Made by a program: the position numbers and the translations under genes. The notes beneath the pieces were generated by a model. That model was not told the origin of the DNA, ran no database searches, and worked only from the letters and a program-made list of their open reading frames with translations. 64,000 nucleotides of DNA from Sediminispirochaeta smaragdinae DSM 11293 (lineage in GTDB: Bacteria; Spirochaetota; Spirochaetia; DSM-16054; Sediminispirochaetaceae): the NCBI RefSeq assembly GCF_000143985.1, contig NC_014364.1, positions 4,538,582 to 4,602,581 of the forward strand, written 5' to 3'. Shown piece after piece: positions 1 through 64,000 of the stretch. Position 1 is the first letter of the stretch; every line of letters begins with the position of its first letter.

Positions 1-65
1 GTCCTTCCGGGTCATGCGAAATTATCAACGAACTTATACATGAAAAGGCGAAGTTTGTTTTATGA
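1..65 (+). CDS. C-terminal end of an unidentified protein (partial)
   Basis: Reading frame 3 is open from the window edge to a TGA at 63-65 and ends in a plausible helical tail (EIINELIHEKAKFVL). The stop overlaps the ATG of the next gene as ATGA, a typical sign of translational coupling. Only about 20 codons are visible, too few to name the family. The overlap suggests that it belongs in an operon with the MFS transporter that follows. Confidence 0.4.
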   Translation, partial: PSGSCEIINELIHEKAKFVL

Positions 66-1240
66 AAAACTCAGGAAAAGTCAAACTGGTATCACGAAAC
101 TACCTGATTTTAATCGCTGTTAATCTATTTTTTTCCACTAATGTCTATTTACTCTTTGTCATCACGCCGGAATTCGCGATGAATGTTTTTCACGCGTCTT
201 CCGCACAGGCCGGATTGGCCGCGAGCGCGTATATGGCCGGAGCCCTGCTGACCCGTCTTGTGGCCGCGAAACTGCTCTCGCGTTTCGGCTATAAACGAAC
301 CATTGTTTACGGGTGCGTGGTCAACACGGTTATGTGTATCCTGTATTTTTTTGTCAGGAGCATTCCACTGCTCATCGTTGTACGATTCCTGAACGGTATT
401 GCGTACGCCCTTGTGTCTACGGCGGCGGCCACGATACTTTCTCATGTAGTGCCTTCCGAGCGCAGAGGTGAAGGGATCGGTTATTTCGCGTTATGTCAGA
501 CCTTATCCAATGCGATTGGCCCGTTCCTCTCGATAAAGCTGAGTGGCGGTGGTAACTACAACCTCATTTTTGGTATGTGCGTACTCATCTCGGTGTTCAG
601 TGTCATCCCTTCGGCTTTATTGTCCGTAAAGGCATATAATTTTACGGAAGAGCAGCGCGAGGATATGCCCGGTTTTAAGATCAGCAGCTTGCTCGACGCA
701 GGTGCTTTTCGCGTTTCGCTGACGATACTGCTTGCACAGATCTGCTTTGCGGCACTCTCCTCGTTCATGAAGATTTTTACGGAAAACATCGGCCTGGCGG
801 CAGCATCCGCTTATTTCTTCCTCATCTATGTTTTGGCTGCTATGATATCCCGTCCCGGTGCCGGCAGGCTCTCCGACAGCAAGGGGGAAAAATCAATGTT
901 ATACCCCGGAATTATAGTCAACGCCGTGGGGTTTCTGCTGTTCGCGTTGAGTAAGTCAAGTTATATGCTGTTCACCGCAGCGATTTTCATCGGCTTGGGA
1001 CTCGGCACGATTCAATCGATAACCCAGACCCTGGTTGTAAAAATAACGCCCTCCCACCGGCTTGGACCGGCCAACGCTACATATTATTTGTGTATCGACC
1101 TCGGCAACTGTATCGGCCCGATACTTGCAGGCCTGCTGATTCCATTTACCGGGTACGGCGGAATGTTTATGGCAATAGCCGGTATAGCGTTCTTTACATT
1201 CTTTGAATTCTGGTTCGTTTATGGCAGAAGAGCCAACTGA
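62..1240 (+). CDS. MFS transporter
   Basis: A 392-residue protein with about 12 hydrophobic segments and the usual major facilitator layout. A basic loop follows TM2 (residues about 70-82, RFGYKRTI), as in the family A-motif, and a matching loop occurs in the second half (RPGAGRLSDSKGEKS). It should be a proton-coupled exporter or importer in the inner membrane; the substrate cannot be told. The start overlaps the upstream stop (ATGA) and has AAGGCGA before it. A hairpin with a short T tract directly after the stop suggests that the transcript ends here. Confidence 0.85.
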   Translation: MKNSGKVKLVSRNYLILIAVNLFFSTNVYLLFVITPEFAMNVFHASSAQAGLAASAYMAGALLTRLVAAKLLSRFGYKRTIVYGCVVNTVMCILYFFVRSIPLLIVVRFLNGIAYALVSTAAATILSHVVPSERRGEGIGYFALCQTLSNAIGPFLSIKLSGGGNYNLIFGMCVLISVFSVIPSALLSVKAYNFTEEQREDMPGFKISSLLDAGAFRVSLTILLAQICFAALSSFMKIFTENIGLAAASAYFFLIYVLAAMISRPGAGRLSDSKGEKSMLYPGIIVNAVGFLLFALSKSSYMLFTAAIFIGLGLGTIQSITQTLVVKITPSHRLGPANATYYLCIDLGNCIGPILAGLLIPFTGYGGMFMAIAGIAFFTFFEFWFVYGRRAN

Positions 1241-1269
1241 AGTTCCTGCGAAATTCACTGGAACTTTTT
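1240..1269 (+). terminator. Rho-independent terminator after the MFS gene
   Basis: Inverted repeat AAGTTCC (1240-1246) / GGAACTT (1260-1266) with a 13-base loop, followed by more T residues. It starts at the last base of the MFS stop codon. The stem is short and A+T-rich, so it may be modest in strength. Confidence 0.55.
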
Positions 1270-1321
1270 GAATAATAAAAAAAAGAGCACGGTATGAATA
1301 ATTTTTACAGCAGTCCATTGC

Positions 1322-1879
1322 TTGTGCCGATCGATGAACGATGTTATCCCCCATGAATTAACGGTGGATGAAATTAAGCAAATCGTGGAAATGTTTGGTG
1401 ATTATGCTTTCTTCTACAAGCGAGGCGGTTACGACGGCGTCGAGATCTCAGGCGCTCATGGCTACCTTATTGCTGAATTTATGTCTACCTATGCGAATAA
1501 GAGAAGCGACGAATACGGCAGAACTCTGGAATGTACAACGTCACCCATGAGCTATCCTCCCGCTTATCTGGCTGATTATGCAAAGGAGATAAAAAGCGTC
1601 GTCAACAAGTCGGAGAGAATCTGTTTGATGGATGAGCTAAAAATCAAGTCTCTCACGGATGCCAAGGTCGTAGAAATCCAGGAGGACGGCATTATTGTCA
1701 ATAAGGACGGTGAAAACATCAAACTTGTGTGTGATACGGTCGTATTGGCTTTCGGTACACTTCGGAAACATCCCTTTATGAAAAACTTAAGGACATCTTA
1801 CCTCCTAAGCTTTTGTACCGTTATTATAAGCTCCTTTCAACAAATTGAATTCTCATACCATTGGGATCTAAAGCAATGA
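1322..1879 (+). pseudogene. Decayed NADH:flavin oxidoreductase (old yellow enzyme / 2-enoate reductase type)
   Basis: Residues about 5-66 match the barrel part of the OYE/2,4-dienoyl-CoA reductase family (PHELTVDEIK, YDGVEISGAHGYLIAEF, YANKRSDEYG). The reading then jumps directly to the C-terminal dinucleotide-binding domain (VVEIQEDGIIV, CDTVVLAFGTL). The N-terminal part of the barrel, the rest of the barrel and the Fe-S region are missing, so at least two internal deletions have occurred. A possible remnant of the original start (MNNFYSSPLL, 1294) is in another frame. Homology ends near 1790; the rest is antisense to the VOC gene. Such enzymes are normally about 650 residues, so this copy cannot work. 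Confidence 0.75.
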
Positions 1880-2189
1880 TAAATCTTGTTTTCGGATTGG
1901 GCTGAACTGGACCTTCAACGATTTCTATGCTCTCTTCCCTAAGAATCTGTATGGTGTCATCAAGAGAGCGCACTTCAAATCCTATTGAAATGTCTTTACC
2001 GTATTCTTTTTTTTCATTTTTAGAATCGCAGATTAATTCTATCTTTGTATCCTGAGAACCTAAAAACACTATCTCATAGGATTCATTGGGTTTAAGCCGT
2101 GAATCAACCTCAAGACCTACAATCCTAGTATAGAAGTCAAAAGACTCTTCCATATTGTTGACATGAAGTGTTGTCCAACAAAATTTCAT
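1824..2189 (-). CDS. VOC (glyoxalase/bleomycin-resistance fold) family protein
   Basis: A 121-residue single-unit vicinal-oxygen-chelate protein with two βαβββ modules. The first has WTTLHVNNMEESFDFYTRIVGLEV. The second has SIGFEVRSLDDTI and the common C-terminal metal-site pattern with ALDPNGMRIQFVE. Candidate metal ligands are His9, Glu53 or nearby, and the Glu near residue 117. Members include glyoxalase I, fosfomycin- and bleomycin-resistance proteins and many uncharacterised enzymes, so the function is open. Its 3' end overlaps the decayed oxidoreductase reading frame on the other strand, and it is transcribed alone. Confidence 0.8.
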   Translation of the reverse strand: MKFCWTTLHVNNMEESFDFYTRIVGLEVDSRLKPNESYEIVFLGSQDTKIELICDSKNEKKEYGKDISIGFEVRSLDDTIQILREESIEIVEGPVQPNPKTRFIIALDPNGMRIQFVERSL

Positions 2190-2272
2190 GCGCTTCTCCT
2201 TTAACTAAGATAACTAAGATACTTTATGAACTTTAGCACTTATCATTATGTACTGACAAGCATTCTGAAGCG

Positions 2273-2452
2273 ATGGACATCCTCGATGAAGGATTAGAAG
2301 ACCACCTTCAGTTCTTCGGCGCAGAGTCTTACCTGCGAATAGAGACCTGCAACCTGATTGAATACACCGAAGACTGGACAACAAGCAGATCCTACATTAA
2401 AAAGGAAGATATGACGAGTTCGACCTCTATGGAAAAAAAGGTTGCCATATAA
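2273..2452 (+). pseudogene. Relic of a transposase C-terminus (IS256-like, tentative)
   Basis: A short open stretch reads MDILDEGLEDHLQFF, then RIETCNLIEYTEDW and RSYIKKEDM, ending in TAA. This resembles the end of mutator-type (IS256) transposases, where 'EEGLEDAL.F' is followed by a 'T.N.IERLN' segment. The rest of the element is absent and no terminal repeats were seen. It fits the decayed character of the first 2.5 kb. The assignment is by eye and uncertain. Confidence 0.4.
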
Positions 2453-2453
2453 A

Positions 2454-2936
2454 ATGATCCGCCCTGCCACAATCGAAGATACAAAGCCGATTGCCCACAT
2501 CATTATAAAAGCATGGGAACAGGCATATACGGGGATTATTGATCCCGACTACCCCAAAAACATGAAAGAGAGTACCTTCATCGACATCATCGGCTCCAAT
2601 ATACTCCAAGAACGGGAAACCATATTTCTTTACGAAGATCATGCTCAGATCAGGGGATTTATTTCGGGTAAACGCCAAGAGGGCACATATGATTGTCAAG
2701 TAATCGGCTTTTATATTCTGCCGGAGTACCAAGGCAAAGGGATCGGAACGGCTTTACTCAGCCACATGAAACATCATTTTAAGGCCCAAGGTTGCAAGGC
2801 CATGATCATTTGGACCCTGCTTCATGCAAAAAACAATAGCTTTTACAAAAACCAAGGAGGCATAGCCTCAGAAAATGCACAACTGGAAATTGGCAGCCGA
2901 AGATATCCAGGTGTCGGATTCTCTTATACACTCTGA
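2454..2936 (+). CDS. GNAT family N-acetyltransferase
   Basis: About 160 residues with a standard GNAT fold: N-terminal MIRPATIEDTKPIAHIIIKAWEQAY, a central strand, the acetyl-CoA loop YILPEYQGKGIGTALLSHM (Q/RxxGxG/A motif) and C-terminal NNSFYKNQGG. It probably acetylates a small molecule or a protein N-terminus; the substrate is unknown. A TTG 12 bases upstream is a possible alternative start, but the ATG begins exactly at the family's N-terminal motif. It lies directly after the transposase relic and before the HEAT-like gene on the same strand. Confidence 0.8.
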   Translation: MIRPATIEDTKPIAHIIIKAWEQAYTGIIDPDYPKNMKESTFIDIIGSNILQERETIFLYEDHAQIRGFISGKRQEGTYDCQVIGFYILPEYQGKGIGTALLSHMKHHFKAQGCKAMIIWTLLHAKNNSFYKNQGGIASENAQLEIGSRRYPGVGFSYTL

Positions 2937-2966
2937 TTTCATTTGTACAAGGAGAGCGTTTTCATT

Positions 2967-3734
2967 TTGTGGCATGCAACAGGAAGAAGAAGCAGAGGAG
3001 AAATAAAAGCGGCCGATCTTGTTCCATATCGGTCGATGGATGAAGAAGACCTTATACATTTGCTTCATTCAAGTGAAGCAACGAAACGAACCGTAGCTGG
3101 CATGTTGCTTTCCCATATACCGACAGAACGTACAGTCAAAGAGCTCTGCAGTAGATTGCAATCAGAAAAGAAGTTGTATACAAAAATCGCAATATCAGAA
3201 TCATTAATAGCACTGCAGGAAATTTCATGTCCATATGTACTTCCCTTACTTGGCACGATAGGAAACAATCAGGAAAGAGAAATACCGCAAAAAGGATTCC
3301 TTAAAATATCCTACCCTTTACCAAGAGATTTAGCAGCACGAACACTTTGCCGCTTTGATACGAAATTTTTGCAGCGATTTATTGAACATGCATATCAACT
3401 GGAATCTCACATCGCATTGGAACAACTTATCGATGCTATTGGCCACATGATATATACCAACAGGGTACACACGGCCGCCTCCGAAATTATTCCTCTTTAT
3501 GAGAAACATCAAACCGAAATGATAAAATCCAAGGTCATCAGGTGCCTGAGTGGCATAAGAGACAAGGAGGCTGAAATATTCTTGTATAATTCTCTCATTA
3601 CCGAAAGTGGCAGTATGCTATTTGAGGTCGTCAGAAGTGTAATTCTATCCGGTATCGGCTTGCCGTCCGATACTGAAGCACATATGCCGCCAGAATACAG
3701 GGCCTTTGCAACAAAGCTCAGAAAAAAGCTGTAG
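2967..3734 (+). CDS. HEAT-like helical repeat protein
   Basis: About 255 residues, nearly all predicted α-helix, in repeats of roughly 30-40 residues (for example DLIHLLHSSEATKRTVAGML, TVKELCSRL, TKIAISESLIAL, VIRCLSGIRDKEAEIFLYNSL). This resembles HEAT/PBS-lyase repeat proteins, which act as protein-binding scaffolds. There is no signal peptide or catalytic motif, so it is probably a cytoplasmic interaction partner. I place the start at the TTG at 2967 because an AAGGAGAG box lies about 10 bases upstream; an earlier TTG at 2943 lies before that box. No partner can be named from the context. Confidence 0.6.
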   Translation: MWHATGRRSRGEIKAADLVPYRSMDEEDLIHLLHSSEATKRTVAGMLLSHIPTERTVKELCSRLQSEKKLYTKIAISESLIALQEISCPYVLPLLGTIGNNQEREIPQKGFLKISYPLPRDLAARTLCRFDTKFLQRFIEHAYQLESHIALEQLIDAIGHMIYTNRVHTAASEIIPLYEKHQTEMIKSKVIRCLSGIRDKEAEIFLYNSLITESGSMLFEVVRSVILSGIGLPSDTEAHMPPEYRAFATKLRKKL

Positions 3735-3845
3735 ACTCACAGAACATGAACCAAAGTATAAACAACCGAAAGACTCTATACTATAAAAGGAAAATATACG
3801 AAACATACGGGATCTTGTCTTTGCGGTAAAATCACCTTTGAAACA

Positions 3846-3878
3846 ACAAGGCGGGGAAGGAAGCCCTCTCCGCCTTGT
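3846..3878 (-). terminator. Hairpin between convergent genes, likely terminator of the sugar operon
   Basis: Near-perfect inverted repeat ACAAGGCGGGGAAGG / CCTCTCCGCCTTGT around a tiny loop. It sits downstream of both the HEAT-like gene (+) and the SIS gene (-). On the minus strand the stem is followed by a T-rich stretch (TTGTTTC), which suits termination of the long minus-strand sugar operon. It could work in both directions. Confidence 0.55.
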
Positions 3879-3913
3879 ATGTCATGAGCAATTGTACGAA
3901 GCACATAGGATAC

Positions 3914-4492
3914 TTATTCCACGTTTCGATGTCGTTTCTCCATTTCCTCAGAGCTTACCTTACATCGTTTTTCCAGATCGAGAATCATCAGATCAAAAAG
4001 CATGAAAAGATGCTGCTCGAATAAACTTCCCATAGGCTGAATGGACGAAACCACCTCATCGGTTCCATTGAACACCATTGCCGGTACAAAAAGTACCTGG
4101 TCGGCCAGGGCCGAAGCGGCTTTCCCGGAAGGTGATCCAGTTACGACCAAAACCTTACACCCGCTTTTTTTTGCTTGTTCAATAACATAATTAATATGAC
4201 CGATACGGGAACTTCCGTTGACGGCAATCAAAAGATCGTCTTCCTGCAGGCCCGGGGTGGTATCATCCCAGATCCAGTGAACCGTTTTCCCCACATGCAT
4301 CAGGCGCATGGCAAAGGAACGAGCGGCAAGGCCCTCACGTCCTACACCGATGACAAAAATACGCTCATAGGATGCAATCAAAGCAACAGCAGCATCATAT
4401 TGCTGCATATCCTGAGCAGCAAAAACCTCTCTATGCTCCTGCAAAATCGTTTCGGACAACTCTTTATACGTATCCATAATTCTTTCCTTCAC
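3914..4492 (-). CDS. SIS-domain sugar-phosphate isomerase, 6-phospho-3-hexuloisomerase-like
   Basis: 192 residues forming a single SIS domain. The family pattern is visible: FVIGVGREGLAARSFAMRLMHVG (phosphosugar-binding loop, residues about 46-68), DDLLIAVNGSSRIGHINYVIEQAK and CKVLVVTGSPSGKAASALAD. Length and pattern fit the HxlB/PHI group, which interconverts 3-hexulose-6-phosphate and fructose-6-phosphate. The usual 'SGSGET' is NGSSRIG here, so the substrate may differ. It is the last gene of the operon, seven bases after the permease, and probably processes the phosphorylated sugar made by the FGGY kinase. No hexulose-phosphate synthase is in the window, so formaldehyde fixation is not supported. 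Confidence 0.75.
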   Translation of the reverse strand: MKERIMDTYKELSETILQEHREVFAAQDMQQYDAAVALIASYERIFVIGVGREGLAARSFAMRLMHVGKTVHWIWDDTTPGLQEDDLLIAVNGSSRIGHINYVIEQAKKSGCKVLVVTGSPSGKAASALADQVLFVPAMVFNGTDEVVSSIQPMGSLFEQHLFMLFDLMILDLEKRCKVSSEEMEKRHRNVE

Positions 4493-4498
4493 ACTCCT

Positions 4499-5524
4499 TC
4501 AACAATCCTTTCGCTTTTTTGCGATACCCACTTTTTCAGAAATCCTTCTGAACACCCGCCTTATGCGATCAGATTCTCTCGTCAGGCCCATAACCACAAC
4601 CAACATCAGGCCCCAAATCATCTTCGTTGCATAGGGAGACAATTGCATGATGGTAAAAGAAGAAGAAAGCATCTGCATCAAGATTACCGCTATGACGATG
4701 CCAATAGTCCTTCCCCTGCCCCCCAGCGGATTAATACCGCCGATGACGCAAACGATCAGAGACTGTAAGAGATAGGCATCACCGTATCCGACCTTCGCGG
4801 AATTTACCCGGCTGATGATTGTCAGACCCGACAGACCGGCTAGTACTCCAATCATAGTAAACACGATGAAGATGATCCGATCATTATGAATTCCCGAAAA
4901 CAAGGAAGCAACGGGACTCTCTCCACAAAGATAGATCTTTCGTCCAAGCCGTGACCGTTCCAAGAAAAGCCCCATGAGGAAAGCGACGATAATAAACATG
5001 ATAAAGATGATGGGAACCCCTGCTATGGAGGCAATACCGATTTTGGTAAAGGCTTCAGGAAATCCGACAATGCTCTTCCCGCCGGTAATCGCCATACCGA
5101 TCCCCGCATAGAGCGTCATGGTCCCCAAGGTCGCAATGAGCGAGGGAGCCCCGAAACGGGTAATCAATAATCCGTTGAAACTGCCCAAAGCAGCGGAAAC
5201 AAGAATGGCTCCGATGATTGCCACAGGGATCTTCATGCCCTCCGGAATAAACGGAAGCCACTGTCCTGTCAGAACATGCGCGGCTAAAATCCCCGAAAGG
5301 TTTGCATTTGCGATGATGGAAAGGTCGATACCGCCCAGCAGAAACGCCAACATCATTCCCAAGGTAACAAAACCAAATTCCGGCATCTGAAATGCCATGG
5401 AGGAAAGATTTCGCCCCGAATACATGGCCCTGCCAAACACAATGGCAAAGACTACCAGCAATAAAATGGCGACACAGGACAGGGAGGTAGGATTTTTCTC
5501 AAAGGTCTTTTTTTCATATCTCAT
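4499..5524 (-). CDS. Sugar ABC transporter permease (RbsC/BPD_transp_2 family)
   Basis: A 341-residue integral membrane protein with 8-10 hydrophobic segments and the ribose/xylose-type permease signature: GGIDLSIIANANLSGILAA (residues about 64-82) and the cytoplasmic coupling region INPLGGRGRTIGIVIAV near residue 265. It forms the membrane channel with the second permease encoded just upstream. The start has a strong AGGAGG-type box. It lies between the second permease and the SIS isomerase, with gaps under 15 bases, clearly in one transcript. Confidence 0.88.
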   Translation of the reverse strand: MRYEKKTFEKNPTSLSCVAILLLVVFAIVFGRAMYSGRNLSSMAFQMPEFGFVTLGMMLAFLLGGIDLSIIANANLSGILAAHVLTGQWLPFIPEGMKIPVAIIGAILVSAALGSFNGLLITRFGAPSLIATLGTMTLYAGIGMAITGGKSIVGFPEAFTKIGIASIAGVPIIFIMFIIVAFLMGLFLERSRLGRKIYLCGESPVASLFSGIHNDRIIFIVFTMIGVLAGLSGLTIISRVNSAKVGYGDAYLLQSLIVCVIGGINPLGGRGRTIGIVIAVILMQMLSSSFTIMQLSPYATKMIWGLMLVVVMGLTRESDRIRRVFRRISEKVGIAKKRKDC

Positions 5525-5535
5525 ACCACACCTCC

Positions 5536-6549
5536 TTATATACTCGCATTAAAAATCAAGTGTTTTTGGTTCTTTTTCTTTTCCTGATAGGAAGTAACTG
5601 CAACGGAAATAATCAGGATGGCACCCACAAACAATTGGTTCCACGAGGATGTGAGGCCAAGAAAAATCAATGTTGAATTCAGGAGGTAGATAATAAAAAT
5701 TCCCAAAAGGGCGCCTAAGATTCGTCCCTTTCCTCCGCTAATGCTGACACCGCCGATAATGACTCCCGCTACCACCATCAATTCATTTCCAACCATCTTA
5801 TCGGGATATACTGCATTCACCTGGCATACATAGATCATGCCCGCACAACCGGCAAGAAGGCCCATATATCCATAGGCGACAATTCGCAAGAGGAGGGGCT
5901 TGTATCCAATTCGTTTCGTGGCTTCTTCAGAGTTTCCTAAGGCAACAATTCCCCGTCCCACTGTCGTGCGATAGATTAAAAAGTAGGTAAGCAACACCGC
6001 TCCGAGCACAAAAAGGATACTGGTGCTTAGCCCCACATCGCCAATATCCGTATGGACCTTAAATAGGGTTGAAGATCCGAAATTGGAATAGCTCGGCGGT
6101 AATCTTCCTCCGCCATAGGTTTTCGCGCCGATAAAGGTCGCCATAACGCCGTGGAAAAGATTCGACGTCCCAAGGGTGATAATGAATGGAGGAAGCCGCA
6201 ACCAACTAACCAGTAAGGCGTTGATAATCCCCAAGCCGATGCCAACTCCCATGGAAATTGCAAAGGCAAGGAGAATACTGGAAGAACCCGTCGATACCAG
6301 GATCTTTGTCGCTGTATAGCTACCGAACAAGGCCATTGCCATAAAGGAAATATCAATGCCTCCACTCAGCATAACAACAAGCAGTCCCATTGCCAGCACC
6401 ATGACGTAGGACGAGGAGCGAATGATATCGAACTGCGTATCAATATTGAAGAATCCGCTATTCACTACCCCAACCACAATGGAATAGATGAGGATGATAG
6501 CAAAGAGGGCCATTTCCGTATTGGTAATACCATTATGCCTTTTCAGCAT
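5536..6549 (-). CDS. Sugar ABC transporter permease, second subunit (RbsC-like)
   Basis: About 337 residues with the same fold as its neighbour: LSGGIDISFMAMALFGSYTA near residue 60 and VSISGGKGRILGALLGIFII near residue 265. The two permeases probably form a heterodimer, as in AI-2 and rhamnose importers. The start is placed at MLKRHNG because AAGGAGGAAG lies just before it. The gene overlaps the end of the ATPase gene by 17 bases, which suggests coupled translation. Confidence 0.88.
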   Translation of the reverse strand: MLKRHNGITNTEMALFAIILIYSIVVGVVNSGFFNIDTQFDIIRSSSYVMVLAMGLLVVMLSGGIDISFMAMALFGSYTATKILVSTGSSSILLAFAISMGVGIGLGIINALLVSWLRLPPFIITLGTSNLFHGVMATFIGAKTYGGGRLPPSYSNFGSSTLFKVHTDIGDVGLSTSILFVLGAVLLTYFLIYRTTVGRGIVALGNSEEATKRIGYKPLLLRIVAYGYMGLLAGCAGMIYVCQVNAVYPDKMVGNELMVVAGVIIGGVSISGGKGRILGALLGIFIIYLLNSTLIFLGLTSSWNQLFVGAILIISVAVTSYQEKKKNQKHLIFNASI

Positions 6550-8062
6550 ATTGCTTCCTCCTTGCACCGAGGCTGATCAGTTCCTGCAATCTCTTCTCAA
6601 TTCCTGCTTCATGTAGTTCGGAAGTACTTAAGGTCTTCGAAACCTTACCATTCGAGAAGACCACCACCTTGTTGCAGTTGGTGAGGATCTCCTCCACTTC
6701 ATCAGAAATCAAGATGATACCGATACCCGATCCGGCAAGATTCTGGATGACATGGTAGATTTCGGCCTTAGAGCCAATATCTATCCCTACGGTCGGAGAG
6801 TCCATGATGAGTATAGTGGGATTGGTACGAATCCATTTGGCAATTGCAGCCTTTTGCTGATTTCCCCCGGACAGGTTTTCAATCAGTGTTGCGATCGACG
6901 GTGTCTTGATGTTCATTGATTTGACGCCCTCTTCAGCTATCTTTCGTTCCTTGCGCCAATCGAAAAAGCCCCTTTTCTCGGCCAAGGTATCTATCATGGC
7001 CGAAGAAATATTCTCACAAACCGTCTTCTGCAAGAATAGGCCTTGGGTGCTCCGATCTTCCGGTAATAATGCAATGCCATATTCCTTGGCAACTTGGGCA
7101 TTTGCAATCGTACACTCCCTTCCATTCAGGGTGATGGTTCCACTTTTGGCAGGATTTAATCCAAATAGTGATAATGCAAATTCCGACCTGCCGGAACCAA
7201 GCAGACCTACAACGCCTACAATGTCGCCTTTGTTTACATCTAAGGATATATCGGACAGTTTATTTGCTTTCAGGTTCCGAACCTGCAACAGTGCCTGCCG
7301 CTTCGTCTCGGAATTTTGATATTTCGGATACGCAACATCTTTGCCGGTCATATAAAATGACAATTTCTTGGCAGTCATCTCCCCGGCAGGGAAATCACCT
7401 ACTTTGTTGCCATCCCGAAAAACGGTAATGATATCGGATACCTGCAGAATTTCGTCCAGTTTGTGGCTGATAAAGACAATGGAAAGCCCCGAGCGTTTCA
7501 GATCAACGACAATATCCAGGAGACGGTCGACCTCCTGTCGTGTCAAAGCGGTTGTCGGTTCATCCATAAAGAGGATTTTTGCATCCATGGCCAAGGCACG
7601 ACAAATAGCGGCAATCTGCCTGTTTCCCATGGAAGATTCCCGAACCGTCGCATGCAAATCCAGGTCGACACCAATCTTGGAAATTTGCTTTTCCGCTATC
7701 GCCATGATATGACTTTTCCGCACAAATTTTTCATCACGGTGTATTTTGCTTATTGCAATATTCTCAGCAAGCGACATGTGCTCAAACAACGACAAATCCT
7801 GATAGATCACATGAACACCTTGGCTCATGGCTATGCCGGGATTGAGCTTCTCATATGTTGTTCCATGCAGAGAAATTGTTCCGTTAGTCGGCGTATATAC
7901 TCCGGAAGCGATCTTTACCAATGTGGATTTTCCCGAACCGTTCTCCCCCGCAAGACAATGGACGCTTCCCCTATCCAAACGAAAATCAATATTTTTCAGA
8001 GCATGAACACCGGTAAAATACTTGTTTATCTTTTTGAATTCCAGCAAAGGCTCTTCATTCAT
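6533..8062 (-). CDS. Sugar ABC transporter ATP-binding protein with two ATPase domains (RbsA/MglA-like)
   Basis: 509 residues with duplicated ABC domains. Domain 1 has Walker A GENGSGKSTLVKI (about 37-49), a diverged signature (SSMGNRQIAA) and Walker B ILFMDEPTTAL. Domain 2 has GLLGSGRSEFALS, a clean LSGGNQQKAAIAKW and ILIMDSPTVGIDIGSK. The Glu after the Walker B Asp is Ser in domain 2. This is the energy module of carbohydrate-uptake (CUT2) importers. The start at MNEEPLLEF is chosen because a box AAAGG precedes it and because a longer reading upstream would run through a hairpin. It overlaps the next permease by 17 bases. Confidence 0.9.
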   Translation of the reverse strand: MNEEPLLEFKKINKYFTGVHALKNIDFRLDRGSVHCLAGENGSGKSTLVKIASGVYTPTNGTISLHGTTYEKLNPGIAMSQGVHVIYQDLSLFEHMSLAENIAISKIHRDEKFVRKSHIMAIAEKQISKIGVDLDLHATVRESSMGNRQIAAICRALAMDAKILFMDEPTTALTRQEVDRLLDIVVDLKRSGLSIVFISHKLDEILQVSDIITVFRDGNKVGDFPAGEMTAKKLSFYMTGKDVAYPKYQNSETKRQALLQVRNLKANKLSDISLDVNKGDIVGVVGLLGSGRSEFALSLFGLNPAKSGTITLNGRECTIANAQVAKEYGIALLPEDRSTQGLFLQKTVCENISSAMIDTLAEKRGFFDWRKERKIAEEGVKSMNIKTPSIATLIENLSGGNQQKAAIAKWIRTNPTILIMDSPTVGIDIGSKAEIYHVIQNLAGSGIGIILISDEVEEILTNCNKVVVFSNGKVSKTLSTSELHEAGIEKRLQELISLGARRKQYAEKA

Positions 8063-8084
8063 AACATTCCGACCTTTCTCATAC

Positions 8085-8125
8085 GAAAAGGCCAGTTGCA
8101 GAGCCCAAGGTATTGCAACTGGCCT
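8085..8125 (-). terminator. 12-bp hairpin with T tail between binding-protein and ATPase genes (attenuator)
   Basis: Perfect 12-bp inverted repeat AGGCCAGTTGCA (8089-8100) / TGCAACTGGCCT (8114-8125). On the minus strand it lies just after the binding-protein stop and is followed by TTTTCG. Such an element after the binding-protein gene of an ABC operon usually ends or stabilises part of the transcripts. That lets the binding protein be made in excess over the membrane subunits. Confidence 0.7.
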
Positions 8126-8137
8126 CGACAGCAATGA

Positions 8138-9142
8138 TTAGAAATTATAGTTGTCGACATTCTCGGGGGTAAATTCCAATGGAGCAAATCCATAGGCAAT
8201 ATTTCCTTCCCGAGTCACATTCTCATAGCCGGTAGCATGTAAATCGGTACCGGTCCCGATTGTCTCCTGATTAATGAGCATGAGAGCCGCAGCTGCCGTT
8301 GCATATCCGGCATCGGCAGGGCGCCAGGCAAATCCCGTACTCATACTACCATCTTTTATATAATTTGAAGACATGGATGGGACGGCAAGGGATACGACCT
8401 TAAGATCGGTTCGGCCCTTGTCTTTCAGCGCCTGCGAAATACCAACACCATGGGCGGAACAATCGAAGAAGCCTTTGATGTTCGGATATGCCTTCAGGAT
8501 TTCAACGGTTTTGCTATAGGCCGTATCGATGCTGTTGCTATCCTCATAGGGTTCCTTGGAGATATTCTGCATGCCAGGGTAGTCACTTGCAATTTTCTGC
8601 GTTGCCGCAGCGTACCATTCCATATGGGTGGTCATCGTCAATCCACCGACAAAGCCGGCATACTGACCCTTGCCCCCCAAAGCCTTACCAAGGGCTTCGC
8701 CAAACAGGGCACCAAATTCTTCGCCCTTGAAGGCCTCAATATCAAGGTCGACATATTCTGCAATATCCGGAGCCTCATGTGTCACTACGATGATTCCCGC
8801 GTCACGAGCCTTCTTTATGGTAGGAATCAAGGACTTTGGATCATTCGGAACGATACAGATAGCATCCACATTCTGGGCAATCAGATTCTCCATAATGGAT
8901 ATCTGTAAAGAGGGATCACCGGAAGCAGGAACCTGTACATACACATTCATGCCGGTATCCTTTTTCAGCTGTTCGATACCCAAAGCCATGTCGTCAAACC
9001 ACGGATCGCTCTGCTTAACAATCATTACAACGGTCTTCGTGGTACCGTCTCCGGCAGCACCGGCCGCCTCACCAGTGCCCTGAGCAAAGACATTGCCCAC
9101 AGCAAGAGCAACCAAGAAGCACATACAAAGAATCTTTTTCAC
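8138..9142 (-). CDS. Periplasmic sugar-binding protein of the CUT2 ABC transporter (LsrB/RhaS-like)
   Basis: 334 residues with a Sec signal peptide (KK at the N-terminus, a hydrophobic core, and cleavage near VFA-QGTGEA). A type I periplasmic-binding-protein domain follows. Recognisable features are VVMIVKQSDPWFDDMALGIEQLK, GDPSLQISIMENLIAQNVDAICIVPND, the hinge GFFDCSAHGVGISQALKDKG and GFAWRPADAGYATA. The last segment and the overall pattern resemble AI-2 and rhamnose binding proteins more than ribose binding proteins. The start codon is GTG with a strong AAAGGAG box. A promoter lies about 80 bases upstream and a hairpin follows the stop. The ligand is unknown. Confidence 0.88.
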   Translation of the reverse strand: MKKILCMCFLVALAVGNVFAQGTGEAAGAAGDGTTKTVVMIVKQSDPWFDDMALGIEQLKKDTGMNVYVQVPASGDPSLQISIMENLIAQNVDAICIVPNDPKSLIPTIKKARDAGIIVVTHEAPDIAEYVDLDIEAFKGEEFGALFGEALGKALGGKGQYAGFVGGLTMTTHMEWYAAATQKIASDYPGMQNISKEPYEDSNSIDTAYSKTVEILKAYPNIKGFFDCSAHGVGISQALKDKGRTDLKVVSLAVPSMSSNYIKDGSMSTGFAWRPADAGYATAAAALMLINQETIGTGTDLHATGYENVTREGNIAYGFAPLEFTPENVDNYNF

Positions 9143-9225
9143 AACACTTCTCCTTTGGTTTTCAAAACCATATCATTTGTTATTATTTTTACGTATTTTT
9201 GTTAATAAATTTTCTTATACATCCA

Positions 9226-9254
9226 TATTTATCCCCAAAAAATGGATTTGTCAA
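9226..9254 (-). promoter_or_regulatory. Sigma-70-type promoter for the transporter genes
   Basis: On the minus strand there is a consensus -35 TTGACA (9254-9249), a 17-base spacer and a -10 TAAATA (9231-9226), about 80 bases before the binding-protein start. The 5' leader is A+T-rich and could hold the operator of the DeoR-type regulator encoded just upstream, but no clear palindrome was identified. Confidence 0.6.
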
Positions 9255-9317
9255 TAAAGAAAAGCGGAGGAACATGGATAATCATGTAATTATTGTCACA
9301 AAACTATTTATGCAGAA

Positions 9318-10103
9318 TCACACGATGATAAGATTAACATCAAGATCTTCGAGATATTTTCTATACTCATCAGGAATACCGGTATCGGTAATGATGATGT
9401 CGAAGGCTTCGGGCTCGGCAAAATAATATGGTCTGACAAAATCGAACTTGCTGGAATCGATCATAAGGATCTTCTCCTGACTCGACTCCAATGCCGTTTG
9501 CTTAATAATGGGTTCCCCTTCATTCGAACAGGTAATTCCCAGCTGACTGCTAAATCCCGTTGCACCGATAAACGCTTTATTGGCACGGAACTGCCTAATT
9601 TGCTGTATCCCTTCGGGAGAATCAAACAACATGGTGTTCTCATGATAATGTCCACCGGCAAGGACCTTCTTGCACTGCTTCTTTTCGAGAATCGAAAACA
9701 GAACATTAAGGGTATAACACAGTACGGTAAGCTCGATATTGTCGGGAAGAAACTTTGCAAGAAACTCCGTTGTTGTTCCTGAATCTATGATGATGGAATC
9801 ATGGGGACAGACCAACTCCGCCGCCTTTCTCCCAATTTGTATCTTGGCATTTCGATTAAGACACGACTCTGATAAAAGTGAATAAGATGAGTTTCTATCA
9901 ACGGTACTTGCATCGTTGATGATTGCACCGCCGGGAACCTGCTTGATAATCCGATTTTCCTGAAGCTTTTCAAGATCACGCCGGATCGTCATTGAAGAAA
10001 CACGAAGACGGGCAGCAAGTTCCTGAATACTGAGGAACTGCCCATCCTTTAAAAGAGATACTATCTCAACGGCTCTCTGATTCTGTTTTCCCATTCTTGT
10101 CAT
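9318..10103 (-). CDS. DeoR/GlpR-family transcriptional regulator
   Basis: 261 residues. An N-terminal winged helix-turn-helix (LLKDGQFLSIQELAARLRVS, MTIRRDLEKLQENRIIKQVPGGA) is joined to a DeoR C-terminal sugar-phosphate sensor domain (SIIIDSGTTTEFLAKFLPDN, AFIGATGFSSQLGITC, SQEKILMIDSSKFD). Members repress sugar operons and are released by a phosphorylated intermediate. It lies between the FGGY kinase and the transporter genes on the same strand, so it very likely controls this operon through the product of the neighbouring kinase. Confidence 0.88.
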   Translation of the reverse strand: MTRMGKQNQRAVEIVSLLKDGQFLSIQELAARLRVSSMTIRRDLEKLQENRIIKQVPGGAIINDASTVDRNSSYSLLSESCLNRNAKIQIGRKAAELVCPHDSIIIDSGTTTEFLAKFLPDNIELTVLCYTLNVLFSILEKKQCKKVLAGGHYHENTMLFDSPEGIQQIRQFRANKAFIGATGFSSQLGITCSNEGEPIIKQTALESSQEKILMIDSSKFDFVRPYYFAEPEAFDIIITDTGIPDEYRKYLEDLDVNLIIV

Positions 10104-10141
10104 TCCATATACCTCAAGAATGTGAATATATTAACATATTA

Positions 10142-11599
10142 TCAAAATAAATCTACATCTTGAAATTTTTTATACAAAGTAATGAACCTTTCATAGCTTG
10201 CATCCATTGCAGGAAACCAATCCTGCTCGGGATCAATCACCCTATCAATGGAAACAGATTGAGAAACCGCTTCCGCATAATCGGAAAACCATCCACTTCC
10301 AACACCCGCAATCATGGCAGCACCCAAGGCCGTGCACTCCTGGCAAACAGGTATCGACAAAGGCCGATGAATTTTTGTCGCTATCATACGACTCCAAAAA
10401 TCAGAGAAAAAACATCCACCAGTCACATGTATGGGCTTCCCATTGTCGAAAAAGAGACCAAGCTTCATGCGTATCTCGTCAGCGGTTCCTTCCATGACGG
10501 CTTTTGCAAGATCCTCTGCAGTGGAACCTGAGCGAATACCCCAGAATACGCCCGTCGAATGATCGGAAGTGCCATACTCGGCCTGTCCCGCCAGGAACGG
10601 AAAGAACAACACATCGGTGCCGTCCCTTTCGTTTTCCAACACGGCATCGATTTCCGATAGCTTTTCACTGCCGATGATCTTCCGGAGCCAGGCATAACCG
10701 TTTCCGGCAGAAAGCAAAAGCGTCTCATAATCCCAGCTCCTTGCAAAGACATGTCCTCCGATTATCACCCCTTTCTTCGCTGCCGGAAGATTTTTTTGCA
10801 AAGAAACGATGGCTCCCCCGGTCCCAAGGCTCATATGGATATCATGTTCGGATAGGGTCCCGGTCCCGAGTGCCGCACATTGCTGGTCGCCTCCTCCGAG
10901 GAAAATGGGAGTTCCTGCGGTAAGCCCCGTTGCCTCGGCAGCAGATGCCGAAACAGCACCGATACATATCCCCGACTGTTCAATCCTCGGTAATTGCGCC
11001 TTGGTAATCCCTATATGATCCAAGATCGTGTCTGCCCAGTCAAATGATCTGATATCCATCATACCATTCATGGTTAGGGCAGAGGGAGCGGTGGCAAAGA
11101 GATCGGCTCCAAGCATATGTCCGATCCACTCCTGTTCATTACAAAAGGCAAAGACGGCCTCCGGCTTGGGATACGAATGAATGAACCACCGTATCTTCGA
11201 TGCCGTCCAAAGAAAAGAGGGAAGATAACCTACCATCTCTGCGTGGACATCGTCATCGATCTCACGAGCAAGAGCCTCAGCCTCCTGCTTTGCCCGCATA
11301 TCGGACCAGACGATCGCATTTGTGAGGGGGCGGAACCGGCTGTCGACGGGAATAAATGAGCCCCTTTGGCTGGCCATACTCACTCCCCGGATCTCCTCGA
11401 CATCCACGGCTTCCCGCAAGGCTTGCCGTATGGCGCCACAGACCCCATTCCAGATTTCATCGGGAACCTGCTCCTCATATCCCGCCCGCGGGTAGATTCT
11501 GGAATAGGAAAAAGAACCGATGGACATAACCTTACCTGAGTCGCATAGAAGCAAAGCAGTAGTTCCGCTTGTACCAATATCAATTCCTAAAAAGCTCAT
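10142..11599 (-). CDS. FGGY-family carbohydrate kinase
   Basis: 485 residues with the two actin-like domains of FGGY kinases: N-terminal GIDIGTSGTTALLLCDSGK (ATP/phosphate-1 loop), VSMASQRGSFIPVD, AIVWSDMRAKQEAE, the substrate-region sequence TAGTPIFLGGGDQQCAALGTG, the phosphate-2 loop HMSLGTGGAIVS, and the C-terminal adenosine region IHVTGGCFFSDFWSRMIA. It should phosphorylate the sugar brought in by the adjacent transporter. The family includes xylulose, ribulose and AI-2 kinases, and the context (CUT2 transporter plus SIS isomerase) does not decide between them. It is the first gene of the locus and has its own promoter. Confidence 0.87.
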   Translation of the reverse strand: MSFLGIDIGTSGTTALLLCDSGKVMSIGSFSYSRIYPRAGYEEQVPDEIWNGVCGAIRQALREAVDVEEIRGVSMASQRGSFIPVDSRFRPLTNAIVWSDMRAKQEAEALAREIDDDVHAEMVGYLPSFLWTASKIRWFIHSYPKPEAVFAFCNEQEWIGHMLGADLFATAPSALTMNGMMDIRSFDWADTILDHIGITKAQLPRIEQSGICIGAVSASAAEATGLTAGTPIFLGGGDQQCAALGTGTLSEHDIHMSLGTGGAIVSLQKNLPAAKKGVIIGGHVFARSWDYETLLLSAGNGYAWLRKIIGSEKLSEIDAVLENERDGTDVLFFPFLAGQAEYGTSDHSTGVFWGIRSGSTAEDLAKAVMEGTADEIRMKLGLFFDNGKPIHVTGGCFFSDFWSRMIATKIHRPLSIPVCQECTALGAAMIAGVGSGWFSDYAEAVSQSVSIDRVIDPEQDWFPAMDASYERFITLYKKFQDVDLF

Positions 11600-11633
11600 T
11601 TGGACCTCATTTCATTTCCAGGAGTAGAAATAT

Positions 11634-11663
11634 AGTATAACATCACCAATAACGATTCAACAA
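11634..11663 (-). promoter_or_regulatory. Probable promoter of the kinase-regulator genes
   Basis: On the minus strand a -10 TATACT (11639-11634) lies 18 bases after TTGTTG or 15 bases after TTGAAT. The kinase start is about 35 bases downstream. The spacing is not perfect for either -35, so this is moderately supported. Confidence 0.42.
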
Positions 11664-11741
11664 ACAGAAGCCGCCAAGGCACGAGGTTAAACGTGGTATA
11701 TTTTCATGTTATGCCACAGATGAAGAAGAAAGGAGATGGCC

Positions 11742-12269
11742 ATGCAAACCAACATTTTGTTACTTGGAGACCCGAGGTTACGGAAAAAAGCGACCACTGC
11801 CTCCCTTCCGGCTGATACACAGCTTCGTAGAGAAGATGAGCGTTTACAAAAGGCCCTCGAAGCGTTCAGGGCCGAAAAAGGGTTCGGCAGAGCCATTGCC
11901 GCCCCTCAGATCGGAATCTCAAAGCGCGTCATTGCATTGCACCTCGATGGAAAGACCTTCTCGATCTTTAATCCCGTCATCACCAGCCATTCGGAGGAGA
12001 CATTTTTGCTTTGGGACGACTGTATGTCCTTCCCCGATCTTCTTGTGAAGGTCCGACGGTATACATCGATCAGCATCGTATACCAGGATGCATTGGGCCG
12101 GGAACATCGATGGGAAAAACCTGACCGCTCCCTGTCGGAATTATTACAACATGAAATCGATCACTTAGATGGTATCCTGGCGATCGATCGGGCCATAGAC
12201 CGAAAAAGCATCATCTACCGATCTGTATTTGAAGAGACCACCCCCTACTTTGTCCGGCAGGTTGACTGA
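11742..12269 (+). CDS. Peptide deformylase paralogue with an altered second motif
   Basis: 175 residues with the three deformylase motifs in order: GRAIAAPQIG (motif I, about 48-57), DDCMSFP (motif II) and LLQHEIDHLDG (motif III with the HExxH metal ligands). Motif II normally reads EGCLS. The metal-binding Cys is kept but E-G and L are D-D and M. The enzyme removes the formyl group from new proteins. I start at the second ATG because AAAGGAG ends seven bases before it, while the first ATG overlaps that box. A second deformylase with a normal motif II lies 3 kb away. This one may be a specialised or inhibitor-insensitive copy. Confidence 0.85.
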   Translation: MQTNILLLGDPRLRKKATTASLPADTQLRREDERLQKALEAFRAEKGFGRAIAAPQIGISKRVIALHLDGKTFSIFNPVITSHSEETFLLWDDCMSFPDLLVKVRRYTSISIVYQDALGREHRWEKPDRSLSELLQHEIDHLDGILAIDRAIDRKSIIYRSVFEETTPYFVRQVD

Positions 12270-12274
12270 AAGAC

Positions 12275-12465
12275 GACAGAGAATAGTATAAGACCATGTA
12301 TGCGAAGAATACGTATTTGTGTCATTAATAATCACAATTGTATTCCCAAAATCGTCAACATCAGTACTTTTTACATCCTCTCGCTGAACCTGATTTTGTG
12401 CTTGTACAAATGTGGATAAAAAAAAAGATTAAAATTACTAAACCTTGGGTGGACAGAACTTTCAT
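12275..12465 (-). pseudogene. Start of a secreted protein broken at a run of nine T
   Basis: A strong GGGAGA box precedes ATG at 12465. The reading MKVLSTQGLVILIFF enters a T9 run and then stops after about 35 codons. Removing one T joins it to a frame reading LSTFVQAQNQVQREDV, which completes a textbook signal peptide with cleavage after VQA. A short mature part with VDDFGNTIVIINDTNTYSSH follows. The frame then runs into the antisense of the deformylase gene, so the 3' part of the original gene seems lost. It is either a frameshifted relic or a slippage-controlled small gene. No family was recognised. Confidence 0.45.
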
Positions 12466-12506
12466 GCTATCTCCCTTACCAATGAAACTATATCTGAGCC
12501 CATAAT

Positions 12507-13415
12507 TTATTCTGTGTATAGGTGATATTCCCCTTCTATTCGTTTAATAGCTCCACCGCCAAACAGTACCCTTTGATTTTTATTACTGTCCTCTTTCCTT
12601 TGTAATTGTATAAGATTAAAGCGTTCCATCGAATTATTCTGCTCAAGCCTCAACATTCCTTTGTCCCACATGTTATTGCTCATCAGATAGTAGCCCAAAG
12701 CAGAATTTCCAGATCCTGTAGCAGGGTCTTCCAAATAGCCGAACCTTGGCGCAAAGACTCTCACGCGGTAGTCATTTTCCATTTTTGCCGTTTCTTTTGT
12801 GAAGACCTCAATAATATCTATTTCGTTGTCCACACAAAATTCACTTAACTGATTAACATCTGGTTCAATCCTGATAATTGTTTCCAGTGATAGTATTGGA
12901 ACAATTAACGTACGAAGCCCGGCGTCAATGAGTTTGATCGGCAATTGAGAATACACACTATCGTTACTTATATGTAAACTTGCCGATACCTCTTCAATTG
13001 TTGGTAATCCAGCAAATTCTTTTGGAGATGGGGACATGATAAATACAGCATCATTGCTCTTAATTCTATTCTCAACATCCAGTTCTCCATTATTGGTTAT
13101 GATCTTTATTGTATCTTTATCTATTAAAGACTGTTCTGTTTTAAACAGTTCATACATAAGCGCGATGGTCGCGTGTCCGCAAAAATTAACTTCTCTTTCC
13201 GATGAATAATATCGTAATCCATATTTCTCTTCTTCAATTTTATGTATATAGCCTACTTCACTTACAAAACCTTTTAGTTCCTTTGCTAGCTTTTGCATTT
13301 GACTTTCATTAATATCCTGTTTTGCAGTCAACCAAATCGTACCGGCAGGATTACCGTCGGAATATTCCGTTGCAAATGCATCCATCTTTTTAAATTTGTA
13401 ACTCCTTTTATGCAT
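12507..13415 (-). CDS. PhzF-family isomerase-like protein
   Basis: 302 residues with the PhzF (diaminopimelate-epimerase-like) fold. Family marks are the N-terminal DAFATEYSDGNPAGTIWL, the candidate catalytic Glu in KGFVSEVGYI (about residue 54), NFCGHATIALMYELF and the C-terminal EDPATGSGNSALGYYL. PhzF itself isomerises a phenazine precursor, but most family members are of unknown function and no phenazine genes are present here. It lies downstream of the QueG-like gene on the same strand with a short gap. The upstream side has a good ribosome-binding site (GGAGGATTGGG). Confidence 0.82.
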   Translation of the reverse strand: MHKRSYKFKKMDAFATEYSDGNPAGTIWLTAKQDINESQMQKLAKELKGFVSEVGYIHKIEEEKYGLRYYSSEREVNFCGHATIALMYELFKTEQSLIDKDTIKIITNNGELDVENRIKSNDAVFIMSPSPKEFAGLPTIEEVSASLHISNDSVYSQLPIKLIDAGLRTLIVPILSLETIIRIEPDVNQLSEFCVDNEIDIIEVFTKETAKMENDYRVRVFAPRFGYLEDPATGSGNSALGYYLMSNNMWDKGMLRLEQNNSMERFNLIQLQRKEDSNKNQRVLFGGGAIKRIEGEYHLYTE

Positions 13416-13444
13416 CCCAATCCTCCTTGATTATTAAGACACCG

Positions 13445-14134
13445 CTAGGCGATTTGATATCCCCTTGAAAATGGACAGACCGACCGACACGTATAGCATT
13501 TGATCCTCCATTCACCGCCTTCCGCCGGTTCTCCGAAGGCAAAATTCCAACACTTCTTTTGATCCATAAATGCACTTCCGTCCAGAGCATTGGCAGGACA
13601 GGCCTCTATGCATAATCGGCAGGAACTATTGCATGGAGAATAGGTCATTACCTCATCAGGAGCTAAGAGGGCATCGGTCAGAACTGCTCCCAGCCAAACC
13701 ATGTTTCCAAACTTGGGAGTTAGTAAAAGGGTATTCTTGCCGATCACGCCAAGCCCAGCCTGATAGGCTGCGTTTTTCAATGAGATGAGTCCTACAACCC
13801 TATTAAGACTGGAATCATAATTGCAAGGCTCAATGGCACCCGTGGGAACCGCCCTTACACCTGCAGATTCCAGAAAATAGGATAACTCTACGGTTTTTAT
13901 ATCTATGAAGCTGCTTAACTGGTTTCTGATAATTGTATACGGGATGGACGAATCTATGGTAGTGGTGCTGTTCAGAAACTTTTTCGCCACAACAATTACG
14001 GAACGACATCCTTCCATAATGTGCGCAGGATCACTCTTTTGAGAAACTCCTGAAAAGCGTTCGACAGGAGCAATCCCACAAAGGTCGAACCCAAGTTCAC
14101 CGGCACGTTCTTTAATCGTTTCTGCTGTAATCAT
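13445..14134 (-). CDS. Double [4Fe-4S] cluster protein, QueG (epoxyqueuosine reductase)-like
   Basis: About 230 residues. N-terminal AGELGFDLCGIAPVERFSG and CRSVIVVAKKFL, a middle region GLGVIGKNTLLLTPKFG, and a C-terminal Fe-S part with CNSSCRLCIEACP and CYTCRSVCP, giving two 4Fe-4S clusters. This is the epoxyqueuosine-reductase/reductive-dehalogenase fold without the C-terminal HEAT repeats of true QueG (about 380 residues), so it is a short paralogue whose substrate is unknown. The start MITAETIKERAGE has a GGGAGAAG box; a longer reading upstream lacks one. It may be cotranscribed with the PhzF-like gene. Confidence 0.75.
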   Translation of the reverse strand: MITAETIKERAGELGFDLCGIAPVERFSGVSQKSDPAHIMEGCRSVIVVAKKFLNSTTTIDSSIPYTIIRNQLSSFIDIKTVELSYFLESAGVRAVPTGAIEPCNYDSSLNRVVGLISLKNAAYQAGLGVIGKNTLLLTPKFGNMVWLGAVLTDALLAPDEVMTYSPCNSSCRLCIEACPANALDGSAFMDQKKCWNFAFGEPAEGGEWRIKCYTCRSVCPFSRGYQIA

Positions 14135-14246
14135 AAAAGACTTCTCCCTTTTCAGGATATCATAGAATACAATGGGCATCGACATGTACGCAGAGATAGG
14201 GATAAACTGATTATTACTTGCACAATATGGGAAAGGAGAAGAGGCC

Positions 14247-15038
14247 ATGTTACAGGTACATGAGGCATTTATTGCACATGCTCTTGCATACTTTCAGCGT
14301 GATGAAAGGATTGTCGGCCTTGCCTGTGCCGGATCCTTCATCACAAAAACCATGGATGAATTTTCCGACATTGATTTCGTCGTCGCCGTCGAACCAGATC
14401 GTTATGAGCAGGTCATGGCCGAGAGATTCGGCATGGTGGAACATCTGGGAACTCTGCTCTCGGCCTTTACCGGAGATCACGTCGGTGAGCCACGGGTCCT
14501 TATCTGCTTATATGACAATCCCCTGCTCCATGTCGATGTGAAATTTGTCTCTCTTGATGATATTGCGCACCGAGTCGAAAATTTCAGCATCTTGTGGGAA
14601 CGAAGCGGGCGAATATCCGCTAAACTCAAAGAGGAACCGGCAAAGTTTCCACTTCCCGACCTCCAATGGATCGAAGAGAGATTTTGGGTTTGGATCCATT
14701 ACGGGGCGACAAAGATCGGGCGCGGTGAAATCTTTGAAACAATAGAGTTTATTTCATTTTTGCGTCAGAGTGTTATTGGCCCTCTCATTCTGCAAAAGGA
14801 GGGAAAGCAGCCGAAAGGCGTACGAAAGATCGAGTATGACGCACCAAAATATCTTGATAGACTCAAGGCGACGGTTGCCAGTTACGACAAAGGATCGTGC
14901 TATTCAGCAATAAAGATGCTCATCGAGCTCTATAAAGAGCTGCGAGAGGTGCACAAATTCGAAAGCTCCCGGTATAATACACAGGCTGAAAAAGCCGCTG
15001 TGGCATACTTGGACGATGTCGCAAAGAAGTATCGATGA
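14247..15038 (+). CDS. Nucleotidyltransferase-fold protein (aminoglycoside adenylyltransferase-like)
   Basis: 263 residues. The N-terminal third has the minimal nucleotidyltransferase pattern: GLACAGSFITKTMDEFSDIDFVVAV, i.e. GS followed by DxD at about residues 29-43. A third acidic strand is in LLHVDVKFVSLDD. The C-terminal helical part (YGATKIGRGEIFETIEFISFLRQSV) resembles AadE/streptomycin-adenylyltransferase-like proteins. It probably transfers AMP to a small molecule, but resistance cannot be claimed. Its stop overlaps the second deformylase gene by four bases (ATGA), so the two are coupled. Confidence 0.72.
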   Translation: MLQVHEAFIAHALAYFQRDERIVGLACAGSFITKTMDEFSDIDFVVAVEPDRYEQVMAERFGMVEHLGTLLSAFTGDHVGEPRVLICLYDNPLLHVDVKFVSLDDIAHRVENFSILWERSGRISAKLKEEPAKFPLPDLQWIEERFWVWIHYGATKIGRGEIFETIEFISFLRQSVIGPLILQKEGKQPKGVRKIEYDAPKYLDRLKATVASYDKGSCYSAIKMLIELYKELREVHKFESSRYNTQAEKAAVAYLDDVAKKYR

Positions 15039-15559
15039 GTCGTAACAGAAAAGTAGAGACAATAATACGCTTTGGCGATCCCCGGCTTCGTGTCCTTTGT
15101 TCGGAGGTCGCGGTGTTTCACAAGGGATTGCATGATAAAATTGATTGCATAGCCCGGACGCTACACCAACATGGAGGCGGAGCAGCTCTCGCGGCTCCTC
15201 AAATTGCACTGCTTAAACAGATTGTCGTTATCGATTATCTTGGTGAATACTATGAATTGATCAATCCGCAGATAGTCGAGGCTTCGGGGAGCTCTATTGA
15301 TTACGAAGGCTGCCTTTCACTACCGGGCTTTTGGGGACAGGTCGAACGTCATCAGCGTATCAAGGTCAGCTATCAAGATCGATTCGGAGAGGTTTATAGC
15401 GTTGAAGCACATGATCGAATGGCACGCTGCTTCCAGCATGAAATCGATCATCTGAGCGGGGTTTTATTTATAGATCGGATGAGCGATGAATATGTGTTCA
15501 ACGATGATACGAAAGAACGCCTTCCGGTAGCATACCTGCGCAATGCATCAAGACCTTAA
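15035..15559 (+). CDS. def: Peptide deformylase
   Basis: 174 residues with motif I GGAALAAPQIA, a complete motif II YEGCLSLPG and motif III CFQHEIDHLSGVLFIDRM. These supply the Cys and the two His that bind the metal and the catalytic Glu. It deformylates the N-terminal Met of nascent proteins. The start overlaps the preceding nucleotidyltransferase stop (ATGA). Compared with the paralogue at 11742 it keeps the canonical EGCLS, so it is the better candidate for the housekeeping enzyme. No methionyl-tRNA formyltransferase gene, its usual partner, is in the window. Confidence 0.88.
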   Translation: MSRNRKVETIIRFGDPRLRVLCSEVAVFHKGLHDKIDCIARTLHQHGGGAALAAPQIALLKQIVVIDYLGEYYELINPQIVEASGSSIDYEGCLSLPGFWGQVERHQRIKVSYQDRFGEVYSVEAHDRMARCFQHEIDHLSGVLFIDRMSDEYVFNDDTKERLPVAYLRNASRP

Positions 15560-15600
15560 TGTATGGATAAAAGCCGTTCAGGCCAGGACGAAGAAGTAGT

Positions 15601-16473
15601 ATGCTGAAAGACTCTATCCATCGTCAGCTTTTTGCCAACCGTTCGTTGAATCTACTCTACCGAGATATTGCCGGTATCGCCAGGCTGGACGCCGACTTTG
15701 TATCAGAGCTGCTGGCCCGTAAGGCTTCCGGCAAAGGACCGACGGAGGCTGAACTCGACGAGGCGGTTGATGCTGTCGTCAGAAGCCTTTATGCAGTGAA
15801 TCAGTACCTGGATCTGGATACGGCGGCCCTAAACGCGTTACACACCCTCTACCTGCGCACCTGGGAGCGATTCTCCCCCGAAGAGGCAAAAGCGGTTCAT
15901 GCCGATCATCTGGAAGCGCTTGGCACTATCATCGCCCGTTATTATCCGCAGGAATTTCGTATAGCCCTGGCTGGGATACCGGAAATCGGGGGAGTAGTCA
16001 ATGCAGAATACGATCCCCGCTTTCAACTTCAGGCACTGGGAATCGAGACCACGGCGTTAAAAGAGCCTGTCCTCGACATAGGGTGTGGACCTTCGGCGGC
16101 CCTTGTGCGTCATCTTCGAGACCTTGGGGTCGAGGCTTTCGGAGTCGACCGACTTTTGGACGATGAAACGAACTTCTGTTATCACTCCACGTGGTTCGAC
16201 TTCGACCTCAAACCAGAGACCTGGGGCACGGTGATTGCGAATATGAGCTTCAGCAATCATTTCATCCACGCCCTGATCTACACACCGGAAAAGAGCTTCG
16301 TATATCTGGATCGCTTCCAAGATATTTTACATTCACTTACCAACGGAGGAAGTCTCTTTTACGCACCCAGTTTACCGGCGGAGCAGAAACTCATCGATAG
16401 TCGATTTTATCGAACTCAACACATCTTCCGGACTTCTGGGGTATCCGTTACCAGGGTCGACCGCCTGTCCTGA
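15601..16473 (+). CDS. SAM-dependent methyltransferase-like protein of unknown function
   Basis: 290 residues. An N-terminal helical domain (residues about 1-145) has no family I recognise. A Rossmann part follows with EPVLDIGCGPSAALVRHLRDLG (SAM motif I) and AFGVDRLLDDETN after it. A later strand TVIANMSFSNHF and the segment HSLTNGGSLFYAPSLP fit class I methyltransferases. The C-terminal part ends shortly after, so the catalytic domain is compact. It follows the deformylase by about 40 bases on the same strand and may share its transcript. A MITE lies directly downstream. Substrate unknown. Confidence 0.6.
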   Translation: MLKDSIHRQLFANRSLNLLYRDIAGIARLDADFVSELLARKASGKGPTEAELDEAVDAVVRSLYAVNQYLDLDTAALNALHTLYLRTWERFSPEEAKAVHADHLEALGTIIARYYPQEFRIALAGIPEIGGVVNAEYDPRFQLQALGIETTALKEPVLDIGCGPSAALVRHLRDLGVEAFGVDRLLDDETNFCYHSTWFDFDLKPETWGTVIANMSFSNHFIHALIYTPEKSFVYLDRFQDILHSLTNGGSLFYAPSLPAEQKLIDSRFYRTQHIFRTSGVSVTRVDRLS

Positions 16474-16489
16474 CTTTTGCCCAAGGGTA

Positions 16490-16633
16490 GTGTTCCGAAT
16501 CCTGGTGGTAATTTGTTCTTTTTGCAGGAAAAAACCTTGATTTTCCCTTCTTGCGTAATTTTTATATGTATATCTTTGTAATTGACGATAAGAAAAAGAA
16601 TTGTGTGTTGTGGACCACCAATATTCGTAACAC
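16490..16633 (-). mobile_element. MITE copy C (degenerate, inverted relative to the other two)
   Basis: Left end GTGTTCCGAATCCTGGTGG (16490-16508); right end CCACCAATATTCGTAACAC, a copy of its complement with three changes. Each end is flanked by TA. At 144 bp it is nearly the same size as the copies at 21124 and 24574. Its interior (CTTTTTGC..., AAAAAGAATTGTGT) matches the reverse complement of those copies, so it lies in the opposite orientation. It is non-coding. The remaining ~105 bases up to the next gene hold only its ribosome-binding site (GGAGGATAGG). Confidence 0.75.
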
Positions 16634-16741
16634 TAATGAAGTTGTACTTACCACAGTTATCCTCTCATATTCTCCATCCATTGAATCCCTCTGGCAAACA
16701 TCGTAAGATCAAAGCCTATCGTTGACATCAGGAGGATAGGA

Positions 16742-17356
16742 ATGAATAGGAATTTCGATTTCGTTAGTGACAAGCGGCTTGAAGGCCAACTTGATTTTAT
16801 TATTGAAATAGACAAGTTAAAAAATATTGCAAGAAAATCGATGGTCTTTGACGGAAGTCATTTCGAAAATGATGCAGAACACTCCTGGACCATCAGCGTT
16901 CTTGCCATCCTTTTAAGAGAATATGCAAATTTCAACGTGAACATAGAAAAGGTCATCATCATGCTCCTTATCCACGATATTGTGGAGGTCTATGCAGGAG
17001 ACACATTCCTCTATTCCGCCAAACGATCGGCAGCCCATATCGAAGAGGAGAAATCAGCAGAAAAAATCTTCGGTTTTCTGGAAGAGGATCAAAAAGAATA
17101 TTTCCTATCGCTTTGGAAAGAATTTGAAGAGCGAAAAACCAACGAGGCTAAATTTGCGACGGTCTTCGACCGGTTGGAGCCCCTTGTCCAGAATTACATG
17201 ACACAGGGGGGTACGTGGAAAAAATACAACGTAACCTACCAAATGGTAATCGACAAAACCTCGCATATACAAGAAGGATCGAAAGAGATCTGGGACTTTG
17301 TGAAAAAACTGTTGCAGGTCTGCGTGGAAAGGGGCTACCTGGCGAAAGAGGAGTAA
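16742..17356 (+). CDS. HD-domain nucleotidase-like hydrolase (YfbR/HDDC2-like)
   Basis: 204 residues with the HD pattern of 5'-deoxynucleotidases: ENDAEHSWTISVLAILL (first His), IIMLLIHDIVEVYAGD (the HD pair with the following Glu/Asp) and a later Asp in ATVFDRLEPLVQNY. Proteins of this type remove phosphate from nucleoside monophosphates. A clean AGGAGGATAGGA box precedes the ATG. The gene stands alone on this strand, just after the degenerate MITE, and is convergent with the yjbQ-like gene. Confidence 0.8.
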   Translation: MNRNFDFVSDKRLEGQLDFIIEIDKLKNIARKSMVFDGSHFENDAEHSWTISVLAILLREYANFNVNIEKVIIMLLIHDIVEVYAGDTFLYSAKRSAAHIEEEKSAEKIFGFLEEDQKEYFLSLWKEFEERKTNEAKFATVFDRLEPLVQNYMTQGGTWKKYNVTYQMVIDKTSHIQEGSKEIWDFVKKLLQVCVERGYLAKEE

Positions 17357-17358
17357 GG

Positions 17359-17808
17359 CTACACCTCCCCCTGGACCTGATACCAAAGCGTTCGGTTCCG
17401 GGGGCCTGTATCACATTCGATCAGTAAGACGTTTTGCCAAGGGCCAAGCATGACCTCGTGGTCCAAAACAGGAATGGAAAGGGAATGATGTAACAGCAGT
17501 GAGCGCAGATGGCTTGCGCCGTTGTCGTCATGCCAGGTTTCATGATGTTTGTAGGGGGTGCCGTCTGCGAAGCCCTGGCCGTAGGGAATTCCCATTCCCT
17601 TTTCAAAGAGATAATCCAAATCGTGTTTGACGATTCCCGGTTCATATTCCGTTACCGCCAGGGCTGCAACACAGCCGGCGACAAAGACCATGACATAGCC
17701 TTCTCTGATTCCACTTTCAGAAACAACCTGTTTTATTGTGTCGTCAATGAGGAGTTTCGACATCCGCCCCTCAAGGCTATACTCCACCTTTTTCGTAAAT
17801 ACGGCCAT
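17359..17808 (-). CDS. YjbQ/UPF0047 family protein
   Basis: 149 residues typical of the YjbQ (secondary thiamine-phosphate synthase enzyme) family. Visible are VFVAGCVAALAVTEYEPGI and the conserved cluster HHETWHDDNGASHLRSLLLHHSLSIPV with metal-binding His residues, ending in GPWQNVLLIECDTGPRNR. The fold is small and usually trimeric. YjbQ has weak thiamine-phosphate synthase activity but its true role is unsettled. It lies 40 bases downstream of trpS on the same strand and may be cotranscribed with it. Confidence 0.87.
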   Translation of the reverse strand: MAVFTKKVEYSLEGRMSKLLIDDTIKQVVSESGIREGYVMVFVAGCVAALAVTEYEPGIVKHDLDYLFEKGMGIPYGQGFADGTPYKHHETWHDDNGASHLRSLLLHHSLSIPVLDHEVMLGPWQNVLLIECDTGPRNRTLWYQVQGEV

Positions 17809-17847
17809 ACGGTACCCCTTCTACCACAATTGTGTACAACTGTGATT

Positions 17848-18930
17848 TCAGATCGTCATATTCATGACGGTACGTACCTCTTCGAGGGTCTTGATTGCCT
17901 CTTCCCGAGCCGCCGCAACCCCGCCACGAAGTACATCACGAACATAGTCAATATTCTGCTCCAGCTCCTTGCGTTTCGTCCTTAAGGGCCGAAGGTATTC
18001 ATTAAGCGAATCGGTGAGAAGTTTCTTCAGCTGGCCGGAACCACCGTCGCCGATTTCCTCTGCAATCTGCTCCGGCTTCCTGCCGCTTGCCAGGGAGATA
18101 AGCAACAAAAGGTTTGAAACTTCCGGGCGGTGTTCAGGATCATAGGTAATGTGCCGTTCAGAATCGGTTTTTGCCTTTTTGATCAGCCGTGCGGTTTCAT
18201 CTTCGTCAGCACTGAGCATGATTGCGTTGTTTCTGCTCTTGCTCATTTTCTGTGAGCCGTCAAGGCCGAGTATGATGGGAGCCTCGCTTAAAAGGGGTTG
18301 AGGCTCCGGAAAAACAGGCCTCTTTCCTGCAAAACGGTCATTGAAGCGCCTTGCAATGGTCCGTGTAAGTTCGAGGTGCGGCAGCTGATCCTTACCGACA
18401 GGAACAACCGACCCCTTACAGAAAAGGATGTCGGCAGCCTGATGTACCGGATAGGTATACATTCCTGCATTGATCCGCTTCTGACCGGAAGCGGCAATTT
18501 CTTCTTTTACGGTTGGATTGCGATCCAACTCGGCATTGGTGACAAGGGTCAAAAAAGGAAGGAGCAATTGATTAAGCTCCGGAACATGGCTATGGGGAAA
18601 GATAAAAGTCTTTCCGTCGGTAACGTCTATGCCTGCGGCAATATAATCTATCGTCAACTGCCGAATGTTCTCAGAAATATTATCAAAGGTATCACGATCG
18701 GTCAAAACCTGGTAATCGGCAATCACAATAAAAGTCGGAACCCCAAGTTTATGCAGCCGCACCCGATTCTGAAGAGATCCGAACAGATGGCCGATATGCA
18801 AACGCCCCGTGGGTCTATCACCGGTTAGAACCTTATAGTTTTCCGGATGAACCTGAAGATCCGCTTCAAGCTTCCTGCTTTTCTCTAAAGTTGCCTCAAA
18901 GGTCCCGTAGTCAAGTTGTTCTTCCGCCAT
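17848..18930 (-). CDS. trpS: Tryptophanyl-tRNA synthetase
   Basis: About 360 residues, class I synthetase. The HIGH motif appears as GRLHIGHLFGSL (about residue 45), followed by FIVIADYQVLTDRD; the KMSKS motif is intact in GLDGSQKMSKSRNNAI (about residue 240). AADILFCKGSVVPVGKDQLPHLELTR is the family's substrate-binding segment. The enzyme charges tRNA-Trp with tryptophan. I prefer the start MAEEQLDYG, which has AGAGGAAGAGC before it; an in-frame ATG 42 bases upstream is possible. The length fits the longer TrpS subtype found in spirochaetes and others. Confidence 0.93.
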   Translation of the reverse strand: MAEEQLDYGTFEATLEKSRKLEADLQVHPENYKVLTGDRPTGRLHIGHLFGSLQNRVRLHKLGVPTFIVIADYQVLTDRDTFDNISENIRQLTIDYIAAGIDVTDGKTFIFPHSHVPELNQLLLPFLTLVTNAELDRNPTVKEEIAASGQKRINAGMYTYPVHQAADILFCKGSVVPVGKDQLPHLELTRTIARRFNDRFAGKRPVFPEPQPLLSEAPIILGLDGSQKMSKSRNNAIMLSADEDETARLIKKAKTDSERHITYDPEHRPEVSNLLLLISLASGRKPEQIAEEIGDGGSGQLKKLLTDSLNEYLRPLRTKRKELEQNIDYVRDVLRGGVAAAREEAIKTLEEVRTVMNMTI

Positions 18931-19123
18931 CAGCTCTTCCTCTTTTCCTGCTGTTGTTACTAGTGTCGTCATTCTACCATAAGCACATAGTAAGGCAAAG
19001 AGTCGCCACCTCGCCTAGTACAGGATTGCTTATTGTGCGATCAAGAGAGAAAAAATCAATGAGTATTTACCATGGAACATCTTCAGCCTTTCGGATAGCA
19101 TCATGTAAAAAAGGAGATGCAAC

Positions 19124-19618
19124 GTGGAGATTACCATTCGAGAATTCACCGAAGATGACATAGATGAAATGATACCAATCTGGAATGATGTGGTGGAAGA
19201 GGGGATGGCCTTCCCCCAAACGGAGTATCTTACCCCTGCATCCGCTTCAGTCTTCTTTGGTGAACAAAGCTTCACCGGCGTGGCAGTAGCGGACAATCGA
19301 GTCGCCGGTCTCTATATATTACACCCCAACAATATAGGACGATGCGGCCATATTGCAAATGCTTCCTATGCGGTCGGAAAAGAAGAACGAGGGAAGCATA
19401 TCGGCGAGCTCCTGGTCCGACACTCTATCAAAACCGGAGGAAGATGCGGTTTCAGAATTCTTCAATTCAATGCCGTGGTTGCGACAAATCATGCTGCTTT
19501 GCATTTGTATAAAAAGCTCGGCTTTTCCCAGTTGGGTACGATACCGGAAGGCTTCCTGGCAAAAAACAACGAGTACCTCGATATTATTCCCCACTATATC
19601 AAACTGGCAAACGAGTAA
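19124..19618 (+). CDS. GNAT family N-acetyltransferase
   Basis: 164 residues. MEITIREFTEDDIDEMIPIWNDVVEEG at the start, an acetyl-CoA loop in VGKEERGKHIGELLVRHSI (about 85-103) and VATNHAALHLYKKLGFSQLGTIPEGF at the end. This C-terminal pattern is common in phosphinothricin/methionine-sulfoximine-type acetyltransferases, but the substrate is not shown. The start is GTG with a strong AAGGAGATG box. It is transcribed divergently from trpS and followed by the trmO-like gene on the same strand. Confidence 0.82.
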   Translation: MEITIREFTEDDIDEMIPIWNDVVEEGMAFPQTEYLTPASASVFFGEQSFTGVAVADNRVAGLYILHPNNIGRCGHIANASYAVGKEERGKHIGELLVRHSIKTGGRCGFRILQFNAVVATNHAALHLYKKLGFSQLGTIPEGFLAKNNEYLDIIPHYIKLANE

Positions 19619-19719
19619 TCAAAAACCGCAGGTTTTGCCAACTTCATCGCAACTTTTATCATGTACAACTCACACCTCACAACGTAGATTACAGAGGATC
19701 AAAAGCTAAGGAGCGTTAC

Positions 19720-20187
19720 ATGGAAAAGATGTTTCGTGAAATTGGATACGTTGTAGAGGGAAAGGATGTTCTTATCCAGATGTTGCCGGAGTATGCCCAA
19801 GGCCTGACAGGCCTAAAAGGATTCAGCCATTTGATGGTACTCTGGTATCCGCATAAAGCAAACACAGGGGAAGAAGCCCCGATCCTGGTAGAAAAACCTT
19901 ATCGGCTGGCCCCGGAGGCACTTGGAATTTTCGCAACACGATCTCCCCTGAGGCCGAACAGCATCTGTGTAAGCATCGCTACGGTTGCATCTGTCGATGA
20001 ATCACAAGGTACAATAGGGCTCTGGTGGATCGATGCCGAAGACGGAACACCTGTCCTGGATATAAAACCTTATCATCCATCTTCCGATCGTGTCCGAGAT
20101 GTCACCCTTCCCGCCTGGTGCGCCTCCTGGCCCGGGTACTATGAGGAAAGCGGCGATTTCGCATGGGACAAGGAATTCCTATTCTAA
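19720..20187 (+). CDS. TsaA/TrmO-like tRNA methyltransferase
   Basis: 155 residues of the TsaA-like β-barrel. Family marks are LTGLKGFSHLMVLWYPHKAN, the signature LGIFATRSPLRPNSICVS (about 68-85) and EDGTPVLDIKPYHPSSD. TrmO methylates the N6 position of t6A37 in tRNA using SAM. The usual 'RPNPIGLS' is RPNSICVS here, so it is a diverged member; the C-terminal domain is short. Its 3' end overlaps that of the convergent AraC gene by nine bases. Confidence 0.75.
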   Translation: MEKMFREIGYVVEGKDVLIQMLPEYAQGLTGLKGFSHLMVLWYPHKANTGEEAPILVEKPYRLAPEALGIFATRSPLRPNSICVSIATVASVDESQGTIGLWWIDAEDGTPVLDIKPYHPSSDRVRDVTLPAWCASWPGYYEESGDFAWDKEFLF

Positions 20188-21057
20188 CCGGCAATCTTTC
20201 TCATGGAGAGCAATTGGAATACATATTTCAATTGTCTCTCCTTCATCGACATACCGCTGACACTCCCACGAGCCCACGGGCTTGATCTCATGTGAAGCAA
20301 ACCAATCGTGATAGATGTATGTATAGGTAGCCCATAGATCAGAAACTTCGGAATTGTGGCGGAACCGGAGATAGGAAGCAGAGGGAACCCGCCGCGAATA
20401 AAAGAACGGCTTCTGTTGCACATCACCCACCGTTTCAATAGCACACAGAATCGACAGGCCATGTACCGATTCATTATCGCTCCAGGATGAATACTGACAA
20501 TAGAGTTCCGGCAGAGAACGCCCTGACACCTGTTCTTGAACATTCATAAAAATCGCCCATTGTTTGTGAAACGATGTTGTTCCGGCTTCAATATAAAAGG
20601 GAAGCCCCGTTAGGTAATAGGCATCCATTGCTACTATTTCCGGTTGGTCGGAAAGAAGATTCCCGGTTCCTCTTTCAAACTCCGGCATCACCCGTTTCAG
20701 ATACCCGGCAGGAAGGAAATGACTTCTCCGAACGGAACGAGGCGGCATACCAAAAACTCTCTTAAACCCACGAGAAAATGTCTCATACTCATCGAAACCA
20801 AAATCGCGCGCAATGGACTTCAGGGAGAAATCGCTCTCCACTATCTTCTGTGCCGCCTCGGAAAAAATTCGGCCGGCCATATACTCTTTCGGGGAATACC
20901 CCGTCACGGCAAAAAAGAGCCTCGTAAAATGGTATATAGAATAGCCAGTCAGTTCTGCAAGTTGCGATACCGTTCTGACGATTTCCCTCCGTCCGGCATT
21001 TCGAAGTGATGTCTCGAATATATTAATCGCTTCACAGATACATTCATATCCGGTCAT
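20179..21057 (-). CDS. AraC-family regulator with GyrI-like ligand domain
   Basis: 292 residues. The N-terminal part carries the two AraC helix-turn-helix units (SQLAELTGYSIYHFTRLFFAVTG and SIARDFGFDEYETFSRGFKRVFG, residues about 27-102). The C-terminal part (from about 140) resembles an AraC effector-binding (Rob/GyrI) domain, with PELYCQYSSW and a terminal ETIEICIPI strand. It probably binds a small amphipathic ligand and activates target genes. Nothing nearby is an obvious target, except perhaps itself. A MITE lies about 65 bases upstream of its start. Confidence 0.82.
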   Translation of the reverse strand: MTGYECICEAINIFETSLRNAGRREIVRTVSQLAELTGYSIYHFTRLFFAVTGYSPKEYMAGRIFSEAAQKIVESDFSLKSIARDFGFDEYETFSRGFKRVFGMPPRSVRRSHFLPAGYLKRVMPEFERGTGNLLSDQPEIVAMDAYYLTGLPFYIEAGTTSFHKQWAIFMNVQEQVSGRSLPELYCQYSSWSDNESVHGLSILCAIETVGDVQQKPFFYSRRVPSASYLRFRHNSEVSDLWATYTYIYHDWFASHEIKPVGSWECQRYVDEGETIEICIPIALHEKDCRLE

Positions 21058-21123
21058 TGTTGTTTTATTCCGTCACGGAGACTGAAGGTGTAGCCATTAC
21101 GACTAAACGCTTTCCCTTATCTA

Positions 21124-21268
21124 CTGTTCCGAATCCTGGTGATTAAAGAGACACAATTCTTTTTCCAGCAGTCGACTGAAAGTCAAACTATGGAAAAAAG
21201 TAAGCACCGACATAAAAGCAAGGATTTTACCGGCAAAAAGGCATGCATACCACCAGGATTCGGAACAC
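21124..21268 (+). mobile_element. MITE copy A (145 bp)
   Basis: Terminal inverted repeats CTGTTCCGAATCCTGGTG (left) and CCACCAGGATTCGGAACAC (right), each flanked by TA (21122-21123 and 21269-21270). The interior is closely similar to copy B at 24574 (shared GAAAG-CAAACT, GCACCGAC, TTTACCGGCAAAAAGGC) and reversed in copy C. A TA target duplication and ends of this type are typical of non-autonomous IS630/Tc1-mariner elements. No parent transposase is in the window. Confidence 0.82.
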
Positions 21269-21382
21269 TAAGTTTCCCTTACTTGTCCGCCAATCCCTCT
21301 CGATCGCCCAAAGGCACTCCTTGCCTAATCCTAAACGAGTATGATGACAAAATCGACATGCAAGCAGCCGAAATTTCGTTAA

Positions 21383-21583
21383 AAAGAGATCACAAAGACC
21401 ATTGTGGAAAAAGGTTCAAAACATTGGATGGCAGATGTCATACTGAAATCACATCCGGCGGGAGAGGATAAACCGCAAGAAGGGATGGTGGTTCTTGCAA
21501 AGTTCGACAGTTACGACGGTTTCCCTGATGAGAAACATGCGAATAAGCGATTCCCCGGAGCTTGGCATACAACGGCCACATAA
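21383..21583 (+). pseudogene. C-terminal relic of an unidentified protein
   Basis: An open stretch after a TAA reads KTIVEKGSKHWMADV, then KPQEGMVVLAKFDSYDG and KRFPGAWHTTAT, ending in TAA directly against the stop of the GGDEF gene. The composition looks like real protein, but there is no start codon with a ribosome-binding site. It is best read as the remaining end of a deleted gene. The family is not recognised. The ~110 bases between it and MITE A hold nothing I can name. Confidence 0.35.
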
Positions 21584-22780
21584 TCAGCAGGGGACTCCCA
21601 CAACTCGGTTTCTGCCTTGTAATTTTGCTTCATAGAGACGGGAATCCGCTGCTTTGAGCAAAGTCTGGATGGAAGAGCTTTCTTCACTAGAGGCAATCCC
21701 AAAACTTGCGGTAACCGAAGGTAAGTCAGGGATACGATGCTTGCTGATCGTATCCCGAAACCGTTCGGCAAGGATGAGCGACTGGTGGCAATCAGCTTCC
21801 TGACAGATAATCAGGAACTCTTCGCCACCCCATCTGCCACAACTATCGGCTTTTCGTATATTGTCCAGTAAGATTCTCGATAATTTTTTCAGCACAAGGT
21901 CTCCCGCATCATGGCCGTAGGTATCGTTAATCTTTTTGAAATGATCGATATCCATCATGATAACAGTGAATTTTGTCTTATAGCGAATCGTCCTTTCCCA
22001 TTCGTGTTTCAAAAGATCATCAATTTTGCGACGATTATACAAACCTGTCAGTTCATCTTTTACCGAAATCCTTTTCAGCTCTATATTGATACGCTTAATT
22101 TGATCATGTTTTTCGCATAAATCCCGATTTTTCTCTTCAATGATTTTTTTGTTTCGGAAATTTGTTACAAAATTACGATAATTAATCATCGAAACTATCC
22201 AGGCAAGCATACCGTTGGAAATAATATCGGCCGCAAATACGGCACTCATTGCTTGCGGATGAACAATCGGAATAAGAGTAACCGCCGAAAGACAAAGAAG
22301 GGCATAGAGCAAGAAACTTTTCCAATAGGGGAAAAAAAGAATAACCGCAATCCCGTAGATTACCCCGAAATAAATAGTCGGAATCCGGAATCGTGTAAAT
22401 TCGATCAGAAGAAAGCGAAGAAGAGCAATCCCCATCCAGAAAAGAGCCGGTATAATCTCATACATGCTATGGAATATATTTATATGCTTCGGTGGCCGAA
22501 AAAACAGATATCCGCTGATCAATGAGAAGAAAATCATCGACACAGCAGAATACACATATATTTGATGCAAAACAGAATGGGGCGATACGATGAACAAAGC
22601 ATATACGCCCTGTTCAATCAAAAGAAAAATCGATAGCAAAAATATTTTGAAATTGTTTTGGTGGAACCGTTGCCATACGAATTCATCACGATAGATACCG
22701 GAAACGTTGGGCAATACGCGCGAGTATAGTAACGCAATGATGCCTTTCGATAGCTTCGGCGCCACAAAATTCTGTCTCAT
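21584..22780 (-). CDS. Membrane-bound diguanylate cyclase (GGDEF)
   Basis: About 398 residues. The N-terminal half has six to seven hydrophobic segments and no recognisable sensor domain. After a coiled-coil linker (NKKIIEEKNRDLCEKHDQIKRI) comes a GGDEF domain, LTGLYNRRKIDDLL, MMDIDHFKKINDTYGHDAGD and the active-site loop GRWGGEEFLII. GGEEF is the active form, so it should make cyclic di-GMP. An inhibitory RxxD site is not evident. I start at MRQNFVAPK because a longer reading would run into the terminator of the upstream gene. Confidence 0.85.
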   Translation of the reverse strand: MRQNFVAPKLSKGIIALLYSRVLPNVSGIYRDEFVWQRFHQNNFKIFLLSIFLLIEQGVYALFIVSPHSVLHQIYVYSAVSMIFFSLISGYLFFRPPKHINIFHSMYEIIPALFWMGIALLRFLLIEFTRFRIPTIYFGVIYGIAVILFFPYWKSFLLYALLCLSAVTLIPIVHPQAMSAVFAADIISNGMLAWIVSMINYRNFVTNFRNKKIIEEKNRDLCEKHDQIKRINIELKRISVKDELTGLYNRRKIDDLLKHEWERTIRYKTKFTVIMMDIDHFKKINDTYGHDAGDLVLKKLSRILLDNIRKADSCGRWGGEEFLIICQEADCHQSLILAERFRDTISKHRIPDLPSVTASFGIASSEESSSIQTLLKAADSRLYEAKLQGRNRVVGVPC

Positions 22781-22796
22781 AGATATTGGTATTATA

Positions 22797-22834
22797 TAAA
22801 AAAACCCCTCGACGACAGAAGAGATCGAAGGGCT
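22797..22834 (-). terminator. Rho-independent terminator after the POTRA/barrel gene
   Basis: On the minus strand the stem CCCTTCGA / TCGAGGGG surrounds a loop of about 12 bases and is followed by seven T. It lies 27 bases after the stop of the outer-membrane protein gene and before the GGDEF start, so the two genes are separate units. Confidence 0.75.
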
Positions 22835-22860
22835 TCTCAAACAAAAAATAGTACCGATTA

Positions 22861-24285
22861 TTAATAATGGTGGCCAAGACCTATAAACAGCTCGGGAGAA
22901 TCAAGCGGGCTTGCCCCATCCTCTATCACCGCTTTCAAGTCAATACCGACAGAAACACGAAGGTAGAGACTCCGAGCCGCCTTGGCAAAGGCAAAACCCT
23001 CAAGGCCTGCCGTATAATATACATTGTCGGAACTAAAACCGTCGTCAACGGTTCTGAACATAGCTGCATCAAAGAACGGAGAGATATGTCCCTCAAACCA
23101 ACGGCTCATAAACCATATCCACATCTTAAAGGGAAAATCAAGATTCATATACAAACCTGCGGTAGTATCGTCGATGTCGTCATCAAGAACACCACGGAGA
23201 GGACCGCCCTGATCGTCACGGTCGTCACCATCAGAGAAGATATAAAATCCTCCCACTCTGCTATTCACGCCCCCCCAGCCCCATGTCTGATGGCCAGCAA
23301 CGGTAAAATCCATGTCAAAGGTCCAATGATCATCGAAGGTATCATAGGAATTCCCTTCGGAGAGATCGAACTCAAGACCTCTTCGAAAATTTCCGATCCA
23401 GTCAATCCTGCCAAAAGATAAGGAGTGGTCATAGTAAGCCGTAAGTCCTCGTCGCTCCTCACGAAGCGTCTCACCAAGGCCGTAACACCAGGAGATCCCT
23501 GGTGTACCAGAATATTCCGCCTCTTTGTGTGCAAGAGAAAAACCAAGAGGAACGCTGCCGTTCAACCAAAGGGCAGACTCCATATAACTCTCATGCTGTT
23601 CTTCATCGTCGTCATCGTCATAACTGTTTTGCAGATACATGTTCTGTTCCAATGCAGTTTTAAAAGAGATGTCTCCAAGGGAAAAAAGATATGAAATACT
23701 ATTTTCCAGATCATATTCCAGAGGATCATGCTCAACATATTGAAGTTCCTGAGAAAAGTTATATACCCATTCACCATTCCCAATTGTGAAAGGAATCTCG
23801 GCTTCATTGGTAAAACCCAACTCATGCTCATTGTCCTCGTTATAACTATAATCAAGATTGAACTTGAGAGCCTCCATTGATCCGAGGAAATTGTAATCTC
23901 TTCCTCTGAGACTCAAAAGAAGTCCGTCATTGGAGTCATACTTTCCATAGGGCAGTACAACGACATTCCACGTGTCCTCGGCATATACCGCAAGATCGGC
24001 TATCCGAACATCCCCTTCTTCTCTCAGATCGGAAATCTCAATTGAACCCGTATCAAGGATCCGTAAGTTTATGAGCTCCTGGCTTTTTCCCACAAGATAC
24101 GCTGCCAGCTCCTCCTCATTTGCGAAAAGCCGTTTTTTATCAAAATCGAGGTAATCGTCAAGAAGACGTTCCTGAGTCCGTCCCTCAATGGTATAGTCAA
24201 TCTTGCCTATCTTTATCGGCAATTCCTGCGCAAATAGCGGTGCGGTGAACAAGACCACACAGATCATCAGAAAAAATCGATTCAT
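22861..24285 (-). CDS. Outer-membrane β-barrel protein with POTRA-like N-terminus
   Basis: 474 residues with a clear signal peptide (cleavage near LFA-QELPIKIG). The first ~110 mature residues look like a single POTRA-type βααββ unit (IKIGKIDYTIEGRTQERLLDDYL, DLAVYAEDTWNVVVLPYG). The rest alternates polar and aromatic residues as in a transmembrane β-barrel, and ends in an aromatic C-terminal residue (LGHHY). This layout suggests a spirochaetal member of the surface-antigen/Omp85-like or a related barrel family. It is about half the size of BamA, so it is not the assembly protein itself. It is transcribed alone. Confidence 0.65.
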   Translation of the reverse strand: MNRFFLMICVVLFTAPLFAQELPIKIGKIDYTIEGRTQERLLDDYLDFDKKRLFANEEELAAYLVGKSQELINLRILDTGSIEISDLREEGDVRIADLAVYAEDTWNVVVLPYGKYDSNDGLLLSLRGRDYNFLGSMEALKFNLDYSYNEDNEHELGFTNEAEIPFTIGNGEWVYNFSQELQYVEHDPLEYDLENSISYLFSLGDISFKTALEQNMYLQNSYDDDDDEEQHESYMESALWLNGSVPLGFSLAHKEAEYSGTPGISWCYGLGETLREERRGLTAYYDHSLSFGRIDWIGNFRRGLEFDLSEGNSYDTFDDHWTFDMDFTVAGHQTWGWGGVNSRVGGFYIFSDGDDRDDQGGPLRGVLDDDIDDTTAGLYMNLDFPFKMWIWFMSRWFEGHISPFFDAAMFRTVDDGFSSDNVYYTAGLEGFAFAKAARSLYLRVSVGIDLKAVIEDGASPLDSPELFIGLGHHY

Positions 24286-24422
24286 TCATCCTCCGCTGAC
24301 ATAGGTGTACATGAGGATATCACATTACCATGAATTCCGCATCCGAATTCAAGAGCTAACTCGAGAGAATTCTCGTGTTATTAAAGAAAATAACGGTAGA
24401 GAGATCTTCTTGTATCAAGTAG

Positions 24423-24572
24423 AATTATTATCTTGTAGGGATAGCATTTAATGGAGATGATGGAGAAGCAAAGGGTACATTCTATCTCTATTTCAATTCA
24501 AAGGCGGATATCCTCAACGAGATTTTTTCGAAACGTAATGAAGAACTGTTCAGGGGTATCGTAGGAATACTT
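24423..24572 (+). pseudogene. TetR-family regulator relic, cut at a MITE
   Basis: A fragment reads EAKGTFYLYFNSKADILNEIFSKRNEELF, which is the recognition helix and following helix of a TetR-type DNA-binding domain. Upstream codons are degenerate (VGIAFNGDDG) and there is no start; an in-frame TAG lies just before. At its 3' end the reading passes directly into MITE B, after which no TetR sequence continues. It is therefore truncated on both sides. The ~135 bases between it and the upstream gene hold an inverted repeat around GAGAATTCTC and nothing else recognised. Confidence 0.7.
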
Positions 24573-24573
24573 A

Positions 24574-24718
24574 GTGTTCGGAATCCTGGTGGTTGAAGGG
24601 AAACATTTCCTTTCCTCGCAGTCAATTGAAAGCCAAACTGTGAGAAAAATCATGCACCGACGTAAACGAAAGGAGTTTACCGGCAAAAAGGCTCACGAAC
24701 CACCAGGATTCCGGACAG
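24574..24718 (+). mobile_element. MITE copy B (145 bp)
   Basis: Ends GTGTTCGGAATCCTGGTGG and CCACCAGGATTCCGGACAG, each flanked by TA (24572-24573 and 24719-24720). It has exactly the same length and orientation as copy A and about two-thirds or more identity by eye. It abuts the TetR relic, so its insertion may have disrupted that gene. Confidence 0.82.
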
Positions 24719-24721
24719 TAC

Positions 24722-24752
24722 AAAAAAAAGCCGCCCGGTCGGGCGGCTTTTT
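24722..24752 (-). terminator. Strong bidirectional terminator of the surface-glycan locus
   Basis: Stem GCCGCCCG / CGGGCGGC with a two-base loop, flanked by A8 on one side and T5 on the other, so it works on both strands. On the minus strand it follows the outer-membrane protein gene ending at 24798 and marks the end of the long surface-polysaccharide transcription unit. Confidence 0.88.
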
Positions 24753-24797
24753 GATGAACACATGCTGCGTAGCAGATGAAGCACAGAAAAACAGGAC

Positions 24798-26540
24798 TCA
24801 TTCCCCTTCGAAAGCATCCTTAAATGAAGATATCAGGCTCCCACGAATCCTGCATCCGAATACAAGCTCGGGCCAAGAAAAACCATCGTAGTTGTAATAG
24901 CACAGGGAAGTATAGAGGGAACTCTCCCACCGTTTTCCCACAGGAAAACCGTAGCGGAACGTCAGGGCTGAGGCAATGCTTTGCACATGGTCCGCATCCT
25001 CTATCTCATCGGAAGAGTAATAATTCGTCGAAATAAGGGATGCAAGTTCGTTGTGATCAAGATAGGAAAAGAATAACTCGCTGGAAAGGCCTTGCTTCTC
25101 GCCGACCTTTAAGGTTCCCTCGATCCAGGTGGCACCAGGCCCGTAGGGGCTGGTCAGGGGAATGGCATGAACACCGCTCTGGGTACGGTAACGATAGATG
25201 GCCCTGGCAAAGTAAATTCCATCTTTTCGCTTCTCCGACCAGGCATAGAAGTTTCCCCACAGATAGTGGGTCGTTCCCACCTCGGTAATAAGACCGATCG
25301 GAAGCGTTTTTTTCGAAAGGTTGAGATTTCCTTCCCAATCGGCGCCGAGAAGATAGGCCCCGATGGTCGGAATCGATCCCTTGTCGGGAATACCGATCAG
25401 ATCGGTTGCATTGATATCGTCCCATCCGGCCTGAGCGTACAGATCAAGTCCGGGGGTGACATTCCACAGCGCATCGAAAAGCAGGCTCATATTGTTGCTT
25501 CCCACACTGCCGTTATGCCAGCTGAAGACCGGAAAGATGTCGGCAATGTGCAGGGCATTATTTTCACGGGCAATCAACAGATGTGCGGTCACCCCGAAGG
25601 AGAACTTCGGCAATTCCAGCACAAAGCGGTGCATGGAATTAAGAATGATGGTCCGGGCGAAGGCCGCATCGAGAACCTCCTCTTCGGGACTATCAGTATA
25701 ATCCCACACCAAATTACCATCCTCATCCACGATAAGGTGATCGTCCGTTCCATCGATATCAAGACCACTATCGGCAAAGAAGGCTTCCTCTTCTTTCGAC
25801 TCGCGGTTTTCGAGGGTCCCGAAATAGCTGACCATCCGCAAGGGACCGACTTTATAGCGGTATTCGAAGGCATCCAGGAACGGCAGGCGATCGGAGGGAA
25901 GAAATGACGAAAAGCGGGAGTCTCCATAGTGGACAGGCGACCTGCCAAGACGCAGGGAAAGATGGTCTCCCTCCCAGGCAAAGTATCCCGAAGAGATAAA
26001 GTAGTTCTCCATCTTGACGGGATCATCGGAGGTCCCGGAAATAAGATTGACCTCCGGCATGTTGCCATCTTCATATTCCCGCTGCACAAAGGCGGATATT
26101 TCCATGCCTGAATAGCCGGAAGCGCTTTTCTGCTCCGCAAAGAGGCTGTAATCAAGCATGGCAGGATAGTCAACGAATTCGTTATAAAAAGCGCGATAGG
26201 GATCCCAGGCGTAGGAATCATGGACATTGGCCTCGAAACCGGCATCAAAGTCCTGGCCGTAGATGGCCTCACCCTCTTTCGGAAGCTCCAGCGAGTTAAG
26301 GATCTGTCGTGCTTTTTCCCGGAGGGCAGGGTCGTCGCTATCACGGGAAATCGTCACAGCAAGCTTTCTAAGATCCTCCCCGGAGAGGGGGAAGCCGGAG
26401 ATGGGAAAGGCCCTGCCGTCCAGGGTATAAAGCCGCTGTAGCTCTACAACCTGAGGCGAATCTGTGCCGTAGGTTCTAAAGGCAAAAAGCCGGGAAACGG
26501 AGAAGAAAAAAACAAGCGAAACGAGAAACATCACCTTCAT
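24798..26540 (-). CDS. Outer-membrane β-barrel protein, Wzi-like (capsule assembly)
   Basis: About 580 residues with signal peptide MKVMFLVSLVFFFSVSRLFA. An N-terminal helical part (residues about 25-90) is followed by many amphipathic β-strands typical of large barrels (YSGMEISAFVQREYEDG, HLSLRLGRSPVHYGDSRFSSFL). The barrel pattern and its place downstream of polysaccharide genes resemble Wzi/CapW-type lectin barrels, which hold capsule on the cell surface. Homology was judged by eye only. A reading 24 codons longer is open, but the signal peptide fixes the start. It is the last gene of the locus, before a strong terminator. Confidence 0.6.
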   Translation of the reverse strand: MKVMFLVSLVFFFSVSRLFAFRTYGTDSPQVVELQRLYTLDGRAFPISGFPLSGEDLRKLAVTISRDSDDPALREKARQILNSLELPKEGEAIYGQDFDAGFEANVHDSYAWDPYRAFYNEFVDYPAMLDYSLFAEQKSASGYSGMEISAFVQREYEDGNMPEVNLISGTSDDPVKMENYFISSGYFAWEGDHLSLRLGRSPVHYGDSRFSSFLPSDRLPFLDAFEYRYKVGPLRMVSYFGTLENRESKEEEAFFADSGLDIDGTDDHLIVDEDGNLVWDYTDSPEEEVLDAAFARTIILNSMHRFVLELPKFSFGVTAHLLIARENNALHIADIFPVFSWHNGSVGSNNMSLLFDALWNVTPGLDLYAQAGWDDINATDLIGIPDKGSIPTIGAYLLGADWEGNLNLSKKTLPIGLITEVGTTHYLWGNFYAWSEKRKDGIYFARAIYRYRTQSGVHAIPLTSPYGPGATWIEGTLKVGEKQGLSSELFFSYLDHNELASLISTNYYSSDEIEDADHVQSIASALTFRYGFPVGKRWESSLYTSLCYYNYDGFSWPELVFGCRIRGSLISSFKDAFEGE

Positions 26541-26633
26541 AAAAAAGGCATTGCCAAAATTGTTTTCCCGCCCTATGTTTGCTCTCCTTTGTTTTTGTAC
26601 TGTATAAGGCATGTAGCTTCCTTTTCTAAGATT

Positions 26634-27368
26634 CTAAGACAATCGGGGATAGATACGCGTTTTCGCCCGCTGAAGATGAGACTCGTCGTCGATCTCACCC
26701 CAGACCAGATCCGGAACAAGGTGACAGGCGATCGGCTTTTTCCTGGAAGAGGCAACAAGGGCGGTCTCATATTCGACCTTGAGGCTTTCCGAAAAAAGCC
26801 GTTCCGCCTCGATACAGAGGCGGCTGTAGCCCTCGGGCGAGAGGAGGCTTACCCCCACAAGCTCCCCGCAAGGAGGCCCAGACAACCGCTTTCGCACCTT
26901 GCCCATATCGACAAGATAGCCCTCGGGAGCATAGATCCACACCTCGTCTCCGCTGCCGGTAAATCCCGACATGAGGATGCAATCGGATTCAGGCTGCTCC
27001 TTCAGCGCCGCCAGGGCACGGCTTTCATAGATAAGGTCAGATTCAAGAAGGAAAAAAGCCGCATCACCAAGGGCCTTGCGGGCCTGATAGAGGCTGTACA
27101 TGGAACCGGAATCGGCATAGTCGGGATTATGGACGGTTCCGACAAAACCGCCGGAATCTGCTGCAAGCTTCTCGTAAAAATCGGCCAAATGCCCGGTAAC
27201 GATAACAACCTTTTCAACCCCGGCGGCTTTAAGTCGGTCCAAAGATTCCTGAATAATCGGCTTTTCTCCGATCTGCAGAAACCCCTTAGGCGCTTCAAGG
27301 CCACGTTTTCCGAGGCGGGTGCCCCGGCCGGCGGCAAGAATCACCGCCGTTTTTACTCCCATCGGCAT
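26634..27368 (-). CDS. 2-aminoethylphosphonate cytidylyltransferase-like nucleotidyltransferase (PntC-type)
   Basis: About 245 residues with a sugar-nucleotidyltransferase fold: AVILAAGRGTRLGKRGLEAPKGFL (nucleotide loop, residues about 6-29), VEKVVIVTGHLADFYEKL and an acidic metal site in FFLLESDLIY. In known PntC proteins a domain of this type is often fused to AEP transaminase and makes CMP-AEP. Here the two are separate genes only ten bases apart. The reading frame is open much further upstream but that part is antisense-like, and MPMGVK fits the family start. It probably activates AEP for transfer to a glycan or lipid. A phosphocholine cytidylyltransferase-like role is an alternative. Confidence 0.72.
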   Translation of the reverse strand: MPMGVKTAVILAAGRGTRLGKRGLEAPKGFLQIGEKPIIQESLDRLKAAGVEKVVIVTGHLADFYEKLAADSGGFVGTVHNPDYADSGSMYSLYQARKALGDAAFFLLESDLIYESRALAALKEQPESDCILMSGFTGSGDEVWIYAPEGYLVDMGKVRKRLSGPPCGELVGVSLLSPEGYSRLCIEAERLFSESLKVEYETALVASSRKKPIACHLVPDLVWGEIDDESHLQRAKTRIYPRLS

Positions 27369-27378
27369 CGGAACCGTC

Positions 27379-28479
27379 CTATTTCCGGGAATCCATGAGC
27401 CGCCGGAAAACAGCCAAAAGCCTATCGATGTCCGCATCAAGAAGATCACCCATATTGGCGATGCGGAAAATCGAATGAAAGAGTCCGCCCTGCCCAGCAT
27501 AGATGATGAAGTTCTCTTTTCTCAGCTCATCGTGGAGCTCTTCGTAGCTGTAGCCCTCGGGCAGGTGAAAGCTCGAAAGCATGGAACTGTATTCATCTTC
27601 TTTTAGAAAGCGGCGGATACCCATGGCATCAAGTTCGGCACGAATACGAACCGAAAGCTCCCGGTAACGCTCGTTCCTCGCCTTCCAGCCGCCGGCCTCT
27701 TCGAACTCCTTCAAAGCTTCCTGGAGTGCGACCGCAACATGAGTCGCCTGGGTAAAAGGCGAAAAGCCCTCTTTCTGCTTTTGGTAATAGGCAAAAAGAT
27801 CGAGATACAGGGTGGCAGCGGCGCTCTTGCCCTGTTCCAGAAGATCTTTTCTGACAAGGACGAAATTGAGACCGGGGATACCGTGGATACACTTGTTTGC
27901 CGTGGAAGCAAGGGCGGCAACGTTCCACTTTTCAAGCTCGATTCGTTCACCGCCGAAACTGGAGACCGCATCCAGGAGCATCGGCTTATTGTATGTGACA
28001 CACAAGGCACCAAGGGCATCAAGGTCGTTAAGTCGTCCGGTGGTGGTTTCGTTGTGAATGGCGGAAACATGGGTAATGGAAGGGTCTTCCTTCAAAAGCC
28101 GCTCCGCCTCGGCAAGATTCATCGGCTCGGGCCAGGGACTTTTTACCAGCACCATCTGCTTTCCGTGGGTCTTGACCATAGACGCAATTCGCTCGCCGTA
28201 TACCCCGTTTGAAATCACCAATAATTTACCGTCGGCGGGAAGAAGGCTGGAAATCATCGCCTCAACGGCACAGGTTCCGCTTCCGGTCATCACCAGGGTC
28301 TCGAAATGTTCGCTTCCACCTTCGTAGATCGCAGCAAGCCGTTTCTTGACATCAAGCATCAAAGCGGCAAAATCAGGCTCACGGTGGCACATATCTTCTC
28401 TCTGCAGGCTCTCCCTCACCCGGTCGCTGATGGTTACCGGGCCGGGGTTAAGCAGAATAACAGGTCTCTTTTTCGTCAT
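27379..28479 (-). CDS. phnW: 2-aminoethylphosphonate:pyruvate transaminase
   Basis: 366 residues of the class V PLP aminotransferase family. Visible are LLNPGPVTISDRVRESL at the start, the phosphate-binding turn TGSGTCAVEAMI, ETTTGRLND, LLDAVSSFGGERIE (PLP Asp) and the Schiff-base Lys in STANKCIHGIPGL (about residue 193). PhnW exchanges the amino group between AEP and pyruvate. Here, next to PEP mutase and phosphonopyruvate decarboxylase, it should run towards AEP synthesis rather than breakdown. No phosphonatase (phnX) is present, which supports the biosynthetic direction. Confidence 0.9.
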   Translation of the reverse strand: MTKKRPVILLNPGPVTISDRVRESLQREDMCHREPDFAALMLDVKKRLAAIYEGGSEHFETLVMTGSGTCAVEAMISSLLPADGKLLVISNGVYGERIASMVKTHGKQMVLVKSPWPEPMNLAEAERLLKEDPSITHVSAIHNETTTGRLNDLDALGALCVTYNKPMLLDAVSSFGGERIELEKWNVAALASTANKCIHGIPGLNFVLVRKDLLEQGKSAAATLYLDLFAYYQKQKEGFSPFTQATHVAVALQEALKEFEEAGGWKARNERYRELSVRIRAELDAMGIRRFLKEDEYSSMLSSFHLPEGYSYEELHDELRKENFIIYAGQGGLFHSIFRIANMGDLLDADIDRLLAVFRRLMDSRK

Positions 28480-28507
28480 ATGCTCATTTCTCCTTCGCTA
28501 TCGCGCA

Positions 28508-29653
28508 TTATCGGTTTTGTAAGAAAGCGGCAAAGCGCTTTGAAAGCTCTTCCGGCCGCTGTGTAGGTCTGGGCAGGTCTTCCGGACTGCCGGGAATCGT
28601 CCGGGCCCTGATAAAGGTGATGCCGGAAAGATCCTTTTGGGACAATAGGTCCCGAAGCTCTTCCGGACTCCTGGTTTCAAAAACATTACGGTAACCACAG
28701 GCGGCGGCTACGGCACAGAGATCAACGGAAGCGGAAACGGTGGCCTGACCGCCGGTAGATTCGTGCATGCCGTTGTCGAGGACGATATGCACAAGGTTTT
28801 CGGGACGCTGATAACCGTTGGTCGCAAGGGCTCCCATACGCATGAGTATCGCTCCGTCGCCGTCCACGGCAATAACCCTTCCCGATCGTACCGTGGAGAT
28901 ACCGAGGCCGATGCTCGAAACACAGCCCATGGAACCTGCCATATAAAAATTGCCTGATCGGTCATTAAGTGCATAAAGCTCTCGTCCGGTATAACCGGTG
29001 GTCCCGAGAAGCGGTACATCATCGCCGGCGGCATCGAGAATAGCCTTGAGCATGTCGCTGCGACTTGCGTTCGCATCTGTCTCGAAGAAGGCACCACCAC
29101 GCCGGCTAACCTTTGGGACACGAATTTCCATGCTGCTTTTCAGCGCCTTCTTTGCCACCGATCCCTTTCGCATCACCAAAGCGTAGGGAAGAGAGGTGCC
29201 GTCCATGGAGGCAATGGCGCGATCAAGGACCTCACCCACTTTTGCTTCCTCGTCAGGAAAGTACTCCCATGGGATCTGCATCACATCAAGCATGGCGGTG
29301 GTTATCGGCCCCATGAGACCGTGCTGTACCGCATCGGGCGGAGCCCCAGGCTCTCCCCGGAGGGTAACGATCAGCAAGACCGGAATACGATAGGTATTGT
29401 TCAAGCTGGTCAGCGGATTTACCGCATTCCCCAGCCCGGAGTTCTGGAACATGGCCACACCCCGAATTCCTGCAAGATGGCTTCCGGAAGCAATGGCAAC
29501 GGCATCCCCCTCGTTGACCGCCGGGATATAGCGAACGGAAGGATCATCGATAACATGGTTGATAAAGGGTTTCAGGTAAGAGCAGGGTACCCCGCTCCAA
29601 AGGCCAAAACCCCGCTCTAAAGCCTGGCGCACAAAAAGTTCGGCTTCAATCAT
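28508..29653 (-). CDS. Phosphonopyruvate decarboxylase
   Basis: 381 residues, thiamine-diphosphate dependent. The pyrimidine-binding part has VPAVNEGDAVAIASGSHLAG (catalytic Glu near residue 45). The diphosphate-binding part has the GDG motif in IAVDGDGAILMRMGALATNG and LDNGMHESTGGQAT (Mg site). It is shorter than pyruvate decarboxylase because the middle domain is missing, as in known Ppd/AepY/Fom2 enzymes. It turns phosphonopyruvate into phosphonoacetaldehyde and CO2, pulling the unfavourable mutase step forward. It is 28 bases upstream of phnW and 15 bases downstream of the mutase gene. Confidence 0.92.
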   Translation of the reverse strand: MIEAELFVRQALERGFGLWSGVPCSYLKPFINHVIDDPSVRYIPAVNEGDAVAIASGSHLAGIRGVAMFQNSGLGNAVNPLTSLNNTYRIPVLLIVTLRGEPGAPPDAVQHGLMGPITTAMLDVMQIPWEYFPDEEAKVGEVLDRAIASMDGTSLPYALVMRKGSVAKKALKSSMEIRVPKVSRRGGAFFETDANASRSDMLKAILDAAGDDVPLLGTTGYTGRELYALNDRSGNFYMAGSMGCVSSIGLGISTVRSGRVIAVDGDGAILMRMGALATNGYQRPENLVHIVLDNGMHESTGGQATVSASVDLCAVAAACGYRNVFETRSPEELRDLLSQKDLSGITFIRARTIPGSPEDLPRPTQRPEELSKRFAAFLQNR

Positions 29654-29668
29654 TACAGCCCTCCGGTG

Positions 29669-31291
29669 TTAGAAGAGGTTTCCGGCAAGCACGACATCTT
29701 CCAGCGTGTCGATATCGAGCCAGTAACCAGTCGTATAGATAACCCTCACACGCTCGCCGTTGGCAACCAAAGCGTTGAGCAGATCACTCATCCGCGCATC
29801 CGGATTTGCCGCCGTGAGGCTCTCGACAAGCTTGTCAAGGAGAAGGCGGTGATCGGATGAGACCTTAAGAAACCCGGTCCACTCGCCGTGGGTCCTCTTT
29901 TCAGGCAGATGTTCACTCATCTCGGTCAATGAAATTTCCTGGCCGAAGGCATCGCGGCCGTAGGGGCGGCTGCACTGAACATAGTCGGCAAACCTGCCCT
30001 TATTGACACTTTCACTCCAGTTGGTATCCACCACGATGGAAAAATCGGCATGACTTTCGAGCAGTAGCTGGAGGATATGCTTTTTGAAAAGGACATCCCC
30101 GTAGGAAACGACCAACTCTTTGCCGGCATCTTCCGAGGCAAGGGACTTGAGGGCACAGGAAAGGCTGGCAAGCTCTCCGGTGCTCTCAAAGTTGTCGTTA
30201 TCCGCATAATCGATATTGGAAAGATTGACCGTCTCTTTTGCATAGCCCCTGACAACGGTGATATCCTTCACGCCGACGGAATTGTAACCGTCCACCACAT
30301 GGGCAAGAAGGGGCTGGCCGGAGACCGGTACCATTGCCTTAGGCCGTTTTTCGGTAAGTTCACCAAGCTCCTTACCGCGACTGGCGGCAAGGATCACGGC
30401 CCGGACCGCCTTTCCCCGTTTGGGAAGATAGCGCTTTTCGGCCTCCTGCAGCTCCGCAGCACCCTGAAGGCGAAATATTTCCTTTACCGGAGCGATGGAA
30501 TCCTCTATGGCCATGAGAGACTCTTCGGCCATAAGGGTAGCCGCATTCTTCTGCATCGAGGCAATGGCCGTTCGTATCATGTGGTTTGCCCAGATAGCGA
30601 TGGAAATGCCGGCCTCTCTGAACTGATCCGTAGGGGTAGCATAGTATTTTGTCGGAACGATGACCACCGGAAGCCGGTCGCCCCACTCCTTTTTGAAAGC
30701 AAGGATCTCGTCGGGTACCGACAGAGCACTGTGCATGAGAATGGCATCTGCTCCGGCCTTCCGATAGGCTTCTGCCCGGCGCATCGCCTCCTTCAGCCCC
30801 CAGCCCGCAATAAAGGCCTCGACCCGTGCAACAATGGAAAAATCATCGTCGCCCTGGGCATCCTTTCCGGCCTTAATCTTACCGCAGAACTCCTCAATGT
30901 CGGCCAGAGGCTGGGCAGTCCCTTTAATGAAACTATTGGTCTTGGGAAAAAGCTTATCCTCGATACAGACCGCGGCAATATCACGCTGTTCGAGCTTACG
31001 CACCAGCCGCTGCATATTGTTGAAGTTACCGTAACCGGTGTCACCATCAAGCAAAATGGGTATCGTGGTGGCATCCGACATAAACTCAAGCATGTCCAGG
31101 ACCTGAGTCCAGCTTGCTTCGTTGTTATCCCGTACCCCGTACTGAGCCGAAAGAGAAAGACCGCTTCCCCAGATCCCCTTGAAACCGGCCTCTTCGACGA
31201 TCTTCGCGCTGATACCGTTGTGCGCCTCAAGAATAAACTCAAGCCGATCTGAATTCAGCAAATTCCGAAATTGTGTGGTTTTCCTTGTCAT
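29669..31291 (-). CDS. Phosphoenolpyruvate phosphomutase fused to a nucleotidyltransferase domain
   Basis: About 540 residues. Residues 1-290 form a PEP mutase/isocitrate-lyase barrel: [30 protein letters not shown] (metal site) and the diagnostic loop [11 protein letters not shown] (111-121), which separates the mutase from lyases. Residues from about 299 form a nucleotidyltransferase domain ([44 protein letters not shown]). The mutase makes the C-P bond by converting PEP to phosphonopyruvate. The fused domain resembles those found in other bacterial Ppm proteins but departs from the usual GxGxR loop. I start at MTRKTTQF; a TTG ten codons earlier is possible. Confidence 0.92.
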
Positions 31292-31329
31292 GACATAGTC
31301 CTGTTGTTCTTTCTTTATCAAGGTAACGA

Positions 31330-31358
31330 GTATACCCCGGCCGGATGTAATAATCCAG
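31330..31358 (-). promoter_or_regulatory. Possible internal promoter of the phosphonate genes
   Basis: On the minus strand TATACT (31335-31330) lies 17 bases after TGGATT (31358-31353), in the only sizeable gap (about 75 bases) between the sugar transferase and the PEP mutase. The -35 is poor. A small hairpin (GGATTAT / ATAATCC) overlaps the stop region of the upstream gene. The phosphonate genes may be a separately controlled unit. Confidence 0.28.
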
Positions 31359-31368
31359 ACGGGGAGGA

Positions 31369-32784
31369 TTATCTCCCTCGAAACAAGACCAGAAACGTTT
31401 TTAGAATAATCTTAAGATCAAGCCATATCGACCAGTGATCGATATACCAGGTATCAAGTTTAACGATCTCCTCGAAATCGGAAATATCGTTACGCCCACT
31501 CACCTGCCAAAGGCCAGTCAAACCGGGTTTCACACTGAGCCGTCGACGATGGTAATTTTTGTAGGAGCCGAACTCCTCTACCGTTGGCGGCCGAGTCCCA
31601 ACAAGAGACATATCACCGCGTAGAATATTGATGAACTGCGGCCATTCATCAAGGCTTGTTTTACGCAGGAAATTTCCCAAGGGGGTTATCCTCGGATCAT
31701 GTTTCATTTTGAAAATTTGGCCTTGCATCTCGTTTTTATCTAGTAGCGACCTCTTCTGCTCTTCCGCATCGAGACACATGGTCCGAAATTTAAGAAGCAC
31801 GAAATTTCTACCGTTCTTTCCTTTCCTTACTTGCCTGAAAAGTATGGGTCCGGGACTAGTCAACTTAATCAGAGGCGCAATAACAATAAAAAGCAATGAA
31901 CATATAAGAGTTCCGATAATACCGCTGCTGATATCGGTAAGTCTCTTTACCAAACGTTGAACCGGAGAATAGTCGAAGGTCTGGAACGTGATAATATTGA
32001 ATGGTCCGACAACATCAACCTCACTTTTGCGAAACTCAATGTTGGAGGTATTCAGAACAACGTTGACCGATATTCCCATTCGGCCGCATTCGGTAACGAG
32101 CGAACTTATGGAGGCAAGGTTCAAATCAGAATAGGCAAAGATTACCTCGTCGACCACATTGTTCCAGATAAAATCAAGAATTGCTTCGGACAGTTCCTCT
32201 TGCTCCTTCTCGTTTAGAACGACATCTGCGTTGATAATGAAATCCGATTGTGTGACAATGTCGAACAACAGCTCCGGCATCTGCCTTTCAGTGGAAAGGA
32301 AGTAATCGACAGACCGTCTATTACCAACCAACAAAGCCCGGCGATGGTACTTTTTTATCTTTCCTTCCCGCAGAAAATAGGCCATGGTTAATATCTTGGT
32401 CGTCAGAAGCATAAGATAATTAATGGCCGCAAAAAAGAGCAGAAAGGTTCTACTGATGATTTGATCCCGAAGGAAAAAAAGGATCATGGTAAGAAGAGCA
32501 AGTCCAACCAATTCCACCGGCAGCAAATTGACAAAAATCCTACGCCACGATTTCTTTCCTCCTCCGAGAAAGGCATAATTATTGAAGAAGCGAAGGAGCA
32601 GCAACCAAAAAACAAGTGAAATGAGAAGATAAGGGAAATAGTTCGAAAAGGGAAACAGGGCCTTAAGACCGAAAAAAAACGGTGTGTTGCGGACATAGTA
32701 AGCAACTATGAAAGAAAAAAAGGTCACGATACCGTCTATGGCCATAAGAGCATTACGGACAAAAACCCTGCGTCTACGATTCAT
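31369..32784 (-). CDS. Polyprenyl-phosphate sugar-1-phosphate transferase (WbaP-type initiating enzyme)
   Basis: 471 residues. Four N-terminal hydrophobic segments, a Rossmann-like cytoplasmic middle ([15 protein letters not shown]), a fifth re-entrant helix and the catalytic domain with [41 protein letters not shown] and [15 protein letters not shown]. These are the hallmarks of the large monotopic phosphoglycosyltransferases that put the first sugar phosphate on undecaprenyl phosphate at the inner membrane. A second enzyme of this class is encoded at 38440, so two repeat units or alternative primers may be made. The donor (UDP-Gal, UDP-Glc or other) cannot be read from sequence. Confidence 0.88.
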
Positions 32785-32795
32785 CTCTCATTCCA

Positions 32796-33704
32796 TCAAT
32801 CTTTTTTCTTGGCTATCATATCGGCAATCACTCCGGTAGCCAGAACCTGTATACCACCCACAAAGAGTATCGTGATGGTATCGTTCGGCGTTTCGGCAAA
32901 GAATATTCCCATCCGTCCGATGATGAAAAGCAAGAACCCAACAAGGAAAAGCAAGAGACTCACAGGAACAAACACCTTCAGCGGGTTAAAATAGGCAACG
33001 GTACGAATAATAAGCTGGATAAAATTAATGGTGTCCCGAATCGGCCTTATTTTCGATTTTCCCTTCCGCTTGAAGTATTCAATTGGTTCATAATGAACCT
33101 GATATCCATTTGAAAACATCGCAAGGGTAATTGTGGTTGTAAAACTAAAACCATCGCAGATGATCGGAAAAAATTTCATGGCAATCGAACGCCGAAATAT
33201 CCGTAATCCCGAATTTATATCGGGGATTTTATCGTCAACAAGGAAATTTGCAAGTTTGGTAATGAACCATTTTGCCGGTTTGGTCAGCGTGGGTAACTTT
33301 TTGAAACTACGCCGACCTACCACCATATCTAATCCCCGTTCACGGAACATTCCGAACAGTTCGGGAATGCGGTTATTTGGATAGGTTCCGTCGGCATCGG
33401 TAATACAGATTGCTTCATTTTTTGCTGCTCGAATACCGGTCTTCAAGCTAGCCCCATATCCACGATTGTGCGCATGCTCGACAAGGCGAACCCGCTCGGC
33501 AAGTTGAGGATGATCATGGAGATACGATTGAATAATAACCGCAGTCTTATCCGTAGAGCCGTCGTTTACCAGAATCACCTCATAAGGCGTTTGGGAAGGC
33601 TCCATAACCCCTGTTACGTGTTCGATGGTCTCTACTATGGCCTTTTCCTCGTTATAGGCAGGGATGACAATCGACAGTCCATTCATTTCAGATGCTTCAC
33701 TCAT
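32796..33704 (-). CDS. Membrane-anchored GT2 glycosyltransferase (dolichyl-phosphate-mannose-synthase-like)
   Basis: About 302 residues. GT-A domain with LSIVIPAYNEEKAIVETIEHV, VILVNDGSTDKTA and the metal site in ICITDADGTYP; two C-terminal transmembrane helices (VFVPVSLLLFLVGFLLFIIG and the last 25 residues). Such enzymes charge polyprenyl phosphate with a sugar for use on the outer face of the membrane. The next genes upstream are a GT-C enzyme and a GtrA-type flippase, which together form the classic three-part glycan-modification module. The start overlaps the preceding stop by eight bases. Confidence 0.88.
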   Translation of the reverse strand: MSEASEMNGLSIVIPAYNEEKAIVETIEHVTGVMEPSQTPYEVILVNDGSTDKTAVIIQSYLHDHPQLAERVRLVEHAHNRGYGASLKTGIRAAKNEAICITDADGTYPNNRIPELFGMFRERGLDMVVGRRSFKKLPTLTKPAKWFITKLANFLVDDKIPDINSGLRIFRRSIAMKFFPIICDGFSFTTTITLAMFSNGYQVHYEPIEYFKRKGKSKIRPIRDTINFIQLIIRTVAYFNPLKVFVPVSLLLFLVGFLLFIIGRMGIFFAETPNDTITILFVGGIQVLATGVIADMIAKKKD

Positions 33705-35235
33705 ATATATCACCTAAATTGGGTATTTCTCGCAACTTCAACATAGTCATATCGAAGTTGAAACGATCACACCATAAAACGTTCGTGTTTCCCTCCTGAA
33801 CATCAAAGGCAAAAGGGACATTTCCGATACCATCGAGGTAGTATACAACATGGTCCTCGATTTCCATTCTACCAATGGGACGAGCCCATCTACCCTTTTT
33901 CGGGTCATCAAAAAATACGCGGTTGGCAGTATCCAACGGCTTTCTGGTATCGACACTTAAAATTGGAATATTCTCCTCAATGGCAGAGGCAATGAGATGC
34001 TGGAATTCAAAGGTCTTGGCAATGGGATGATCATGAATCTGCTGTAACGGAGTATAGAAGCGTTCGATCGACTTCGGCATCGGAAGAGCCGTTATCAGCA
34101 ACATCACCACAGAAAGCCCGGCAGTAAGAGAGATCAACACACCTCGTCGATTTAGTTCACCTACTATCGATAGGGGCAGAAGCTCATAAAGAGCATATAC
34201 AATAACGAGAGACATCGTCGGCAGGCAGGCAATGAAATAACGGTCAAGAAATGCCTCTACAGGGACGATCGGCTTTACGCTCTTCACCATAAAGGTAAGG
34301 AAAAAGAAAAAACTGGCATGAAGAATCGTCAATTCCCGAATCCACGGCTTTTTCTTGGCAAGCAGGTAGATGGAAGCGACAACAAAGGCAATAAGCAACA
34401 GATGCCACGGGAACTCAAGATAGATCGTATAACGCTCGAAGAGTCCCCAGAACGATTTCGGCAACTTATCGGCATAAGAAGAAGCAAGATGGTTTTTTGC
34501 AATAATGCCGAGCCGCCCCAAAGGATCACCCACAGCCAGAAAGTAGGCAATATGCTCGATGACATAGAGTCCCAAAAGATAGAGCCCATAACGTATTGCC
34601 GGTCCCATCCGACGGTGTCGCAGAAGGAGAATAATGAGAATTCCCGGAAGAAAATAGAGATTGGTTATCTTGCTTTCATAGGCCAGAAATAAAGATAGCA
34701 CCGATCCGACAAAGCAGAGCCTGCTTCGCCGGGAATCATCCTGACCGTGTTCGAGGTAGAAAAAAAGCAAGCAAAGCGCGGCAAGGACATAGGTAAGAGA
34801 AAAAACGGCAGGACGAATCTGGCTTCCCGTACGCCACATGTAAGGCCAGGCGGTAAAAAGCAGCACCGCATAAAACGATACCCCCCTGCCGAACAAGTGC
34901 CTTCCTAAGAGGTAGAGGAGCACCGTCTGTACAAGTGAATTGAAAACAGGAACAACGTAGTAGACAAGAGGATGCGTCCCCAAAAGGAGCTGAAAAAAGG
35001 CCGTAGGGAGAATAATAGCCCAGCGTATCGTCCTGTGCATTAAATCAGGGTATACACCTGGCCCTATCAGCCGCTTGGCACTAAACCAGTAATCAATCTC
35101 ATCCGGCCCGACATTGATCATCTGCAAAAAGTAGAGCCGAACAAAAAGGGTAAAAGCAATCAGGACCGCTAATAATAAACGGTCCGTCTGCTTATCTGAA
35201 AAGGATGATTTTTCTAACGACATATTTCCAGGCAT
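33697..35235 (-). CDS. GT-C membrane glycosyltransferase (PMT/ArnT-like)
   Basis: About 512 residues with 10-12 transmembrane segments. The first periplasmic loop carries acidic residues after TM1 (INVGPDEIDYWFSAKRL), as in protein-mannosyltransferase/ArnT-type GT-C enzymes. A C-terminal soluble part of about 120 residues follows. It should use a polyprenyl-phosphate sugar as donor outside the inner membrane, consistent with the neighbouring polyprenyl-P-sugar synthase and GtrA. It overlaps GtrA by about 40 bases and the GT2 by eight. Confidence 0.8.
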   Translation of the reverse strand: MPGNMSLEKSSFSDKQTDRLLLAVLIAFTLFVRLYFLQMINVGPDEIDYWFSAKRLIGPGVYPDLMHRTIRWAIILPTAFFQLLLGTHPLVYYVVPVFNSLVQTVLLYLLGRHLFGRGVSFYAVLLFTAWPYMWRTGSQIRPAVFSLTYVLAALCLLFFYLEHGQDDSRRSRLCFVGSVLSLFLAYESKITNLYFLPGILIILLLRHRRMGPAIRYGLYLLGLYVIEHIAYFLAVGDPLGRLGIIAKNHLASSYADKLPKSFWGLFERYTIYLEFPWHLLLIAFVVASIYLLAKKKPWIRELTILHASFFFFLTFMVKSVKPIVPVEAFLDRYFIACLPTMSLVIVYALYELLPLSIVGELNRRGVLISLTAGLSVVMLLITALPMPKSIERFYTPLQQIHDHPIAKTFEFQHLIASAIEENIPILSVDTRKPLDTANRVFFDDPKKGRWARPIGRMEIEDHVVYYLDGIGNVPFAFDVQEGNTNVLWCDRFNFDMTMLKLREIPNLGDIYE

Positions 35236-35617
35236 ATCCAATCCCCGCTGAAAAAACACGTGAAAGCATATAGTAGAGCATCAAAACATCGGTAAACAGC
35301 CACATGAGGAATTCATTGACCCCCAGGCCGATAACTCCGACAAGAGCAAACACCGAAAATTCAACGGCACGGTTGGAAACTCTTCGCTTAGCAAAGACCC
35401 AATAGGTGCTCAAAAGGTAGTTGACGACCAAACCTGCCATATAAGAAAAGACCGAGGAGATCAGGTAGTGAATACCTGCCACACTGGTCAACAGGAAAAG
35501 CAGCAAAAAGTCGGCGACAAGAGAAATTGCAGACACGAAAAAGTAACGAAAAAACTCCACAAACCGATGAGAGCTTTTATCGACAAAAAGAACGCGAAAT
35601 AACCCCGCTAATGTCAT
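35192..35617 (-). CDS. GtrA-family membrane protein
   Basis: 141 residues with four transmembrane helices and the GtrA pattern: FFRYFFVSAISLVADFLLLFLL, VFSYMAGLVVNYLLSTYWVFAKRR and VGVIGLGVNEFLMWL. GtrA proteins are thought to flip polyprenyl-phosphate-linked glucose to the periplasmic side. With the next two genes (GT-C and polyprenyl-P glycosyltransferase) it forms a gtrABC-like module for late side-chain addition to a surface glycan. Confidence 0.88.
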   Translation of the reverse strand: MTLAGLFRVLFVDKSSHRFVEFFRYFFVSAISLVADFLLLFLLTSVAGIHYLISSVFSYMAGLVVNYLLSTYWVFAKRRVSNRAVEFSVFALVGVIGLGVNEFLMWLFTDVLMLYYMLSRVFSAGIGYAWKYVVRKIILFR

Positions 35618-35635
35618 GCGCTGTCGTCCGTTCCG

Positions 35636-37270
35636 CTACTTGAGCCGCCAGGAATAATTGAATCCGACGGTGACCCCGAAAATCGGAAAATTGTTTCCAT
35701 TCTGCGGTACATAGATCTTCGGTTCAGTCCAATAGATCGTGTCATAATCTTCATAGTTTGCATCAACCTCGATCAGTTCTGCACCATTGATGACATAGCC
35801 GGCCTGCACCTCCATCAGTACGGTAAAGTCGCCGATAGGCTTACGGGCGTTCGCCTTTGCCCTGAAGATATACTCGATAGGGGCACCGGTGAACATGCAC
35901 CAGGCAGAATCCTCGATATCCGAATTGCGCGGGCTATCGTATTCATGCCAGGGGTTGGAGGGAGACTTGGATCCGTTCATCACATACTCGAAAGAGGTAT
36001 ATAGCTTAAATTCCTGAGGGGTGCCGGCAAACATCAGATTTTCGTAATCGACAAGAAACGCAAGGTTGTTTTCCCCGTATTTGTATCCGGCGTAGAGGTC
36101 CTCGTAGGGAATGGCCATCTGGTCTCCGTTCTTCAGGGAGTATTCGTTTACCGGATAGTAGGTATACTCGTAGGGAAGAATGCTGTAAGGAACATCCACG
36201 TATCCGACATCTCCCCAGCTATCGTCGCTTTCAATGGTCCGGGTCGATTCAAAGGTGTATTTGGTGGCACCTGCATGGTGGAAACCCATGGTACCGAAAC
36301 TGAAGTCCTTCCATCCCCCTATATTCCAGGCAATCTTGTCCTTGAAGCTGCGGTCGGGCACAAAGGGAAGAAAACTTAGGTTTATATCGTCAATCAGAAG
36401 CTGGGTCTCCGCCCCCCAATCATCGCGGGTTACATCGACAAAAAAGCCCATCATGCTCTTGGTGTTCCCGGCCTGTACCCAGGGATTCCCGTCCTCGGTG
36501 GTGATCAGCTGGAGAAAATACTGCGGAATGGGATTGAAAAAATAGTTGGCATCGAAGGAGCGGCCAAGATAGACCACCACATCCTCGAATCCGACCCGCC
36601 ACCCTTCGCCGAGGTTGAAACCGTAGACCTTGAAGTTCATTCCCTTGTCGAGCCAGTAGGTCTCACCGACATCTTCATTTCCGTTTGGCCACACAGCAGT
36701 ATTATCAATCTCATCCGTTCCATAATAGATCTGCGAACTGTCGTTGTTCATGCTGACCCAGCGGGTCTTGTAAAAGAAGAAATCTCCGTCGTAGTCGATC
36801 TCGGCATGAAGCACGGAAAAATCATTCGAGGAGATAAAGAGGCTATAGGGGGTATCAACCACATCGTGGTGAGGCCCCTGACCAACCTTGAGCTGAAACC
36901 GATTAAGCTCGGTTTTGAGATAGGCATCATTGAGGTAGAAGTATCTTCCCCCCAGATAGGGCTCCTGTTCGCTGTACGTTCCGTCATCGAGTAGCGATCC
37001 GTCGATGAACATCTGAAATAACTGGGTACGATAATCGAAACTGAGACGCTCTTCATCGAAGAAGTTCGGAAGATCAGCTTGATCATCCAAAAGTTCCTCT
37101 CGCGTCTCCGCCGTGAGAAAACCGGCGAAGTTAAAGGCCAGGTATTCTTCTCCCGGAGGGGGAAGCCAATCCTCATCCTCTCCCATCATGGAAAAATCCA
37201 TCGCTCCAATTGAGGGCAGGAGAATCAAGCAGAAAAAAATCGCACATAGGGCACTGAAATATTTCTTCAT
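35636..37270 (-). CDS. Outer-membrane β-barrel protein (Wzi-like, tentative)
   Basis: About 544 residues with signal peptide MKKYFSALCAIFFCLILLPSIGA. The mature part is rich in aromatic and acidic residues and alternating β-strand pattern (AEIDYDGDFFFYKTRWVSM, RFQLKVGQGPHHDVVDTPYSLFI), ending in FGVTVGFNYSWRLK. It is of the size and style of the other two barrels in this locus. A role in export or surface retention of the glycan is inferred from position only. A start seven codons earlier is open, but the signal peptide fixes this one. Confidence 0.6.
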   Translation of the reverse strand: MKKYFSALCAIFFCLILLPSIGAMDFSMMGEDEDWLPPPGEEYLAFNFAGFLTAETREELLDDQADLPNFFDEERLSFDYRTQLFQMFIDGSLLDDGTYSEQEPYLGGRYFYLNDAYLKTELNRFQLKVGQGPHHDVVDTPYSLFISSNDFSVLHAEIDYDGDFFFYKTRWVSMNNDSSQIYYGTDEIDNTAVWPNGNEDVGETYWLDKGMNFKVYGFNLGEGWRVGFEDVVVYLGRSFDANYFFNPIPQYFLQLITTEDGNPWVQAGNTKSMMGFFVDVTRDDWGAETQLLIDDINLSFLPFVPDRSFKDKIAWNIGGWKDFSFGTMGFHHAGATKYTFESTRTIESDDSWGDVGYVDVPYSILPYEYTYYPVNEYSLKNGDQMAIPYEDLYAGYKYGENNLAFLVDYENLMFAGTPQEFKLYTSFEYVMNGSKSPSNPWHEYDSPRNSDIEDSAWCMFTGAPIEYIFRAKANARKPIGDFTVLMEVQAGYVINGAELIEVDANYEDYDTIYWTEPKIYVPQNGNNFPIFGVTVGFNYSWRLK

Positions 37271-37329
37271 GTCATTATTCCTTATCGGCATCTTATCGTA
37301 TGGCAGGCCATTTCACAAGAGAAAACGGA

Positions 37330-38439
37330 TCACGCCAAAACCTCCCGATAGAGTTCGAGTGTTTTTTCATACATGATCTGAAAGGTGAAATACTCTTCAT
37401 AACGCCGACGACCGGACCGACCCATGCGCCGACGCAGGGCGGGGTCGTTGATGAGTGTGGCGATCCGCTTCCGCAAAAGCTCTGCATCGCTTCTGGGAAC
37501 CAAAAAGCCGCTCTCCCCCTCGGCAACCGATTCATTGCAGCCGCCGACATCACTGGCGATCACCGGCAGTCCCCCGCGCATTGCCTCAATAATACTACGG
37601 GGAAAGCCCTCCCAATTGCTGATAAGCAGATAGATATCGGTCTTCTCCATCCGCTCGGGAACATCCAACCGTTGACCCGAAAATTCGATGCGCGTCTCCA
37701 ATCCCAAGTCCCGGGCACGTTCCTTCTCGGTTTCCATACCGGGACCGTCTCCGACCAGATCAAGCTCCCATGAAAGCTCTTTTAAACCGCCGAGAGCGGC
37801 CAAAAGGCTGGCGTGATCTTTCTGCTCCTGGAACCGGGCGACCATGAGTAAGCGACAGGGCCTTTCGGCAAGGGACGCCCCAAAGGTGTCCCGATCCTCC
37901 ATCCACGGAAGGCCGTTGTGAATAGTAAGCATCTTTTTAGGATTCACCGCCCGTTTACGCACAGCAAGATCATAATCATACCGACTGACCGTAATGACTT
38001 TGCGGCACAATGGCGAGATAAGCTTTTCGATAAGTAATACCGCTTTTGCCTGCTTGCCGGGTATTCCATCGGCAAACTGCCAGCCGTGGGCAGTAAAAAT
38101 AGAAGGCCGGCCCGCAACGAAAGCGGCAAGCCGCCCAACCATACCCGCTTTGGCAGTATGGCAGGAAACCAAATCCGGTTTCAGACGCCGAAGCCTCGAG
38201 GCGACGGAGAAAACGGCGAGAAGGTCCTTCCATGGACGAATGGGACGAACAAGGAGAGGAACATGTTCCCAGGGAATCCCTGCACGCTCCAATTGGTCGG
38301 TCAAATCCCCTGGAGCGCCAACCAAAACCGAGGTATCATGGCCATCTTTACGCAAGGCTATGGCCATATCACGAACATGGATCTGGGCACCGCCGATGGA
38401 ATCTCCGCGGGTTATGATAAAACAAATGTGCATTCTCAT
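37330..38439 (-). CDS. GT4-family glycosyltransferase
   Basis: 369 residues with the GT-B fold: N-terminal HICFIITRGDSIGGAQIHVRDMA, CHTAKAGMVGRLAAF, and the donor-binding C-terminal half with RLLMVARFQEQKDHASLL, LDLVGDGPG and the EX7E region EGFPRSIIEAMRGGLPVIASDVGG. It adds a sugar with retention of configuration on the cytoplasmic side. Its start lies one base from the stop of the initiating transferase gene, so it may add the second sugar of the repeat. Confidence 0.9.
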   Translation of the reverse strand: MRMHICFIITRGDSIGGAQIHVRDMAIALRKDGHDTSVLVGAPGDLTDQLERAGIPWEHVPLLVRPIRPWKDLLAVFSVASRLRRLKPDLVSCHTAKAGMVGRLAAFVAGRPSIFTAHGWQFADGIPGKQAKAVLLIEKLISPLCRKVITVSRYDYDLAVRKRAVNPKKMLTIHNGLPWMEDRDTFGASLAERPCRLLMVARFQEQKDHASLLAALGGLKELSWELDLVGDGPGMETEKERARDLGLETRIEFSGQRLDVPERMEKTDIYLLISNWEGFPRSIIEAMRGGLPVIASDVGGCNESVAEGESGFLVPRSDAELLRKRIATLINDPALRRRMGRSGRRRYEEYFTFQIMYEKTLELYREVLA

Positions 38440-39846
38440 CTAATAGGCATTCCTGTCGATAACACTTTTGAAAGGGGTAAGCAGAATAATCTTTAGATCG
38501 AGCAGAATCGACCAGTTCTCAATGTAATAGATATCGGCGGCTACCCGTTCCTCGATGGAGGTATCGCCGCGAAGGCCGTTGACTTGAGCCCATCCGGTGA
38601 TACCGGCCTTCATGCCGTGACGCTGCATGTATCCGGTATAGCGCTCTTTAAATTGTTCGACCCAATAGGGGCGCTCCGGTCTGGGGCCGACGACCGACAT
38701 CGTTCCTGTAAATACGTTAAAAAACTGCGGGGTTTCGTCAAGGGACAATTTTCGCAAGATTCGACCGACAGGTGTTACTCGGGGATCGTTCTTGGTAGTC
38801 CAGATGATATCGGAATCCCCCGGCTGCTGCACAGACATGGTACGAAATTTCAGTACCTTGAATAACTTGTTGTCGAGTCCGACCCGCTCCTGTGAAAGGA
38901 AGACAGGTCCTTTCGATGTAAGTTTGATCGCCAGAGCAATAAGAATATAAAAGGGAGAAAAAAGGATGATAAACAACAGGGAAAAGATAATATCGAACAA
39001 ACGCTTAAAAAAACGATTAAAGCCCCTTCGAGCAGGGATATCGCGCAAAGTGATGAGAGGGATTCCTTCAAGGCTCTCAAGCCGGCCCTTTGAAGTAATC
39101 AATTCGCTGAAACTGGGTATCACATGCATATGGATTCCTTCATGATTGCACATCTGTATTGCCCCTTGGAGCATATCACTGCTGGTGGAATCACATGCAA
39201 AGATAACGTGATGAGGCCTGATTTCGGTTAGGAGTCGGGGAAGATCCTCAAACGAACCAAGAATCTTATCACTTTCGACCTTAACTTCTCCCTCTTCAGG
39301 GAGGCGGACAAAGGCTTTGACCAGATAGCCGTAAAGCCGGTTTCGTTGAATCACCTCTTCGAACTGCTTTGCGGTTCTGCCGGTGCCAAGAACCAGGATA
39401 AGACGTATACGCCGACCTTTCAAGAGCATTTTCTTAATAAAGAATCTGGCAATTGCCCTACCGAGGGAAACAAAAGCGACATTCAGAATTCCGAAATAGA
39501 GTACGACCAGACGGCTATATCGATGGGTCTTGAGAAAGAAAATAACCCCCAGCGCCATGAAGATGGTGACGATTGTCCCCAGCACTACCCGATTAAACTC
39601 ATCAGTTACTAAGCCAATCTTCCCCGGACGATACAAATCCATAAAATAGAAGACCATCACCTGCGAAGAGGCAAGGACCAGGCCTATATACATATATTCC
39701 CGAAGATCGATGGCATAGAACTCGAATAGATTTGCTTCCTGAATGATAAAACGAACGGCAACTGCGGCACAAAAGGCGAGGATGGTCGATAGGGTATCGA
39801 CCACCACAAAAAGCAGCATGTAGGTCTCATTTCTTTCTCGAAACAT
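38440..39846 (-). CDS. Second polyprenyl-phosphate sugar-1-phosphate transferase (WcaJ/WbaP-like)
   Basis: 468 residues, with the same architecture as the enzyme at 31369: four membrane helices, a Rossmann-like domain (IRLILVLGTGRTAKQFEEVI) and a catalytic domain with FKVLKFRTMSVQQPGD, RKLSLDETPQFFNVFTGTMSVVGPRPERP and KAGITGWAQVNGLRGDT. The DETPQ and GWAQVNG forms are typical of the WcaJ-like group that uses UDP-glucose. It starts synthesis of a lipid-linked repeat. It overlaps the upstream CDP-alcohol phosphotransferase-like gene by 20 bases. Confidence 0.9.
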   Translation of the reverse strand: MFRERNETYMLLFVVVDTLSTILAFCAAVAVRFIIQEANLFEFYAIDLREYMYIGLVLASSQVMVFYFMDLYRPGKIGLVTDEFNRVVLGTIVTIFMALGVIFFLKTHRYSRLVVLYFGILNVAFVSLGRAIARFFIKKMLLKGRRIRLILVLGTGRTAKQFEEVIQRNRLYGYLVKAFVRLPEEGEVKVESDKILGSFEDLPRLLTEIRPHHVIFACDSTSSDMLQGAIQMCNHEGIHMHVIPSFSELITSKGRLESLEGIPLITLRDIPARRGFNRFFKRLFDIIFSLLFIILFSPFYILIALAIKLTSKGPVFLSQERVGLDNKLFKVLKFRTMSVQQPGDSDIIWTTKNDPRVTPVGRILRKLSLDETPQFFNVFTGTMSVVGPRPERPYWVEQFKERYTGYMQRHGMKAGITGWAQVNGLRGDTSIEERVAADIYYIENWSILLDLKIILLTPFKSVIDRNAY

Positions 39847-40555
39847 GCTCTACCTTCCGAATCAATTTAAGGAGGACCAGTACGCATCCCAACCCATAGA
39901 AAACCGTATAGAAAATCATAACATATCCCAGCCCTCCGGCAAGAAGGGCCACAAAAAGCGCTGGCATCAACACCCCGGTGACACCCAGATTTTCACTCAG
40001 GAGCTTTTCCAAACCGATTGATTTTTTTGCTTCCGCCTTTCCTTCAGGAGCAATATTTCGGTAGCTTTGGAAGGCAAGCCGCATCAGGATATTAGAAGCT
40101 GCAGCTACTCCCCCAAGTAATACCCAGACATTACCGTCGGGCTCCCACGCGAAAAAAAGCGCGTTTCGAACGGCAGCAGCATAGCCGAGGCTTAACAAGA
40201 CCGTAACATAGGCCACATATCCGCCGATTGCATCGGCCCATGCACCATAGGGTCCGGTAGTACCGGTGGCTCGCGCCATGTTTCCATCGGCACAATCAAG
40301 AACAGCAAACATATTAAAAAGAAGAGCCCCAATAATCGCCCCCCCCAGAGAAGCCGATCCAAACAGAAGGGCGGCAAACACACAAATAAGGGCAGAAAGA
40401 TACGAAACAGTATTGGCTCGTAGCCCCCAACGTAGACAAAGCCAGGCAACAGGTACCGAAAGCGGCCTAAGAATATAACGAGTCCAAAGAGAATCGGCAC
40501 GGTTCTTTTCTTCCGGGAGCGAATCTCTGATCTCTTTCATTGAAATATGGGTCAT
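39827..40555 (-). CDS. CDP-alcohol phosphotransferase-family membrane protein with a changed catalytic motif
   Basis: 242 residues with about six transmembrane helices. The family motif DxxDGxxAR...GxxxDxxxD is present as LDCADGNMARATGTTGPYGAWADAIGG: Asp87, Asp90, Gly91, Arg95, Gly104 and Asp108 are kept, but the last Asp (proposed catalytic base) is Gly112. Family members move a phospho-alcohol from a CDP carrier to an acceptor. With a CMP-AEP pathway in the same locus, it is the best candidate for transferring AEP or a related head group to a lipid or glycan, unless it is inactive. It is the only such gene here and is coupled to the WcaJ-like gene. Confidence 0.78.
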   Translation of the reverse strand: MTHISMKEIRDSLPEEKNRADSLWTRYILRPLSVPVAWLCLRWGLRANTVSYLSALICVFAALLFGSASLGGAIIGALLFNMFAVLDCADGNMARATGTTGPYGAWADAIGGYVAYVTVLLSLGYAAAVRNALFFAWEPDGNVWVLLGGVAAASNILMRLAFQSYRNIAPEGKAEAKKSIGLEKLLSENLGVTGVLMPALFVALLAGGLGYVMIFYTVFYGLGCVLVLLKLIRKVEHVSRKK

Positions 40556-40560
40556 GAAAA

Positions 40561-41640
40561 TTACCCCTCCCCGGATACTATATCTTGGAGTATGATTTCA
40601 AATCGATCATCAAGTCTTTGCAGCTGATCATGATAGGCAGTATAGCTGTTTTGAGCAATACGTCGACAAAAGGTATCATCCGTCAGTATTGCATCTACTT
40701 TTTCCAACAGGTCTTTTGCATCCCAGGCAAACGGGACATAGGTTTCACCATCAACAAATATATCGGGCCAGGTCTCCAAATGATTCATATCAGGTTTTAG
40801 CAACACCGCACCGGAAAGAACCGCTTCGAAGTCCCGAAAACAGAGCTCACCCCAGCCGAAGGGGGAGAGGACTATTCGGGACCTGGACAATTCGTGATTG
40901 TATTGGCGCTGCCCCACCTCTCCTGTGAGAAAACGAGGATCCCCCTCTATCTTTTGCAAAATAAGTCGGCGCTGCTCCGCAAGGCTGGGTTGCTTTACCA
41001 ATCCCAGGCGTGCGTGCACATCGATATCACGGGCCTTAGAAAAAAGCTTGGAAAAAGCGACACGGCGGACAGGGGAATGAAAGGCTCTTACAAGCTTGAG
41101 ATCCACCAGACGTGCTATGGCCACGGCAAAACGTTGTCGATACTTTCTCTTGGGAAACTGACCGATACCGATATTCCACGAAAGCCTTAGTTTCTTTAAT
41201 TGTTCGGTATCTTCTACCGCCGCCCTTGTTATCGGGTTCGGATCATCAACACCGTGCTCACGATGGAAATAGTCGGAGTACAGTTCCTTTCCGTAGAGAG
41301 AATGCTGGTATAGAGAACGATCCCGGAATAATGCCTTCTGATAAAAGCGGTCTACATAGGGCAACACCTGTGCACGGGGTATCCCTCCCCCGGCATCATC
41401 GTGAAAAAAAATGATGCGATCATACTTATCACGAAGGCGGCGCATCACCTCCATATCGACCCGATCGGGTTTAAGAAACCAGCGAACCATAACGAGAATC
41501 CGATTACGATCACGCTGCAAGCAAAAATCGACGGAATTGGTGTAATCGAAGAGGGCTTGATCATGATAGAGAAGGAAAGGCCGTAAGGTGTGAAAGCAGG
41601 CAATACGATCATAGATAGAAAGCACGGTAATATTAGCCAT
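40561..41640 (-). CDS. Putative glycosyltransferase of an unnamed family (paralogue of the gene at 55901)
   Basis: 359 residues without membrane segments. The C-terminal half has LSPFGWGELCFRDFEAVLSG, KPDMNHLETWPDIFVDGETYVPF, which resembles the donor-binding region of GT-B/exostosin-like enzymes ('PFGWGE..FRdfEa...G...lkp'). The middle has KLRLSWNIGIGQFPKRKYRQR. Both blocks are shared with the protein at 55901. It probably adds a sugar or reads a sugar-nucleotide, but I know of no named family. It is six bases upstream of the CDP-alcohol phosphotransferase-like gene, so they are probably used together. Confidence 0.6.
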   Translation of the reverse strand: MANITVLSIYDRIACFHTLRPFLLYHDQALFDYTNSVDFCLQRDRNRILVMVRWFLKPDRVDMEVMRRLRDKYDRIIFFHDDAGGGIPRAQVLPYVDRFYQKALFRDRSLYQHSLYGKELYSDYFHREHGVDDPNPITRAAVEDTEQLKKLRLSWNIGIGQFPKRKYRQRFAVAIARLVDLKLVRAFHSPVRRVAFSKLFSKARDIDVHARLGLVKQPSLAEQRRLILQKIEGDPRFLTGEVGQRQYNHELSRSRIVLSPFGWGELCFRDFEAVLSGAVLLKPDMNHLETWPDIFVDGETYVPFAWDAKDLLEKVDAILTDDTFCRRIAQNSYTAYHDQLQRLDDRFEIILQDIVSGEG

Positions 41641-41708
41641 TGCGTTAACCTCTTTCTGCTTGCTCTCTGTCTCCGGATACGCTAAGCTACCCGGACGGAG
41701 GGTAAGCT

Positions 41709-42830
41709 ATGAACCACCCTACCATAGGTGTATTTTCAAAGCAACTTGACAATTGGACAAGCGGGAGCGGCCATCATTTGCATGAAATGATGAAGCATAT
41801 CCTGGAACTGAATACCAAACTCCGCTTTGTGTTCATCCACTACGAAGCAAGCGATAATCCGATCTACAAGCAAGTGGACGAAGAAATCCTCATTCCCCGC
41901 AATCCCCTGCGTGCGGCGGCAATCCTCCGCCGACACCATTTCGATGTCCTTCATTTCACCCCACTGACGATCTTCGCCCCTATATGGGCCACTTCGGGCA
42001 AGAAAACGGCAACCATCCACGGGGTCGAGCAGCTTTTAGTCCCCCAATTCTATGGACATGCCGAAATGCTGCACGAAAGAATACTTGTACCGTACTATGC
42101 CCGAAAAATGGATCATATTATTACCGTATCACAAACAAGTAAGAATTACTTTGTCGAGCACTTTCGAGTACGTCCGGAACGGGTGAGCGTTTGCTATAAC
42201 GCTGTTAACAGTGCATATAGGCTGCTGCCGGAAGACGGACGACTGCTCCCGAAACGATTGCTTCTGGGACCCGAAGAACCATTTATTTTTCATTTAAGCC
42301 GCTTTTCAGAGCGGAAAAACCCCTGGATCCTTTTACGTGCCTTTGCCGAATTTATAAAAAAACGGGCCGACACCGGGATAAAGCTGGTCATTGGTGGAGG
42401 GCAATGGGAAAACGAAAGGGTTCGTGCCGAACTACAACGTCTTAACATAGAAAATCGGGTAGTTCTTGCCGGATTTGTGACGGAAGAAGAGGCTGTCCAA
42501 CTTTACAACAGTGCAAAGCTTTTCGTGTTTCCTTCATTGGCCGAAGGATTCGGTATGCCGAATATCGAAGCAATGGCCTGTGGTTGCCCGGTCATCACCT
42601 CACCGATTTTTGCAATTCCCGAAATTGTAGGGGATGCAGCTCTGGTAATGAAAGATCCCCAGGATTTCCACGAACTGGCAAACCTGTTTGAACAGCTTGT
42701 TTCCGATACGACACAACGACGGGAATTGATCCGACGCGGGCTTCAGCATGCAGAAAGCTTTAAAAGCTGGGTGCCAAGTGCCCGGAAGATGCTGGATGTC
42801 TGGGAAAAGCTGGCAGGGGTTACAGAATAG
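41709..42830 (+). CDS. GT4-family glycosyltransferase
   Basis: 373 residues, GT-B fold: GVFSKQLDNWTSGSGHHLHEMM, VLHFTPLTIFAPIWATSGKKTATIHG, DHIITVSQTSKNYFVEHF and the donor half with IFHLSRFSERKNPWILLRAF, VVLAGFVTEEEAVQLYNSAKLFVFPSLAEGFGMPNIEAMACG. It belongs to the mannosyltransferase-like group. It is the only plus-strand gene in the 39-kb glycan locus and has a GGAGGG box. Its 3' end overlaps the convergent GT4 gene by 11 bases, so the locus is split into two minus-strand blocks around it. Confidence 0.9.
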   Translation: MNHPTIGVFSKQLDNWTSGSGHHLHEMMKHILELNTKLRFVFIHYEASDNPIYKQVDEEILIPRNPLRAAAILRRHHFDVLHFTPLTIFAPIWATSGKKTATIHGVEQLLVPQFYGHAEMLHERILVPYYARKMDHIITVSQTSKNYFVEHFRVRPERVSVCYNAVNSAYRLLPEDGRLLPKRLLLGPEEPFIFHLSRFSERKNPWILLRAFAEFIKKRADTGIKLVIGGGQWENERVRAELQRLNIENRVVLAGFVTEEEAVQLYNSAKLFVFPSLAEGFGMPNIEAMACGCPVITSPIFAIPEIVGDAALVMKDPQDFHELANLFEQLVSDTTQRRELIRRGLQHAESFKSWVPSARKMLDVWEKLAGVTE

Positions 42831-43965
42831 CATATATGAGCTTTTCGAATTCCGCGACCCAATCGAATTCGAATTTGGCTCGAAGTTTTTTTACCAAGGC
42901 CTTATTACGGGAAAAGGCTTTTTCATCATACAGCCTTTCTATTCGAGTTTGAATCGCCACGGCCGATCCGGGCTCGAATAGGAGCTCGTCGTATTCCAGC
43001 ATCTCCGGAATTCCTCCGGTTCGTGAGGCAAGGAGCGCCGTCTCCGTGAAGATCGCCTCCAATACGACATTGGGATAGCTGTCGAACAATGATGGGACGA
43101 CCAGCACATCCGTGTCCTGCAAATAGGGAAAGGGGTCACTGCATCTCCCTACAACATTAATCTGCTTGCGAGCGGTAGAATGCAAAACGCGATCTCGTAA
43201 CTTCTCCTCATCGGGACCGAAGCCGATTATAGTCAGTGTAAGGCCATCGTTCCTGGTACACAGCGATTCAAAGGCATCCAGTAAAAAGCGAATTCCCTTA
43301 CGTGTGTTGATGCTGCCGATATAAAGGATATTACGAAGTAATCTGCTCTTGTTTGCTCCAGAAAATTCTGCGGCAAACCACGGCGTACAGATATTTCCAC
43401 CGATTATCCTGCACTTTTCAGCCACAGAGCCATTTCTCGACAGAAAAGAGCCTTGATCATATCTGCTTTGGAATACGATCATATCGGCATTCTTGGCGAT
43501 TAGCTTTTCATACCACCAATATTTTCCCATCTCCACACACAGTTTCAGCCGGCCGCCTATGTTCATGTTCTCACTTTTTAGCTTGTAAAGATCTTCCTGA
43601 ATTACATTGCTGCGAAAAGAGAAAAGCAGCTTCGCATGATAGTATTTCTTGAGGAATAGCCCTGCAAAATAGTGTGTTTCACCAAAGACCACAACAAGAT
43701 CTATAGCCGGAACACGCTCAGTGATTTCCTCGACATTTTTATGCACGCTTTTTTGAAATGCTATGGCCCTTTTACGGCCGATTTTTACGGAAATTGGCAG
43801 CAGCGTACATTCCACGGTAAAGGGGAGTTGCATATCCTGATTCACTACAACATGGACGCTGTGCCCCTTTGCCGCAAGCCCCGAAAGGAGCTCCAGATAG
43901 CGACGATGCCCGCCGGTTCGGAGCTCATTATTTAATAAGAGGCCTAATATCTTATATTTCTTCAT
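42820..43965 (-). CDS. GT4-family glycosyltransferase
   Basis: About 381 residues. KYKILGLLLNNELRTGGHRRYLELLSGL at the start, VVVFGETHYFAGLFLK in the acceptor domain, and RNILYIGSINTRKGIRFLLDAF, TIIGFGPDEEKLRDRV, DVLVVPSLFDSYPNVVLEAIFTETALLASRTGG in the donor domain. It adds a sugar to the lipid-linked repeat. I start at MKKYKILG, since the earlier codons overlap the upstream gene. It overlaps the preceding GT2 gene by 14 bases and the convergent plus-strand gene by 11. Confidence 0.88.
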   Translation of the reverse strand: MKKYKILGLLLNNELRTGGHRRYLELLSGLAAKGHSVHVVVNQDMQLPFTVECTLLPISVKIGRKRAIAFQKSVHKNVEEITERVPAIDLVVVFGETHYFAGLFLKKYYHAKLLFSFRSNVIQEDLYKLKSENMNIGGRLKLCVEMGKYWWYEKLIAKNADMIVFQSRYDQGSFLSRNGSVAEKCRIIGGNICTPWFAAEFSGANKSRLLRNILYIGSINTRKGIRFLLDAFESLCTRNDGLTLTIIGFGPDEEKLRDRVLHSTARKQINVVGRCSDPFPYLQDTDVLVVPSLFDSYPNVVLEAIFTETALLASRTGGIPEMLEYDELLFEPGSAVAIQTRIERLYDEKAFSRNKALVKKLRAKFEFDWVAEFEKLIYAIL

Positions 43966-44926
43966 GTTCCGCTCGAAATAGGGGAAGCCATCTTTGCAAT
44001 AGATGGTATATCGTACGCGCATCAAATGCAGACAAAAGTGTCAGCAAAGGATATAGCGATAATGATTTTCTCCAGAATTCGAATCCACCCTTCACACCCT
44101 CTTTTGCCAGCAAAATTGCGATACTAGATCTGATACGATAATAGAGCATCTTATTTTTCCAATACATTCTTTTGATTCGCGAATAATAATTATGTTCTTC
44201 CAAATATCGATAAACGGTCATTACATAGCTGATGTTTTCCAAGCGGGTATCCACATCCTGAACTCTGCTTGCATTATCCCCATGACTTCTCCACATGCCA
44301 ACTATCTTCGGAATATATACAACATTATGCCCGGGAAGTAAGCGTAAAAGAGATTCCAAATCGGAACTGATAATATCAGAACAATAAAAATCTATAGAAA
44401 CCGCTAGTTTCCGGTCATAAAGAGCCGTTAAATGATTTAGTTGATAATGCTTCTTCCAATAAGTAAGAAGAATTTCCTCCCCAGACAAAATCTTAAAATC
44501 AGTTTTAGAAAGCGTCCTTTTATACGATGATGGCTGATCAGGTTTTATGATTCCTTTATCAGCATAGATTATGGAAACATTTCTAGTTTTCATAGCTATC
44601 CTCATCGCATGCGAGAAATAATGGCACTCGGTAAGAATATCATCGCCATCGATGTTAATAACCCAATCTCCGTGTGTTCGTTCGTACAAGGTTTTCTTGT
44701 AGTTCTCAGTACTCCCAATAGTAATATTATTCTTATAGTACCTGACACGAGGATCATCGAGGAACGGTTTTATCTTTTCAAATGTGCCATCGGTAGAGCA
44801 ATCATCCGATATGATTACCTCAATATTCTCATAATCCTGCCTCAATATTCCATCCACGGCCTGAGCGATAAAGTGTTCCTGATTATACGTCGGAATCATT
44901 ACCGATATGAGCATATTATCATTTTT
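43952..44926 (-). CDS. GT2-family glycosyltransferase
   Basis: About 324 residues, GT-A fold: ISVMIPTYNQEHFIAQAVDGIL, VIISDDCSTDGTFEKIK and WVINIDGDDILTECHYF (DxD metal site), followed by a helical C-terminal region. It is an inverting transferase for surface-glycan assembly. MKNDNMLIS is the likely start, eight bases inside the end of the flippase gene, so it is translationally coupled. Confidence 0.88.
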   Translation of the reverse strand, partial: KNDNMLISVMIPTYNQEHFIAQAVDGILRQDYENIEVIISDDCSTDGTFEKIKPFLDDPRVRYYKNNITIGSTENYKKTLYERTHGDWVINIDGDDILTECHYFSHAMRIAMKTRNVSIIYADKGIIKPDQPSSYKRTLSKTDFKILSGEEILLTYWKKHYQLNHLTALYDRKLAVSIDFYCSDIISSDLESLLRLLPGHNVVYIPKIVGMWRSHGDNASRVQDVDTRLENISYVMTVYRYLEEHNYYSRIKRMYWKNKMLYYRIRSSIAILLAKEGVKGGFEFWRKSLSLYPLLTLLSAFDARTIYHLLQRWLPLFRAEHEEI

Positions 44927-46229
44927 CATTACTGTTGGAACTCTTTTGCTGAACAATGATTAATTTTATCGCAATTGTCATAAACGACTGTAGGCCCAAA
45001 GCAATGGTAATGCCCAAAAGGCCGTACTGGGAGCCTAAAAACCAAGCGACCACCAAATACAAGCAATTTGCAATGCAGGTAATCCAGAACCTATGCTGTA
45101 TAAGGCCCATTGCTGTAACCAAAGGATCAAGGGCCGTAAAAGAAACTCCTATCATACGAATAAAAACATACATACTTAGAACATACCAGTAGTGAATAAA
45201 ATTTTTACTAAACAAATAGGCCAGAATATTTTTGGATAAAAAAGTAAATACTATCACAGGAACAATGGAAGTGCTGAATATTATAATAACAATCTTGAAG
45301 AAACTATGGATAGCCTTTTTTAACTTTCCATCCGCGATCAACTTTGCCAATTCGGGATAGATCGCCTGATATATCGGATTAACAAATTTCGAAAGGATTT
45401 GAGATATCTTCTTAAATAAATCGTATACAGCAAGAGCTTCTTTGGATATCAGTTTTGCTACAAGAATTTTATCGAATTCTTTCACGGGCAAGGCAATGGT
45501 GGTATTGAGATTACTCCAGATAGAAAACAGAAGGAATTGCTTGCTCTTCTTTATGGAGCCATACATCCAGTCCTCCAGCCCCTCGGCCTTCAACGTATAC
45601 AACGAGAAAGCAACCAACAATAAATTACCGAACACTTCAATGGCCAAAACCGCAAGCGTGTAGTTATAAAGATTGATTCCTTTTATCAGCAAAAGTAACA
45701 GTACTATTACTTTTGTTATCGACATTGCAATTTTTTGTACGGAAATCAACGAAAAGCGGTTAAAAAGCCGTAATATGCCGATTGGCGTACCGTAAATGTG
45801 AGAAATAATAAAGAGCGAATAGATCGTGGCTAAACGTTGCGTTGTGCCATCCCAACGGAACCACCTACCGGCGAATTTCACTAACAAGAGGGCACAAAGA
45901 AGGCCTAATACAGCACTGGCAATATCAAGCAAGAAACCTAACTTGATATATTTTTTTAGTTCGGATTGATTATTTTCCGAAATTGCATCAGATCCATATT
46001 TTATAAGTGCTTGCCAGGATTGAAAATTCAGTAATCCATCAATCGAAAGAATATAGGTCTGAATCAGGATAAAGGATCCATACGCAAGGGCCCCTAGGGA
46101 TTTCATCGCTATGGTCATGGAGATAATCCCAAAGAGCGAGGCAACAACATTACCCGATATTAAAACGGATACATTTTTTATTAATCGCTTAAAAAATGTA
46201 TCGCTGAACCATTTTTTGATCATAGTCAT
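44919..46229 (-). CDS. Wzx-type lipid-linked oligosaccharide flippase
   Basis: 436 residues with 12-14 hydrophobic segments in the pattern of polysaccharide transporters of the MATE/MOP group: NVSVLISGNVVASLFGIISM at the start, PVKEFDKILVAKLISKEALAVYDLFKKIS in the middle and ending in QYGLLGITIALGLQSFM. It moves the finished undecaprenyl-linked repeat across the inner membrane. Together with the two initiating transferases it points to Wzx/Wzy-dependent export. It lies between the GT2 gene and the Wzi-like barrel. Confidence 0.87.
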   Translation of the reverse strand: MTMIKKWFSDTFFKRLIKNVSVLISGNVVASLFGIISMTIAMKSLGALAYGSFILIQTYILSIDGLLNFQSWQALIKYGSDAISENNQSELKKYIKLGFLLDIASAVLGLLCALLLVKFAGRWFRWDGTTQRLATIYSLFIISHIYGTPIGILRLFNRFSLISVQKIAMSITKVIVLLLLLIKGINLYNYTLAVLAIEVFGNLLLVAFSLYTLKAEGLEDWMYGSIKKSKQFLLFSIWSNLNTTIALPVKEFDKILVAKLISKEALAVYDLFKKISQILSKFVNPIYQAIYPELAKLIADGKLKKAIHSFFKIVIIIFSTSIVPVIVFTFLSKNILAYLFSKNFIHYWYVLSMYVFIRMIGVSFTALDPLVTAMGLIQHRFWITCIANCLYLVVAWFLGSQYGLLGITIALGLQSFMTIAIKLIIVQQKSSNSNEK

Positions 46230-46239
46230 AGCTTTTGGG

Positions 46240-47646
46240 TCAGAAATTCCATTCTGCCGAAATCAGAAGACCAAAGGAATCTTTCAATGATCCAAAATCA
46301 TACCCCAAGCCTATTCGACCGGATAGATAGCCATAATTAAACAAACTCTTACGCTCCAATTCGAAATAGGTATGTATGAGATATTCTTCCCTGTCATACA
46401 AGCTTACAAGATTATTGTCAGCATCAAGAACATATGCCGGATAATAGCGGGCAAAAGAACAGAGCGCGGTATATTCAAGAAGGGCTGCGATGCTCCCATG
46501 TATTCCCACATGATGGATCTTCATACGGTTGTTGGCAATTTTTAGATCTTCATCAGACCCAATAGTAGAAAAGAAGCTGTTTCCAATCACCGAATTGAGG
46601 TGGGTCCAACCATTCTGATAAAACCAGTTGTCGTAGTAACGATCAAAACCGCCTAAGATTTCATCACCAATATTATGAACATCACCACTTTGGTCAGTAG
46701 TTTGTACATACTCATATAGGAACGTATCAACATAAGGAAAGGGCAGATGTTCGATCGAAAGCCCCCATAGGCCATCAATTCCATTCTGAAAGAATTTCAA
46801 TCCGCTACGATCTTCAAAAAAGTGCTGGTAATAGGCGTGCAGGTCAAGACCTGCGATCTCGCCATAAATTCCGAAATCCCAGATACCGAGATGATTGCCC
46901 AACCTATTGAGCTGTTCATTTGTAGGGGCATCGTCGCCCCCTTCGTCTGCGAAAAAGATACGCCAGAAATTCTCCCAGGTGATACCGCCGTCTTCTCCTA
47001 TATCATTTGAACCACCCCACATGGCTTCATGAACCAAGCCGACATAGGGTGAAATTCCAAAGGGAAGATTTACCTTCCCGTAAAAAGCCTTTTCATGCAG
47101 CAAAATACCGTCCGTATAACGGTCTCCCTGAAACCAACCATGGGAGATTAATCCCTTTACCTCAAGGATATTGCGTGTAAAGGGAACAGGAACATAGTCG
47201 AAAAAACCGGCACTTATGCGTGGTATTGGTGATGCATGTTCGCTTACCACCATTGAACCAGTGGAAAGAGGTTCATACACGTCGCCCAAGGTTTGCCTTT
47301 TTTTTCCGGCATACACCGAAAAGCCGTAGAGGTTGAACTGGTAGTATAATTCTTCGATCGATATACTCGAAGATTCAGATACATTAGTCGCGACATCAAA
47401 ACCGTAGATGAAGCTGATTATGTCGTTTATTGTAAAAAGTTGAGCAAATGAGATGTCTATTACATCCTGTATATCCGTATCTTCGGTTGTACCCCAGCTA
47501 TTGGCAGTAAGCCAATGGGGAAGATCATCGTCCGATCCCCAAAGAAAGCTATTTTCAATTTGTATCGTTGCAGGCAAGATTTCTGCAAAAGAAAACAGGG
47601 GATGAAAAAAAACAAGGCATATCAATATACATATTATTCTCCGCAT
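46240..47646 (-). CDS. Wzi-family outer-membrane capsule assembly protein
   Basis: 468 residues with a signal peptide (MRRIICILICLVFFHPLFSFA). The best-supported Wzi-like protein of the window: LHAYYQHFFEDRSGLKFFQNGIDGLWG (about 275-301) matches the family's 'YxxxxFED.SG...n..DGlwG' region, and YAGKKRQTLGDVYEPLSTGS matches the early barrel strands. Wzi is a β-barrel lectin that anchors capsule or exopolysaccharide on the outer surface. It lies between the flippase and rfbD with short gaps, so it belongs to the same operon. Confidence 0.75.
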   Translation of the reverse strand: MRRIICILICLVFFHPLFSFAEILPATIQIENSFLWGSDDDLPHWLTANSWGTTEDTDIQDVIDISFAQLFTINDIISFIYGFDVATNVSESSSISIEELYYQFNLYGFSVYAGKKRQTLGDVYEPLSTGSMVVSEHASPIPRISAGFFDYVPVPFTRNILEVKGLISHGWFQGDRYTDGILLHEKAFYGKVNLPFGISPYVGLVHEAMWGGSNDIGEDGGITWENFWRIFFADEGGDDAPTNEQLNRLGNHLGIWDFGIYGEIAGLDLHAYYQHFFEDRSGLKFFQNGIDGLWGLSIEHLPFPYVDTFLYEYVQTTDQSGDVHNIGDEILGGFDRYYDNWFYQNGWTHLNSVIGNSFFSTIGSDEDLKIANNRMKIHHVGIHGSIAALLEYTALCSFARYYPAYVLDADNNLVSLYDREEYLIHTYFELERKSLFNYGYLSGRIGLGYDFGSLKDSFGLLISAEWNF

Positions 47647-47665
47647 AGAAACATTACCTATAATA

Positions 47666-48547
47666 CTAATGTTGTTCGTTTATCATGCTCATGAACTCAC
47701 CAAGGCTCTCTTGCCATGGTTTTGTCTTTATACCGAAAGCCGCTTCAGTTGCAACCGTCGATAATACAGACCATTTTGGTCGTTTCGCCCGAGAAGCAAA
47801 TTCATCGCTGGTGCAAGGTTCGATTAAAACTCGTTTTTTTTGGATACCCAATTCTTGCGCTAAACGGGCAATTTCCAAACTGAATTCATACCAACTAGCT
47901 TGCCCTCCCCCACAAAAATGGTATACCCCATAGTTATCGGAATTCCTTTCGATTATTTCGACAAGGAATTCGGCCATTACACGGCTCCAAGTCGGGCAGC
48001 CAATTTGATCCCGGACAACTTTGACCATGCTGCGTTCTTTGAATAGCTGCAGCATACTGAATACAAAATTCTTTCCCCACGTACCATAGAGCCAGGCTGT
48101 ACGAATTATAAAGGCACGTCGAGTTGCCTTCTTTATTGCAAACTCCCCAGCCAATTTGGTCCGGCCGTACACACACTCAGGAGCAGTAGGATCACGTTCC
48201 TCCAGCGGCCTGTCAATCGAATCCCCTGTAGAACCAAATACGTAATCGGTTGAGACGTGAATAATCCTCGCACCGATTTCTTCAGCTGCCATTCCTAAAT
48301 AGCGAGGTCCTAAAACGTTCAATTTTTCCGCAGCCTCAGGTTCATCTTCAGCCTTATCTACAGCGGTGTAGCCCACACAATTAATAATCCAATCAATGCT
48401 ATTTTGTCGTGCTACAAATTTTTTTACGACCTCACTATCAGTGATATCAACTTCAATATCGGTACCGATACATTGCAGCTGCTTCCTTTCCAGAACATCA
48501 GAAACCTCCCGACCAAGTAACCCCTTGCATCCAACTAACCATATCAT
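47666..48547 (-). CDS. rfbD: dTDP-4-dehydrorhamnose reductase
   Basis: 293 residues of the extended SDR type: N-terminal MIWLVGCKGLLGREVSDVLE (NAD(P) loop), DWIINCVGYTAVDKAEDEPE, IIHVSTDYVFGS, ECVYGRTKLAGE (catalytic YxxxK, about 128-132) and RTAWLYGTWGKNFV. It makes dTDP-L-rhamnose in the last step of the pathway. Its start overlaps the epimerase stop by four bases (ATGA). The first two genes of the pathway (rfbA, rfbB) are not in the window. Confidence 0.92.
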   Translation of the reverse strand: MIWLVGCKGLLGREVSDVLERKQLQCIGTDIEVDITDSEVVKKFVARQNSIDWIINCVGYTAVDKAEDEPEAAEKLNVLGPRYLGMAAEEIGARIIHVSTDYVFGSTGDSIDRPLEERDPTAPECVYGRTKLAGEFAIKKATRRAFIIRTAWLYGTWGKNFVFSMLQLFKERSMVKVVRDQIGCPTWSRVMAEFLVEIIERNSDNYGVYHFCGGGQASWYEFSLEIARLAQELGIQKKRVLIEPCTSDEFASRAKRPKWSVLSTVATEAAFGIKTKPWQESLGEFMSMINEQH

Positions 48548-49101
48548 ACGTATGGTTCTTCCAAGTCGCTAAGCCATGGGAGCCCTCTATCTTTTTCCGA
48601 AATCAAAACTTCGTCTTCACTAATAGGCCACTTAATACCTATGTCAGGATCGTTCCACCGTATCCCTCCGTCGCTTTCTGGAGCGTATTCAGCAGTTACT
48701 TTATAGACCGACTCTGCGGTATCGCTTAATACAGCGAAACCATGAGCAAAGCCTGGCGGCAAAAAAAACATGAGCCTGTTCTCTGCAGAAAGTTCCAGGC
48801 CATACCATTGTTTATAGGTAGGAGACCCAACCCGCAAATCAACGGCAACATCCCACACCACCCCAGCGACACAGCGGACCAACTTGCCCTGACTATAAGG
48901 GTTCTTCTGAAGATGTAGTCCTCGGATTACGTTTTTTCGTGATCGACTGTGATTATCTTGCACAAATATCTCATGAATACCGGCCGTCTGAAATGCAGAT
49001 GCTTTATACGTTTCCATGAAAAATCCCCGCTCATCCACAAAGGCATGTGGTTTTACAACGACAAGCCCTTCAATGGCCAACCTTTTGAATTCAAACGGCA
49101 T
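48544..49101 (-). CDS. rfbC: dTDP-4-dehydrorhamnose 3,5-epimerase
   Basis: 185 residues, cupin fold: GLVVVKPHAFVDERGFFMETY, FVQDNHSRSRKNVIRGLHLQKNPYSQGKLVRC (catalytic His in GLHLQ, about residue 63) and MFFLPPGFAHGFAVLSDTAESVYKVT (His/Tyr site). It epimerises C3 and C5 of dTDP-4-keto-6-deoxyglucose. Coupled to rfbD by a four-base overlap. Confidence 0.93.
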   Translation of the reverse strand: MPFEFKRLAIEGLVVVKPHAFVDERGFFMETYKASAFQTAGIHEIFVQDNHSRSRKNVIRGLHLQKNPYSQGKLVRCVAGVVWDVAVDLRVGSPTYKQWYGLELSAENRLMFFLPPGFAHGFAVLSDTAESVYKVTAEYAPESDGGIRWNDPDIGIKWPISEDEVLISEKDRGLPWLSDLEEPYV

Positions 49102-49114
49102 TACAATCCCCCCG

Positions 49115-49870
49115 TCATAAAATGCTGCAATTTTTTTCTCTAAAACGATATAATCGCCACGTAATTCTTTTCTTCAGGATTCGATATTGTCTTTTTATTA
49201 TACCAATTGCTTTAGTATCGTGTTGCCACCATCTGAAATACCTATTGGGCAATCGTATATCCAATGCAATTGCTTTCACGGTTATACCTGTTTGCCATTG
49301 GCAAAAAGGGAAACATATTTGATCTCTTTTTGACCATCTCTGCAATTGTTCCCACCAGCAATCCATGAGCTTTATTACCGCAGGATCATTATGCCTCCGC
49401 ATTAAAAGGTTATTCTCGGTCAATCCCCAGTTCCGAGGAAATCCGGCAGCCTCGTAGTAGGCCAATTGATCGAGAACATCTTTTTGAGGAGCCTTATTGA
49501 TCTTGATACAATATTCGCCCTCTTCATAAGCACAGTTTTTCATGCGGTGCTGGGGTGCAGCAATCCTCTCTTGTAACAAAATAGTATCTAATAGGCGGGA
49601 AGGATCCTGCAAAAGTTCAATATTCCCGTCTATATATAATGATTTCTCATATTGTCCTAGTACAACATGCGGATGAATCTTAAGAAACCTATTGCGCATA
49701 ACAGCATCAAATCTGTCGTCAGAAAAAGGTATGAGCGTCCACCCCTGATATTTTTTCCTTTTATCACATGTAGTAAAACATACAAAATCGCAATGAGCCG
49801 TATGAAATTTGATGGGCCTTAAACGATCGTAATTATCGAAGATTGCGGTATATACGACATTGCGTGCCAA
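49115..49870 (-). CDS. DUF616-like putative glycosyltransferase
   Basis: 251 residues. VVYTAIFDNYDRLRPIKFHT at the start, CDFVCFTTCDKRKKYQGWTLIPF, RNRFLKIHPHVVLGQYEKSLYIDGNIEL and HRMKNCAYEEGEYCIK match the DUF616 group, which includes plant TOD1/MUCI70-like proteins considered GT-A enzymes. The YIDGN segment would carry the metal-binding Asp. It probably adds a sugar in this locus; donor unknown. It lies between rfbC and the epimerase-like gene, 13 bases from rfbC. Confidence 0.75.
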   Translation of the reverse strand: MARNVVYTAIFDNYDRLRPIKFHTAHCDFVCFTTCDKRKKYQGWTLIPFSDDRFDAVMRNRFLKIHPHVVLGQYEKSLYIDGNIELLQDPSRLLDTILLQERIAAPQHRMKNCAYEEGEYCIKINKAPQKDVLDQLAYYEAAGFPRNWGLTENNLLMRRHNDPAVIKLMDCWWEQLQRWSKRDQICFPFCQWQTGITVKAIALDIRLPNRYFRWWQHDTKAIGIIKRQYRILKKRITWRLYRFREKNCSIL

Positions 49871-49906
49871 GATTGCTATCCCGCTTTGCGATTCATTATG
49901 GACACG

Positions 49907-50917
49907 CTACTCACCGTAAAACTCTCGATACCATTCAACAAACTGCGCGATCCCCGCTTCCACAGGCGTAGAGGGCCTGTAGGCGAAATCCCGTTCAAGG
50001 CAGGAGGTATCGGCCCAGGTGATGGGAACATCGCCTGGCTGTATGGGAAGTAAATTCCTTTGGGCCTTACGTCCGGAATATTTTTCAAGGAGGTCGATAA
50101 ACTCCGAGAGATCGACAGGTTTTCCCCTCCCTATATTGTAGAGAGTGTGGGAACCATCATTTTTAGGAGAAGAAATAACCTGTACAACTCCCGAGACAAT
50201 ATCGTCGATATAGGTAAAATCCCGCTTCATATTACCATTATTGAATACCTTGATGGGCCTGCCTTCAAACATTGCGGAAAGAAAAAGCGTCGGAGCCATA
50301 TCGGGACGCCCCCAAGGACCGTATACGGTAAAAAAGCGGAGCCCCACAGTAGAAAAGCCGTATAGGCGACTATAGGCAGATGCCATAAGCTCGTTGGCCT
50401 TTTTAGTTGCAGCGTACAAGCTGACCGGATTATCGACCCGATCGCTTTCCCGAAAAGGCACCGAACGATTTTCTCCATAGACACTGGAACTTGATGCGTA
50501 CACAAGATACGAAACGTCGGCATGACGACACGCCTCAAGGATCGAAAGGAACCCAGTCAAATTGCTATCCGCATAAGCAAAAGGATTTTCCAGACTATAG
50601 CGAACCCCGGCCTGTGCCGCCAAGTTACAGACAACATCAAAATTCTCTTCCCGAAAAAGACGGGCAACAGCATCCCTATCTTCAAGGGCCAATTGCATAA
50701 AACGGTATTCGGGGTAACAGGAAGAACCTATCATTTTTCCATATTCCACACCCTCCTCCCCGATACCGGTCGTATGAAGGCGTGCATATTTCAAAGCTGT
50801 ATCATAATAGTCATTAATCGAATCAATACCGACAACCGTCCATCCTGCATCAAGCAATGTACAGACGGTTGCATGACCGATAAACCCCGCCGCTCCCGTT
50901 ACAAGTATCTTCTTCAC
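49907..50917 (-). CDS. NAD-dependent epimerase, UDP-glucuronate 4-epimerase-like
   Basis: About 336 residues, extended SDR: KKILVTGAAGFIGHATVCTLLDAGWTVVGID, VCNLAAQAGVRYSLENPFAYADSNL (typical of UDP-glucuronate 4-epimerases), LVYASSSSVYGEN, SLYAATKKANE (YxxxK) and FFTVYGPWGRPDMAP. It likely converts UDP-GlcA to UDP-GalA for the glycan. The start is a GTG overlapping the preceding stop as GTGA; a longer reading exists but is antisense-like. No UDP-glucose dehydrogenase of the classic kind is adjacent; a UDP-sugar dehydrogenase is at 60336. Confidence 0.88.
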   Translation of the reverse strand: MKKILVTGAAGFIGHATVCTLLDAGWTVVGIDSINDYYDTALKYARLHTTGIGEEGVEYGKMIGSSCYPEYRFMQLALEDRDAVARLFREENFDVVCNLAAQAGVRYSLENPFAYADSNLTGFLSILEACRHADVSYLVYASSSSVYGENRSVPFRESDRVDNPVSLYAATKKANELMASAYSRLYGFSTVGLRFFTVYGPWGRPDMAPTLFLSAMFEGRPIKVFNNGNMKRDFTYIDDIVSGVVQVISSPKNDGSHTLYNIGRGKPVDLSEFIDLLEKYSGRKAQRNLLPIQPGDVPITWADTSCLERDFAYRPSTPVEAGIAQFVEWYREFYGE

Positions 50918-51729
50918 TTCAGCCTCTTCATCAATTGGTCTTCCACCCATGTTGCCATCACATCCATCCGCTTTCCGAACATACTCGGCAAATGAATGGG
51001 AACACCAAGCTTTCTCGCTCCCGGTTCTTCTTCGACTTGACTTGCACTGTACACATACAGATATCCATCGGCAGTGAACATCAACATTTCGCTTCGAGTT
51101 CCTCCGGCTTTCAGAACAGGGACAATGGCGTACCACATCCGTTCAATATTTGTCGAACGAAAACTAAGAAAGTCGTCACCAACCTCAATTTCTTCCTTCA
51201 AAACGGTTCCGGAAAAATTCGCCTCGTCAACATATTGGTAGTATGAAATTGACTGAGGTACATCCTCAGGCGTGTAGGAAAAAGAATCCTTCCTTTTCCC
51301 CTTCTTATCCGAAATATATGTCTCCTCAAACAAAACGACATCCTCATCCCGCCTGGAACTGTGGTAGGTATAACCTACTTGTGTTTCCGGAGTGCCAAGA
51401 ACGTTCACCACTGCGGTAAAAAGTTCCCTATCCGAAAGATCCAATTGGGCAGGGAGCTTTATACGATACAGTTTCTGAACCGTAACCTCCGGCCGGTAGT
51501 CGAAAAAACGCTCTCGCAGGGCATCGGCACCAGGCACATCAGGAAGCAATGTCAGGATAGGTATCTCTCCTTCTTCCCAACGAATCGTATCATGCAGAGG
51601 ATAATCGCCATCAGGATGATCGGATAGTAAAGAGAAAGGGACCGCGAAAAGGGGAGTTCCCATTGCAAGAAAGAGAATCAGAGAAAAAAAGACAACGGAA
51701 TACCCAATGTTAATGTGTTGCTGTTTCAT
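50914..51729 (-). CDS. Secreted protein, DUF6675-like, unknown function
   Basis: About 271 residues with an N-terminal hydrophobic signal (VVFFSLILFLAMGTPLFA) and no further membrane segment, so it is periplasmic or outer-membrane associated. The mature part is mostly β (LYVYSASQVEEEPGARKLGVPI, VGYTYHSSRRDEDVVLFEETYI). I recall similar proteins mainly from spirochaetes, but no function is known. It overlaps the epimerase-like gene by four bases, so it is tied to glycan synthesis by position. Confidence 0.6.
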   Translation of the reverse strand: MKQQHINIGYSVVFFSLILFLAMGTPLFAVPFSLLSDHPDGDYPLHDTIRWEEGEIPILTLLPDVPGADALRERFFDYRPEVTVQKLYRIKLPAQLDLSDRELFTAVVNVLGTPETQVGYTYHSSRRDEDVVLFEETYISDKKGKRKDSFSYTPEDVPQSISYYQYVDEANFSGTVLKEEIEVGDDFLSFRSTNIERMWYAIVPVLKAGGTRSEMLMFTADGYLYVYSASQVEEEPGARKLGVPIHLPSMFGKRMDVMATWVEDQLMKRLK

Positions 51730-51785
51730 AGTGTAAAAGTAACACAAAAAGTCTATAGATTACTATTACAATTCTCCAGACGATT

Positions 51786-53534
51786 CTAAAATCGAGGATG
51801 CTTGGATTGAGTTGATGCCGGAAGTAATATCTCAAACATATCATTATTCCAGACAGCCTCGTAGCGGTTCCTTTGAATAAAATCATTCATAAGATTACGA
51901 ACGCCAACGGCCTCCCTTTTTGAAGATAATGGCCCATTGTTCGGCCAACCTTTACGGGTATCATGCAAAGCACGAATCATTGGCGGGTAGCTCGTAGTTG
52001 TCGCTTCAATTTTTTGCAATAATTGGCGAAAATAGTCCGGTTCATAAAGAACGGGCCAAGGGTTATGTAAATAGGGGCGCGTTCTTAATATATAATGAAA
52101 GATTCCGATACTCTCTAAAGTTATCAATTCATCACCAGGTGCCACATAATTATGTAATTGTGCAACGGCTTCATCTATAAGATGAGCGCGTGTTTTCGTG
52201 GTATAAACCCCTCTCAAAGAGGAATCTGTCATCCCTGTAGTAAGCAATCGACGGTTATGTGAGTCACGATAAATACCATTGTATAAATCGATCCCCCCAA
52301 GTGGTAAAACTATTGCTATGAGGATTACAGGAACAACGGCACATACCGATCTACCACGACTTTCGGTCTGAAAAAAAACACTGTCGGAAGTGGATAAAAT
52401 TGCAAGCACAACAGGAATGGATAAGGTAAAACCATAACTAGAAACCTTGAGGCCAGTGTCGGAACCTACAGAAAGAGCAAGAAGTAAACAGATAGAAACC
52501 ATAGCCAAAAGTGTTCTTTCCGAACCAAAACGCTTCGGGAAAAATATTGGAATCCCACAAATAAGATAGCACACCCCAGAAAGGCCCCAAATACCAGTCC
52601 GCACCGAAAGCCTGCTATCAACGAAAAAGGAGGTAGTAATAATCAAAGCGAAGAAAAAATATTTTATTATCACATGCTTGCTATCATCAATAGTAGCCAG
52701 CACAGCAGAAAAGAGTCCAGCAACCGAAATAATGCCGATACCAACTAATAATGCTTGCAGATTTTGACGTATAAACCTTGTAAACATTCGAAATGGACCA
52801 TAGGAATCATGGACTGAAGACTTCAGAAAAAGAAGGGACAAAGACTCGTGATATAATTCCAAATGACCCATCAAATACATGATACCAACAATGATAAGCA
52901 GCATGGCAAGAACACCGATACAATAGCCTAAAAAAATCCGTACCCCCTTACGTTGATCAAGACCAAGGGAAAAAATCGCATAAGGAATGCACATAAGCAT
53001 GCCAATGCCAAGTATTCCTGATAAACGTGCGAAGGTAGCAAGAATTACGGCCATTCCGCTAGTTAAAGCCCGTGCAAAGCCTCCGGATGTTATCGATTTT
53101 ACAAGCGCCACGCCGGAAACAATAAGAAAGAACGCCGAGGTATTATTATAATGGACAATGGTGATTTTTCCGGCAAACGCATAACAAAGACCGAGAAACA
53201 ACCCGAGGTAAAGCATGTTCGGAGTCAAATAATCACGTAAAGTATAATAAACAATGGCGGCCGAAGCCCAAAAAAGAAGCACCGCTCCAAGCTTCATTCC
53301 GTAAAGACCAAGGCCCGAAAATACCTTCATGCAAAGACCACCGAGAATATTTGTCAACCAGAGATGAAACCAGTATGAAACAGAATCGGGTGCAGAAAAA
53401 ATATTTCGATAGTTAGCAAGCAGCCAACCGGTATCGGTAAAATCAAGGCCCTGGAACATTAAAGCCAAAGGAACTGTGATAACGGCAGCGAGAGCCAAAA
53501 GCCCCCCTGCATTTTGCAAACGGTTCAGTGACAT
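51786..53534 (-). CDS. Polytopic membrane protein, candidate GT-C glycosyltransferase or polymerase
   Basis: 582 residues with 10-12 transmembrane segments in the first 440 residues and a soluble C-terminal part of about 140. An early loop after TM1 reads GLDFTDTGWLLANYRNI, with acidic residues in the place used by GT-C enzymes. The C-terminal part (LRTRPYLHNPWPVLYEPDYF) would be periplasmic. It overlaps the next membrane protein gene by ten bases. It could be a GT-C transferase or the missing Wzy polymerase; the sequence does not decide. Confidence 0.6.
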   Translation of the reverse strand: MSLNRLQNAGGLLALAAVITVPLALMFQGLDFTDTGWLLANYRNIFSAPDSVSYWFHLWLTNILGGLCMKVFSGLGLYGMKLGAVLLFWASAAIVYYTLRDYLTPNMLYLGLFLGLCYAFAGKITIVHYNNTSAFFLIVSGVALVKSITSGGFARALTSGMAVILATFARLSGILGIGMLMCIPYAIFSLGLDQRKGVRIFLGYCIGVLAMLLIIVGIMYLMGHLELYHESLSLLFLKSSVHDSYGPFRMFTRFIRQNLQALLVGIGIISVAGLFSAVLATIDDSKHVIIKYFFFALIITTSFFVDSRLSVRTGIWGLSGVCYLICGIPIFFPKRFGSERTLLAMVSICLLLALSVGSDTGLKVSSYGFTLSIPVVLAILSTSDSVFFQTESRGRSVCAVVPVILIAIVLPLGGIDLYNGIYRDSHNRRLLTTGMTDSSLRGVYTTKTRAHLIDEAVAQLHNYVAPGDELITLESIGIFHYILRTRPYLHNPWPVLYEPDYFRQLLQKIEATTTSYPPMIRALHDTRKGWPNNGPLSSKREAVGVRNLMNDFIQRNRYEAVWNNDMFEILLPASTQSKHPRF

Positions 53535-54781
53535 ATTGTTCCGCCTTTTACAAACAGCATCATATGGCCAACAAGGAAGAATATCAAAACATAGCCATAC
53601 ACGCTTTTAAACCACTGTTCACTCAAAATACAGGTAACATGCCCGGATAGGTCTCCCGCGTATGTATCTGAGGTAAAACGCATGGGGGCTCTATTTTCTA
53701 TAATCGAAATCATCGATGGGAAAAAAAGCATCATTCCCGATAAGGCGTATTTATTATCACGAGTAGACCATATGGAAAGCACAAGCAGGAAAAAAACACC
53801 GAGTACGGCGAGGAGCCTACGGTACTCCGGATGGTGACGCGTTTCCGCTATCAAGGTAAAACAGAACAGAACCAAAGCAAAGCCGAGCAACGTGTCTGCA
53901 TAGATAATATGAAACTCATTCATAGCCAAGCCTAGGGCAGCCAACAAGAAAATGAAAAAAGGTATAAACACACGACGGGGTAGCCGATCGGCAAGGAAAC
54001 CAACGCCTGTTATCCCTAAACAGAAGGCAAGCCCCATATAAAGGGAACGGCCCCAATCCACTATGAAACGTTTTCGTGTCATATACCATCCAAAAACCGC
54101 TTTTTTATCCCCTAACTCACCATACCAGTTTGCCAGACCGGAAAGAAAATCAGGCAAACGTTCTAAGAGTGCCAAGGTCCCGACGGCTGCCGCAAAAAAA
54201 ACAAACAGCCCCAAAAGCATTATGAGGCTTTGAAGCAATCGTCGCCCCAAAGGCTTGGAGCGAAAGAAAAAAGGCGGAATGCAGAGAGCAAGTACGAAAG
54301 CAAGATTTACGATTTTTATTCCTGTAGCCATCCCGATGATCATTCCCGACAGAAATAAATAGGACATATTACGTTCTGTATTCGATGAACGAAGCAACAG
54401 ATAGAGCAGAATCGAGGCTGTTACCATCGTAAGCATATCAGGAACTGAAAAGAAGCAAGACCCTCCAAAGAAAAAGATACCGCCCACCCATATCCCAATG
54501 ATAATAGCCTCAGGAGAAGCAATATCTCTGTTTACAGAGAAAGAAACAATAACGATACAAACGTACCCAGCCAGAATTGCTACTATGAAAGCAATGGTGT
54601 ATGCAACAGGAGAAAGATTTGCCATTCCGGTTCCTATCATCCAAAGGAAAGGAAAAACCGGCTCATAATGTACGCCCGGCAATGTCGAACCCCTTATCAC
54701 CCAGCAGAAAAGCATAAGTAGGGGAAGAATGGCTAAAGAGTAATACGCTAAGCGATTCGATTTAATAACTGATTTTTGCAT
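53525..54781 (-). CDS. Polytopic membrane protein, candidate GT-C transferase or polymerase
   Basis: About 418 residues with 10-11 transmembrane segments and no large soluble domain. The first loop after TM1 (RGSTLPGVHYEPVFPFLW) resembles the acidic loop of GT-C enzymes weakly. It overlaps genes at both ends (GT4 upstream by about 20 bases, membrane protein downstream by ten), so it is fully embedded in the operon. Because no clear Wzy is present in the window, this and its neighbour are the main candidates. Confidence 0.55.
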   Translation of the reverse strand: MQKSVIKSNRLAYYSLAILPLLMLFCWVIRGSTLPGVHYEPVFPFLWMIGTGMANLSPVAYTIAFIVAILAGYVCIVIVSFSVNRDIASPEAIIIGIWVGGIFFFGGSCFFSVPDMLTMVTASILLYLLLRSSNTERNMSYLFLSGMIIGMATGIKIVNLAFVLALCIPPFFFRSKPLGRRLLQSLIMLLGLFVFFAAAVGTLALLERLPDFLSGLANWYGELGDKKAVFGWYMTRKRFIVDWGRSLYMGLAFCLGITGVGFLADRLPRRVFIPFFIFLLAALGLAMNEFHIIYADTLLGFALVLFCFTLIAETRHHPEYRRLLAVLGVFFLLVLSIWSTRDNKYALSGMMLFFPSMISIIENRAPMRFTSDTYAGDLSGHVTCILSEQWFKSVYGYVLIFFLVGHMMLFVKGGTICH

Positions 54782-55904
54782 TATTCTTTTTTGCTCCACA
54801 CTCAATAAGCAAATTTTCCCATTGTGCATCTATCTTATGCTCATCAAACCGGCCAACAGATTTTTTTCCTGCAAAAGCAAGCCTTTCCCTTTTCTTATGA
54901 TCTTTGATAATACGTTCCAACGAAACGGCAAGCTTTTCTGTATCTAATTCAGGAACCAAGATACCATTTATCTCATGTTCAATGATCTCCCCAGGCCCGT
55001 ATGGGCAGTCGAAACTTACAACGGGCAGCCCACATGCCATTGCTTCAATTAATACATTTCCGAATGCTTCAGACCGTGAAGAAAGCACATACAAATCACA
55101 GGCACGAAAATAATCATAAATGTTTTTTTTCCGTCCAGGCATAGCAATTCTATGTGTTAATCCCTCTTTTTCAATCAGTTTTAAGAGTTTTTCTCGCTGT
55201 TCGCCATCACCTAAAATAAGCAGATTCCAACCGGTACATTTTTCTGCAATTTGTGCAAAAGATTTGATGAGGAGATCAAAGCCTTTTACCGGGTGCAGTC
55301 GCCCAGCAGAAACAATTATACCTTTGATATGGTCAGGATCCTGATACATCGTTTTTATGGTTGCTCGCGTATCTTCACATTCTTTTAGAGGGCGAGAAAC
55401 CATAACAGAATTTGCTATAACATGTATTTTCTTTCTTGGTAGGATATGAGCCATATCATCCACAGCGGCCTTTGTCATGACTACAATTGCAGTAGCCTTG
55501 GAATAAAGCAACCTCCTCAATCCTCTTGCAAGAAAAGAGTTATCACTACGATTTACAATGCTTCGTTCAGATATAACAATCGGAATCCTTTTTAATGCCA
55601 AAATTGAAAGAATATTTGCTTTTAATAAGAACGAAAGAATACATTCCGGTTTATACTCAGTCGAAATGGTCCGTATTTGATGAATTATGTCAATATAGAT
55701 ATTAAACTTATACCATTTTCGTTTTTCAAATCCCAAATCAAATCTATTAATTTCAGGTGTAAGCGTATAGGCATCGTTTTTTTTTGATGTGAGGGTAATT
55801 ACAACGACTTCATGTCCGTTTTTTTTTAAATACTCAATTATATGTATGAAGGTTCTTTCAGCTCCTCCTCCGGCAAAAGAGGGAATAATAGCAAGAATTC
55901 TCAT
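54762..55904 (-). CDS. GT4-family glycosyltransferase
   Basis: 380 residues: RILAIIPSFAGGGAERTFIHIIEYL, VISERSIVNRSDNSFLARGLR, and the donor half with GIIVSAGRLHPVKGFDLLIKSF, LLILGDGEQREKLLKLI, DLYVLSSRSEAFGNVLIEAMACGLPVVSFDCPYGPGEII. This is the GalNAc/GlcNAc-type GT4 pattern often found in capsule loci. It starts four bases before the stop of the unnamed-family glycosyltransferase (ATGA). Confidence 0.92.
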   Translation of the reverse strand: MRILAIIPSFAGGGAERTFIHIIEYLKKNGHEVVVITLTSKKNDAYTLTPEINRFDLGFEKRKWYKFNIYIDIIHQIRTISTEYKPECILSFLLKANILSILALKRIPIVISERSIVNRSDNSFLARGLRRLLYSKATAIVVMTKAAVDDMAHILPRKKIHVIANSVMVSRPLKECEDTRATIKTMYQDPDHIKGIIVSAGRLHPVKGFDLLIKSFAQIAEKCTGWNLLILGDGEQREKLLKLIEKEGLTHRIAMPGRKKNIYDYFRACDLYVLSSRSEAFGNVLIEAMACGLPVVSFDCPYGPGEIIEHEINGILVPELDTEKLAVSLERIIKDHKKRERLAFAGKKSVGRFDEHKIDAQWENLLIECGAKKNNAKISY

Positions 55905-56974
55905 CTCACCCCCTCAATTTCTTTCAGGATTTCTCCTAAACGAGAATCAAGATGGTCAAATGCATCTAAATATGCTTCAGCAGCATAACTGCTTATTTGC
56001 ACATAATCATGGGGCCGATTGATGACTCTTTCTGCAGTGGCATATAAATCATGCCCCTCCCAGTCCACTGGGATATACGTTTTATTTGCTATATATACAT
56101 TTGGCCAAGTAGTCACATGATCCATGTTAGGCTTAATCAAAATTGATCGGTTCAAGATAGCCTCAAAATCTCTAAAACAGATTTCGCCCCAGCCAAAGGG
56201 GCTAAATACGGCACGCACGTGCCGAAGTTCACGGTTATACGCTTTAAGAGAAATTCTTCCCTGGAGGAACAAAGGGCTGCCGGAGTAAACAGATTGATAA
56301 ATCTTACGATGCTGGGCAACAGACTCGCGATCAAAATTCATCCCAAGGCGTGCACTTACCGCGTTGATAGTTTTTTTTGTCGGTCTGTATCGACGCGGAT
56401 CATTATACATCTGCCGTATTCCATGCAGACCGAATATAGGATGCCAACGGCGTATAATGGCATTTCGTAATCGCATTTTGGGAAAGCAACCAACACCAAG
56501 GTTCCAAGAAAGGCGAAGTTTTCTCCGCTGGCCATCGTCTAATGCAGGCCGAATAGATTCCACGCTGTCGGAAACTTTATACTGGTGATGATAATAATCA
56601 GCATATATCCTTTTTCCGTAAACCGGGACTGCATAGTCTTCTATATTGCTACGAAGTTGCTTTTTGTAATAGAGATCAACGTAATCAAAAGCAATAGGAT
56701 TCACTTCATCGGCACTGGCCGTATCATCAAAATAGATTATGCGTTTAAAACGATCTCGCAAGCGTTTCCAAATCTCTGTATTCTGAGCAATATCTCTTCG
56801 TTTAAAATAACGGATAAGAAGCAATGTTGGTTGTGTTGATTTATTCAGAATGTAATCAAGATCTTCCGTAAAATAAAATCTACTACGGTATCGTTTAGAT
56901 CTCAATATCGGATATAGGCTATGAAGTAGCGTTATGTCATCACCCAAATAGAGTACACAAATATCGCTTTTCAT
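55901..56974 (-). CDS. Putative glycosyltransferase of an unnamed family (paralogue of the gene at 40561)
   Basis: 357 residues, soluble. Shares with the protein at 40561 the blocks KLRLSWNLGVGCFPK, FSPFGWGEICFRDFEAIL and IKPNMDHVTTWPNVY, as well as a similar N-terminal layout (RFKRIIYFDDTASADEVNP vs the FFHDDAGGG region). The C-terminal block looks like a GT-B donor site. It lies between the FemAB/GNAT-like gene and a GT4 gene, with ATGA overlaps on both sides. It is likely a glycosyltransferase; no named family recognised. Confidence 0.6.
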   Translation of the reverse strand: MKSDICVLYLGDDITLLHSLYPILRSKRYRSRFYFTEDLDYILNKSTQPTLLLIRYFKRRDIAQNTEIWKRLRDRFKRIIYFDDTASADEVNPIAFDYVDLYYKKQLRSNIEDYAVPVYGKRIYADYYHHQYKVSDSVESIRPALDDGQRRKLRLSWNLGVGCFPKMRLRNAIIRRWHPIFGLHGIRQMYNDPRRYRPTKKTINAVSARLGMNFDRESVAQHRKIYQSVYSGSPLFLQGRISLKAYNRELRHVRAVFSPFGWGEICFRDFEAILNRSILIKPNMDHVTTWPNVYIANKTYIPVDWEGHDLYATAERVINRPHDYVQISSYAAEAYLDAFDHLDSRLGEILKEIEGVR

Positions 56975-57693
56975 TTACCTATTTTCCTGTAGAGTCGATA
57001 AAGCCGTGAATTATAAGAATTTTCCTGAACGACTACTCCACCGAATGCAGATTTAAAATTGCTGATTCCCTTTTTTTCGGGATCATTTGTATCTTTTGCG
57101 TAACCGCCGAAATCAAATACCTGGAGCCCCATTTCTTTAAAGTGTTGCATCTCTTTCCAATGCCCAAGCCTGTTTGCACGCCCAATAAGGTTTTGATCGA
57201 ACTTTTCATTCAATCGAACGGAAGCTCCATATAAAAATCTAGCACGTTTTTCTTCGAGATCGATAAGGTAGGCATGGGTCACAACAACATCATCATGTAA
57301 AACCACTTCATATATATTGAGATGAGTTTTCTCTGCCGTCAACACGTTATCACGAAGAGTCGGAAGGCCCTTTTCTTGGGCAAAATTATTATAAAACCGT
57401 TGAAAAGCCTTTGTATCCTTTGTCTCTCGCCAGGAAAAATCATCCTTTTCGGCTCTCCGAAGCTGATATCGCATATTTTTATGCATGGCTTTAAGAATAA
57501 TCTCTGTATCCAGCGTTAGGTCAATAAGTAAAGTGAAACGCCGATCACAGGAAAAAAGGAGAGAAGGCGGAACCGCATTTCCAAGATATTGTCGTAAGGA
57601 AGTAAATCCGAAGGCGTCACGATACGACCAAGAACGAGCAAACCATTTTCGGGTAAAGGTCATACCAACTTTCTTTCGTATCGTTTGTATCAC
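56971..57693 (-). CDS. FemAB/GNAT-like acyl- or aminoacyl-transferase
   Basis: About 240 residues. MHKNMRYQLRRAEKDDFSWRETKD and FYNNFAQEKGLPTL in the first half, and VVVTHAYLIDLEEKRARFLYGAS, LIGRANRLGHWKEMQHFKEMGLQVFDFGGYAKD in the second half. This matches the FemAB/BioF2-type acetyltransferase fold, whose members attach amino acids or acyl groups to cell-wall or polysaccharide precursors. I place the start at GTG 57693 because GGAGG lies six bases before it and it overlaps the upstream stop as GTGA. It could decorate the glycan. Confidence 0.7.
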   Translation of the reverse strand: MIQTIRKKVGMTFTRKWFARSWSYRDAFGFTSLRQYLGNAVPPSLLFSCDRRFTLLIDLTLDTEIILKAMHKNMRYQLRRAEKDDFSWRETKDTKAFQRFYNNFAQEKGLPTLRDNVLTAEKTHLNIYEVVLHDDVVVTHAYLIDLEEKRARFLYGASVRLNEKFDQNLIGRANRLGHWKEMQHFKEMGLQVFDFGGYAKDTNDPEKKGISNFKSAFGGVVVQENSYNSRLYRLYRKIGK

Positions 57694-58442
57694 TTCAACC
57701 TCCGTAGACAAGCCTTTACATTTCGACGTAAAAAAAATTTCCAAGTAAATAATATATCGATCAATCTCTTCCGTTGAGAAGCAGGTACTATATCTGAGAC
57801 TGAAATAAACTGCTCAGCATGCTGTTTACAAAAATCTTCCAGACGATCGAACTCATCACCATTCATATTGTTCGGATGAAGGCAGATCGTCCAAACCCCA
57901 CAATTTCGTTCAACAGGTCCCCATAGTTGCTGTGGAATCCAGCTAAAGCCTAAATACATAAACGGCTGCAAAGCAAGTCCATCGCTGATCACTCTTATTG
58001 GCGTTTCAGCCTTTAACGCCCGTAGCGTATCACGATCAAAGCCATGGGCCGGGGCGACCCACACGGTTGGAATTACACCCTTTTCAGCCAGAATCGAATA
58101 TCCGGTACCGATCATTAGCTTCTGTTCTGATAGATCCTTACCGACAAACTCCGAACGACGGTTGATAGGCACAAGGCCTCCGAAAGACTGGTGCAATACA
58201 TGCTGGTATCCATGAAGCGCAATATCCCATCCTCTATCCTTCCATCCCTTGACACGCGGCCAAAAGAAAGGGTCCTCCGCCTCTTTTGCAAGCTTGGGAT
58301 CTCGATTGTCGGGAACCACCGCAACCAAAGGTTTAATGCCACAAGCATTAACAATTGTTTCAACTTTTCCCCATTTGCTTCGATCCATACAGGGATTTGC
58401 ATCATCCAAACGAAGGATATACTGTGGTGTCTTATTTTTCAT
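57690..58442 (-). CDS. Polysaccharide-deacetylase-like protein (DUF2334 type)
   Basis: 250 residues: YILRLDDANPCMDRSKWGKVE (the metal-binding Asp pair), LVAVVPDNRDPKL, WDIALHGYQHVLHQ (HxxxH metal ligands), VWVAPAHGFDRDTLRAL and VWTICLHPNNMNGDEF. This is a NodB-type barrel. It has no signal peptide, so it would act in the cytoplasm, possibly on a lipid-linked or nucleotide-linked N-acetyl sugar. It starts about ten bases before the stop of the upstream GT2 gene. Confidence 0.8.
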   Translation of the reverse strand: MKNKTPQYILRLDDANPCMDRSKWGKVETIVNACGIKPLVAVVPDNRDPKLAKEAEDPFFWPRVKGWKDRGWDIALHGYQHVLHQSFGGLVPINRRSEFVGKDLSEQKLMIGTGYSILAEKGVIPTVWVAPAHGFDRDTLRALKAETPIRVISDGLALQPFMYLGFSWIPQQLWGPVERNCGVWTICLHPNNMNGDEFDRLEDFCKQHAEQFISVSDIVPASQRKRLIDILFTWKFFLRRNVKACLRRLK

Positions 58443-59409
58443 GTTTGCTAAACGCTCTTTTTATACGACGAAAAATACGAATCATTCCTCGAATAATACA
58501 GCCGGGGAACATGACAACAAGAAAGTAAAAACAATAACGAAAGGGGTTCCCAAAAAACGAAAGGGCGGAAAGGTCGTTTAGGCTGAGTTCTCCACCACGA
58601 ATTTTATCTTTCACAGCGCCGCGTTTATAATGATTTTTTAGACGTAAAAGCCAGTAATATTCTACATAGTTCTTACTATTCCATGACGATAATAGGAAAT
58701 CACCAATCGTTGAATCGATGCAATGTTCCATGCATTTTTTAACAGTATGTGTAACCATATTTACCGAATTCCTGTAATAGGTTGCCCCAATATAGGGAGA
58801 CCAGGCAACATCGGTATTACGAACAATACGAAGCCAAAGATCAGAATCACCACCACGTCGACACCGCCCCTCAGGAAACATACCAACACGCCGAAATAAT
58901 TCCTTTCGTACGACAACCACAGATGTCCATAGAGGTGATCGCCTTGCACAAGTTTCCTTCATATAGGTCAAGAAACCAATAACATGTTTCCCATTCTTCT
59001 TATACTTCTTTCCATAAGGCCATTCATATTTTTTTCCATTGACTTCCATCGAATCATAATGAGCACAGCAGCAATGAACTCTTGGAAAGAATTGTATAAG
59101 ATCAGCAATCGTTTCAAGAAATTCTGGATTCCACTGGTCATCCGCATCCAAAAAAGCAATCCACTCACTGCGTGCCTCACGAATACCAAGATTTCGTGCT
59201 GCATAACCGCCGGGACCGGGCTCTGCCCTTGAAAACTTCCTGATACGACTATCAGAGAAGTTTTCAATTTCTGCCTTACTACCATCTGTCGAAGCATCAT
59301 CAATTATCAACAGCTCAAAATCTGTATAGGTCTGATTGAGTACGGATGCTATTGCACGATGAATATGCGGACGTTTATTATAAACAGGAATAACAACAGA
59401 AAAAAACAC
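58432..59409 (-). CDS. GT2-family glycosyltransferase
   Basis: About 325 residues: FFSVVIPVYNKRPHIHRAIASVL, LLIIDDASTDGSKAEI, RNLGIREARSEWIAFLDADDQW (DxD site) and MFPEGRCRRGGDSDLWLRI. A hydrophobic stretch near the C-terminus (FRYCFYFLVVMFPGCIIRG) may anchor it. The start is GTG two bases after the stop of the fucosyltransferase gene. It adds one sugar of the repeat. Confidence 0.88.
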   Translation of the reverse strand: MFFSVVIPVYNKRPHIHRAIASVLNQTYTDFELLIIDDASTDGSKAEIENFSDSRIRKFSRAEPGPGGYAARNLGIREARSEWIAFLDADDQWNPEFLETIADLIQFFPRVHCCCAHYDSMEVNGKKYEWPYGKKYKKNGKHVIGFLTYMKETCARRSPLWTSVVVVRKELFRRVGMFPEGRCRRGGDSDLWLRIVRNTDVAWSPYIGATYYRNSVNMVTHTVKKCMEHCIDSTIGDFLLSSWNSKNYVEYYWLLRLKNHYKRGAVKDKIRGGELSLNDLSALSFFGNPFRYCFYFLVVMFPGCIIRGMIRIFRRIKRAFSKHEK

Positions 59410-59411
59410 AA

Positions 59412-60332
59412 TCAGCCTGCTTTGGTCGGCTGCACTGTAGAATGTGTCATCCAAGGACTTTCAAAGACATCCTTAAAATCTTCCAAACAAAGAACATGAT
59501 CAGGATCTTCAATCGCAAAAAGAGGGCTATATGATAAAAACGATGCCCATCGAGAGTATGAACTTGGAGGACCTATAAGATAATCACATTCAGCCAATGC
59601 ATAGAGATCTTCTATTTCTGAACCAGGGCCCATAATGCAATCAGCATCGCCCCCAACAGACACATCAACCGACTCATTCGAGCAGATCAGGAAGCGAACC
59701 CTTTTCCCACTGAATAGGTTTTTTGCCTGGGCAATAAACCGAGTATACACATCATCTTCAAAGTAATATTGACCTCCACGCCATGTTTTGTAGTCACCAC
59801 GGCGAATGTGGACGCCAATAACAATCTCTACATCCTTTCTCATGCCTTTACTAAAGCTTTTGATTTTCTCTGCATACTCATCGGAAAGAACGAATAATGG
59901 AGCAATTTCATTTCGATATTTCTTCAGTCCTTTCACATCATGATAAAAGTAGTTACGAATGAAACAGAACGGCTTTTTTAGCTGCCGAACAATGTCTTTT
60001 TGGGAAATATCAAATATTTCACTATGTGTCGCAATAAGTCCAGTTCTCAACATTCCATAGCGGGATTTGTTCTTCAAAACCATTCTTCCCAATTTATTTA
60101 ATAGCACATAACAGAAATTCCTTTGATGTGCTTTTTGTTGGCTATACCTTCTTACAAATGTGCACGGAAAACGGGGGCAGAGAGAACCAGCAAAATTTTT
60201 GAAATAGAGAGCATATTCATCCAACGAAGGACAAAGGACTGTAAACTTATGCTCCATAGCGGATGAAATAAAATGAGCAAACAAAAAAAGCCGGTTTGCA
60301 AGTTGCCCCGGCTTATTCATCAAAATAACCAT
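59412..60332 (-). CDS. GT11-like fucosyltransferase (α-1,2-fucosyltransferase family)
   Basis: 306 residues. GQLANRLFLFAHFISSAMEH resembles the N-terminal 'GGLGNQMFQYA' region, and the diagnostic motif IGVHIRRGDYKTWRGGQYYF (HxRRGDY, about 174-193) is complete; later FLICSNESVDVS and DYLIGPPSSYSRWASFLS match the donor-binding half. These enzymes move L-fucose from GDP-fucose. No GDP-fucose synthesis genes are in the window, so the donor could come from elsewhere or be another sugar. It is four bases from the dehydrogenase gene. Confidence 0.75.
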   Translation of the reverse strand: MVILMNKPGQLANRLFLFAHFISSAMEHKFTVLCPSLDEYALYFKNFAGSLCPRFPCTFVRRYSQQKAHQRNFCYVLLNKLGRMVLKNKSRYGMLRTGLIATHSEIFDISQKDIVRQLKKPFCFIRNYFYHDVKGLKKYRNEIAPLFVLSDEYAEKIKSFSKGMRKDVEIVIGVHIRRGDYKTWRGGQYYFEDDVYTRFIAQAKNLFSGKRVRFLICSNESVDVSVGGDADCIMGPGSEIEDLYALAECDYLIGPPSSYSRWASFLSYSPLFAIEDPDHVLCLEDFKDVFESPWMTHSTVQPTKAG

Positions 60333-60335
60333 GGC

Positions 60336-61664
60336 TTAACTTTTTACTACATTCGAGAAATTTTTCCTATACCGCCCACGGGTATCAACAATCAACTTTG
60401 CCTCTCGCTGAAGCAAATCATAATCAAAGTCGTCATGATCTGTTGCAATAATGATGCAATCAGCCGCCCGAATGTATTCCATTGTAAAGGGGGTAGCTTC
60501 CAAATCAAAATGGTGCTCTCGCATCCTTGGAAACTTAGGATAGAAGTGATCAATATAGCCGTAATCCGCCCCCTTGTCCCGTAAAAGTTCCAACAACCGG
60601 ACAGAGGGGGATTCCCTTATATCATCAATGTTCTTCTTATAAGCAAGCCCTAATACCAAGATTCTTGATCCTTTCATCGCCTTACCCTGTTCGTTTAAGG
60701 CTTCCATGGTTTTATTTATAACCCACTCAGGCATGGCGGCATTTACTTCACCTGCAAGCTCAATAAAACGAGTGTTTACCTCGTACGCTCTTGCTTTCCA
60801 GGTTAAATAAAAAGGATCGATAGGAATGCAGTGTCCACCAAGCCCGGGTCCAGGGTAAAACGGAGTAAAGCCAAAAGGTTTTGAAGCTGCCGCCTCAATA
60901 ACCTCCCAAATATCAATGCCCATACGATCCGCTATTATTTTCATTTCATTCACAAGGCCGATATTAACAGCCCGATAAATATTCTCCAAAAGTTTGGTTA
61001 ATTCGGCAGCTTTTGTGGAAGAGACAGGGACCACCTTCTCAATGACGGCCCCATACAGTGCTTTTCCCACTTCCAAACATGATGGTGTTGTTCCGCCAAC
61101 GACCTTCGGTATGGTCGCGGTATTAAATTTCTTGTTACCGGGGTCTTCCCTCTCCGGAGAATATACAAGGAACAAATCGTTTCCTACCTGAAATCCTCTG
61201 TCTTCCTCAAGACGAGATCGGAGTTCCTCTTCGGTGGTACCAGGGTACGTTGTACTTTCAAGGCTGATAAGCTGTCCTTTCCGGACATAGGGCAGCATGG
61301 CTTCAAAGGTGTTGATAACAAATGACAAATCAGGTTCACGGTACTTATCCAAAGGAGTAGGGACACAGAGAATGAGAGCATCAGGTTCAGTCGTACGAGA
61401 AAAATCAGATGTAGCAGAAAGACGACCGGCCTTAACAGCATTGTTCACCCGCTCAGATCCGATGTGTTTAATGTAAGATGTACCGGCAGAAATCAGATGT
61501 ATCTTTTCTTGATCAATGTCAAAACCAAGAACGGAAAAACCCTTTTCAGCAAAGGTCAACCCCAAGGGAAGGCCGACGTAGCCAAGTCCCAATATACCAA
61601 TACAAGCTTCTTTACTTAGAAATTTATTCTTTAACTCCTCAACATAATGCTTCTTATCCACCAT
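60336..61664 (-). CDS. UDP-sugar 6-dehydrogenase (WbpA/WecC-like)
   Basis: 442 residues of the UDP-glucose/UDP-N-acetylhexosamine dehydrogenase family: [24 protein letters not shown] (NAD loop), [49 protein letters not shown], and the segment [24 protein letters not shown]. The catalytic Cys is usually in the last block; here GGHCIPIDP is present. The '[12 protein letters not shown]' form is typical of N-acetylhexosamine dehydrogenases. It would supply a uronic acid (for example UDP-GlcNAcA) for the glycan. It starts one base before the stop of the upstream glycosyltransferase. Confidence 0.9.
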
Positions 61665-61665
61665 C

Positions 61666-62880
61666 TTATGTAACCTCTTTTTCATGGATCAATTCATTAA
61701 ACAATACAAGTATATTCGATACACCACGTTCCCACGTCCGATATTCATCATTCCTGAAGGCCGCCTCTCTCATCAACACATATTGTTTTTCATCTATGCA
61801 TAAGGCTTGTTGTATAGCCTCCTCTACACTTCCGTCAATGGGAATTATCGCATCTTTGGCCAGATCAGCGGTGGTGCCGAACGTATTACCTATAACTGGC
61901 AAGCCGTACTGCATACAACTTCGTATTACGGCAGATGTAAGATATTGTTCTGCATCGCTGACCAGATAATCAGCAGCACAAAAGTAATCCCGCATCTCCG
62001 CAGGAGCAAGATAGCGTTCTACAATGCGAATATCCTTCGTCTTCTCTGATTTTATATATTTTATGCAACCTCGGCTGGCAATAAGGAGCTCCAAGTTAGT
62101 GTGATTTTTCTTTAATGCGTTAAATGCTTGTATTACCACTCTTGGATTACGATTACGTCTGGATGTTCCACTGTACAATAATACTATTTTTTCCTGACCT
62201 ATGTGCAGTCTGGATCGTGCTACCTGCTTGTCAACTGCCTCATTGCTATTAAAATGCCCCATATAGCCGACTGCATATGGCTTTGGGGAACCATAGAAAT
62301 CGAAAATAGACTTTACACAAGATTCTTCATGAACGATAATACCGCTAGCCAAAGAATATAGAGAGCGATGAAGATACTCATCGATATCCGACAAAAAAGA
62401 ATCTGTATCTTTAACATTGTGAGATAGTAAATCATGCTGATGCCAAACAATTGGGACAGAAAGATCTCGAAGATCCCGGCACCAAGCATCTATCTCGCCA
62501 TATGCAGTTTTTGTAATTCGCGATCGGACTATAGAGTTAGCCATTTGCATATAGAAGTGCAAGAAAATTTTATAAGTACCTCTAACTTTTGCTATTTTCC
62601 TTAGCCGGCAATGCAACGAACTACTGATTCCAACATGTTTATATCGCCAAGTGTCATACACACTTGGCGCCCAATGAAAGTAGAGGATATCAATATCTCT
62701 GAGCACTTTACTTCGAAAGGGGGATTCCAAATCTTTTTGTGTAATTGTTTTTACCACGGCTTGGTGGTTTAAGAATTCTTCTGAAAGCCGATGTAAGTGT
62801 GGATTAGCTTCCCGATCCCATAGGGAGTCTTTCGGTCCCGGACACATTCCTATTGTAAACAAAGTAGCTTCTTTCCCCAT
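61666..62880 (-). CDS. GT-B-fold glycosyltransferase (GT4-like, diverged)
   Basis: 404 residues. The donor half reads [88 protein letters not shown], which is a GT4 pattern with a weak EX7E region. The acceptor half ([37 protein letters not shown]) resembles transferases that act on exopolysaccharide precursors. It overlaps the upstream GT2 gene by 31 bases and precedes the dehydrogenase gene by two. Confidence 0.78.
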
Positions 62881-63605
62881 CTTCTGAGATTACTTATTTT
62901 TCTTCGAATATATTTAACTGGAAAATAAACTAAATAAAGCTTTTCTCTTTCTTTATTATGAATCCTCTTATACATTCTGCCAGTCGAAACGCCACCAATT
63001 GTAAAATTACTTATATTAACGTTCATATAGTAAGAAGTTATTTTTTTTCGGAATACTGCACGAAGCAACCATTCATAGTCGCCTACAATTCTTATACGGG
63101 AATTAAATTTTCCAACAACGCTAAAAACTTCTTTATCATAAAAAAGAGCCTGCTGTGTTATACAATTATCACGAAGAAAGTTTCTGATATCCTGGTTGGG
63201 CCTAAAATACTGATCTATATTCCCATCTCTGTTACGATAGAGCAAATTTCCATAATATATTTGTTTATTGGGCATATTATGAATTTGATCGGCCACAGAC
63301 ATAAGAACAGATTCATCACATAATGTATCATCGGCATTCAAGAAATTCAAATATTTCCCATTAGCCAGTTGTATACCTTTATTCATTGCATCATAGATAC
63401 CATCATCTGACTCCGAGATTAACCCAAGTTTCCTTTGTTCGGCATATGGATTTACAATATCAAGAGTACCATCCGTAGAACCACCATCAACAATAATATA
63501 TTCAAAATCAGTAAACGATTGATTGAGAACAGAATTAATTGTATTGGAGATTGTTGTTTTGGCGTTATAACAAACTGTAATGATTGAAAACAGTGGCATG
63601 TTCAT
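62850..63605 (-). CDS. GT2-family glycosyltransferase (WcaA/WcaE-like)
   Basis: 251 residues: FSIITVCYNAKTTISNTINSVL, YIIVDGGSTDGTLDIV, DDGIYDAMNKGIQLANGKYLNFLNADDTLCDESVL (the 'G.sDaMNkGi..A.G.....NsDD' block). This is the short GT2 type common in capsule and colanic-acid loci. The ATG overlaps a TGA of the reading frame upstream (ATGA). It is at the end of the part of the locus contained in the window. Confidence 0.92.
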   Translation of the reverse strand: MNMPLFSIITVCYNAKTTISNTINSVLNQSFTDFEYIIVDGGSTDGTLDIVNPYAEQRKLGLISESDDGIYDAMNKGIQLANGKYLNFLNADDTLCDESVLMSVADQIHNMPNKQIYYGNLLYRNRDGNIDQYFRPNQDIRNFLRDNCITQQALFYDKEVFSVVGKFNSRIRIVGDYEWLLRAVFRKKITSYYMNVNISNFTIGGVSTGRMYKRIHNKEREKLYLVYFPVKYIRRKISNLRRWGKKLLCLQ

Positions 63606-63841
63606 ATACCTTCAACACATGAGAATATACAGGGATTGCCTGTCAAACATTTTCTCCCGTTCAACTTTCCCAATTCGATAAAGAGGGAATAGAAGTTCAC
63701 ACTCTCATTGAGTACCCCCACGGGATTGTCAAAAACAACCAGATCTACCTGTTTACAACACAAAAGAACCCCGCACAGCACTTGTTTTGCGCATTTATTC
63801 GAGATATTAATAACAACACTTATATAAATTCTTGCTGCTTT
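63602..63841 (-). pseudogene. Unexplained 79-codon reading frame coupled to the GT2 gene (probable relic)
   Basis: Open from after a TGA at 63844-63842 to a TGA that overlaps the start of the GT2 gene as ATGA. It begins RIYISVVINISN, then CKQVDLVVFDNPVGVLNE and FIELGKLNGRKCLTGNP. The start resembles the N-terminus of a GT2-type transferase ('YISVV'); the middle could instead recall a decayed ABC ATPase. There is no ATG or good GTG start and it is too short for either family. It is probably the remnant of a deleted gene. The coupling suggests that it was once a full member of the operon. Confidence 0.35.
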
Positions 63842-63879
63842 TCAATGATCCTTATAGAAAGGGTTAGCACATTCAAATG

Positions 63880-64000
63880 TTACTTATTTTCCTTATATTT
63901 TAGAATAAAAGACTCTATAGCAAAAAAATACTTTTCAACATCTTTTAGTTTACTCTCTTCAAAATCCCACCATTTTATCTTATGTAACTCTTTCACAAGA
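63880..64000 (-). CDS. C-terminus of a hexapeptide-repeat acyltransferase (CatB/Vat-like), partial
   Basis: The last 40 codons of a gene running off the window: LVKELHKIKWWDFEESKLKDVEKYFF, ending in KENK. The IKWWD(W/F) segment followed by an amphipathic helix is the usual C-terminal tail of xenobiotic/chloramphenicol-type left-handed β-helix acetyltransferases. In glycan loci such enzymes O- or N-acetylate sugars. The hexapeptide repeats themselves lie outside the window, so the call rests on the tail alone. Confidence 0.6.
   Translation of the reverse strand, partial: LVKELHKIKWWDFEESKLKDVEKYFFAIESFILKYKENK

Follow-up and report, generated by a model that had tools for sequence, protein, structure and literature searches.

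The 64,000-nucleotide stretch analysed here (the window, G000:C1:4538582-4602581) raises the question of what a compact set of phosphonate genes makes within a polysaccharide locus and where its product goes. The organism, the free-living marine spirochaete Sediminispirochaeta smaragdinae (formerly Spirochaeta) SEBR 4228T, is an anaerobe and obligate halophile that comes from oil-field water (PMC3035371), and its genome is a single 4,653,970-base contig, to which the genome-wide statements below refer. Within positions 26634–31291 of the window, the minus strand carries four genes, in the order PEP mutase (29669–31291), phosphonopyruvate decarboxylase (Ppd, 28508–29653), 2-aminoethylphosphonate (AEP) transaminase (AEPT, 27379–28479), and phosphonate cytidylyltransferase (PntC, 26634–27362). 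The gaps are 15 bp (mutase–Ppd), 28 bp (Ppd–AEPT), and 16 bp (AEPT–PntC, counted with the ATG at 27362 as the pntC start), and a further 21 bp separate pntC from a predicted outer-membrane barrel-type gene downstream (24798–26612, minus strand). The original prediction, four AEP genes in order with gaps of 10–30 bases and enzymes with clear motifs, agrees with what we found: the genes are 15–28 bp apart, the catalytic residues are intact, and three of the enzymes exceed NCBIfam equivalog cut-offs. With a probability of about 0.7, we consider that this is a horizontally spread pnt cassette in a capsule locus, in which CMP-AEP is made by the standalone PntC and decorates a glycan, while the mutase carries a second nucleotidyltransferase (NT) domain, fused to it, that is probably not a source of CMP-AEP.

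The PEP mutase (PepM/Ppm) frame encodes 540–550 amino acids, a TTG-started version reaching 31321, and matches TIGR02320 at 385 bits (cut-off 320), PF13714 (6.5e-58), and PF12804 (3.6e-14). The M. edulis PEP mutase (1m1b/1pym) is closest to the mutase domain (E 2e-128). The protein has the EDKXXXXXNS motif and conserves the catalytic columns ([11 protein letters not shown]58-type Asp, DxD, Glu, Arg, and His); D58, which is Ala in the D58A structure 1s2u, is found in it. In an alignment of 93 homologues there is no or almost no variation at DxD, EDK, Arg, and His, and the mutase shows no loss of active-site residues. Ppd matches TIGR03297 at 405 bits (cut-off 312) and carries the TPP motif GDG...N (GDGA...DN) at residue 265 and NEGDA at residue 47. 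AEPT matches TIGR03301 at 381 bits (cut-off 361), with the PLP lysine in STANKC at residue 192 and DAVSSF at residue 170; it falls below the cut-off of the narrower TIGR02326 PhnW model (303 vs 401). A catabolic role for AEPT was rejected, since no PhnJ (C-P lyase) was found genome-wide and the best PhnX (phosphonatase) score in the genome is 43 bits against a cut-off of 220; the missing breakdown genes, first noticed in the window, are therefore missing from the whole genome.

The standalone PntC shows 42% identity (98/236) to the assayed Treponema denticola enzyme, Tde-PntC, and keeps R15, K25, E104, K153, and E196, which are all five of the tested or AEP-contacting residues of that enzyme, within a complete GxG(T/S)R..PK signature. 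In Tde-PntC, the R15A, K25A, and K153A substitutions leave less than 10% of activity, and Glu104 and Glu196 are placed to bind the amine of AEP (PMC6697681). The score is also far better against Tde-PntC (6pd1, E 3e-45) than against LicC (4e-13). A search of the plasmid collection returned no PntC relative at E 1e-20. The mutase domain would thus form phosphonopyruvate, which Ppd would decarboxylate and AEPT would convert to 2-aminoethylphosphonate, and, judging from families and conserved catalytic residues, the standalone PntC would join AEP and CTP into CMP-AEP, a step for which the biochemical proof comes from PntC relatives. Residue conservation, gene context, and the missing catabolic genes give good support to CMP-AEP, the product named in the original prediction, as the likely activated product of the cassette.

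The C-terminal part of the mutase frame (29669–30412, minus strand), where the PF12804 match lies, had been overlooked. In an AlphaFold2 model of the fusion (pLDDT 87, 38 sequences in the alignment), residues 294–540 adopt a PntC/GlmU-type fold, and Tde-PntC (6pd2; Z 28.1, 227 residues, rmsd 2.2, 19% identity) is the closest among the nucleotidyltransferases listed for this domain. The GxG(T/S)R signature is lost: the region reads [18 protein letters not shown] / LAASRGKEL...PK, with the YGD and W-D-I-D Asp motifs retained. We compared 93 fusions from Spirochaetota, Nitrospirota, Pseudomonadota, Planctomycetota, Gemmatimonadota, Verrucomicrobiota, and Cyanobacteriota, a sample of relatives at roughly 34–98% identity to the window fusion and not of all published fusions. 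At the position of the signature Arg, the residue is Glu, Ala, Asp, Lys, Ser, or Gly and in no case Arg (0/93), and the PK Lys (92/93), the YGD Asp (93/93), and the first W-D-I-D Asp (92/93) are kept; a regular-expression test found an intact signature in none of 80 fused domains. A canonical NT lies within 6 kb in 20 of the 22 clusters having Ppd and AEPT and in 0 of 58 other fusion loci. The fusions of Burkholderia arboris and Mycetohabitans have lost the second Asp motif as well as the Arg signature and have a separate nucleotidyltransferase alongside, which in Mycetohabitans reads LAAGRGLRL. A literature search, with subscription journals mostly outside its reach, found no paper on the signature of the fused domain.

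From the signature loss and the separate canonical NT, we infer that CMP-AEP comes from the standalone enzyme and that the fused domain serves a different purpose; this conserved, signature-less PntC-fold domain probably does not make CMP-AEP. A degenerate signature is not proof of lost catalysis, as the PK Lys and the YGD Asp are still there. Both NT units could be active, the fused one using another phosphonate (e.g., phosphonopyruvate, phosphonoacetaldehyde, or hydroxyethylphosphonate), so that the surface bears more than AEP. The strong conservation of the domain with its own signature and these two residues fits such an activity, as do the 51 of 51 Nitrospirota loci that have the fusion without AEPT or PntC matches, but we regard it as unlikely: the Arg whose mutation cuts Tde-PntC activity to below 10% is missing throughout the aligned homologues, the second Asp motif has also gone in the Burkholderia and Mycetohabitans fusions, and the position matching the AEP-contacting Glu104, aligned by motif, is Tyr or Phe. 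For a fused domain that does not make CMP-AEP, one speculative role is that it may bind a nucleotide or CMP-phosphonate and thereby regulate or scaffold the mutase. A more specific proposal is tentative and, to us, somewhat doubtful: that the widespread fused domain in this lineage acts as a pseudo-nucleotidyltransferase that senses nucleotide or CMP-phosphonate and controls the committing step of phosphonate synthesis, and that AEP reaches the S. smaragdinae glycan by way of a class of transferase distinct from LicD.

The TIGR02320 cut-off is exceeded in 65 of 393 genomes of the phylum. In the 30 strongest loci, all of them inspected, the frame ends shortly past the mutase, and nearly all have an N-terminal extension, which is PF01467 in both of the two loci scanned against Pfam; one of these two has an NTP_transferase domain at its N-terminus as well. 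The window-type fusion with its C-terminal extension occurs in eight further fetched loci. At one locus (L168, 9003–11027), a single 675-residue frame is a triple fusion of NTP_transferase, CTP_transf_like, and PEP mutase. The Nitrospirota loci (L038, L041–L045, and others), 51 of 51 with the mutase–NT fusion, have no AEPT match, no PntC match, and no strong Ppd match. The same four-gene order is found in other spirochaetes, Gammaproteobacteria, Gemmatimonadota (Gemmatimonadales), a planctomycete (Planctomycetota), and Calothrix (Cyanobacteriota), five phyla in all, and in a quick tree the spirochaetes do not form one clade, which together are consistent with horizontal spread. The sporadic distribution, and the different fusion architecture of most inspected phylum members, would also suit a cassette that is silent or decaying and yields no product; we hold this to be very unlikely, because all four frames are open, the catalytic residues are intact, and the genus's other genome has kept the cassette, with proteins 96–99% identical.

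The surroundings bear on the destination of the product. The capsule locus spans about 24.8 to 63.6 kb and contains two sugar-phosphate transferases and many glycosyltransferases. Upstream of the cassette, on the minus strand, lie a first polyprenyl-phosphate glycosyl-1-phosphate transferase (31369–32784; TIGR03025 375 bits, cut-off 296; PF02397 1e-66), a second predicted outer-membrane barrel-type gene (35636–37291), a second polyprenyl-phosphate glycosyl-1-phosphate transferase of WcaJ type (38440–39846; TIGR03023 459 bits, cut-off 411), and a CDP-alcohol phosphatidyltransferase homologue (39827–40555). The remaining capsule and exopolysaccharide genes, taken together without regard to strand, occupy 40561–63605 and include Wzx (44919–46229), Wzi (46240–47646), dTDP-rhamnose genes (47666–51136), and a UDP-sugar dehydrogenase (60336–61685). 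Two proteins of this part (40561–41640, with a weak Glyco_trans_1_2 match, and 55901–56974, with no significant Pfam match) look like paralogues by eye. The cassette had been placed between a Wzi-like barrel and an initiating sugar transferase, of which the transferase stands, as the TIGR03025 match, and the likeness to Wzi does not: the 24798 gene has no Pfam match, PF14052 (Wzi) included, at a threshold as loose as E<=1, and neither the 24798 nor the 35636 protein had a BLASTP match to the true Wzi or to the other barrel protein. The genuine PF14052 gene is the one at 46240–47646.

The GC content of the cassette is 0.53–0.56, and the other window ORFs tested average 0.447 (sd 0.046). As an argument for insertion this is suggestive only, since one of those ORFs, for a glycosyltransferase, has a value as high as 0.546. 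Homologue pairs of the two barrel genes adjoin or lie within about 4 kb of each other in five other spirochaete genomes (G331, G371, G025, G358, and G288), none of which is among the mutase-positive genomes. The GC-rich cassette sits between barrels that are neighbours in genomes without a mutase match, which suggests that it entered a pre-existing capsule locus. The barrel genes themselves were rejected as phosphonate-specific, as homologues occur in genomes without a mutase match. In another spirochaete (G387; L181, 2–10250), a different mutase with Ppd and AEPT lies beside both barrel homologues, the CDP-alcohol gene, a glycosyltransferase, and a sugar-phosphate transferase. The comparison of gene neighbourhoods in related spirochaetes that had been proposed as a check yields both phosphonate genes in a similar locus and, in other spirochaetes, the same gene order. 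That loci of this type hold two different sets of phosphonate genes supports coupling to the glycan.

The attachment step is where the route breaks off. A complete path to a decorated glycan had been implied, and the CMP-AEP transferase proves to be a gap: LicD (PF04991) has no match in the S. smaragdinae genome, unlike the clusters of two other genomes (G008 and G010) in which it is present, so LicD is rejected as the attaching enzyme, and the acceptor could instead be a lipid or a protein. An EptA-like sulfatase-fold transferase was also set aside, as the genome has two PF00884 genes, neither near the locus. Of the alternatives originally allowed, a glycan or a phosphonolipid, the surface-glycan destination is well supported by context, with the LicD step missing from it.

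The three PF01066 genes of the genome comprise two canonical ones outside the locus, probably housekeeping, and the 39827–40555 gene, which exceeds the PF01066 cut-off (27 vs 22 bits) but departs from D-x2-DG-x2-AR-x8-G-x3-D-x3-D in having Gly for the fourth Asp, a loss common to all related sequences checked. This spirochaete subfamily (the window gene and L148–L160) reads DCxDGNxAR...G...DA..G and is kept beside a glycosyltransferase (the 40561 homologue) in several genomes. Clear homologues occur in 14 genomes, 6 of them without a mutase match, several times inside the conserved glycosyltransferase module, and for this reason the gene is not favoured as a dedicated CMP-AEP transferase. We considered whether a CDP-alcohol phosphotransferase, from the locus or housekeeping, could move CMP-AEP onto diacylglycerol to give a phosphonolipid. 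The lack of LicD and the PF01066 gene in the locus leave room for this, a PF01066 gene lies close to the PepM–NT/Ppd/AEPT/NT set in Mycetohabitans (L214), Burkholderia arboris (L213), and Calothrix (L109), with a canonical motif in the first and last, and the CDP-alcohol gene and the mutase co-occur in the phylum more often than expected (p 0.006, genus excluded). We nevertheless find it quite improbable, given the missing fourth Asp in all checked members of the locus subfamily, its presence in six genomes without a mutase match, its glycosyltransferase setting, the confounding of the co-occurrence by one family, and the position of the other two genes elsewhere. Read from its annotation, the Mycetohabitans locus (L214, 4570–11897) is a probable phosphonolipid cluster, with a canonical CDP-alcohol phosphatidyltransferase, a 2OG-Fe(II) oxygenase, an LPG-synthase-domain protein, a separate cytidylyltransferase, the mutase fusion, Ppd, and AEPT; the B. 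arboris locus (L213), seen by tblastn only, is similar.

Between these possibilities, we favour, on sequence and gene context, the reading that the cassette supplies CMP-AEP to decorate the surface. CMP-AEP would most likely be passed to the glycan of the surrounding genes by a transferase other than LicD. The CMP-AEP transferase is a gap in the field at large, and with this locus the decoration of a capsule with phosphonates can be tested in a marine spirochaete that has a name and grows in culture. An NT domain fused to the mutase had counted as evidence of nucleotidyl activation, and this published inference is narrowed, as in the sampled lineage the fused signature is lost while a separate canonical enzyme goes with the AEP genes.

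Phosphonate surface chemistry in a spirochaete, at first put forward as new, has a precedent in T. denticola, where PntC has been characterised biochemically and structurally and whole-cell 31P NMR gives shifts consistent with phosphonates (PMC6697681). Its pnt cluster (Tde1415 PntC-AEPT; Rice et al. 2019, PMC6697681; PDB 6PD1/6PD2) shares with ours a Ppm with a fused NT domain and a separate PntC, the AEP route, and a surface-linked prediction, but Tde1415 fuses PntC to AEPT, whereas S. smaragdinae has separate genes. The common spirochaete mutase carries an N-terminal PF01467 domain and the window mutase a C-terminal PF12804 domain. The LicA-LicC-LicD phosphocholine pathway is similar in that a phospho(no)-amine is activated with CTP before it is passed to a surface glycan, and differs in that the residues and score of the window PntC point to AEP and that S. 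smaragdinae has no LicD. For the AEP-bearing capsular polysaccharide of Bacteroides fragilis, as cited in PMC6697681, the chemistry has been shown, whereas AEP on the capsule is only predicted here. The marine capsule-locus phosphonate clusters of Prochlorococcus SB and SAR11 likewise adjoin an initiating sugar transferase and a flippase; they belong to other taxa, and their authors propose a phosphonylated glycoprotein (PMC8931226). Set against these systems, the cassette is a new member of the known pnt kind, of interest chiefly for the conserved, signature-less domain on its mutase and for the transferase step.

Follow-up and report, generated by a model that had tools for sequence, protein, structure and literature searches.

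A gene in the window (the whole stretch of 64,000 nucleotides analysed here) encodes a protein that, by its sequence, belongs to a largely monophyletic branch of the CDP-alcohol phosphotransferase fold in which the fourth aspartate (Asp4) of the family signature has been lost. This Asp4-less subfamily is real, yet it is not phosphonate-specific, and the glycine found at residue 112 of the window protein probably represents a distinct, working variant, being neither an error nor a marker of phosphonate transfer.

The canonical signature, D1xxD2GxxAR...GxxxD3xxxD4, is incomplete in the window protein: direct reading gave D87, D90, G91, A94, R95, G104 and D108, with Gly112 at the D4 position, exactly the residues of the original prediction, and PF01066 (CDP-OH_P_transf) is matched at 27.1 bits (cut-off 22). 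Two trivial explanations, already named with that prediction, were ruled out. The Asp is not shifted by one or two residues, since neither neighbour of the glycine in the stretch D108-A-I-G-G112-Y-V-A-Y is Asp, and nearly all of the clade is alike in this, with Asp at 113 in L116 and L117 only among the matches listed. Nor is codon 112 a sequencing error, since Gly codons occur in independent genomes, GGA both in the window and in the same-genus genome G375 (98%-identical protein) and GGC in the 67%-identical L046. Purifying selection acts on the gene, with a dN/dS of about 0.07 against G375 and about 0.12 against L046. Two further PF01066 genes are present in the same genome, and each of them keeps the fourth Asp. 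The nucleotide motif at TM1, P(D/N)xx(T/S), reads A47-N48-T-V-S51 in the window protein; among the matches listed, the Pro is changed to Ala in 59/90 clade members and the S/T is retained in 90/90.

Features of the window discussed in the text, with positions counted from the first letter of the window
Feature	Position	Strand	Basis
Second MobA-like nucleotidyltransferase	26634..27500	-	Best NCBIfam profile is the IPCT part of IPCT-DIPPS, 60.6 bits (cut-off 580)
PhnW/AepZ, 2-aminoethylphosphonate aminotransferase	27379..28479	-	TIGR03301, 380.9 bits, over cut-off
Ppd, phosphonopyruvate decarboxylase	28508..29653	-	TIGR03297, 405.0 bits, over cut-off
Ppm-PntC, PEP mutase fused to MobA-like nucleotidyltransferase	29669..31321	-	Pfam; NCBIfam Ppm, 384.9 bits, over cut-off
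WbaP-like sugar transferase (PF02397), 20-bp overlap with the 3' end of the Gly112 gene	38440..39846	-	Pfam
CDP-alcohol phosphotransferase homologue, 242 aa, Gly112 at the fourth-Asp position	39827..40555	-	ORF, Pfam, residue reading, fold model
Codon 112, GGA, Gly where the family has Asp4	40220..40222	-	Codon read; coordinates counted from the start at 40555
Glycosyltransferase-like gene (PF13524), 5 bp upstream of the Gly112 gene	40561..41640	-	Pfam
GT4-type glycosyltransferase, divergent	41709..42830	+	Pfam

The window protein is predicted to have the membrane-helix fold of the solved CDP-alcohol phosphotransferases, according to an AlphaFold2 model built from 78 sequences (mean pLDDT 94.7, pTM 0.89). 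The best structural match of this model is AF2299 (4q7c; Z 19.7, rmsd 3.2, 210 residues), the next are IPCT-DIPPS and PIP synthases, and all of the top 18 rows are CDP-alcohol phosphotransferases, with the caveat that high Z scores can arise by chance for helical bundles. Foldseek concurs (AF2299, E 3.4e-5), and hmmsearch against AF2299 gave an E of 2.2e-17. AF2299 and the IPCT-DIPPS/AfDIPP synthase, from Archaeoglobus fulgidus, thus have the fold (Z 19.7 and 17.6) and the nucleotide signature in common with the window protein, but AF2299 has an Asp aligned opposite its Gly. Similarly, the mycobacterial and Renibacterium PIP synthases (PgsA1, RsPIPS) share the fold (Z 16-17) and the first seven signature residues, but in the accessible parts of the reports on them they have Asp4 (D93), which the window protein lacks (PMC6506517, PMC4634129).

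The loss of Asp4 is found well beyond the window. In 85 distinct relatives (93 rows minus 8 duplicates) the fourth-Asp column holds G in 81, A in 2, S in 2 and D in none, and the seven other signature residues, D1-D3 included, are invariant in 85/85, both among the matches listed. The scan of the genome collection, in which the best 80 of 109 confirmed relatives were kept, is by itself no frequency measure, one of its two peptide patterns requiring G at the site; its relatives come from records titled Spirochaetota, Bacillota, Bacteroidota, Elusimicrobiota, Actinomycetota, Pseudomonadota, SAR202 and others, many of these being metagenome bins whose phylum labels may in some cases be wrong. A whole-protein search of 392 Spirochaetota genomes gave a match in 44, with 13 strong matches (E<=1e-38) that all have Gly; among the 31 genomes with weaker matches the site was read in 17 loci, with Asp in 16 and Gly in one (L020). 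Profile searches of 291 and 247 genomes from two other classes recovered clade members in 2 genomes and 1 genome respectively (E<=1e-70); the site reads G, S and G in these three top matches, two of which are the centre genomes of the searches themselves. The whole-protein and profile searches, being less biased than the scan, agree with it.

In a tree with 26 outgroup sequences, the Asp4-less sequences form one clade of 92 tips (support 0.935), which, together with the G, A or S found in 85/85 relatives, bears out that part of the original suggestion in which the Gly form defines a distinct subfamily. When columns 111-113 were removed and more sequences included, the largest Asp-free clade had 94 tips (support 0.813), and the Gly forms of L020 and of a second L120 gene were placed outside it; both trees are without the incomplete members L087 and L104 and without L117, which has one unresolved residue. 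Seven second-tier Bacteroidia sequences (from L214-L218, L220 and L223) carry Gly or Ser at the fourth-Asp site and an Asp or Glu at the next residue, and His occupies the fourth-Asp position in two CDP-alcohol phosphotransferase relatives, L198:3-887, beside Ppm, and L085:3503-4210. The Gly forms outside the clade, the Bacteroidia forms and the His forms suggest that the fourth Asp was probably altered more than once. Next to the second-tier Bacteroidia transferase there is an NTP transferase in L218 and a HAD gene in L216, neighbourhoods that resemble the alternative inositol-lipid cluster of Bacteroides vulgatus as presented in the accessible part of its description (PMC9246714).

Structural papers describe the eight-residue signature as absolutely conserved and the fourth Asp as the catalytic base. 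Asp4 of PIP synthases (D93) binds the second metal and is proposed as base (PMC4634129, PMC6506517), and the change D93N nearly abolishes activity and keeps binding (PMC4634129), while for PSS a water activated by the fourth Asp is proposed (PMC8633023). Loss of activity could follow the loss of Asp4 given the D93N result, and the window protein could then be a homologue without catalysis, retained as a CDP-alcohol or membrane scaffold that might, for instance, bind nucleotide for neighbouring transferases. We find this very improbable, considering the purifying selection on the gene, the strict retention of the other signature residues across the relatives, the cytidylyltransferases fused or adjacent to members in other phyla, and the fact that the 84 loci scanned gave no Asp4-intact homologue (HMM E<=1e-4). 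As selection has kept the rest of the protein, an enzyme that still works but differs in its acceptor step is likelier than a dead one.

On balance we think it probable that the window protein is an active Asp4-less enzyme that moves a CMP-activated phospho- or phosphono-alcohol onto a surface-glycan precursor, using an acceptor that needs no Asp4. The CMP-activated substrate would be bound through the intact Asp1-Asp3, Gly and Arg of the signature and its phospho- or phosphono-alcohol passed to the precursor, with CMP released. The acceptor would be the glycan or its carrier, and an already ionised group on it, such as a phosphate or carboxylate, would make the missing base unnecessary, this group being held by Arg159 and Lys17, with no other acid taking the place of Asp4. 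In the window organism the donor might be the CMP-AEP of this locus, or else a different CDP-alcohol that the second MobA-like gene could make.

Arg159 is present in 83/83 readable distinct clade members vs 1/30 Asp4 relatives and Lys17 in 80/83 vs 2-3/30, among the matches listed, a contrast weakened by the uncertain alignment to the Asp4 relatives beyond the motif; N92 is a further clade-specific residue. A replacement acid for Asp4 was set aside on sequence grounds: across both halves of the clade, conservation among the matches listed revealed no acidic column besides D87, D90 and D108, and only the spirochaete branch has D21, E183 and E188 nearly fixed. We could further hypothesise, although we consider it unlikely, that the clade dropped Asp4 on adopting transfer to a phosphate or other ionised group of the glycan or of a polyprenyl carrier, with R159 and K17 serving the acceptor and with several donors, phosphonates included. 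If true, this would be a base-free reaction, with a linkage of anhydride or similar type as its product, and of a kind new to the fold.

Gly-form genes lie mostly among cell-surface sugar genes. Among the matches listed, the PF13524 glycosyltransferase is found in 36/51 spirochaete loci, as the immediate same-strand neighbour in 25/51, and a strong homologue of the divergent GT4 gene in 21/51. HMMs made from seeds confirmed by Pfam detected a nucleotidyltransferase no more than 10 kb away in 28/31 non-spirochaete loci among the matches listed, 23 of them of PF01467 type, and it is usually adjacent to the Gly-form gene. Such a PF01467 gene also adjoins the Gly-form gene in L205, from the class search, and the Gly form is fused to a PF01467 cytidylyltransferase in L103 (by Pfam) and L115 (by sequence). 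On the Lactiplantibacillus plantarum plasmid NZ_AP018408.1, a Gly-form gene (its Gly read by eye) overlaps an annotated tagD in an exopolysaccharide cluster, a gene pair of which we found no mention in the accessible part of the L. plantarum YC41 cps paper. Use of a CMP-activated substrate by the clade is most strongly supported by the adjacency and fusion of cytidylyltransferases in other phyla, but this is harder to extend to the window protein, because only 8/49 spirochaete-type loci have a nucleotidyltransferase in the flank, among the matches listed, so that for this branch a partner making the donor is mostly not seen.

A cytidylyltransferase coupled to the transferase domain is likewise found in IPCT-DIPPS. 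The partner enzyme in most non-spirochaete Asp4-less members is of the PF01467 type, unlike that of IPCT-DIPPS, which we take to be of the MobA-like type (PF12804). The idea of a tandem or heterodimer was rejected, as the adjacent Bacillota 'CDPOHP' matches turned out to be cytidylyltransferases (PF01467 where scanned), matching the fused half of L103 and L115. In the phages searched there was no match.

In the window, the Gly112 gene is set within a long surface-polysaccharide locus, and the Ppm-PntC, Ppd and PhnW set lies about 8.5 kb downstream on the same strand, with seven genes between. The claim that the gene shares a locus with the CMP-AEP pathway thus stands, all three enzymes scoring over their NCBIfam cut-offs, and the proposal of the Gly112 protein as candidate CMP-dependent transferase is a reasonable one, since neither a LicD (PF04991) nor a TagF-type (PF04464) match was found anywhere in the genome. 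Of the two MobA-like nucleotidyltransferases in the phosphonate set of the window, one is fused to Ppm and the other stands alone, and two nucleotidyltransferase domains occur likewise in the phosphonate loci L116, L099, L120 and L124.

A narrower function could be considered, namely that the window enzyme is a CMP-AEP transferase adding 2-aminoethylphosphonate to exopolysaccharide, with the Gly still not a phosphonate marker. The locus and strand shared with Ppm-PntC, Ppd and PhnW and the lack of LicD or TagF-type genes in the genome are compatible with it, as is the position of Asp4-less homologues directly before Ppm in L099, L105, L116, L117 and L120. The same can be said of a weak association at the genome level in Spirochaetota, where Ppm is found in 65, the Gly form in 13 and both in 7 of 392 genomes, so that Ppm occurs in 7/13 Gly-form vs 58/379 other genomes (Fisher p = 0.002, uncorrected for kinship). 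On the other hand, 6/13 Gly-form Spirochaetota genomes are without Ppm, and in G310, G194, G329 and G341 it is at a different place in the genome or on a separate contig. Moreover, L046, the closest non-congeneric relative, keeps the neighbouring glycan genes and has only a 38%-identical Ppm, and in the window itself the transferase and the phosphonate set are well separated. We regard this narrower function as possible but doubtful, and prefer the broader reading of a transferase for CMP-activated phospho- or phosphono-alcohols.

The claim that did not survive is that the Gly form marks phosphonate transfer. Among the matches listed, Ppm is present genome-wide at E<=1e-38 in 22/53 spirochaete-type and 8/31 other Gly-form genomes (9/31 non-spirochaete genomes at the looser E<=1e-15); at E<=1e-38 it was not found in 31/53 and 23/31, that is in 54/84, counts that are without L063 and include some incomplete genomes. 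Inside the Gly-form locus Ppm was seen in at least 1/49 spirochaete-type and at least 6/31 other loci, which are lower bounds, contigs and flanks often being short. G112 is therefore not fixed only in phosphonate loci, most Gly-form loci being without phosphonate genes, and the Gly form is spread through unrelated contexts. The reverse comparison, of fourteen regions around Ppm genes, agrees: in L190-L192 (Ppm 72-74% identical) Ppm, Ppd and PhnW are directly followed by a CDP-alcohol phosphotransferase with Asp4 intact, L198 (Ppm 43% identical) has the enzyme with His at this position, and in the other ten regions, several of them short, no CDP-alcohol phosphotransferase motif was found. With Asp4 kept in sister Ppm loci, phosphonate transfer by this fold, if any, has no need of the Gly. 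The Asp4-intact transferase at L192:4711-6495, directly after Ppm-Ppd-PhnW, is fused to a PAP2 phosphatase and is likely a phosphonolipid synthase.

In the open-licence literature we found no report of a CDP-alcohol phosphotransferase without the fourth Asp, nor of one acting in phosphonate or exopolysaccharide loci. The arrangement follows the LicC/PntC - LicD logic, in which an amino-alcohol phosphate or phosphonate is likewise activated with CTP for surface tailoring, but the accessible part of that study (Rice et al. 2019, PMC6697681) does not name a CDP-alcohol phosphotransferase in the transferase role, whereas the window has this fold and no LicD. A multi-phylum clade without Asp4, with an invariant Arg instead and with cytidylyltransferase fusions, would show that this base is dispensable in the fold. 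The clade is a concrete candidate for the transferases that add phospho- or phosphono-alcohols to bacterial surface glycans, set apart from the enzymes of sister phosphonate loci, which keep Asp4, are in some cases fused to PAP2 and seem fitted to phosphonolipids.

Two further kinds of neighbour were observed in Gly-form loci. L091:3425-6187 and its relatives in 14 loci encode a protein of some 900 residues, in which the N-terminal domain is YidC-like (60KD_IMP) and about 700 residues have no Pfam match; in many of these loci its gene is found at a distance of two or three genes from the Gly-form one. The MobA-like HMM also matched proteins of 603-613 residues at L086:919, L088:4737 and L089:966, in genomes where Ppm was not found; by length, these are similar to the fusion of NTP transferase and aminotransferase that was confirmed in L084.
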